Source: Meiothermus luteus (GTDB taxonomy: Bacteria > Deinococcota > Deinococci > Deinococcales > Thermaceae). Taken from it: DNA of 32,145 nucleotides. Shown piece after piece: positions 1 through 32,145 of this stretch (the first letter of the stretch is position 1; each line of letters begins with the position of its first letter). Under the pieces are notes generated by a model that saw only the letters and a program-made list of their open reading frames with translations, had not been told where the DNA came from and did not search any database. The stretch lies in contig NZ_QWKZ01000025.1 of the NCBI RefSeq assembly GCF_003574085.1, forward strand, positions 1 through 32,145, read 5' to 3'. A program made the translations under genes and the position numbers.

Positions 1-1
1 C

Positions 2-730
2 TCCTGGCCCCTGCCGACCCCGGCCTACCCAAGCCCCAGGCCACCCGTCTACGTGGCCCCGGGCTCCGGCGCCCATCGGGGGGTTGACCTGATGGCCCTC
101 TTGCTCATCGGGGGAATTGTCCTGCTCAGCCTCTATATGGTGCGGGGCCTCAGAAAAGCAGGCGCTGGGGAGGGGGAGGCCGAGGCCACCGTGGCCCGGC
201 TGCGGCTCGCCAGCCTCTACTCCCCCAGTCTCCAGCAACAATTGCGTAACCTGGCTGAGGAGGCCGACACGGAGAGCCTACGGGGCCTGGCCGACCTGGT
301 GGACAACGCCGCGGTGCTCTTGCTTCGGGAGGCCCCGGGGTGGCGCTTCGGGCAGTATGAGGTCTGGCAGGGCTCCTTGGAAGAGGCCGAGGGCCGCTTT
401 GACGCCTGGATGAGCGAGACCCGGGCCGAGTTTGTGGAGACCTTCCGGCACTTTGAGGGGCAGAAGCGCCGCCAAACCGATTACCAGGCCAGGGCCGAAC
501 CCGACGGACGGTACCTCCTGGTCACCCTGCTCCTGGCGGTGCGGGGCGGGCTGCCGCCGGTGCCCACCCCCTTGCGCCAGGAAGGGGTTCGGGCCGCCCT
601 GCTGGGGCTTACCACCTCGAGCCCCGCCAACACCCTGGCCAGCTACCTAGCCTGGACGCCCGAGGCCCCCGGCGAGGCCCTCACCGAGGAGGAGCTGCTT
701 AGGGGCTGGCCCCGGCTCGAGCTGCTCTAA
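2..730 (+). CDS. DUF1517 family membrane-anchored protein (5' end outside window)
   Basis: The reading frame is open to the left edge, so the gene is truncated by the window; the first usable internal start, GTG at 53, is probably not the real start. The visible N-terminus is a Pro/Tyr-rich stretch followed by one hydrophobic segment (about residues 36-50 of the visible part, LLLIGGIVLL), then a soluble domain with a QQQLRNLAEEADT segment, a central LLLREAPGW and the C-terminal pattern [16 protein letters not shown]. That order (low-complexity Pro/Gly/Ser N-terminus, one membrane segment, alpha/beta domain ending in TPxxxGExLTxxELL) is what I know of the DUF1517 family, found in cyanobacteria, plastids and some thermophiles. 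The function of the family is unknown to me. The 3' end overlaps the end of the convergent peroxiredoxin gene by 32 bases. Confidence 0.75.
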   Translation, partial: SWPLPTPAYPSPRPPVYVAPGSGAHRGVDLMALLLIGGIVLLSLYMVRGLRKAGAGEGEAEATVARLRLASLYSPSLQQQLRNLAEEADTESLRGLADLVDNAAVLLLREAPGWRFGQYEVWQGSLEEAEGRFDAWMSETRAEFVETFRHFEGQKRRQTDYQARAEPDGRYLLVTLLLAVRGGLPPVPTPLRQEGVRAALLGLTTSSPANTLASYLAWTPEAPGEALTEEELLRGWPRLELL

Positions 731-1181
731 GCGCCTGCTCAATTGCCTCGTAAGGGGGCTCCTGGGAAGGAACCTCGGCCACCCAGGCCCAGACAATCCG
801 CCCCTGAGGGTCCACCACGTAGGCCGCCCGCTGGGAAAAACCGGGCAAACCTTTCAGGCTAATCTCTAAACCAAAAGCCCGGGTGGCCTCGCGGTTGTAA
901 TCGGAGAGAAGGGGAAAACTCAGCCCTAGCTTTTCCGCATAGGCCCCCAGGGTCCAAGGGGTGTCCACGCTGATCCCGTAGACCCGCGCCCCCAGGGCGT
1001 TGTAGACCGCAAGCCCATCCCGCACAGCGCAAAGCTCCCGCTCGCAAACCCGGGTGTGCGCCGCAGGGAAGAAGAGGAGCACCAAAGGGCCCTCCTTCAC
1101 CAGCTCAGGGAGCTTGAGCGGCTCCACGCTCGGGGTATAAACGGTCGCATCCGGCAGAAAGTCGCCTAAACCCAAGGGCAT
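699..1181 (-). CDS. Peroxiredoxin, BCP/PrxQ-like two-cysteine type
   Basis: A 160-residue AhpC/TSA-fold thiol peroxidase that should reduce hydroperoxides in the cytoplasm with thioredoxin-type electrons. The peroxidatic motif PAAHTRVC carries Cys46, and a second cysteine lies five residues on (Cys51), the spacing of BCP/PrxQ atypical 2-Cys enzymes. The frame is open 19 codons further upstream (to 1238), but I place the start at ATG 1181: it gives a normal N-terminus ([11 protein letters not shown]) and a TATACT box ends seven bases before it, so the mRNA could be leaderless. It is divergent from the anthraniloyl-CoA operon and convergent with the DUF1517 gene. A link to oxygenase chemistry next door is possible but only suggested by position. 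Confidence 0.85.
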
Positions 1182-1187
1182 GCCTTC

Positions 1188-1193
1188 AGTATA
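1188..1193 (-). promoter_or_regulatory. -10 box for leaderless peroxiredoxin transcript
   Basis: On the minus strand TATACT is followed by six bases and then the ATG at 1181, so transcription would start at or next to the initiation codon. I find no good -35 hexamer. Leaderless genes with a -10 box at this distance are common in Deinococcus-Thermus bacteria, which is established for the phylum but inferred here. Confidence 0.5.
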
Positions 1194-1244
1194 CGGGATC
1201 GGCAAGGATTGTGATGCAGAGCCCTTTTCATATTTCAAATGTCA

Positions 1245-1263
1245 TTATTTTAAGTCTAAATAA
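1245..1263. promoter_or_regulatory. AT-rich imperfect palindrome, possible MarR operator of the anthraniloyl-CoA operon
   Basis: TTATTTTAAGTCTAAATAA has 6-base inverted arms (TTATTT/AAATAA) around a 7-base centre, in the only AT-rich patch (about 1230-1264) between the divergent peroxiredoxin and the 15-kb operon. A MarR regulator is the third gene of that operon, and MarR sites are typically 16-20 bp AT-rich palindromes near the promoter. The core promoter here is unclear: TCTAAA at 1255-1260 is the best -10 candidate, with no convincing -35. Confidence 0.35.
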
Positions 1264-1309
1264 AAGCCGAGGCTCCAGCCAAAGACCCCCCGGCAGGCGA
1301 GGGATAAGG

Positions 1310-3643
1310 ATGAACATCGTGTGCATAGGCGGCGGACCCGCAGGGCTTTACTTTGCCCTGCTGATGAAAAAGCAAAACCCCAAGCACGAGGTTACCGTCT
1401 TGGAGCGCAACCGCCCCGACGACACCTTCGGTTGGGGAGTGGTCTTCTCCGACCAGACCCTAGGGAACCTGGAAAAGGCCGACTACCCTACCTACGACCA
1501 GATTCGCCGCGCCTTTCACCACTGGGACGACATAGAGATACACTTCAAGGGCCAAGTCATCCGCTCCGGGGGCCACGGCTTTGTGGGCATCGGGCGCAAA
1601 AAGCTACTGAACATCCTGCAGGACCGGTGCTTGGAGCTGGGGGTGAACCTCATATTCCAGACTGAGGTGACCGACGACGAGGTGGTGGCCCGGGAGTACC
1701 GGGCCGACCTGGTGGTCGCGGCAGACGGCATCCACAGCCGGGTACGCAGGAAATACGAGAGCACCTTCAAGCCGGATATAGACGTCCGCAAGTGCCGTTT
1801 TGTCTGGCTGGGTACCCACCAGCGGTTCCCAGCCTTCACCTTTGCTTTTGAGCGAACCGAGTGGGGCTGGTTCCAGGCCCACGCCTACCAGTTTGACGCC
1901 GAGACCTCCACCTTCATCGTGGAGACCCCAGAGGTGGTCTGGCAAAGGGCTGGGCTGGACCGGATGAGCCAGGAAGAGGGCATCGCCTTTTGCGAGCGGC
2001 TCTTCGCCAAATACCTAGGCGGGCACAAACTGATGTCCAACGCCCGGCACCTACGGGGTTCGGCCATCTGGATTAAGTTTTCCCGGGTGGTCTGCGAGAG
2101 CTGGGTCCACTGGAGCGGCCGGGTGCCGGTGGTGCTGATGGGGGACGCCGCCCACACCGCACACTTCTCCATCGGAAGCGGCACCAAGCTGGCCCTGGAG
2201 GACGCTATTGAGCTGGCCCGCACCTTTGAACGGATAGGCGACACCTTGGCCCACCTAAAAGAGGTGCTGGAGGAGTACCAGCGGGTACGGCGGGTGGAGG
2301 TCCTTAAGCTGCAAAATGCCGCGCGCAACTCCACCGAGTGGTTTGAGAACGTGGAGCGCTACAGCCACTTTGAGGCCCCACAGTTCGCCTATAGCCTGCT
2401 CACCCGCTCGCAGCGGGTCTCCCACGAGAACCTTAGGCTGCGGGATAAGAAGTACCTGGAGGGCTACGAGGCCTGGCTAGCCGAGCGGACCGGGCTGCCC
2501 AAAAAGCCCATCCCCCCTATGCTCCTCCCCTTCCGGCTGCGCGGCCTTACCCTGAAGAACCGGGTGGTGGTCTCGCCGATGGCCATGTACTCGGCCAAGG
2601 ACGGCTTAGTGAACGACTTCCACCTGGTCCACCTGGGGGCCAGGGCGCTGGGCGGGGCGGCCTTGGTCTTCACCGAGATGACCGCTCCTTCGCCCGATGG
2701 GCGCATCACCCCGGGCTGTGCGGGGCTGTGGAGCGAGGCCCACATGCGGGCCTACAAGCGCATCGTGGACTTCGTTCACGAGCACACCGACGCCAAGATA
2801 GCCCTCCAGCTCGGGCATGCCGGGCCCAAAGGCTCCACCCAGGTAGGCTGGGAGGCCCAGGACGAGCCCCTGCCGGAGGGGAACTGGCCCCTACTGGCCC
2901 CCTCCCCCATTCCCTACGGGCCCAACAACCAGGTGCCCCGGGAGATGACCCGCGAGGATATGGAGCGGGTCAAGGCCGATTTTGTAAAGGCGGCCTTGTG
3001 GGGGATTGAGGCCGGGTTTGACTGGCTCGAGCTGCACTGCGCCCACGGCTACCTGCTCTCGGCCTTCATCTGCCCCCTCACCAACCACCGCACCGACGCG
3101 TACGGAGGCAGCCTGGAGAACCGAATGCGCTACCCCCTCGAGGTCTTCAAGGCCCTGCGGGAGGTCTGGCCGGCCCACCTGCCGATCTCGGTGCGCATCT
3201 CGGCCCACGACTGGGCCCCAGGAGGCAACACCCCGGACGACGCGGTGGAGATAGCCCGGATGTTCAAGGAGGCCGGCTGCGACCTGATTGACGTCTCCTC
3301 CGGCCAGACCACCCGGCTGGCTCGCCCGGTCTACGGGCGGATGTACCAGACCCCCTTCGCCGACCGCATCCGAAACGAGGTGGGCATCGCCACCATGGCG
3401 GTAGGGGCCATCTACGAGGCCGACCACGTGAACTCCATCATCGCCGCCGGGCGGGCCGACCTATGCGCCATCGCCCGGCCCCACCTGGCCGACCCCCACT
3501 GGACGTTGAACCAGGTAGCCCGGCTGGGTTACACCGAGATCGAGTGGCCCAAGCAGTACCTCTCGGGCAAGGCCCAGCTCGAGCGCAACCTGGCCCGCGC
3601 CCAGGCCGAGCGGGCCGAGGAGTTGGCCATCCGCGGCGTATGA
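1310..3643 (+). CDS. Anthraniloyl-CoA (2-aminobenzoyl-CoA) monooxygenase/reductase, fused flavoenzyme
   Basis: A 777-residue fusion of two flavoprotein domains. The N-terminal class A monooxygenase domain has GGGPAG at 7-12 and the second FAD motif around Gly278-Asp279 ([15 protein letters not shown]). The C-terminal Old Yellow Enzyme domain begins near residue 402 and carries HxxHGYL with His576 and His579, then [10 protein letters not shown]. This architecture is that of 2-aminobenzoyl-CoA monooxygenase/reductase from the aerobic 'hybrid' anthranilate pathway, often annotated as bifunctional salicylyl-CoA 5-hydroxylase/oxidoreductase. It hydroxylates and then NAD(P)H-reduces the ring to 2-amino-5-oxocyclohex-1-enecarboxyl-CoA. 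The ATG at 1310 is preferred over an upstream in-frame ATG at 1211: it follows AAGG closely and starts directly on the FAD fold. It is the first gene of the operon, and its stop overlaps the next start by 4 bases. The neighbouring ligase supports anthraniloyl-CoA rather than salicylyl-CoA as substrate. Confidence 0.9.
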
Positions 3644-4404
3644 GACCCCTAGAAGGCCGACACGCCCTGGTCACCGGCGCCAGCCGGGGTATTGGGGGGG
3701 CCATCGCCCGGGCCCTGGGCGAGGCCGGGGCTGCCTTGAGCTTGCTGGGCCGCGACCGGCAGGCCCTCTTGGAGCGGGCCCGGGAGCTTGGAGGGGAGGT
3801 GCACGTGGAGGTTTGCGACGTGACCGACCCTGAGGCGGTGCGCCGGGCGGTGGAGGGCGCGGAGGCGGCCTGGGGGCCGGTGCACATCCTGGTCAACAAC
3901 GCCGGCCAGGCTGAGAGCCAGCCCTTCCTCAAAACCGAGCTGGCCCTGTGGCAGAGGATGCTACAGGTCAACCTTACCGGGGCCTTCCTCTGCACCCAGG
4001 CCGCCCTGCCGGGAATGCTCCGGGCCGGCTGGGGGCGCATCGTGAACGTGGCCAGCACCGCCGGGCTCAAGGGCTACCCCTACGTCGCAGCGTATGTGGC
4101 GGCCAAGCACGGCCTGGTGGGCCTGACCCGGGCCTTGGCGCTGGAGCTGGCCCGGAAGAACATCACCGTCAATGCGGTCTGTCCTGGCTTTACCGAAACC
4201 GGGCTGCTGGCGCAAAGCCTAAACCGCATCGTGGAGAAGACCGGCCGCAGCCCGGACGAGGCCCGGGAGGAGCTGGCCCGAACCAACCCCCAGGGCCGCT
4301 TCGTGAGGCCCGAGGAGGTGGCCCAGGCGGTGCTGTGGCTGGCGCTGCCCGCCTCCGCAGCCATCAACGGGCAGGCCATCGCGGTAGCGGGAGGAGAAGT
4401 CTAG
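3640..4404 (+). CDS. Short-chain dehydrogenase/reductase (SDR), probable hydroxyacyl-CoA dehydrogenase step
   Basis: A 254-residue classical SDR. It has the cofactor motif TGASRGIG at 12-19, NNAG at 86-89, and catalytic Ser139, Tyr152 and Lys156 in the usual S-13-Y-xxx-K spacing. The frame is open further upstream (to 3463), but the ATG at 3640 overlaps the previous stop (ATGA) and starts on the Rossmann fold, so I use it. In this cluster it is well placed to oxidise or reduce the alicyclic ring hydroxyl/ketone, or a 3-hydroxyacyl-CoA, made after dearomatisation of anthraniloyl-CoA. The exact substrate cannot be read from sequence. The next gene starts directly after its stop. Confidence 0.85.
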
Positions 4405-4890
4405 ATGACCACGCTGGAAAAAGACCTGGAGACCCGCCTGGCCGAGGACCACCACCAGGCCATCAAGCTCTGGCTGCGCCTTCTGACCTGCACCAACCTC
4501 ATCACCGGGAAAATCCGCAGCCGGCTGCGCGAGAACTTCGCGACCACCCTGCCTCGCTTTGACCTGCTGGCCCAGCTCGAGCGCCACCCCGAGGGGCTGC
4601 GGATGGGAGAGCTCTCCCAGCGCATGATGGTCACCACCGGGAACGTCACCGGGATTGCCGACCAGCTCGAGGCCGAGGGGCTGGTGCGGCGCGAGAGCGA
4701 CCCAAAGGACCGCCGTTCAGTGGTGCTGCGGCTCACCCCCAAGGGGCGGGAGGTCTTCAGTGCGATGGCCAAGGTCCACGAAGGTTGGGTTATCGAGTTC
4801 TTTGAGGGGCTTTCCCCGGAGGAGAAGGACACCCTCTACGCCCTGCTGGGCAGGCTCAAGCAACACCTAAACGGAAGGAGGAACCCATGA
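4405..4890 (+). CDS. MarR-family transcriptional regulator of the anthraniloyl-CoA operon
   Basis: A 161-residue winged-helix protein. The helix-turn-helix lies around residues 66-93 ([22 protein letters not shown]), followed by the MarR wing [13 protein letters not shown] at about 99-111, with flanking helices for dimerisation. It lies between the SDR and the crotonase, with no gap after the SDR stop and a 4-base overlap into the next gene, so it is co-transcribed with the enzymes it probably represses. CoA-thioester-responsive MarR proteins are typical in such clusters; anthraniloyl-CoA or a later thioester is the obvious candidate ligand, by inference. Its operator is perhaps the AT-rich palindrome at 1245-1263. 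Confidence 0.85.
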
Positions 4891-5717
4891 AGCGGCCCGA
4901 CGGCAGCCTCACCCTGGCCGACTACTCGGCCCGGCACTTCCTCTGGCAGGTGGAGGACCGGGTGGCCACCCTCACCCTGAACCGCCCCGAGCGCAAAAAC
5001 CCCCTCACCTTTGAGTCCTACGCTGAGCTGCGCGACCTTTTCCGGGCCCTGCCCTACGCCTCGGATGTGCGGGCGGTGGTGCTCACCGGGGCCCAGGGGA
5101 ATTTTTCCTCTGGGGGCGATGTGTACGAGATTATCGGCCCCTTGACCCAGATGAAAACCCCGGAGCTGCTGGCTTTTACCCGCATGACCGGGGACCTGGT
5201 TAAGGCCATGCGGGCCTGCCCGCAGCCCATCATAAGCGCGGTGGACGGGGTGTGTGCCGGGGCTGGGGCCATCTTGGCCATGGCCTCGGACCTCCGTTTC
5301 GGCACCGCCCGCAGCAAGACCGCCTTCCTCTTCGCCCGGGTAGGGCTGGCCGGGTGCGACATGGGGGCCTGCGCCATGCTGCCCCGCATTGTGGGGCAGG
5401 GCCGGGCCGCTGAGCTCCTTTACACCGGACGGGCCATGAGCGGCGAGGAGGGGCTGGCCTGGGGGTTCTTCAACCGGCTGTGCGAGCCCGAGGCCCTGCT
5501 GGAGGAGGCCCAGGCCTTCGCCCGGGAGCTGGCCCAAGGCCCCACCTTCGCCCACGCCATGACCAAGCGGATGCTCCACCAGGAGTGGAGCATGGGCCTA
5601 GACGAGGCCATTGAGGCCGAGGCGCAGGCCCAGGCCCTGTGCATGGCTACCCAGGACTTCCGCCGGGCCTACCAGGCCTTCGTAGCCAAAGAAAAACCGG
5701 TATTCCAGGGGGACTAG
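4887..5717 (+). CDS. Crotonase-superfamily (enoyl-CoA hydratase/isomerase) protein with altered catalytic residues
   Basis: A 276-residue crotonase-fold protein. The oxyanion-hole elements are present: NFSSGGDV at 72-79 and the AGAGA segment near 124-128. Where typical hydratases carry two catalytic glutamates, this protein appears to have Ile129 (GAILAMASD) and Arg151 (FARVGLAG). Asp158 in CDMGAC sits roughly where dienoyl-CoA isomerases have a catalytic aspartate. It is therefore unlikely to be a standard 2-enoyl-CoA hydratase; an isomerase, hydrolase or ring-opening role on the alicyclic intermediate is possible. The start at ATG 4887 has an upstream GGAAGGAGG and overlaps the marR stop by 4 bases. 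The next start, ATG 5718, follows its stop directly. Confidence 0.85.
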
Positions 5718-6899
5718 ATGAACCGCCTGCACCTCGAGTGGCCCTTCTTTGAACCAGAGCACCGCCGGCTGGCCCAGGAGGTCTGGGGCTGGGCCCAGAA
5801 GAACCTAGCGGAGCACCCCGAGGCCGACCTGGACAGCACCTGCCGGCACCTGGTGCGGGCCTTAGGGGAGGCCGGCTTCACCCGCTACGCGGTGGGGGGC
5901 CAGGCCTACGGCGGGGCTAAGGAGAGCATAGACACCCGGGCGGTCTGCCTCATCCGTGAGGCCCTGGCCTACCACCATGGCCTGGCCGACTTTGCCTTTG
6001 CCCTGCAGGGGCTGGGCTCAGGGGCCATCACCCTCTACGGCAGCCCAACGCAAAAGGCCCGCTACCTGCCCAAGGTAGCCCAGGGCCAGGCCATCGCGGC
6101 CTTCGCCCTCTCCGAGCCGCAGGCCGGCTCCGACGTGGGGGGGCTGGCCACCCTGGCCCAGCGAGAGGGTGAGGCGTACGTGCTAAACGGGGAAAAAACC
6201 TGGATATCCAACGGGGGCATCGCCGACTTTTACGTGGTCTTCGCCCGCGCCCCGGGCAGCCAGGGGGCCAAGGGAATAAGCGCCTTCGTGGTAGAGGCGG
6301 GTACCCCAGGGCTCGAGGTGGCCGAGCGGCTCGAGGTGATGGCCCCCCACCCCCTGGCCACCCTGCGCTTCCAGGACTGCCACGTACCCCACGCCCAGCG
6401 CCTGGGCCAGGAGGGCGAGGGGTTTAAGATTGCCATGCAGACCCTGGACATCTTCCGCACCTCGGTGGCCGCGGCGGCCCTGGGCTTCGCCCGGCGGGCG
6501 CTGGACGAGGCCCTGGCCCGCACCACCACCCGCCGGATGTTCGGCCAGACCCTGGCCGACTTCCAGCTCACCCAGGCCAAGCTGGCCCAGATGGCCACCC
6601 AGATTGACGCCGCAACCCTCCTCACCTACCGCGCGGCCTGGCTGCGCGACCAGGGCCGGCGGGTCACCTTGGAGGCGGCCATGGCCAAGCTTGTCGCTAC
6701 CGAGCACGCCCAGCAGGTGATCGACGCCGCGGTGCAGCTGTGGGGCGGCCTGGGGGTCAAAAAAGGCCAGGTGGTGGAGTCGCTTTACCGCGAAATCCGG
6801 GCCCTGCGCATCTACGAGGGGGCCAGCGAGGTGCAACAGCTCATCATCGCCCGCGAGCTCCTAAAAGCCTACCGAGAACGGGAGGAGGTTTCGGTATGA
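5718..6899 (+). CDS. Acyl-CoA dehydrogenase
   Basis: A 393-residue FAD-dependent acyl-CoA dehydrogenase of normal length. It has the FAD/substrate signature [15 protein letters not shown] at about 128-142, WISNGG near 162-167, and the C-terminal IYEGASEVQ with Glu367 as the probable catalytic base. It should introduce a 2,3-double bond into a CoA ester and pass electrons to ETF. Within this operon the natural substrate is an alicyclic or ring-opened intermediate downstream of anthraniloyl-CoA. It begins directly after the crotonase stop and is followed by a 28-base gap containing the ribosome-binding site of the ligase. Confidence 0.9.
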
Positions 6900-6927
6900 G
6901 GCCAAAGCCAACCAAAGGAGGGCCGAT

Positions 6928-8544
6928 ATGGGGTACACCGCCCACGTAGACACCTTTGTCCGGGACAACCTGCCGCCCAGGTCGGAGTGGCCCGAGATCA
7001 TCTTCAAACTGCCCGAGCTGGCCTACCCAGCGCGGCTCAACGCGGCCACCGAGCTGCTTGACAGGATGGCCGAACAGCACCCCGAGCGCACCTGCCTGCT
7101 GGCCCCGGGGATCCGCTGGAGCTACCGCGAGCTTTTGGAGAAGGCCAACCGCATCGCCCACGTGCTGGTAGAGGACATGGGCCTGGTGCCAGGGAACCGG
7201 GTGCTCCTGCGGGCCCCCAACCACCCTATGCTGGTGGCGGCCTGGTTCGCGGTGCTGAAGGCCGGGGGCATCGCCGTCACCACCATGCCCTTGCTGCGGG
7301 CCAAGGAGCTCACCGAGGTCATCACCAAAGCCCAAATCAGCCACGCCCTAGGCGATGCCCGGCTCAGGGAGGAGCTGGAGAACGCCCGGCCGGGCTGCCC
7401 TAGCCTGCGGCAGGTGCTCTACTGGGGGGAGGGAGCGCTGGAAGGGCGCATGGAGGAGAAGCCCGACGAATTCCAAAACGCCGACACCGCCAGCGACGAC
7501 GTGGCCCTCATCGCCTTCACCTCGGGCACCACCGGCAAGCCCAAGGGCTGCGTGCACTTCCACCGGGACCTGCTCGCGGTCTGCGACACCTTCGGCAAAC
7601 ACATCCTCAGGGCTTCCCCTGAGGACACCTTCATTGGAAGTCCACCCCTGGCCTTTACCTACGGGCTTGGGGGGCTGGTGCTCTTCCCCATGCGCATCGG
7701 GGCCAAAAGCGTCCTGCTGGAGCGGGCCAGCCCGGAACTGCTGCTCCCGGCCATCGCGGAATTCAGGGCCAGCGTCCTCTTCACCTCCCCCACCGCCTAC
7801 CGGGCCATGACCGCCCAGGCTTCGGAGCACGACCTCTCCTCGCTGAGAAAGTGCGTTTCGGCCGGGGAGTTTCTGCCCCCTTCCACCCGCAGGCTCTGGA
7901 AGGAGGCCACTGGGATAGAGATGATAGACGGCATCGGGGCCACCGAGATGCTCCACATCTTCATCTCCCACACCGAGGAGGAGGCCAAACCGGGGGCCAC
8001 CGGAAAACCCGTGCCCGGCTACGAGGCCTGCGTGGTGGACGAGGAGGGCAACCCGCTTCCCCCCGGGGTGGTGGGGCGGCTGGCGGTGCGGGGCCCCACC
8101 GGCTGCCGTTATCTGGACGACCCCCGCCAGCAAAGCTATGTGCAGAAGGGGTGGAACATCACCGGGGACGCCTACTTGGTGGACGAGGAGGGCTACTTCG
8201 TCTACCAGGCCCGCACCGACGACATGATCATCTCGGCAGGCTACAACATCGCCGCCCCAGAGGTGGAGGACGCCCTCCTGCTGCACCCAGCGGTGGCGGA
8301 GTGCGCGGTGGTGGGGGCCCCCGACCCCGAGCGAGGGCAGATTGTGAAGGCCTACGTGGTGCTGCGGCCCGGCTATGGCCCCTCGAGCGAGCTGGTCAAG
8401 GAGCTGCAAGACTTCGTCAAGGGACAGATTGCCCCCTACAAGTACCCCCGGGCCATTGAGTTCCGCGAGAGCCTGCCCCGGACCCAGACCGGTAAACTAC
8501 AGCGGTACATCCTGCGGCAGGAGGCCCAGCAGGTGAAAGGCTAG
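6928..8544 (+). CDS. 2-aminobenzoate (anthranilate)-CoA ligase
   Basis: A 538-residue AMP-forming aryl-CoA ligase of the benzoate-CoA ligase family. The N-terminal YTAHVDTFVRDNLPP is characteristic of 2-aminobenzoate-CoA ligases as I know them. The P-loop FTSGTTGKPKG lies at 197-207, GATEM near 344, and the acyl-transfer lysine is Lys523 (TGKLQRY). The reaction is anthranilate + ATP + CoA to anthraniloyl-CoA, AMP and PPi in the cytoplasm. A strong AAAGGAGG precedes the ATG. It links kynureninase, which makes anthranilate, to the fused monooxygenase, which uses the thioester. Benzoate or salicylate as alternative substrates cannot be excluded from sequence. Confidence 0.9.
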   Translation: MGYTAHVDTFVRDNLPPRSEWPEIIFKLPELAYPARLNAATELLDRMAEQHPERTCLLAPGIRWSYRELLEKANRIAHVLVEDMGLVPGNRVLLRAPNHPMLVAAWFAVLKAGGIAVTTMPLLRAKELTEVITKAQISHALGDARLREELENARPGCPSLRQVLYWGEGALEGRMEEKPDEFQNADTASDDVALIAFTSGTTGKPKGCVHFHRDLLAVCDTFGKHILRASPEDTFIGSPPLAFTYGLGGLVLFPMRIGAKSVLLERASPELLLPAIAEFRASVLFTSPTAYRAMTAQASEHDLSSLRKCVSAGEFLPPSTRRLWKEATGIEMIDGIGATEMLHIFISHTEEEAKPGATGKPVPGYEACVVDEEGNPLPPGVVGRLAVRGPTGCRYLDDPRQQSYVQKGWNITGDAYLVDEEGYFVYQARTDDMIISAGYNIAAPEVEDALLLHPAVAECAVVGAPDPERGQIVKAYVVLRPGYGPSSELVKELQDFVKGQIAPYKYPRAIEFRESLPRTQTGKLQRYILRQEAQQVKG

Positions 8545-8546
8545 CG

Positions 8547-8954
8547 ATGGCGACCCAAGACATCCAGATCCTCCAACCCCCCGGCTGGCCCAAGCCCAAG
8601 GGCTACGCCAACGGCATCGCCGCACGGGGACGGCTGGTCTTCATGGCCGGCATGGTCGGCTGGAACCGGGAGGGGGTCTTTGAGAGCGACGACTTTGTGG
8701 CCCAGGCCCGCCAGGCCCTGAAGAACGTCCTGGAAACCCTGGCCGAGGCCGGGGGCAGGCCCGAGCACCTGGTACGGCTCACCTGGTTCGTGACCAGCAA
8801 GGCGGAGTACTTGGCCTCGCTGGAAGCCCTGGGCGAGGCTTACCGGGCCCTGATGGGCCGCCACTACCCCGCGATGACCGTGGTGGAGGTAAAAGCCCTG
8901 ATGGAGGACCGGGCCAAGGTGGAGATTGAGGCCACCGCGGTCATCCCGGAGTGA
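8547..8954 (+). CDS. RidA-family protein lacking the active-site arginine
   Basis: A 135-residue RidA/YjgF-fold protein with the family's ending YPAMTVVEVKALMEDRAKVEIEA. Canonical RidA enamine/imine deaminases have Arg in the motif PARxxVEV (Arg105 of E. coli RidA); here that position is Met110. This places it among the RidA-like subgroups that do not hydrolyse 2-aminoacrylate. Its place between the anthranilate ligase and kynureninase suggests a role in the pathway, where a 2-amino-cyclohexene (enamine) thioester must lose ammonia. Without the arginine the mechanism would have to differ, or the protein acts by binding. The ATG lies two bases after the ligase stop. Confidence 0.85.
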   Translation: MATQDIQILQPPGWPKPKGYANGIAARGRLVFMAGMVGWNREGVFESDDFVAQARQALKNVLETLAEAGGRPEHLVRLTWFVTSKAEYLASLEALGEAYRALMGRHYPAMTVVEVKALMEDRAKVEIEATAVIPE

Positions 8955-8963
8955 GGAGGTCTT

Positions 8964-10193
8964 GTGGTTCCCGCTGAGATACAAGCCCTTGACCAGGCCG
9001 ACCCCCTAGCCGCTAAGCGGGAGGCCTTTGTGATGCCGGAAGGGCTTATCTACCTGGACGGCAACTCCTTAGGGCCCCTACCCAAGCGGGTGGCGGAGCG
9101 GATGCGGGAGGTGGTGGAGCAGCAGTGGGGCCAGGACCTGATCCGGAGCTGGAACCTGCACGGCTGGATTGACCTGCCGCAAAGGCTGGGGACCCGTATC
9201 GCCCGGCTGATAGGGGCCGAGGCGGACGAGGTGGTGGTGGCCGATTCCACCTCGGTCAACCTTTTCAAGGCGCTGCTGGCCGCGCTGAAGCTGCGCCCGG
9301 GCCGCAGGGCCATCGTCTCCGAGGTGGGCAACTTCCCCACCGACCTCTACATCGCCCAAGGGCTGAGGGAGCTTTGGGGAAACTGCGAGCTGCGCTTTGT
9401 CCCAAGGGAGGGGATAGAGGCCGCCTTGGACGAGGAAACCGCGGTGCTCATGCTCACCGAGGTGGACTACCGCACCGGCTACCGCCACGACATGGCCCAC
9501 CTAACCCGGCTGGCCCAGGCCCAAGGAGCCCTGGTGGTCTGGGACCTGGCCCACAGCGCGGGGGCCTTCCCGGTCTACCTGAACGCCTGTGGGGTGGACT
9601 TCGCGGTGGGCTGCGGCTACAAGTACCTGAACGGAGGCCCCGGGGCCCCGGCCTTTCTCTACGTGGCGCGGCGGCACCAAAAGGCCCTAAAGCCCTTTCT
9701 GACCGGCTGGATGGGCCACCAGGCCCCCTTCGCCTTCAGCCCCACCTACACCCCGGCCGAGGGCCTGCGGCGGATGACCGTGGGCACCCCCCCCATCCTC
9801 TCCATGAGCGCCTTGGAGGCAGCTTTGGAGGTGTGGGAAGGGGTGGAGATGGAGCAGGTACGGGCGAAGTCGCTCAGGCTCACCGACCTGTTCATAGAGC
9901 GGATGGCCCCCCTGGCCGCCCGCTACGGCCTCGAGCTGGCCACCCCCCTCGAGCACGCCCGGCGGGGTAGCCAGGTGGCCTACCGCCACCCTGAGGGCTA
10001 CGCCATCGTGCAGGCCCTCATCGCCCAGGGGGTGGTGGGCGATTTCCGCCATCCGGACATCCTGCGCTTTGGCTTCGGGCCCCTCTACCTGCGCTACGCC
10101 GACGTGTACGAGGCGGTAGAGAGGTTCAGGCGAGTGATGGAAGAAGGCCTCTGGCAGGACCCCCGTTACCGGGAGAAAGCCCAGGTGACCTGA
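8964..10193 (+). CDS. kynU: Kynureninase
   Basis: A 409-residue PLP enzyme of aminotransferase fold type I. The Schiff-base lysine is Lys220 in GCGYKYLNGGPG, WDLAHSAG (Asp194) contacts the pyridine nitrogen, and DSTSVN at 94-99 binds phosphate. It cleaves L-kynurenine to anthranilate and L-alanine. The start is GTG 8964, four bases after AGGAGG, which itself overlaps the ridA stop. Its stop overlaps the kynA ATG by one base (TGATG). Its product is the substrate of the CoA ligase two genes upstream. Confidence 0.95.
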   Translation: MVPAEIQALDQADPLAAKREAFVMPEGLIYLDGNSLGPLPKRVAERMREVVEQQWGQDLIRSWNLHGWIDLPQRLGTRIARLIGAEADEVVVADSTSVNLFKALLAALKLRPGRRAIVSEVGNFPTDLYIAQGLRELWGNCELRFVPREGIEAALDEETAVLMLTEVDYRTGYRHDMAHLTRLAQAQGALVVWDLAHSAGAFPVYLNACGVDFAVGCGYKYLNGGPGAPAFLYVARRHQKALKPFLTGWMGHQAPFAFSPTYTPAEGLRRMTVGTPPILSMSALEAALEVWEGVEMEQVRAKSLRLTDLFIERMAPLAARYGLELATPLEHARRGSQVAYRHPEGYAIVQALIAQGVVGDFRHPDILRFGFGPLYLRYADVYEAVERFRRVMEEGLWQDPRYREKAQVT

Positions 10194-11017
10194 TGAAAGA
10201 AACCTATCAGACCGCCCACACCGACTTCAGCCGGGAGCTGTCCTACGGCGATTACCTTCGGCTGGACACCCTGCTGGAGGCCCAGTGCCCCCTCACCAAG
10301 GCCCACGACGAGGTGCTCTTTATCGTGGCGCACCAGGTGCAGGAGCTTTGGATGAAGCTCATCATCCACGAGCTCACCTCGGCAATGGCCCTGCTGGAGG
10401 AGGGCGTCGTGGACCCAGCCTTGAAGATGCTGAGCCGGGTCTGCCGGGCCCAGGAGCAGATGAGCCAAAGCTGGGAGGTACTAACCACCATGACCCCGGC
10501 GGACTACCTGGAGTTCCGCTGGGCCTTCGGCAAGGCCTCGGGGTTCCAGTCCTACCAGTATCGGCTTATCGAGTTCCTCCTCGGCAACAAGCAGCCCTTC
10601 ATGATGCGCCCCCACCGCCACCGGCCTGAGCAGTACGGGAGGCTCGAGCAGGCCCTGCGCTCCCCCAGCCTCTACGACCTTAGCCTGCGGCTGCTGCACA
10701 GGCGGGGCCTGAACATCCCCCCGGAGGTGCTGGAGCGAGACTTCGCCCAACCCTACCAGCCCCACCCGGCGGTGGCGGAAGCCTGGCTAACGGTCTACCG
10801 CCAGACCGGGCGCTACTGGGAACTCTACTACCTGGCCGAGAAGCTGGTGGACGTGGAGGAGAACTTCCGCCGCTGGCGCTTCAACCACCTGACCACCGTG
10901 GAGCGCACCATCGGCCACAAGCAGGGCACCGGGGGCACCGCCGGCGTTCCCTACCTGAGGCGGGCCTTGGAAATCGTGCTCTTCCCCGAACTCTGGCAGG
11001 TGCGCACGCTCCTTTGA
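10193..11017 (+). CDS. kynA: Tryptophan 2,3-dioxygenase
   Basis: A 274-residue haem dioxygenase of normal bacterial length that opens the indole ring of L-tryptophan to N-formyl-L-kynurenine. Family landmarks are LSYGDYL at 17-22, VAHQVQELWMKL with active-site His47, QYRLIEFLLGN in the middle, and the C-terminal RWRFNH (probable haem-ligand His232) followed by GTGGTAG. The ATG overlaps the kynU stop. It is followed by a 40-base gap before the importer genes, without an obvious terminator, so read-through into them is likely. Confidence 0.95.
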   Translation: MKETYQTAHTDFSRELSYGDYLRLDTLLEAQCPLTKAHDEVLFIVAHQVQELWMKLIIHELTSAMALLEEGVVDPALKMLSRVCRAQEQMSQSWEVLTTMTPADYLEFRWAFGKASGFQSYQYRLIEFLLGNKQPFMMRPHRHRPEQYGRLEQALRSPSLYDLSLRLLHRRGLNIPPEVLERDFAQPYQPHPAVAEAWLTVYRQTGRYWELYYLAEKLVDVEENFRRWRFNHLTTVERTIGHKQGTGGTAGVPYLRRALEIVLFPELWQVRTLL

Positions 11018-11057
11018 GGGGAGAGGAAGTTGATACGGCAATATGGAGGAGGCAAAG

Positions 11058-12224
11058 ATGAGAAAGGCAGTCTGGCTGTTGGTCCTTTTAGCCCTTGGCT
11101 TCTCGTTCGCGCTGGCCCAGCCCCGCACGGTCAAGATTGGCTTCGTGAGCACCCTCTCGGGCGGGGGGGCGGCGCTGGGGATTGACGTGCGGGACGGCTT
11201 CAACCTGGCCATAAGGCTCCTAGGCAACCAGCTTGGGGGGCTGCCGGTGGAGGTGCTGGCGGCCGACGACCAGCAAAACCCCGACGTGGCCCGCCAGGCG
11301 GTGGACCGGATGCTCAAGCGCGACCGGGTAGACTTCATGACCGGAATCATCTTCTCCAACATCCTGCTGGCAGTGGGCGAGGCCATCTTTGAGGAGAAGG
11401 TCTTCTACATAAGCCCTAACGCCGGCCCCTCGGAGTATGCCGGGGAACAGTGCAGCCCCTACTTCGTGAACGTGGCCTGGCAGAACGACAACCTGCACGA
11501 GGCCATGGGCCAGTACGTGCAGACCCGCCGGTTTGAGAACGTCTTTCTAATCGCCCCCAACTACCCCGCCGGGCGCGACGCGCTTACCGGCTTCAAGCGC
11601 TTCTTCAAGGGCCGGGTGGTGGCCGAGGTCTATCACCGGCTCAACCAGCTTGACTTCTCAGCGGAAATCGCCCAGATTCGCGCGGTACGGCCCAAGGCGG
11701 TCTATGCCTTTGAGCCTGGGGCCATGGGGGTAAACTTCATTAAGCAGTACGCCGAGTCGGGCCTCCTGCGTGAGGTGCCCCTCTTCCTGCCCGGCTTCTC
11801 CGCCGACTCCGACGTGATTCGCGCGGTGGGCAGGGCCCTGGTGGGGATCTACAACAGCTCGCAGTGGGCCCTGGAGCTCAACAACCCCGTCAACCAGCGC
11901 TTTGTGGAGGAGTTCCGCAAGGCCTACGGCCGCACCCCCACCCTCTACGCCTCGCAGGGCTACGACGCAGCCTTGCTCCTAGATACCGCCATCAAGGCGG
12001 TGGGGGGTGACCTGAGCAAGAAGGACGAGCTGCGCAAGACCATGTTGGCCGGCTTCAACAGCACCCGCGGGCCCATAAAGTTCAGCCCCAACGGCTACCC
12101 CATCCAGAACTACTACCTAAGGCAGGTGGTCCAGCAGCCCAATGGGGAGATCGTCAACCGGCTGGTGGGCACCATCTTCACCAACCACCGCGACGCCTAC
12201 GTGGATAGGTGCAGGCTCCGCTAG
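11058..12224 (+). CDS. ABC importer periplasmic substrate-binding protein (aromatic/branched-chain amino acid type)
   Basis: A 388-residue type I periplasmic binding protein (Peripla_BP_6/LivJ-like). The N-terminus MRKAVWLLVLLALGFSFALA is a clear signal peptide with probable cleavage after Ala20; there is no lipobox cysteine. The mature part starts PRTVKIGFVSTLSG. The segment FNSTRGPIKFSPNGYPIQ near the C-terminus resembles binding proteins for aromatic acids. ATG 11058 is chosen over an in-frame ATG at 11043 because GGAGGAGG lies between them at correct spacing. The likely ligand is tryptophan, kynurenine, anthranilate or a related aromatic, inferred from the operon. Confidence 0.9.
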   Translation: MRKAVWLLVLLALGFSFALAQPRTVKIGFVSTLSGGGAALGIDVRDGFNLAIRLLGNQLGGLPVEVLAADDQQNPDVARQAVDRMLKRDRVDFMTGIIFSNILLAVGEAIFEEKVFYISPNAGPSEYAGEQCSPYFVNVAWQNDNLHEAMGQYVQTRRFENVFLIAPNYPAGRDALTGFKRFFKGRVVAEVYHRLNQLDFSAEIAQIRAVRPKAVYAFEPGAMGVNFIKQYAESGLLREVPLFLPGFSADSDVIRAVGRALVGIYNSSQWALELNNPVNQRFVEEFRKAYGRTPTLYASQGYDAALLLDTAIKAVGGDLSKKDELRKTMLAGFNSTRGPIKFSPNGYPIQNYYLRQVVQQPNGEIVNRLVGTIFTNHRDAYVDRCRLR

Positions 12225-12227
12225 GAT

Positions 12228-13148
12228 ATGCCCCCTTCACTCCTGCTCGAGCAGCTCCTAAACGGCCTCCAGTTTGGCCTGATGCTCTTCCTGCTGGCCG
12301 CTGGCCTCACCCTGGTCTTCGGCATCATGGACATGATCAACCTGGCCCACGGCTCGCTCTACATGGTCGGGGCCTACCTGACCGCGACCTTTGTGGGCCT
12401 GTTGGGCAACTTCTGGCTGGCGGTGCCCCTGGCGGTGCTGGGCACCGCCCTCATCGGGATGCTCCTGGAGCTCACCGTGCTGCGCCAGCTCTACCGGCGC
12501 GACCACCTTTCACAGGTGCTGGCCACCTTCGCGCTCATCCTCATCATCAACGAGGTGGTGCGCATCATCTGGGGCTCCCAGCCCCTTCTGCTCTCTGCCC
12601 CAGAGGAGCTTTCGGGCCCAGTGGAAATCCTGCCGGGGTTGAACTACTCGGCCTACCGGCTCACCATCATCGGGGTGGGGCTCCTGGTGGCGGGGCTCCT
12701 CTTCTGGTTGGTCAACCGCACCCGGGTGGGGATGTGGCTCCGGGCCGGGGCCTCCAACCGCGAGATGGCCCAGGCCATGGGGGTGCCCATCCGACCTCTT
12801 TTCACCCTGCTTTTTGGGGTAGGAGCCGGGCTGTGCGCCATCGCTGGAGCTTTTTTGGGGCCCATTTTAGCGGTGCAGATTGGGATGGGCGAGAGCATCC
12901 TGATTTTGGCCTTCGTGGTGATCGTGATCGGGGGGATTGGCTCCATCAAAGGGGCCCTGGTGGGGGCCTTGTTGGTGGGCATCGTGGACACCGCAGGGCG
13001 GGCTTTTCTACCCCTTTTGCTCTCGCAGGTGGCCCCGCCCGAGGTGGCGGCCAACCTGGGGCCGGCGCTGGCCTCTATCCTGATCTACCTCTTGATGGCC
13101 GCGGTACTCTTTTTCAAGCCCCAAGGGCTCTTCCCGGCCCGTACCTAG
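12228..13148 (+). CDS. ABC importer permease, LivH type
   Basis: A 306-residue inner-membrane permease with about eight hydrophobic segments and the family sequence FGIMDMINLAHGSLYMVGAY near 33-52. The conserved cytoplasmic loop RTRVGMWLRAGASNREMAQAMG, which couples to the ATPase, lies at about 164-185. It pairs with the LivM-type permease that follows. The ATG lies three bases after the stop of the binding-protein gene, so the two are translated from one message. Confidence 0.92.
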   Translation: MPPSLLLEQLLNGLQFGLMLFLLAAGLTLVFGIMDMINLAHGSLYMVGAYLTATFVGLLGNFWLAVPLAVLGTALIGMLLELTVLRQLYRRDHLSQVLATFALILIINEVVRIIWGSQPLLLSAPEELSGPVEILPGLNYSAYRLTIIGVGLLVAGLLFWLVNRTRVGMWLRAGASNREMAQAMGVPIRPLFTLLFGVGAGLCAIAGAFLGPILAVQIGMGESILILAFVVIVIGGIGSIKGALVGALLVGIVDTAGRAFLPLLLSQVAPPEVAANLGPALASILIYLLMAAVLFFKPQGLFPART

Positions 13149-13158
13149 GAGGAGCTTG

Positions 13159-14070
13159 ATGCGCTGGCCTCTTCTTCTGGTGCTTCTGTTCCTGCTGGCG
13201 TTTCCGCCTATTGCCAGCGCAATGGGGCTCGAGTTTTACCAGGGCCTTCTGACCAAGATCATGATCCTGGCCTTAGCCGCGAGCAGCCTGAACCTAATCC
13301 TGGGCTACGGGGGGATGGTGAGCTTCGGGCACGCCGCCTACTTCGGCCTGGGGGCCTACACCGCGGCCATCCTGATGCGCGAGGGGGTGAGCTCGGGCTG
13401 GGTCATCTGGGCGGTAGCGGTGGGGCTCAGCGCCCTGCTGGCCCTCCTAATCGGGGCCATCTGCTTGAGGACCCGAGGGGTCTACTTCATCATGATTACC
13501 CTGGCCTTCGCCCAGATGATCTACTACCTAGTGGTCTCCTTCAAGCAGTACGGCGGGGAGGATGGCCTCCGGGCCCGCCGGCCCGAGTTCGGCCTCTTTG
13601 AGCTGACCGACACTGCGCTTTACTACCTCAGCCTGGCGGTGCTGGCCGGGGCCTTGTACCTCCTGCACCGGCTGATAAACGCACGCTTTGGCCGGGTGCT
13701 CCAGGCCATCCGTGAAAACGAGTCGCGAGCCTTGGCCCTGGGCTACCCGGTCTACCGCTTCCAGCTCTTGGCCTTCGTGCTGGCCGGAGCCCTAGCCGGG
13801 CTGGCTGGAGTCCTCATGGCCCACTACACCCAGTACGCCTCGCCCAACCTGCTGGCCTGGCAGCAGTCGGGCCATCTGATGATGATGGTCATCCTGGGCG
13901 GGGTGGGGCAGTTCTGGGGGGGTGTGCTGGGGGCAGCAGCACTCTCCATCGTGGAGGAGGTGCTGCAAGACCTCACCATCCACTGGCAGCTTGGGGTGGG
14001 GCTGATCCTCTTAGCGGTGGTGCTCTTCGCTCCTCGAGGGCTGGCCGGGCTCTGGCGGAGGGAGCCATGA
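13159..14070 (+). CDS. ABC importer permease, LivM type
   Basis: A 303-residue membrane permease. It has the family segment LNLILGYGGMVSFGHAAYFG after a hydrophobic N-terminus, and the coupling loop FGRVLQAIRENESRALALGY near the middle. ATG 13159 follows GGAGGAG with good spacing; an overlapping in-frame TTG just upstream is less likely. The stop overlaps the start of the first ATPase gene by 4 bases. Confidence 0.92.
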   Translation: MRWPLLLVLLFLLAFPPIASAMGLEFYQGLLTKIMILALAASSLNLILGYGGMVSFGHAAYFGLGAYTAAILMREGVSSGWVIWAVAVGLSALLALLIGAICLRTRGVYFIMITLAFAQMIYYLVVSFKQYGGEDGLRARRPEFGLFELTDTALYYLSLAVLAGALYLLHRLINARFGRVLQAIRENESRALALGYPVYRFQLLAFVLAGALAGLAGVLMAHYTQYASPNLLAWQQSGHLMMMVILGGVGQFWGGVLGAAALSIVEEVLQDLTIHWQLGVGLILLAVVLFAPRGLAGLWRREP

Positions 14071-14819
14071 CTCTCCTGGAAACCCATCAGCTCAGCAAGC
14101 GCTTTGGCGGCCTGCTGGCGGTCAACGGCTGCAACCTAGCGGTAAAGACCGGCGAGATTCATGCCCTAATCGGCCCCAACGGGGCGGGCAAGACCACCTT
14201 GCTCAACCTGATAACCGGGGTGCTGGCCCCCAACAAGGGTCAGGTTCGCTTTGAGGGCCAGGACATCACCCACCTGCCGGCCCACGCCCGGGTGCACCGG
14301 GGGCTGGCCCGCACCTTCCAGATCACCAATCTGTTTAGGAACTACACCGTGCGGGTGAACCTCGAGCTCGCCGTGCAGGCCCGCCGGGGGAGCAGCTTTC
14401 GCTTCTGGCAGCCGGTTTTTAAGGAAAAAGCCCTCACCGAGGAGGCCTTTCGGGTGGCCGAGCGGGTGGGCCTGGGGGGGCGCTTTGAGGTGGTGGCGGG
14501 CCAGCTCTCCCACGGGGAGCAGAGGGCGCTCGAGGTAGCCCTGGCCTTGGCCTCCAGGCCCAAACTTCTGCTCCTGGACGAACCCATGGCCGGCATGGGC
14601 CCCGAGGAGTCGGCGCGGATGGTAGAGCTTATAGAAAGCCTGCGCCAGGAGTTTACCATCCTGCTCGTTGAGCACGATATGGACGCGGTCTTTCGGCTAG
14701 CCCAGCGCATCTCGGTGCTGGTCTATGGCCAGGTGATCGCCACCGGCACCCCGGAGGAGATCCGGGCCAACCCTGAGGTTCACAAGGCCTACCTGGGCGA
14801 CGAGGGGGGTGTGGCGTGA
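14067..14819 (+). CDS. ABC importer ATPase, LivG type
   Basis: A 250-residue nucleotide-binding subunit. It has Walker A GPNGAGKT at 36-43, a LivG-type extended region with TFQITNLFRNYTV around 83-95, signature LSHGEQ at 147-152, Walker B LLLLDEP at 167-173, and EHDMDAVFRLA as the switch region. It forms the ATPase heterodimer with the next gene product to energise uptake. It overlaps both neighbours by 4 bases (ATGA upstream, GTGA downstream). Confidence 0.93.
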   Translation: MTLLETHQLSKRFGGLLAVNGCNLAVKTGEIHALIGPNGAGKTTLLNLITGVLAPNKGQVRFEGQDITHLPAHARVHRGLARTFQITNLFRNYTVRVNLELAVQARRGSSFRFWQPVFKEKALTEEAFRVAERVGLGGRFEVVAGQLSHGEQRALEVALALASRPKLLLLDEPMAGMGPEESARMVELIESLRQEFTILLVEHDMDAVFRLAQRISVLVYGQVIATGTPEEIRANPEVHKAYLGDEGGVA

Positions 14820-15526
14820 GCGCCCTGCTCCAAATTGAGAACCTGGAGACCTTCTACGGGGCCAGCCAGGTGCTCTTTGGGGTGAGCCTCGAGGTGGGCC
14901 AAGGCCAGGTGGCCACCTTGCTCGGGCGCAACGGCATGGGTAAGACCACCACCGTGCGCTCCATCATGGGCCTCACCCCGGCCAGGCGGGGCCATATCCG
15001 CTTCGCCGGGCGGCCCATTGAGGCCCTGGCCCCAGAGCAGATCGCCGCTTTGGGCATAGCCCTGGTGCCCGAGGGGCGACAGATTTTCCCCAACCTCACG
15101 GTAGAGGAAAACCTCATTGCCTTCGCCGCCAACCGCAGCCAAAGCCCAGACCCCTGGACGCTCCGGCGGGTCTACGGGCTTTTTCCCAGGCTACAGGAGC
15201 GACGCCACCACCTGGGCCACCAGCTCTCCGGCGGCGAACAGCAAATGCTGGCCATTGGCCGGGCCCTCATGACCAACCCCCGGCTGCTCATCCTGGACGA
15301 GGCCACCGAGGGGCTGGCCCCTCTGTTGCGGGAGGAAATCTGGCGGGTGCTGCGCCTGCTCAAGGAAGGCGGGCAGACCATCTTGGTCATTGACAAGTAC
15401 CTAGAGCGCCTTTTCCCCCTGGCCGACCGGCACACCATCTTAGAACGGGGCCGGGTGGTCTGGCAGGGGACCTCCGAAGAACTCAAGGCCAGGCCCGAGG
15501 TCTGGAAACGGTACCTGAGCGTATGA
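14816..15526 (+). CDS. ABC importer ATPase, LivF type
   Basis: A 236-residue second ATPase subunit. It has Walker A GRNGMGKT at 37-44, signature LSGGEQ at 137-142 and LLILDEATEGLAP at 157-169. It starts with GTG 14816 overlapping the previous stop, and its stop overlaps the arylformamidase ATG. In the usual LivF switch loop a histidine follows 'VE'; here the segment reads LVIDKYLERL, so the switch histidine is not at its usual place. That is seen in some aromatic-compound importers, but I am not sure of its meaning. Confidence 0.92.
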   Translation: MSALLQIENLETFYGASQVLFGVSLEVGQGQVATLLGRNGMGKTTTVRSIMGLTPARRGHIRFAGRPIEALAPEQIAALGIALVPEGRQIFPNLTVEENLIAFAANRSQSPDPWTLRRVYGLFPRLQERRHHLGHQLSGGEQQMLAIGRALMTNPRLLILDEATEGLAPLLREEIWRVLRLLKEGGQTILVIDKYLERLFPLADRHTILERGRVVWQGTSEELKARPEVWKRYLSV

Positions 15527-16335
15527 GCGAACCCTCCTGGATAGAACTCCAGTACAGCCCCCGGCTCACTGTGCCTGACGCAGCAGCCTACTTCCAGCGC
15601 TGGGCCGAGTCCTCCCGGGCCGCCCGCGAGGCCCTGCCCCACCACCCCAACCTGCGCTACGGGCCGGGGGAAAAGGAAACCCTAGACCTCTTCCCCGCTC
15701 CCCAAAGCCGCTACCTGCTCGTCTTCATCCACGGCGGCTACTGGCGGGCCTTTGACAAGGATGACTTCTCTTGGCTGGCCCCACCCCTAGTAAGGGCTGG
15801 TCTTAGCGTGGCGGTGTTGAACTACGCGCTCTGCCCGGCGGTCAGCATCGCCGAGATTACCGAGCAGTGCCGCCGGGCGGTGGCCTGGCTGCACCGCGAG
15901 GCCCCCCGCTATGGGGTGCATAGCCCCCTGCTCGTCAGCGGGCACTCGGCCGGAGGGCACCTGACCGCCGAGCTCTTCGCCACCCCTTGGGAGGCCTACG
16001 GCGTGCCCCAGGAGGCCTTTGCGGGAGGCATTGCCATCAGCGGGCTCTTTGACCTCGAGCCCCTTCTACAGGTCTCCTTCAACGCCGATCTGCGCCTTAA
16101 CCACAGGAGCGCCAGGGCCTCGAGCCCTGCCTACAAGCGGCCCACCCTGAAAGCACCCTTGCTCCTGGCGGTGGGGGCGCTGGAGTCGGAAGAGTTCCAC
16201 CGACAAAGCCAGCTCCTAACCCAGGCCTGGCCAGAGGTCTGCCAGGGGGTCCTCCGGGTTCCTGAGGCCCACCACTTCAGCGTCCTAGACGCTCTCGCCG
16301 AGCCCGCCAGCCCGCTTTGGCAGCCCTTCTTATAG
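15523..16335 (+). CDS. Arylformamidase (N-formylkynurenine formamidase), alpha/beta-hydrolase type
   Basis: A 270-residue alpha/beta hydrolase with HGGYW at 70-74 (oxyanion hole) and the nucleophile elbow GHSAGG at 140-145 (Ser142). An acidic residue lies in GALESEEF (Glu221 or Glu223), and the catalytic His is probably His251 in AHHFSVL. This pattern is that of AFMID-like kynurenine formamidases, not the metal-dependent bacterial KynB. It would hydrolyse N-formylkynurenine to kynurenine and formate, the one step between kynA and kynU otherwise missing here. It is the last gene of the operon, translationally coupled to livF (ATGA), and ends one base short of the convergent ligase gene. A generic esterase is the alternative, but the operon strongly favours formamidase. 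Confidence 0.85.
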   Translation: MSEPSWIELQYSPRLTVPDAAAYFQRWAESSRAAREALPHHPNLRYGPGEKETLDLFPAPQSRYLLVFIHGGYWRAFDKDDFSWLAPPLVRAGLSVAVLNYALCPAVSIAEITEQCRRAVAWLHREAPRYGVHSPLLVSGHSAGGHLTAELFATPWEAYGVPQEAFAGGIAISGLFDLEPLLQVSFNADLRLNHRSARASSPAYKRPTLKAPLLLAVGALESEEFHRQSQLLTQAWPEVCQGVLRVPEAHHFSVLDALAEPASPLWQPFL

Positions 16336-16336
16336 G

Positions 16337-18220
16337 CTATTCCTCCAAGGTGGAAAGGTCGCCCGGGTCCTGCCCCAGCGCCTGGGCCCTCAGAAGCCGC
16401 CGCAGGATTTTGCCCGAGCGGGTTTTGGGCAGCTTGTCCACGAACACCAGTTCCCCCGGCGTGGCAATGGGACCAAGCTGCTGCCGCACATGCTGCACCA
16501 CCTCCTGCTGCAAAGCGGGGGTCTTCGCCCAACCCGCCCGCAGCACCGCAAAGGCCTGGATGCGCTCACCCTTGATGGGGTCAGGTACCCCTATCACTGC
16601 GGCCTCCGCCACCGCAGGGTGAGAGACCAAGGCGCTTTCCACTTCGGCGGTGCCGATGCGGTGCCCAGCCACATTGAGTACATCGTCGGCCCGCCCTAGC
16701 ACCGTGAAGTAGCCATCCTCGCTCCGGCTGGCCACATCCCCCGCGGCGTAGACCCCACCGGGAACCTCCTCCCAGTAGCGGACGTAGCGGCCATGGTCGC
16801 CCCAGATGGTGCGCATCATGTGCGGAAAGGGCCGGCGCAAAACAAGCAGCCCCCCCTTTCCCGGGGGCACCTCCTTTCCCTCAGCGTCCACTACCTTTGC
16901 CTCCACCCCGGGCAGCGGTACCCCAGCAAAGCCAGGGCGGGCCTCGAGCGTCACCGGAGTACCGAGGGTGGGCCCCCCTAGCTCGGTCTGCCACCAGTTG
17001 TCCACCACAAAACCGCGCCGTCCCTCGTCCATCAGATGGGTGTAGGCCCAGCGCCAGGCCTCGGGGTTCAGCGGCTCACCCGCTACTGCCAAAAGCCGCA
17101 GCGAGGAAAGGTCGTGCCGGGCTGGCCATTCTGGACCGTACTTCATAAACATGCGCACGGCAGTGGGGGCAGTGAAGATCACGTTCACCCGATAGCGCTC
17201 CACAGCCCCCCAGAGGGCGGAGGGGTCGGGGTAGTCGGGGGCCCCCTCACGCAGCACACTGGTAACCCCCAAGAGCAAGGGGGCATAGACGATGTAGCTG
17301 TGCCCCACAATCCAGCCGATGTCCGAGGTAGCCCAGAAGACCTCGTCCTCCTTCACATCAAAAAAGGTCCGCAGGTGGTAGGCAACGCCCACCATGTACC
17401 CCCCGTGCACGTGTACCACCCCCTTGGGCTTTCCGGTGGAGCCCGAGGTGTAGAGGATGAAAAGGGGGTGCTCGCTGTCCAGGGGCACCGCCTCCGCTTC
17501 GGGCTTGTGCCTCCAGAGAAGGGCGTTGAAGTCGCTATGGTGGGGGCCTTCGGGCACCGCCTTGCTCCGGTTGAACCAGACCACGTGCACATCCAGGCCC
17601 TGCGTGGCCTGCAAAACGATAGATTCGAGATCAACCGGTTTCCCTCGGCGGTAGCTCACGTCCCCAGCCACCACCAGCCTGGCCCCCGCGTCCTGTATAC
17701 GCTCCCGCAAGGCCGCCACCCCCAGGCCAGCGTAGACCACCGAGTGAACCGCCCCAATCCGAGCGCAGGCCAGCATAGCGATAATCCCTTCAGGGGTCAG
17801 GGGCATGTAGACGATGACCCGGTCGCCTTCCCGAACCCCAAGGGCTCTAAGCGCGGTGGCAAAGCGGGCCACCCGGTCCAGGAGCTCCCCATAGGTGAGC
17901 TTCTGTTCCCTGCCGTCCTCCCCTAGGTACAAAAGGGCCACCCGGTTGCGGCCGGGGCCTTTAGCGTGGCGGTCCAAGGCGTTGTAGGTGATGTTGGTCC
18001 GCCCCCCCAGAAACCAGCGGTGGTCGGGAAACTTCCATTCCAAAACCCGCTCAAAGGGCTGGAACCAGCTAAACCGACGGGCCTCCTCCCCCCAGAAGCC
18101 CTCCGGGTCCTCCAGGCTGCGGCGGTACTCAGCCCAAAAATCGCGCAGGTTGGCGGCCTGCCGCTCCCACTCGGGCGCTAGATAGCCGGCTTGGGTCCTC
18201 AAAAGCTGCTCAATCTGCAT
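16337..18220 (-). CDS. Acetyl-CoA-synthetase-family acyl-CoA ligase
   Basis: A 627-residue AMP-forming synthetase, close to the normal length of Acs. It has an ACAS_N segment (FWAEYRRSLEDPEGFW), P-loop [11 protein letters not shown] at 257-267, DNWWQTELGG, hinge/CoA motif DDVLNVAGHRIGT and C-terminal KTRSGKILRRLL with the adenylation lysine, ending DPGDLSTLEE. It should activate acetate, propionate or a similar short acid to its CoA ester; the replacement of TETGG by TELGG may alter specificity. AGAGGAGG lies just before the ATG and overlaps the end of the upstream fusion gene, ten bases away, so the two are one operon. It converges on the arylformamidase gene with a one-base gap. Confidence 0.85.
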   Translation of the reverse strand: MQIEQLLRTQAGYLAPEWERQAANLRDFWAEYRRSLEDPEGFWGEEARRFSWFQPFERVLEWKFPDHRWFLGGRTNITYNALDRHAKGPGRNRVALLYLGEDGREQKLTYGELLDRVARFATALRALGVREGDRVIVYMPLTPEGIIAMLACARIGAVHSVVYAGLGVAALRERIQDAGARLVVAGDVSYRRGKPVDLESIVLQATQGLDVHVVWFNRSKAVPEGPHHSDFNALLWRHKPEAEAVPLDSEHPLFILYTSGSTGKPKGVVHVHGGYMVGVAYHLRTFFDVKEDEVFWATSDIGWIVGHSYIVYAPLLLGVTSVLREGAPDYPDPSALWGAVERYRVNVIFTAPTAVRMFMKYGPEWPARHDLSSLRLLAVAGEPLNPEAWRWAYTHLMDEGRRGFVVDNWWQTELGGPTLGTPVTLEARPGFAGVPLPGVEAKVVDAEGKEVPPGKGGLLVLRRPFPHMMRTIWGDHGRYVRYWEEVPGGVYAAGDVASRSEDGYFTVLGRADDVLNVAGHRIGTAEVESALVSHPAVAEAAVIGVPDPIKGERIQAFAVLRAGWAKTPALQQEVVQHVRQQLGPIATPGELVFVDKLPKTRSGKILRRLLRAQALGQDPGDLSTLEE

Positions 18221-18230
18221 AGGGCCTCCT

Positions 18231-20882
18231 CTACGGCTCCAGGGTGGAAAGGTCGCCGGGGTCAGCCCCCAGCTCCTGGGCCTTTAGCAAACGGCGCATG
18301 ATTTTTCCGCTTTTGGTGCGGGGTAGGCGCTCCACGATAAGCACCTCAATGGCCAGGCTCAAGCTACCCAGTTGACGACGCAGGTGGGATTTGAGTTTGT
18401 CCGAAAGGATCGCCCGGGCCTCCAGGCTGGCCTCACGGGTCTTGAGGACCACGTAGACTTTGACCACCTCTCCCCCCTCAGGGTCGGGCACCCCTATCGC
18501 TGCAGCCTCGGCCACCGCGGGGTGGGCGAGCATGGCGCCTTCTATCTCCGCGGTGCCAATGCGCAGCTCCCCGGCCTTAATCACATCATCGGAGCGGCCC
18601 AGAAGCGCGATGTACCCCTCCTCATCGCGTACTGCGATGTCGCCGGTGGTGTAGCAGCCCGGAATGCGGCTCCACTGCTCAATGTAGCGCCTATCGTCGT
18701 TCCAAAAGGTGCGCATGAAGTGGGGGAAGGGTTTGCAGATGACCAGGTGCCCCTTCTCGCCAGGGGGAAGCTCCCGGCCTAGGCCGTCCACCACCCGCAT
18801 CTCCACCCCAGGCAGCGGTAGACCGGCCTTTCCGGGCTTGGCAGGCATGCACACCGGGGTAGAGAGGCAGGGTCCGCCGGTCTCGGTCTGCCACCAGTTG
18901 TCCAGCACGTGGGCCAGGTGGTTGCGGGCCCAGCGCCAGACCTCCGGGGCCAGGTACTCCCCCACGCAGCCCACCAGGCGCAAGGCGCCAAGGTCGGCCC
19001 CCTTGGCCCACTCCTCCCCGTGCCGGCGGAAGGTGCGTAGCCAGGTGGGGCTGGTCAGGAGGACGTTGACCCCGCACTCCTCCAGGGTCTCGTAGAAGCT
19101 GCCGGGGTCGGGGTAGTCCAGCCGCTCAGCCCTAAGCACGGTGGTCAGGCCCTCCAAGAGAGGGGCATAAAGCCCATAGCTGTGCCCCACAATCCAGGAG
19201 AGGTCAGCGGTGGCCCACATCACGTCCCCCTCCTTGAGGTCAAAAAGGGCGCGCAGGTGGTAGGTGATGCCCACCATATACCCCCCGTGCACGTGGACCA
19301 CCCCCTTGGGCTTCCCGGTGGAGCCCGAGGTGTAGAGGATGAAAAGGGGGTGCTCGCTGTCCACCGGCAAGGGCGGGGTGTTGGGCCGGTGGGCCTCCAC
19401 GAGTTCCCAGAACTCCAAGGGCCGGGCGTTGCCCCCCCGACTGAACCAGAGCACCTCCAGGTCCAGGTCCTGAACCGCCTCTTCAATCAGGCCGGCGAAG
19501 GGCAGGACCCGCCCCCCTTGGTACATCCGGTCGGCCGCTACCAGGAGCCTGGCTCCAGTGTCCACCAGGCGCTCCCGCAGGGCCTGGGCCCCCATCCCCG
19601 CCGGCACCGCCACATGCACCGCCCCTATACGGGCGCAAGCCAAAAAGGTGAGGGCCATCTCGAGCCCGGTGGGCATATAGACCGCCACCCGGTCGCCCGG
19701 CCCAACCCCCAAGGCCCGCAAACCCCCGGCCAGCCTGGAGGTCAGGTCGCGCAGCTCGCGGTAGGTGAGCTTGTGCACAGCGCCGTCCCCCGCCAGGGCG
19801 ATGAGGGCTAGGTGGTTGCGGCGAGGGCCCTCGGCGTAGCGGTCCAGGGCGTTGTAGGTAATGTTGGTCTCGGCCCCCACGAACCAGCGGTGGTGGGGGG
19901 GCTCGAGCCGGCAGACCTCCTTCCAGGGAGAGAACCAGAAAAACCTTCGGGCCCAAGCCGCCCAGAAACCCTCTGGGTCCCTCAGGCTCCGCTCGTATTC
20001 GGTCCGGTAGTCCCGCAGGTTGGCCTCGGCCACCAGACGGGGTGGGGCGGGCACCGCCTTCTCCTCGCAAGCAGGGGTAGGCGGCGGCTCGGGAAGGTTC
20101 TCCAAGGGCTGGGACAGCAGCTCCGAGCCTACCGAGACGGGTTCGGTGGGGTGGTAGCTCGAGGCCGCTTTGGCCACCTCCTGCACAGCCTGCACCAACC
20201 GAGTAAAGGCATAGGGAAAACGCCGGGAAGGGACCACCACCCCCAAGGCTCCCAGCACCCGCCCCTCCGGGTCAAAAATAGGTGCCGCCAGGCTGGAAAG
20301 CCCCAAGGCGTGCTCCTCTATCTCCACCGCAAACCCCATCCGCCGCACCTTGGCAAGCTCTTCCTCCAGGGTCAGGGGGTCAGTTAGGGTCAGCGGGGTG
20401 TAGGCCCGCAGGTTCTGTAGGTGGCCCGCCTGGACCTCGGGCTCCAAAAAGGCCAGCACCGCCTTGCCCAGGGCCAAGGCGTGAAAGCCCTCCGCGATGA
20501 CCTCCTCTACCCCGCTCAGCTTAGGCAGCCCCTGCCGACCACGGGTGCTAAGACGAAGCCGACCCTCCCGGTCAAGCAGGGCCAGGTAGGTCCGCTCACG
20601 GGTGCGCAGGTAGAGCTCCTCTAACGCATCGGCCAGTCGCTCAGGCTCCACCAGTGGAGCAGGGCTTCTGGCCAAGGCGGTCCTGGAGAGCTTGTAAAGG
20701 CTCCCCTCTCGTTCCGCAAACCCCTCGGCCACCAGGCTGGCCAGAAGGGCGTAGGCGGTGGAGAGGCTTTTACCCAAAAAGGCTGCCAACCGCGCTGCCT
20801 CCACCCCCTCGGGGTGCTCGGCTAGGTAGGCCAGCACCCTGAGGGCGGTTTGCACGGTGGTGAGCTTCCGAGTCTGGGCCAT
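18231..20882 (-). CDS. IclR transcriptional regulator fused to an acetyl-CoA-synthetase-like enzyme
   Basis: One uninterrupted 883-codon frame. Residues 1-70 form an IclR winged HTH (LTTVQTALRVLAYLAEHPEG ... SLSTAYALLASLVAEGFAERE). Residues about 75-240 are the IclR effector domain (EGFHALALGKAVLAFL; GFAVEIEEHALGLSSLAAPIFDPEG). Residues about 245-283 are a Pro/Glu-rich linker. Residues about 287-883 are a full AMP-forming synthetase with [11 protein letters not shown] at 517-527, [10 protein letters not shown] and Lys860 in [11 protein letters not shown]. The CoA-site motif is altered: D765-D766 is followed by VIKAGELRIG, so the usual V-S/A-G-H-R is replaced and Glu772 stands at the conserved Gly. 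The protein may be a DNA-binding sensor that reads acyl-adenylate or acyl-CoA levels. It is divergent from acsA and upstream of a second ligase, the obvious regulatory targets. Confidence 0.88.
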   Translation of the reverse strand: MAQTRKLTTVQTALRVLAYLAEHPEGVEAARLAAFLGKSLSTAYALLASLVAEGFAEREGSLYKLSRTALARSPAPLVEPERLADALEELYLRTRERTYLALLDREGRLRLSTRGRQGLPKLSGVEEVIAEGFHALALGKAVLAFLEPEVQAGHLQNLRAYTPLTLTDPLTLEEELAKVRRMGFAVEIEEHALGLSSLAAPIFDPEGRVLGALGVVVPSRRFPYAFTRLVQAVQEVAKAASSYHPTEPVSVGSELLSQPLENLPEPPPTPACEEKAVPAPPRLVAEANLRDYRTEYERSLRDPEGFWAAWARRFFWFSPWKEVCRLEPPHHRWFVGAETNITYNALDRYAEGPRRNHLALIALAGDGAVHKLTYRELRDLTSRLAGGLRALGVGPGDRVAVYMPTGLEMALTFLACARIGAVHVAVPAGMGAQALRERLVDTGARLLVAADRMYQGGRVLPFAGLIEEAVQDLDLEVLWFSRGGNARPLEFWELVEAHRPNTPPLPVDSEHPLFILYTSGSTGKPKGVVHVHGGYMVGITYHLRALFDLKEGDVMWATADLSWIVGHSYGLYAPLLEGLTTVLRAERLDYPDPGSFYETLEECGVNVLLTSPTWLRTFRRHGEEWAKGADLGALRLVGCVGEYLAPEVWRWARNHLAHVLDNWWQTETGGPCLSTPVCMPAKPGKAGLPLPGVEMRVVDGLGRELPPGEKGHLVICKPFPHFMRTFWNDDRRYIEQWSRIPGCYTTGDIAVRDEEGYIALLGRSDDVIKAGELRIGTAEIEGAMLAHPAVAEAAAIGVPDPEGGEVVKVYVVLKTREASLEARAILSDKLKSHLRRQLGSLSLAIEVLIVERLPRTKSGKIMRRLLKAQELGADPGDLSTLEP

Positions 20883-20945
20883 GGTGAGCAGGAAAACCCA
20901 GCAGCCAACGAGTGGCGGTGCTGGCTTTGGCTATCCACTTCAGCC

Positions 20946-20956
20946 GCCATAATGGC
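20946..20956. promoter_or_regulatory. Candidate operator palindrome GCCAT-A-ATGGC
   Basis: A perfect 5+1+5 inverted repeat lying across the -10 box of the IclR-synthetase promoter. Its right half is part of TAATGGCC (20950-20957), which recurs as a direct repeat at 20980-20987, exactly 30 bp away or about three helical turns. It is a plausible binding site for the fusion protein itself; this is inference from position and symmetry only. Confidence 0.35.
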
Positions 20957-20978
20957 CCTGGCCCCACCCAGGTGTCAA
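20949..20978 (-). promoter_or_regulatory. Promoter of the IclR-synthetase operon
   Basis: On the minus strand, TTGACA (20978-20973) is followed after 18 bases by CATTAT (20954-20949), placing the start of transcription near 20941, about 60 bases before the ATG at 20882. The -35 is perfect and the -10 matches four of six consensus bases. An 11-bp palindrome (20946-20956) covers the -10. Confidence 0.55.
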
Positions 20979-21019
20979 GTAATGGCCGGATTCCTACATT
21001 TGACAAACCCCTGGATTTC

Positions 21020-21048
21020 TTGACGGCACCTAAGACACCGCCTATGCT
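21020..21048 (+). promoter_or_regulatory. Promoter of acsA
   Basis: TTGACG (21020-21025), a 17-base spacer and TATGCT (21043-21048) form a good sigma-A promoter, with transcription starting near 21055 and a leader of about 54 bases. AGGAGA lies just upstream of the ATG at 21109. Another TTGACA at 21000-21005 has no -10 at proper spacing; with the TGTCAA at 20973-20978 it forms a wide inverted pair. Confidence 0.6.
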
Positions 21049-21108
21049 CACAATCAAAAAGACCCCCTGGGTGCATCCTTGCTCTCTACCCCAACTTAGG
21101 AGAGAACT

Positions 21109-23055
21109 ATGGAAAAAATCGAAGCGGTTCTAAAAGAGGAGCGGGTCTTTTACCCCTCTGAGGCCTTTCGGCAGAAAGCGCGCATCAACCAGCTCCAGGA
21201 GTACGAGACCCTCTACAAAGAGAGCCTAGAACAGCCCGAGGCATTCTGGGGACGCGTGGCTGGAGAGCTGCACTGGTTCCAACCCTGGCAAAAGGTGCTG
21301 GAGTGGAACCCCCCCAACGCCAAGTGGTTCATCGGGGGCAAGCTCAACCTTTCCTACAACTGCCTAGACCGGCACCTGGAAACCCGAGGCAACAAGGCGG
21401 CCATCCTCTTTGAGGGGGAGCCAGGGGACTCCCGAATCCTCACCTACCAGCAGCTCCACCGGGAGGTCTGCAAGTTTGCCAACGTGCTAAAAAGCCTGGG
21501 TGTGCAAAAGGGCGACCGGGTCACCATTTACCTACCCATGATTCCCGAGGCGGCCATAGCCATGCTGGCCTGCGTGCGCATCGGCGCAGTGCACTCGGTG
21601 GTCTTTGGCGGCTTCTCGGCCTCGGCGCTGGCCGACCGCATCAACGACGCCCAGGCCAAGGTGCTCATCACCGCCGATGGTGGCTACCGCAGAGGCGGCG
21701 TCGTGCCCCTAAAGGCCAACAGCGACGAAGCCTTAGCCGACACCAAGAGCATCCAGCACGTGGTGGTGGTCAAGCGCACCGGGCAAGAGGTTCCCATGCA
21801 GGCTGGCCGGGACCACTGGTACCACGAGCTGATGGCGGACGCCTCCGCGGTTTGCCCGGCCGAGCCCATGGACGCTGAAGACCCCCTCTTCATCCTCTAC
21901 ACCTCCGGCTCCACCGGCAAACCCAAAGGCGTGCTGCACACCACCGGGGGCTACTCGGTCTACACCTACCTTACAACCCGCTACATCTTCGACCTGCAGG
22001 AGAACGACACCTATTTCTGCACCGCCGATGTGGGTTGGATTACCGGACACAGCTACGTGGTCTACGGCCTATTGCAAAATGGGGCCACCACCCTCATGTA
22101 CGAAGGTGCGCCCAACTTCCCCAACGAGGGGCGCATCTGGAGCATCATTGAGAAGTACCGGGTGAACATCCTCTACACTGCCCCCACCGCCATCCGGGCC
22201 TTCATGAAGTGGGGGGAGGAGTGGCCGCGCAAGTACAACCTCGAGAGCCTGCGTCTGCTGGGCTCGGTAGGCGAGCCCATCAACCCCGAGGCCTGGCTGT
22301 GGTACTACCGGGTCATCGGGCAGGAACGCTGCCCCATTGTGGATACCTGGTGGCAGACCGAGACCGGTGGCATCATGATCACCACCCTGCCTGGGGTGCA
22401 CCCCATGAAGCCCGGCCATGCCGGGAAGCCCTTCTTCGGCGTCAAGCCCGAGATTGTGGACAGCTCAGGTCAAGCGGTTACCAATCCCGACGAAGGGGGC
22501 CATCTAATCATCGAGCGGCCCTGGCCCTCCATGTTGCGCACCGTCTGGGGCGATCCGGAGCGTTTTGAGCGGCAGTACTTCTCCCAGTACCCCGGCCGAT
22601 ACTTTACCGGAGACGGCGCCAAGCGCGACGCCGATGGCTACTACATGATCCTAGGCCGGGTGGACGACGTGCTCAACGTATCGGGCCACCGCCTGGGCAC
22701 CATGGAGATTGAAAGCGCCCTGGTCGCCCACCCTGCCGTGGCCGAAGCCGCGGTGGTGGGCCGGCCTGACCCTATCAAGGGCGAGGGCATCGTGGCCTTT
22801 GTGACCCTAAAAAGCGGGCACAACCCCAGCCCCGAGCTAGCCCAGGAGCTCAAGGCCCACGTGGTCAAGATGATTGGGGCCATCGCCCGGCCCGACGAGA
22901 TTCGCATCACCGATGCGCTGCCCAAGACCCGCTCCGGCAAGATTATGCGCCGCCTGCTCCGCCAGGTGGCCGCAGGCGAGGAAATCAAAGGGGACACCAG
23001 CACCCTGGAAGACCGCGCGGTGGTAGAGCGGCTTAAGGCCTCCAGCCCACATTGA
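21109..23055 (+). CDS. acsA: Acetyl-CoA synthetase (AMP-forming)
   Basis: A 648-residue enzyme matching canonical Acs in length and motifs. It has the ACAS_N segment near the start, P-loop [11 protein letters not shown] at 264-274, [23 protein letters not shown], hinge/CoA motif [20 protein letters not shown], and the C-terminal [14 protein letters not shown] with Lys611, the residue acetylated in well-studied Acs enzymes. It converts acetate, ATP and CoA to acetyl-CoA, AMP and PPi. All usual residues are intact, in contrast to the divergent fusion. The gene has its own promoter and a good ribosome-binding site, and is followed by a GC hairpin. Confidence 0.95.
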
Positions 23056-23058
23056 GCC

Positions 23059-23087
23059 CCTGCCCCCACCACACCCGGCGGGGCAGG
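23059..23087 (+). terminator. GC-rich hairpin after acsA
   Basis: CCTGCCCC (23059-23066) and GGGGCAGG (23080-23087) form a perfect 8-bp stem with a 13-base loop, starting four bases after the acsA stop. There is no T-run after it, so it is at best a weak intrinsic terminator, or an RNA 3' stabiliser or processing element. Confidence 0.4.
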
Positions 23088-23115
23088 CCTACGGGGGGAA
23101 ACCAGAGGGGCTGCA

Positions 23116-23144
23116 TTGACCCCCTCGAGCCCACCCCCTATACT
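23116..23144 (+). promoter_or_regulatory. Promoter of the TetR-family regulator gene
   Basis: TTGACC (23116-23121), a 17-base spacer and TATACT (23139-23144) make one of the best sigma-A promoters in the window. Transcription should begin near 23151, only a few bases before the GTG at 23155, giving a leaderless or nearly leaderless mRNA. Confidence 0.7.
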
Positions 23145-23154
23145 CTTCGCCAAG

Positions 23155-23766
23155 GTGGCAAACAACCGTTCGTTTGAAGAAGGAAAGGCGGAGAGAGGAA
23201 GCCGCCGAGACGAAATCCTGAGCGCAGCCGGGCGCCTGTTTAGCCGAAGGGGTTTCCACGCCACCTCCATGCGCGACCTGGCCCGGGCGGTGAACCTCCA
23301 GGGAGGGAGCCTCTACGCCCACATCGCCTCTAAGGAGGAGGTGCTCTTTGAGCTGGTCAACCGGGCCGCAGATCAGTTCCTAAGCGTCGCCCAGGCCATC
23401 CCCGAGGACCTTCCGGCCAAGGAGCGGCTCACCCGCTTGGTCCGGGCCCACCTGCAGGTAATTGCCCGGGAGCTGGACAACGCCACGGTTTTTTTTCACG
23501 AGTGGAAATTTCTGCGACCCGAGCTGCAGGAGAAGATAAAGGCCCGCCGGGACGAGTACGAAGGGCACTTTCGCCAGATCATTGAGGCGGGGGTCAAGCA
23601 GGGGGAGTTTGAGGTAGAGGACGTCCGGCTTGCTGCACTCTTCGTCCTCTCCGCGCTTAACTGGACATATCACTGGTACCGGCCAGAGGGAAAGCTGACC
23701 CTAGAGGAGCTGGCCCAGGCCTACTCCAACCTGATTCTGCGCACCCTGGGGACGAAGGCAGCCTGA
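23155..23766 (+). CDS. TetR-family transcriptional regulator, PaaR/FadR-like
   Basis: A 203-residue TetR repressor. The N-terminal HTH domain covers about residues 20-62 (RDEILSAAGRLFSRRGFHATSMRDLARAVNLQGGSLYAHIASKEEVLFELV), followed by an all-helical ligand domain with AYSNLILRTLG near the end. The frame is open to 23116, but that region holds the promoter. GTG 23155 is the only start downstream of the predicted transcription start and upstream of the HTH, with no ribosome-binding site, consistent with near-leaderless translation. TetR proteins of this type in Thermus sense fatty acyl-CoA (FadR) or phenylacetyl-CoA (PaaR). The operator at its own gene and the near-identical core before the hydroxyacyl-CoA dehydrogenase at 31276-31289 favour a PaaR-like role. 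Confidence 0.82.
   Translation: MANNRSFEEGKAERGSRRDEILSAAGRLFSRRGFHATSMRDLARAVNLQGGSLYAHIASKEEVLFELVNRAADQFLSVAQAIPEDLPAKERLTRLVRAHLQVIARELDNATVFFHEWKFLRPELQEKIKARRDEYEGHFRQIIEAGVKQGEFEVEDVRLAALFVLSALNWTYHWYRPEGKLTLEELAQAYSNLILRTLGTKAA
23159..23176. promoter_or_regulatory. PaaR-type operator overlapping the regulator's start
   Basis: CAAACAACCGTTCGTTTG is a pseudo-palindrome just downstream of the predicted transcription start. Its 14-base core at 23163-23176 fits the Thermus thermophilus PaaR consensus CNAACGNNCGTTNG, as I recall it, with one mismatch. Binding here would block early transcription, so autoregulation is likely. Confidence 0.55.
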
Positions 23767-23772
23767 GCAGCC

Positions 23773-23781
23773 TGCTAAAAT
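23773..23781 (+). promoter_or_regulatory. Extended -10 promoter candidate for the acetyltransferase gene
   Basis: TGCTAAAAT fits an extended -10 (TGn-TAAAAT) without a clear -35, placing a transcription start near 23788 and leaving a leader of about 137 bases. The leader holds short GC hairpins: GGGCC/GGCCC near 23790-23806, and CCTCGC (23816-23821) with GCGAGG (23830-23835). No known riboswitch is recognised. Confidence 0.4.
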
Positions 23782-23924
23782 CCCATACAGGGCCCTTTCT
23801 CGGCCCGGCCAGATTCCTCGCTCCTTGGCGCGAGGCCAGAGGTAGGTTTCCCCGTTCTTTTACAACGCCTGGGGCGCCAGCCCAGCTTCAAAACCGAGCA
23901 GTCCAACCTGGGAGGATTCCAAGC

Positions 23925-24452
23925 ATGGTGCTTTTACGCCCACTGGTCATGAGCGACCTCAGCCGCATCCTAGCCTGGAGCCAAGACGAGGCCTTTTGCC
24001 TGGCCAACGGCTGGCCCTTGGGCCTGTCCCCCGAAAAGCTACAGGACTGGTTCGTGCGGCTTCTGAACAACCCCCCTGCCGACCTGGTGCGCCGGGGCAT
24101 TGTGCTAACCGGGGAGGAAGACCCCGAGGAGCAGCTGGTGGGGTTTGTTGACCTACGCGACCTCAACCTCCTGGAAAAGCGGGCCCGGCTGCGCATCGCC
24201 ATCGGGGAGGAGGCCCACCGAGGCCAAAGGGTGGGCCACGCCGCCGGAAAACTAATGCTGGAGTACGGCTTCACCGAGCTGGGCCTGGAGCGCATCACCG
24301 CCGAGGTCCACGGCTCCAACCTGGAGATGCGCAGCTTGCTGGAAGGGCTGGGCTTTACCCTAGAGGGCATCTTGCGTCAACACGAGACCCACCAGGGCAT
24401 CAAGGAAGACGTCTACCTTTACGGGATGCTGCGGCAGGAGTTCAGTGGGTAG
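23925..24452 (+). CDS. GNAT-family N-acetyltransferase, RimJ/RimL-like
   Basis: A 175-residue acetyltransferase. The acetyl-CoA pyrophosphate-binding segment is HRGQRVGHAAGKLML at about 98-112, preceded by the beta-strand RLRIAIGEEA and followed by LGLERITAEVHGSNLEMRSLLEGLGF, a typical RimJ/RimL C-terminal half. It should transfer an acetyl group to a protein N-terminus or small amine; the substrate cannot be told. Upstream AGGA lies seven bases before the ATG. The gene converges with hpaR, with only four bases between stops. No functional link to the catabolic genes is visible. Confidence 0.8.
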   Translation: MVLLRPLVMSDLSRILAWSQDEAFCLANGWPLGLSPEKLQDWFVRLLNNPPADLVRRGIVLTGEEDPEEQLVGFVDLRDLNLLEKRARLRIAIGEEAHRGQRVGHAAGKLMLEYGFTELGLERITAEVHGSNLEMRSLLEGLGFTLEGILRQHETHQGIKEDVYLYGMLRQEFSG

Positions 24453-24456
24453 GCCC

Positions 24457-24930
24457 TCAGCCGTTCTGACCCCGTGCCAGCCCCTGCTCCAGCTCCTCCA
24501 AAAGGGCGTAGAGCAGCTCGAGCTTCTCCTGACCCAAAATCCCCTCTATCTCCGCGTAGACCGCCACCACCTCGGGCTTAATCCGCTCCACCAGGGCCTG
24601 GGCCTTCTCGGTAAGGGCCACCCGTGTACTCCGGCCATCGGCCCGGTTGGCCTCCCGCCGCACCAAGCCCCGCCCCTCCATGCGTTTTAGGATACCGGTC
24701 ATGCTGGGCAATAAAATCCGGCACTGCTCGGCCAAAGCAGAGACTTCCAGGCCCTTCTGGCCGTCCAGGGCCCGCAAAACGCGCCACTGCTGCTCGGTCA
24801 GCCCGTAGCGGGAGAGCACCTGCCGAAAGCGCTGCACTACCGCCTCACGGGTGCGCAGGAGGGCCATCGGCAGCGAGTGGGTCAGGTCGCGCAGCAAGCG
24901 GGAGGCGTCTGGGGAAAGGGGGGAGGCCAT
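24457..24930 (-). CDS. hpaR: Homoprotocatechuate operon regulator HpaR, MarR family
   Basis: A 157-residue MarR-type repressor whose N-terminal half (MALLRTREAVVQRFRQVLSR, LTEQQWRVLRAL, CRILLPSMTGILKRMEGRGLVRR) is recognisably HpaR-like. The recognition helix lies around 68-84 and the wing carries NRADGRSTRVALT. HpaR represses 4-hydroxyphenylacetate/homoprotocatechuate genes and is relieved by the aromatic acid. It is divergent from the hpa operon across a 115-base gap with a perfect palindrome. TACAAT on the minus strand (24955-24950) is a likely -10, about 20 bases before its ATG. Confidence 0.88.
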   Translation of the reverse strand: MASPLSPDASRLLRDLTHSLPMALLRTREAVVQRFRQVLSRYGLTEQQWRVLRALDGQKGLEVSALAEQCRILLPSMTGILKRMEGRGLVRREANRADGRSTRVALTEKAQALVERIKPEVVAVYAEIEGILGQEKLELLYALLEELEQGLARGQNG

Positions 24931-24983
24931 AGGCTACCTCGGAGGGGCAATTGTACTTTGGCTTGCAAACACTGCCCCATAGA

Positions 24984-25001
24984 TACTTAACATATTAAGT
25001 A
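24984..25001. promoter_or_regulatory. HpaR operator candidate, perfect palindrome
   Basis: TACTTAACATATTAAGTA has perfect 7-base inverted arms around CATA, in the middle of the hpaR-hpaI intergenic region. Size, AT content and location are typical of a MarR dimer site. The best -10 for the rightward operon (TAACAT, 24988-24993, with TTGCAA at 24963-24968, spacer 19) falls inside it, so binding would block that promoter. The hpaR -10 at 24950-24955 is about 30 bases away. Confidence 0.7.
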
Positions 25002-25045
25002 CCTAAACCGACCGCATAGCAAGCTAGGCCACACAAAGGAGCGCA

Positions 25046-25987
25046 ATGGTTGAGTTCAAAGGCAGCATCGTACCTCTGGTGACCCCCTTCAAGAACGGCG
25101 CGATAGACGAGGCGGCCCTCGAGCGGCTCATCGAGCGGCAGATTGAGGCCGGGTCCCACGCCCTAAGCGTAGGGGGCACCACCGGCGAGCCGGGGGCTTT
25201 GAGCCTGGAGGAGCGCGAGTACCTCATAGAGCGGGCGCTGCGCTTCATCAAGGGCCGGGTCCCCCTTTTGGCCGGGACCGGAAGCCTGCGGCTGGACGAA
25301 ACCCTAAGGCTCACCCAGGCCGCCCACCGGATGGGGGCCCAGGGGGCCTTGGTCATCACCCCCTACTACGTAAAACCCAACCAGGAAGGGCTTTACCGCT
25401 TTTTCGGCCAGGTGGCCCAAAGCGTCCCCGAGATGCCCATCGTGCTCTACAACATCCCGGGGCGCACCGGGGTGGAAATCAAGGTGGATACCGTGGCCCG
25501 CCTGCGCCGGGACTTCAAGAACATCGTGGGCCTCAAGCACTCCTCCAAGGATGTGGAGTACGTCTCGGAGCTCTTGCGCCGGGTGGGGCGGGACTTCAAG
25601 GTGTATTGCGGCCTTGAGGCCCTCACCTTTCCCATGATGTGCGTGGGCGCGGTGGGCACCATCGCCGCTACGGCCAACTGGTTGCCTAAGGAAACCGCCC
25701 AGATGTGCCAGCTCACCCTGGAGGGCCGGTACAAGGAGGCCCTCGAGCTGCACTACTACGGGCTCGAGGCCAACGACGCGGTCTTCTGGGACACCAACCC
25801 CATCCCCCTCAAAACCGTGCTGTCCTGGATGGGCCTGTGCGAGAAGGAGTGGCGGGAGCCCCTGGGCCCCACCACCCCCGAGGTAGAGGCCCGGCTGCGG
25901 CGGATGGCCGAGTCCTATGGCCTGATACCGGCCCAAGGGAGCCACCCGCCGGTGCTCCCCGACCCGGCTGGGAAGCAGTACGTCTGA
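25046..25987 (+). CDS. HpaI-type 2,4-dihydroxyhept-2-ene-1,7-dioate aldolase of the DapA superfamily
   Basis: A 313-residue class I aldolase of the DapA/NAL fold. The Schiff-base lysine is Lys164 (VGLKHSS), Tyr135 and Arg140 lie in LYNIPGRTG, the Thr pair is in GGTTGEP at 43-49, and Tyr108 in YYVKPNQEG. The pathway assignment comes from position: the first gene of an hpa operon, under HpaR, next to hpaG and hpaE. A DapA-derived family distinct from true DapA is known from Thermus and Oceanobacillus hpa clusters; it is thought to replace class II HpaI and cleave the C7 intermediate to pyruvate and succinic semialdehyde. GEP instead of the usual GES in the Thr motif, and the C-terminal tail after 290, separate it from lysine-pathway DapA. 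Direct proof of activity is not known to me. Confidence 0.82.
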   Translation: MVEFKGSIVPLVTPFKNGAIDEAALERLIERQIEAGSHALSVGGTTGEPGALSLEEREYLIERALRFIKGRVPLLAGTGSLRLDETLRLTQAAHRMGAQGALVITPYYVKPNQEGLYRFFGQVAQSVPEMPIVLYNIPGRTGVEIKVDTVARLRRDFKNIVGLKHSSKDVEYVSELLRRVGRDFKVYCGLEALTFPMMCVGAVGTIAATANWLPKETAQMCQLTLEGRYKEALELHYYGLEANDAVFWDTNPIPLKTVLSWMGLCEKEWREPLGPTTPEVEARLRRMAESYGLIPAQGSHPPVLPDPAGKQYV

Positions 25988-25996
25988 GGGTGTGGC

Positions 25997-26791
25997 ATGA
26001 AGCTGGCCCGCTTTATCTCCAAAGGCCGCCTCCTGCAAGGACGGCTGCAAGACGGGATGCTCATTGACCCCGCCGGGGAGGCCCACCACCCTGAGGAAGT
26101 GGTCTGGCAACTTCCGGTGCAGCCAGGCAAGGTGCTGGCCCTGGCGCTCAACTTCGCCGAGCACGCCGAGGAATTCGGCCTCCGAAAACCCACCGAACCG
26201 GCCCTCTTTTGGAAACCCAACACCAGCTTGCTCCCCCACAAGGGCACCGTGGTCTACCCCCGGGGGGCCCGGTTCATGCACTTTGAGTGCGAGCTGGCGG
26301 TCATCATCGGGCGCCCTATGCGTCGGGTCAAGGCCAAGGAGGCCATGGACTACGTGGGGGGCTACACCATCGCCAACGACCTGGTGGTGCGCGACTACGT
26401 GACCAACATCTTCCGCCCGCCCATCCGGGCTAAGGGCTGGGATACCTTTGGGCCGCTGGGCCCCTTCTACGTGACCGCCGACGAGGTGCAAGACCCCCAT
26501 GGGCTGGCCATGCGGGCCTACGTGAATGGGGAGCTGCGCCAGGAGGCCAGCACCCGGGGCATGCTCTTTAGCATCCCGGAAATCCTGGAATTCATCAGCC
26601 GCTTCATGACCCTGGAGGCCGGGGACGTAATCCTCACCGGAACCCCCAAGGGCATCTCCCAGGTCAGACCTGGGGACCTGATGCGGATGGAGATAGAAGG
26701 ACTAGGAGCCCTGGAAAACCCCATTGAGTGGGAGAGCGAGGAGGCCGAGCCGGTGGTTTCGGAGGAAGGAGAGCGCTCGCTGGTGCTATGA
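25997..26791 (+). CDS. hpaG: HpaG-type isomerase/decarboxylase, fumarylacetoacetate hydrolase family
   Basis: A 264-residue single FAH-fold unit. The metal site is formed by Glu97, Glu99 (FECELAV) and Asp128 (IANDLVVRD). His55 in LNFAEHAEE and the KGWDTFGPLGP segment (147-157) complete the active site. In enteric bacteria HpaG is a ~430-residue tandem of two such domains, with decarboxylase and isomerase activity; here one domain must either do both or act as one half with the partner elsewhere. It acts on 5-oxo-pent-3-ene-1,2,5-tricarboxylate and 2-hydroxyhepta-2,4-diene-1,7-dioate. It lies nine bases after the aldolase and overlaps hpaE by 4 bases. Confidence 0.85.
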   Translation: MKLARFISKGRLLQGRLQDGMLIDPAGEAHHPEEVVWQLPVQPGKVLALALNFAEHAEEFGLRKPTEPALFWKPNTSLLPHKGTVVYPRGARFMHFECELAVIIGRPMRRVKAKEAMDYVGGYTIANDLVVRDYVTNIFRPPIRAKGWDTFGPLGPFYVTADEVQDPHGLAMRAYVNGELRQEASTRGMLFSIPEILEFISRFMTLEAGDVILTGTPKGISQVRPGDLMRMEIEGLGALENPIEWESEEAEPVVSEEGERSLVL

Positions 26792-28305
26792 ATGTGCTGC
26801 AGAAAAACCAACCCATCAGCCCAGAGTTCATCGCCCGGGTGCGAAGCGAGGTGGCGTCCCAGACGGTCGCCCATTTCATCAACGGCGCTTTTGTCCCTGG
26901 GACGCGGGACGAGCGCTTTGAAAGCCTTGATCCCTCCAACAACCAGGTCCTGGCCTGGGTCTACAAGGGCCATGTTGAGGACGTGGACAGGGCCGCGAAA
27001 GCCGCCCAAAGGGCGTTTTTGGAGTGGAGAAAAAGCGCTAAAGCCCGCAAGGGGTACCTTCTCAAAATCGCCGAGCTTCTAGAAAAGCACACCGACGAGC
27101 TGGCCGTGCTGGAGTGCCTGGATGCCGGGCAACCCCTGCGGATCGTGCGCGCCCAGGTGGCCCGGGCCGCGGAGAACTTCAGCTTCTACGCTGAGTGGGC
27201 CGAGCGGGCCATGGAGGGGCAGACCTTCCCGGTGGACCAGATCTGGCTCAACTACTCCGTGCGGGTTCCGGTGGGGGTCTGCGGCATCATCACCCCCTGG
27301 AACGCGCCTTTGATGCTCTCCACCTGGCGCATCGCCCCGGCCCTGGCCTTTGGGAACACGGTGGTCCTGAAGCCCGCCGAGTGGTCCCCCCTGACCGCTT
27401 GGAAGCTGGCCCAAATCTTCCAGGAAGCCGACCTGCCGCCAGGGGTCTTCAACGTGGTCCAGGGCCTCGGAGAGGAGGCCGGCGACGCGGTGGTGCGCCA
27501 TCCAGCCATTCCCCTTATCGCCTTCACCGGCGAGACCACCACGGGCAGCCTCATCACCCAAAACAGCGCCCCCTACCTCAAACGGCTCTCCCTCGAGCTG
27601 GGCGGAAAATCGCCCGCCATCATCTTTGAGGACGCCGATTTGGAGCGGGCGCTAGACGCCACCATCTTCCAGATATACAGCTTCAACGGGGAGCGCTGCA
27701 CCGCCAACAGCCGCGCGCTGGTCCAGGAGAGCATCTTTGAGGAGTTCCTAAGCCGCCTAGCCGAGCGCACGGCCCGCGTCCGGGTAGGGCACCCCCTGGA
27801 GCCCGAGACCGAGGTGGGCCCTTTGATTCACCCCGAGCACCTGGAGCGCGTCCTGCGCTACGTGGAGATTGGAAAGCGGGAGTCCCAGCACATCCTGGGC
27901 GGCGAGCGGGTCGGCAGTGAAGGCAACTACCTGCGGCCTGGGCTCTTCGTGGCGGAAAACCACCACACCATCGCCCAAGAGGAGATTTTTGGCCCCATCC
28001 TGACGGTGATTCCCTTCAAGGACGAGGCCGACGCCCTACAAAAGGCCAACGACACCAAGTACGGCCTGGCCTCCTACGTCTGGACCAAGGATGTGGCTCG
28101 AGCCCACCGCGTGGCCCTGGCCCTGGAAGCGGGCATGACCTGGATCAACTCCCACAACGTGCGCCACCTGCCCACCCCCTTTGGGGGGGTCAAGTTCTCC
28201 GGCACCCACCGGGAGGGCGGGGCGCACAGCCTGGAGTTCTACACCGAGCTCAAGCACATCGCCGTACCCCTTGTGGAGCACCCCATCCCCAAGTTTGGCA
28301 AGTGA
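26788..28305 (+). CDS. hpaE: 5-carboxymethyl-2-hydroxymuconate semialdehyde dehydrogenase
   Basis: A 505-residue NAD-dependent aldehyde dehydrogenase of normal length. It has the catalytic nucleophile Cys304 in FNGERCTAN, general base Glu270 in LELGGKSP, and TPWNAPLMLSTW plus KPAEWSP for NAD binding. It oxidises the extradiol ring-cleavage product of homoprotocatechuate to 5-carboxymethyl-2-hydroxymuconate. The frame is open upstream to 26728, but ATG 26788 overlaps the hpaG stop (ATGA) and gives the expected N-terminus. It is followed by hpaB with a GAGGAGG ribosome-binding site. Confidence 0.93.
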   Translation: MNVLQKNQPISPEFIARVRSEVASQTVAHFINGAFVPGTRDERFESLDPSNNQVLAWVYKGHVEDVDRAAKAAQRAFLEWRKSAKARKGYLLKIAELLEKHTDELAVLECLDAGQPLRIVRAQVARAAENFSFYAEWAERAMEGQTFPVDQIWLNYSVRVPVGVCGIITPWNAPLMLSTWRIAPALAFGNTVVLKPAEWSPLTAWKLAQIFQEADLPPGVFNVVQGLGEEAGDAVVRHPAIPLIAFTGETTTGSLITQNSAPYLKRLSLELGGKSPAIIFEDADLERALDATIFQIYSFNGERCTANSRALVQESIFEEFLSRLAERTARVRVGHPLEPETEVGPLIHPEHLERVLRYVEIGKRESQHILGGERVGSEGNYLRPGLFVAENHHTIAQEEIFGPILTVIPFKDEADALQKANDTKYGLASYVWTKDVARAHRVALALEAGMTWINSHNVRHLPTPFGGVKFSGTHREGGAHSLEFYTELKHIAVPLVEHPIPKFGK

Positions 28306-28317
28306 GAGGAGGCCCCC

Positions 28318-29775
28318 ATGGCACGCAGCGGCAAAGAGTACCTGGAAGCCCTCAGGAAGAACCCACCCAATCTTTGGTACAAAGGCCAGCGGGTAGAGGA
28401 CCCCACCAGCCATCCGGTCTTCAAGGGCATTGCGCACGCGCTCGCCCGGCTTTACGACCTCCAGCACGACCCCCGCTACCGGGAGGTGCTCACCTACGAG
28501 GCGGGGGGCCGGCGCTACCCCACGAGCCTGATGCCCGCCCGCAGCAAGGAAGACCTGGCCCGGCGGGGCGCGGCCTACAAGGTCTGGGCCGACGCCCACC
28601 TGGGCATGATGGGGCGCAGCCCTGACTACCTTAACGCGGTGCTAATGGCCTTTGAGCAGAGCGCGGAGTTCTTCGGGGAGTACGCCGAAAACGTGCGGCG
28701 CTACGTGCAGTACGTGCGTGAGAACGACCTCTGCACCACCCACTGCCTGACCAACCCCCAGGTCAACCGGGCCAAGAGCAACCTCGAGCAGGCCGACCCC
28801 TACATCCCCTTGGGGGTTTTCAGCGAAAGCGCAGACGGGATCGTGGTGCGGGGGGCCCGGATGCTCTCTACCCTGCCCACCGCCGACGAGCTTTTGGTCT
28901 TCCCCAGCACCCTGCTAAAGGAGGGACCTGGCGCTGACCGCTACGCGGTGGCCTTCGCCATCCCCACCAACACCCCGGGGCTGCACTTTATCAGCCGCGA
29001 GGGCCTGCGGGGAGGAGACTCGAGCTTTGACTACCCCCTCTCCAGCCAGCTCGAGGAGATGGACTGCCTCACGGTCTTTGACGATGTCTTCGTCCCCCGG
29101 GAGCGCATCTTCATCCTCAAAGACCTGCAGCGCTGCAACACCGCCTACGCCGAGACCGGGGCCCTGATGCACATGGCCCACCAGGTGGTGGTGCTCAAAA
29201 CCGCCAAGACCGAGGCCTTCTTGGGGCTCGTTTCGCTCATGGCCGAGGCCATCGGGGCCGATGTCTTCCCCCACGTGCAGGAAAAAATCGCCGAGGTCAT
29301 CGTCTACCTCGAGGCCATGAAGGGCTTTTGGGCCCGGGCGGAGCGGGACGCCAAGCCCAACCGCTACGGCCTTTACTGCCCTGACCGGGGGGCCATTGAC
29401 GGGGCCCGCAACCTCTACCCCAGGCTCTACCCGCGCATCAACGAAATCGTCCAGCAGATCGGGGCTTCAGGCCTGATTACCCTACCCTCCGAGGCCGACT
29501 TTGAGGCCCCCATCGGGCGGCACCTGGAGAAGTTCCTACAGTCCGCCAGCCTACCGGCCCGCGAGCGGGTGCAGCTCTTCCGGCTTGCTTGGGACATGAC
29601 CCTCTCGGGCTTCGGCGCCCGCCAGGTGCTCTACGAGCGCTTCTTCTTCGGCGACCCGGTGCGGATGTACCAGACCCTCTTCTCGGTCTACGACAAGGAA
29701 CCCTACAAGGAGCGCATCCGGGAGTTCTTGGGTTGGAAAAAGCAAGCCCAGCCGGAGGCCATCGCGAGCGGTTAG
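28318..29775 (+). CDS. hpaB: 4-hydroxyphenylacetate 3-monooxygenase, oxygenase component
   Basis: A 485-residue FADH2-dependent two-component hydroxylase of the acyl-CoA-dehydrogenase fold, close in length to Thermus thermophilus HpaB. The N-terminus MARSGKEYLEALRKNPPNLWYKGQ, the middle TTHCLTNPQVNRAK and the C-terminal RQVLYERFFFGDPVRM are family hallmarks. It converts 4-hydroxyphenylacetate to 3,4-dihydroxyphenylacetate (homoprotocatechuate) with O2 and reduced flavin. The reductase HpaC is the next gene, three bases on. Activity on other phenols is common in the family. Confidence 0.95.
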   Translation: MARSGKEYLEALRKNPPNLWYKGQRVEDPTSHPVFKGIAHALARLYDLQHDPRYREVLTYEAGGRRYPTSLMPARSKEDLARRGAAYKVWADAHLGMMGRSPDYLNAVLMAFEQSAEFFGEYAENVRRYVQYVRENDLCTTHCLTNPQVNRAKSNLEQADPYIPLGVFSESADGIVVRGARMLSTLPTADELLVFPSTLLKEGPGADRYAVAFAIPTNTPGLHFISREGLRGGDSSFDYPLSSQLEEMDCLTVFDDVFVPRERIFILKDLQRCNTAYAETGALMHMAHQVVVLKTAKTEAFLGLVSLMAEAIGADVFPHVQEKIAEVIVYLEAMKGFWARAERDAKPNRYGLYCPDRGAIDGARNLYPRLYPRINEIVQQIGASGLITLPSEADFEAPIGRHLEKFLQSASLPARERVQLFRLAWDMTLSGFGARQVLYERFFFGDPVRMYQTLFSVYDKEPYKERIREFLGWKKQAQPEAIASG

Positions 29776-29778
29776 GTC

Positions 29779-30260
29779 ATGGAGATCGCCAAGCCCACAC
29801 TCTCCGAGCAGCTCCGCCAGGCCATGGGCCACTGGCCCAGCGGGGTGGTGGTGGTGGCCGCCCGGCACGGCGCGGAGGTTCGGGGGATGACCGCCAGCAG
29901 CTTCACCAGCGTGAGCCTCGAGCCCCCCCTGGTCCTGGTCTGCGTCAACCGCTCGGCTTTGCTCTGGCCGGTTCTGGAAAAGGCCGGCCGGTTTAGCGTA
30001 AACCTTCTCAAGGAAGGGCACGAGCACACCTCGGCCCACTTCGCCGGACAGCCCCTAAAGGGGTACGCCCCCTTGAACGAGGAGGAGGTCCCGGCGCTGG
30101 AGGAGGCCCTGGCCACCCTCTACTGCCGCACCTGGGCGGTCTATCCTGGCGGCACCCACCAAATCGTGGTGGGCCAGGTGGAGCGGGTGCGGCTGAGCCA
30201 AGGGGAAAAGCCCCTGCTCTACTGGAACCGTGGCTACCACAGGCTCAAAGGAGGCGAACC

Positions 30261-30264
<4 letters not shown>
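29779..30264 (+). CDS. hpaC: Flavin reductase component of 4-hydroxyphenylacetate 3-monooxygenase
   Basis: A 161-residue flavin reductase of the flavin_reduct fold. It has SGVVVVAARHGAEVRGMTASSFTSVSLEPPLVLVCVN, the flavin-binding region, at about 20-57. It uses NAD(P)H to supply reduced flavin to HpaB. It starts three bases after the hpaB stop, and its own stop overlaps the hpaD ATG by 4 bases; GGAGG just upstream serves hpaD. Length and motifs are normal. Confidence 0.92.
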
Positions 30265-31229
<965 letters not shown>

Positions 31230-31233
31230 GACC

Positions 31234-31262
31234 TTGACAGCGGAAAAACCAACCGATACACT
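31234..31262 (+). promoter_or_regulatory. Sigma-A promoter of the hydroxyacyl-CoA dehydrogenase gene
   Basis: TTGACA (31234-31239), a 17-base spacer and TACACT (31257-31262). The -35 is perfect and the -10 matches four of six consensus bases. Transcription should begin near 31269, directly before the operator. Confidence 0.7.
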
Positions 31263-31272
31263 TACGGCCAAA

Positions 31273-31292
31273 AAACAAACGAGTGTTTGTTT
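31273..31292. promoter_or_regulatory. PaaR-type operator, perfect palindrome
   Basis: AAACAAACGAGTGTTTGTTT has perfect 8-base arms around GAGT. The inner 14 bases (31276-31289) fit the Thermus PaaR consensus CNAACGNNCGTTNG with one mismatch. It lies just downstream of the predicted transcription start and upstream of AGGAGG (31301-31306), an efficient place for repression. Confidence 0.7.
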
Positions 31293-31310
31293 GGTCAACG
31301 AGGAGGCGGG

Positions 31311-32145
31311 GTGAAGGAGACGGTAGCGGTTTTGGGCGCAGGCATCATGGGCCGAGGGATTGCCCAGGTGGCGGCCACGGCGGGCCACCCGGTACTCCTC
31401 TATGACCCCTATCCCGCAGCTTTGGAAAAAGCCCTGGCGGATACCGAGGCGGAGCTGAAGAAGCTGGCCGAAAAAGGGCGACTTTCCAGGACCGAGGAGG
31501 TTCTGGGGCGCATCCGGCCTACCCAAACCCTAGAGAACTGCGCCCAGGCCCACCTGGTCATAGAGGCGGTGCCTGAGCAGCTCGAGCTAAAACAGGAAAT
31601 CCTGGGCCGGCTAGGTGGGCTCAACCCCCACGGGCTTCTGGCCAGCAACACCTCCACCTTCTCCATCTCGGCCATCGCGGCCAAGGTGCCCAACCCCTCC
31701 CGGGTGCTGGGGCTGCACTTCTTCAACCCCGCCCCGCGCATGAAGCTGGTGGAGGTAATTGGAGGAGAGAACACCGACCCGGCCCAGTTGGAGCGGGCCC
31801 TGGAGCTCATGCGGGCCTGGGGTAAGGAGCCAGTCCGGGTCAAGGACGCCCCCGGATTTCTGGTCAACCGGGTGGCCCGGCCCTTCTATGGGGAAGCCAT
31901 CCGGCTCCACGCCGAAGGGGTACCCAAGGAGGCCATTGACTGGGTGATGCGTGGGCTGGGCTTCCCCATGGGGCCCTTTGAGCTGATGGACCTAATAGGT
32001 CTGGACACCAACCTGGCCGCTTCCACCTCGGTCTACCAGGCTTTCTACGGGGAGCCCCGCTACCGGCCCCACTACCTGCAGCACCAGAAGGTGGCCGCCG
32101 GGCACCTGGGGCGCAAAAGCGGCCAAGGTTGGTACCGCTACCCCC
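31311..32145 (+). CDS. 3-hydroxyacyl-CoA dehydrogenase (3' end outside window)
   Basis: An open frame of 278 codons that runs off the right edge. It starts at GTG 31311, four bases after AGGAGG. The NAD-binding motif GAGIMG lies at 9-14, IEAVPE at 84-89, ASNTSTFSI at 111-119, the catalytic His136 in GLHFFNP, and the C-terminal domain ends GRKSGQGWYRY at the edge. It oxidises L-3-hydroxyacyl-CoA esters with NAD+. The PaaR-type operator suggests the phenylacetate pathway enzyme PaaH, but a fatty-acid enzyme (FadB/Hbd type) is equally consistent with the part seen. Short forms end about here, while PaaH has a second dehydrogenase domain beyond, which the window cannot show. Confidence 0.88.
   Translation, partial: MKETVAVLGAGIMGRGIAQVAATAGHPVLLYDPYPAALEKALADTEAELKKLAEKGRLSRTEEVLGRIRPTQTLENCAQAHLVIEAVPEQLELKQEILGRLGGLNPHGLLASNTSTFSISAIAAKVPNPSRVLGLHFFNPAPRMKLVEVIGGENTDPAQLERALELMRAWGKEPVRVKDAPGFLVNRVARPFYGEAIRLHAEGVPKEAIDWVMRGLGFPMGPFELMDLIGLDTNLAASTSVYQAFYGEPRYRPHYLQHQKVAAGHLGRKSGQGWYRYP

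Follow-up and report, generated by a model that had tools for sequence, protein, structure and literature searches.

The window, by which we mean the whole 32,145-nucleotide stretch of Meiothermus luteus DNA analyzed here, carries on its plus strand an operon that includes ABM, a flavoenzyme of the fused 2-aminobenzoyl-CoA monooxygenase/reductase type (1211..3643; NF006101, 1396.7 bits against a cut-off of 1078). Both FAD_binding_3 and Oxidored_FMN domains are present in this open reading frame, and the fused monooxygenase that an earlier note, made from the letters alone, had read beside a RidA-like gene is therefore real; homology begins at about position 1310, and the true start is uncertain. 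Profile matches identify the next plus-strand genes as those encoding a short-chain dehydrogenase (SDR; 3463..4404, with homology from about 3649 and a true start probably just past the ABM stop), a MarR-family regulator (4405..4890), a crotonase-family protein that is a candidate ring-opening hydrolase/hydratase (4887..5717; NF006107, 502 bits, cut-off 330), an acyl-CoA dehydrogenase (5718..6899), and a benzoate-CoA ligase family protein that is a candidate anthranilate-CoA ligase (6928..8544; TIGR02262, 350 bits, slightly below the cut-off of 375). The gene under study, which encodes a Rid/YjgF-family protein, starts 2 bases past the ligase stop and is followed 9 bases downstream by a kynureninase gene (8964..10193, plus strand; TIGR01814, 316.6 bits, cut-off 246.4), a tryptophan 2,3-dioxygenase gene (10193..11017, plus strand; TIGR03036, 407 bits, cut-off 390.7) and, on the same strand, branched-chain-type ABC transporter genes. 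With its fusion of an FAD monooxygenase to an OYE reductase, its aryl-CoA ligase, and its beta-oxidation-type genes, the operon has the makeup of an aerobic 2-aminobenzoyl-CoA (ABM) operon, and its gene content reads as a route from tryptophan through kynurenine, anthranilate, and anthraniloyl-CoA to a non-aromatic CoA ester.

None of the window genes scanned was recognized as a kynurenine formamidase; the conversion that lies between the tryptophan dioxygenase and kynureninase reactions may be carried out by an alpha/beta hydrolase whose gene closes the transporter set (15523-16335, plus strand). Elsewhere in the window, an 883-aa open reading frame on the minus strand (18231-20882) joins an IclR-type regulator (HTH_IclR and IclR_C) to a full acetyl-CoA-synthetase-like enzyme, an unusual regulator-enzyme fusion that adjoins two more acs-like genes. 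A plus-strand set at 25046-31229, encoding a DHDPS-family protein, an aldehyde dehydrogenase, an HpaB-type hydroxylase, a flavin reductase, and a glyoxalase-type dioxygenase, resembles a pathway for homoprotocatechuate (4-hydroxyphenylacetate).

The Rid gene (8547..8954, plus strand) translates from an ATG start into 135 amino acids and matches PF01042 (83.2 bits, cut-off 27.3), which places its product in the Rid/YjgF superfamily. The earlier note had described a RidA-like protein at this position with Met in place of the deaminase arginine, and this description holds: Met110 (codon 8874..8876) aligns with Arg105 of E. coli RidA both in phmmer and in a multiple alignment, made with MAFFT, that includes E. 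coli RidA, TdcF, RutC, YoaB, and YjgH. The MAFFT alignment also shows that Tyr20 (8604..8606) and Glu126 (8922..8924), the equivalents of E. coli Tyr17 and Glu120, are retained and that Gly96 (8832..8834) replaces Asn88, so that the site is altered at two positions and kept at two others. The protein thus shares its fold and its Tyr and Glu positions with the RidA/YjgF archetype (E. coli RidA, TdcF) but has Met and Gly where the archetype has Arg105 and Asn88, and it falls below the cut-offs of both the RidA profile (TIGR00004, 52 bits against 106.25) and the RutC profile (TIGR03610, 24 bits against 169.1), with Met also standing at the essential Arg104 of RutC. The only other PF01042 gene in the window's genome encodes a canonical RidA that keeps both Arg and Asn. 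Comparisons with eight same-family relatives, all with Met, gave dN/dS values of 0.05 to 0.21, indicating purifying selection; together with the existence of orthologues, these values argue against a degenerate or mispredicted gene, a reading that we rejected.

An AlphaFold2 model of the monomer (mean pLDDT 94.9) has the Rid fold. Its top match among solved structures is 5v4f (Z 18.9, rmsd 1.7, 128 aligned residues, 30% identity); the next row reaches Z 14.4, and E. coli TdcF scores 13.9. The 5v4f protein is Yersinia pestis YyfB, which we infer to be Y3550; it is assigned to Rid5/6 and likewise lacks the Arg, but its gene goes with an aromatic aminotransferase island instead of with ABM, and it fails as a 2-aminoacrylate deaminase (PMC7221256, in excerpt). 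A variable residue at the Arg105 column is consistent with Rid5/Rid6 (CDD like_5, like_6) as these are described in the excerpted text of PMC4433059.

We then compared this column across relatives. The earlier note had left open whether Rid proteins of other anthraniloyl-CoA clusters share the substitution and had held that retention of the Arg by orthologues in working clusters would refute its reading; the alignments give the opposite result. Among 83 relatives, comprising the window, 14 copies from a search of the phylum Deinococcota, and 68 from loci L018-L107 (three of them, L019, L026, and L027, without a long ABM match in the locus, and with one further member, L016, from a genome without ABM), the Arg105 column held Met in 82 and Leu in one, a haloarchaeon, and Arg in none. 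The Glu120 equivalent was invariant (83/83), the Tyr17 column held Tyr in 77, Phe in 5, and Leu in 1, and the Asn88 column held Gly in 82 and Ala in 1. In 30 of the 37 Rid copies from Chloroflexota, the Arg105 column held Met in 14, Thr in 9, Ser in 6, Leu in 1, and again no Arg, and Gly96 and Glu126 were present in all 30. Met as the sole signature of the clade was dropped, since Chloroflexota copies also carry Thr, Ser, or Leu. In these alignments, loss of the Arg is universal in the clade with Met as its commonest replacement, and the stable trait is Arg loss together with Gly96.

A tree of 172 rows and 131 columns, built after removal of identical rows and of near-duplicates from the window's genus, has many open forks but gathers the Met/Thr/Ser/Leu ABM-type rows into a single 132-row clade (support 100/92) with no Arg, and the Arg rows lie across one branch (95/82) from it. 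As a paralogue control, 30 PF01042 loci were taken from ten ABM-bearing genomes; the 29 that could be aligned comprised 18 with Arg, 3 with Met and Gly, 2 with Met and Arg at column 96, and 6 with Trp, Ala, Asp, or Asn. The two with Met and Arg at the Asn88 column, L165 and L168, are paralogues in Ensifer and Rhizobium genomes and group in the tree with the Arg rows outside the ABM clade. With L027, they refute the idea that Met is restricted to ABM clusters. The L027 copy (11968-12399, on an Aminobacter plasmid), a Rid of the Met type, has an LLM flavin oxidoreductase, an AMP-binding ligase, and a thiolase as neighbors, with no ABM; this locus perhaps represents another CoA-enamine pathway.

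Rid and ABM occur together across genomes. Among 111 Deinococcota genomes, 14 have ABM, 15 have a close relative of the window Rid, and 14 have both; within the window's genus, the two genes are jointly present (13 genomes, including the window's own) or jointly absent (5 others listed). The sole Deinococcota Rid without ABM, L016, lies on a 3.5-kb contig (G095:C161) of an assembly with 9% contamination, and its row falls among Betaproteobacteria; it is probably a contaminant. Among 301 Chloroflexota genomes, 38 have ABM, 37 have Rid, and 32 have both (Fisher P of ~8e-32), although neither set of counts is corrected for shared ancestry. In 25 of these 32 pairs the genes share a contig within 9.5 kb, with a median gap of 1.8 kb. 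The Chloroflexota exceptions are six of the 38 ABM genomes without such a Rid at the threshold and five Rid genomes without ABM.

A scan that started from ABM instead, limited to the top 80 of 589 relatives, most of them betaproteobacterial, and using tblastn with 7 Rid queries at an E value of 1e-5, found Rid in 59 of the 80 loci and in 46 of the 52 with full 10-kb flanks. In four of the six full-flank loci of this set that lacked it (L046, L078, L088, and L104), a search of the whole genome places Rid slightly beyond the flank, as judged from matching coordinates; the remaining two are L091, of the gentisate type discussed below, and L089, which has ABM but no Rid detected by tblastn within 10 kb and is unexplained. 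The L029 and L032 genomes gave only weak matches to the window Rid, and the strongest of these is of the Arg type. Most loci with Rid also carry genes for an SDR, a crotonase, and an acyl-CoA dehydrogenase. An actinobacterial variant of the cluster, with genes for a thioesterase, a small cupin, and FAH, retains a Rid with Met, and the pAL1 cluster of Arthrobacter Rue61a includes an M-type Rid. Altogether, linkage of the ABM-type Rid spans Deinococcota, Chloroflexota, Proteobacteria, Actinomycetota, and one haloarchaeon.

Five loci (L021, L091, L202, L204, and L205) provide a negative control. In each, a monooxygenase like ABM is encoded together with a dioxygenase of the double-cupin type and a member of the fumarylacetoacetate hydrolase family, a gene content that suggests a route from salicylyl-CoA to gentisate, with a substrate free of amine. 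No Rid was found near ABM in any of the five by tblastn at a relaxed E value of 0.01, apart from a chance-level 28-bit match in L091. Three of the five monooxygenases are 64 to 67% identical to the window ABM, versus 52% for that of the Rid-bearing actinobacterial locus L203, so similarity of the monooxygenase is not what drives the presence of Rid. Rid instead appears to follow the nitrogen. The L091 genome has an M-type Rid elsewhere, beside ligase, dehydrogenase, and crotonase genes. Gentisate-type and anthranilate-type clusters alike carry a monooxygenase that NCBI names "bifunctional salicylyl-CoA 5-hydroxylase/oxidoreductase"; Rid beside the monooxygenase appears to mark the amine (anthranilate) branch and could serve as a genomic marker for the substrate.

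What the Arg does in characterized Rid proteins is described in the sources excerpted for this work. Arg105/107 touches the ligand carboxylate in TdcF and human hp14.5, its replacement with Ala nearly abolishes activity, and hydrolysis of 2-aminoacrylate by RidA requires it (PMC4433059, with PMC8113886 also for the last). RutC, a beta-enamino-acid deaminase acting on the free carboxylate of 3-aminoacrylate, needs Arg104 (PMC8113886), and 2-aminomuconate deaminase AmnE (6izh) keeps Arg117 in its cleft (PMC6742747). Arg-less Rid7 and Y3550 showed no deaminase activity (PMC4433059; PMC7221256), Arg-less subfamilies are called "mysterious" (PMC4433059) or presumed not to be deaminases (PMC5619798), and the excerpts of PMC8113886 and PMC5619798 report no deaminase activity for any Arg-less Rid. 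For the pathway itself, anthranilate-grown Arthrobacter Rue61a contains a CoA ester of C7H8O4, possibly cyclohexanedione-carboxyl-CoA (PMC3534580), i.e., a sign in that excerpt of deamination at the thioester level. The excerpted literature searched assigns no enzyme to the deamination step of the aerobic 2-aminobenzoyl-CoA pathway, and our limited literature collection yielded no published link between ABM and Rid or between RidA and anthraniloyl-CoA or aminobenzoyl-CoA.

We consider it probable that the window Rid is a deaminase of the ABM product as its CoA thioester and that the Arg is dispensable there, because the carboxylate that it would bind is here a CoA thioester. A CoA thioester offers no carboxylate for an Arg to hold. 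The ABM product would retain its carboxyl as the CoA thioester, and the window Rid would remove ammonia from it, with Tyr and Glu, the proposed placers of substrate and water, retained for the same chemistry. Replacement of the Arg by a neutral residue (Met or, in outlying lineages, Thr, Ser, or Leu) and of Asn88 by Gly would suit a thioester substrate; this combination of changed and kept residues is what is expected of the same chemistry performed on a thioester. Deamination would yield a beta-keto thioester that the operon's crotonase-family enzyme could open. Points against this reading are that Met is non-essential, as the Thr, Ser, and Leu variants show, that Met also occurs away from ABM (L027, L165, and L168), that Y3550 failed with 2-aminoacrylate, and that the ABM product may hydrolyze unaided. 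For the clade as a whole, the Rid family assignment, the absence of the Arg and the fixation of that absence, the linkage to the monooxygenase, and the absence from gentisate-type clusters are plain from sequence comparison. It is reasonably likely that the Arg-free clade comprises true deaminases acting on enamines that carry their carboxyl group as a CoA thioester. The reaction, its CoA-thioester substrate, what Met and Gly do, and how the later steps are ordered are inferred.

The earlier note had proposed either a deaminase of different mechanism specialized for a CoA thioester or a non-enzymatic binder. Of these, a binder or chaperone, in which the Rid fold would hold, shield, or channel the ABM product or another CoA ester without hydrolysis, seems unlikely to us. 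It would explain the absence of an Arg that is held to determine deaminase activity (PMC4433059, PMC5619798) and agrees with the inactivity of Arg-less Rid7 and Y3550. It does not fit well with the near-complete retention of the Glu and Tyr/Phe positions (83/83 and 82/83) or with a Rid linkage that tracks the amine-bearing branch, and in the excerpted texts the Arg-less proteins found inactive were assayed on free imino/enamino acids only, with no mention in the excerpt of PMC7221256 of a CoA enamine as substrate. Linkage to ABM across phyla and the absence of Rid from all five gentisate-type loci favor specialization for a CoA thioester over binding. The "different mechanism" of the earlier note is not required, since Tyr and Glu are kept and it is the carboxylate-binding Arg, with Asn88, that is altered. 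The comparative evidence strengthens the interpretation as a deaminase, which is not proven.

Two further explanations concern what else the protein might deaminate. Deamination could come later, after the SDR has reduced the 5-oxo group, after ring opening, or, in the actinobacterial variant, on a free amino acid released by the thioesterase; the SDR, crotonase, and acyl-CoA dehydrogenase genes beside Rid in most loci, and the thioesterase, small cupin, and FAH genes beside it in actinobacterial clusters, would allow this. We regard such a later substrate as improbable, given that the C7H8O4-CoA ester fits deamination straight after ABM (PMC3534580, in excerpt) and that Met is kept in the thioesterase variant, where a free-acid substrate should favor Arg. 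The kynureninase gene just downstream suggests instead that Rid clears 2-aminoacrylate-type intermediates from a neighboring PLP enzyme, and RidA genes do frequently cluster with PLP-enzyme genes (excerpt of PMC4433059). Such damage control is very improbable here, as no kynureninase is present in the stretches fetched for 56 of the 59 ABM-linked Rid loci among the best 80 of 589, the Arg is needed for this reaction in RidA, and the window's genome has its separate Arg-bearing RidA.

Under the preferred reading, deamination of the ABM product as a CoA thioester, the closest analogue of the proposed chemistry would be that of RutC, a pathway-dedicated Rid whose beta-enamino carboxyl substrate arises downstream of a flavin monooxygenase (PMC8113886, in excerpt). 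Its substrate, 3-aminoacrylate, is the free-acid analogue of the beta-enamino thioester, and RutC differs in its free carboxylate substrate and its essential Arg. AmnE is likewise a Rid-family deaminase in the catabolism of an aromatic amine, but its substrate bears free carboxylates (PMC6742747, in excerpt). The surrounding operon resembles the aerobic 2-aminobenzoyl-CoA pathway of Azoarcus evansii and Arthrobacter Rue61a, as far as the excerpts describe it, in its ligase, fused monooxygenase/reductase, and beta-oxidation-type enzymes.

The comparison of sequences and gene neighborhoods points to a clade of Arg-less Rids associated with a single catabolic step. Our proposal assigns to one set of Arg-less Rids a specific substrate and a specific place in a pathway, and it offers a chemical explanation for the absent residue. 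If it is true, Arg105 would be a handle for the carboxylate and not a catalytic residue, and the rule that an Arg-less Rid is not a deaminase would be wrong, in conflict with the published use of Arg105 as a predictor of deaminase activity. Aerobic CoA-dependent degradation of anthranilate would then have its missing deamination enzyme, both in bacteria and in haloarchaea.
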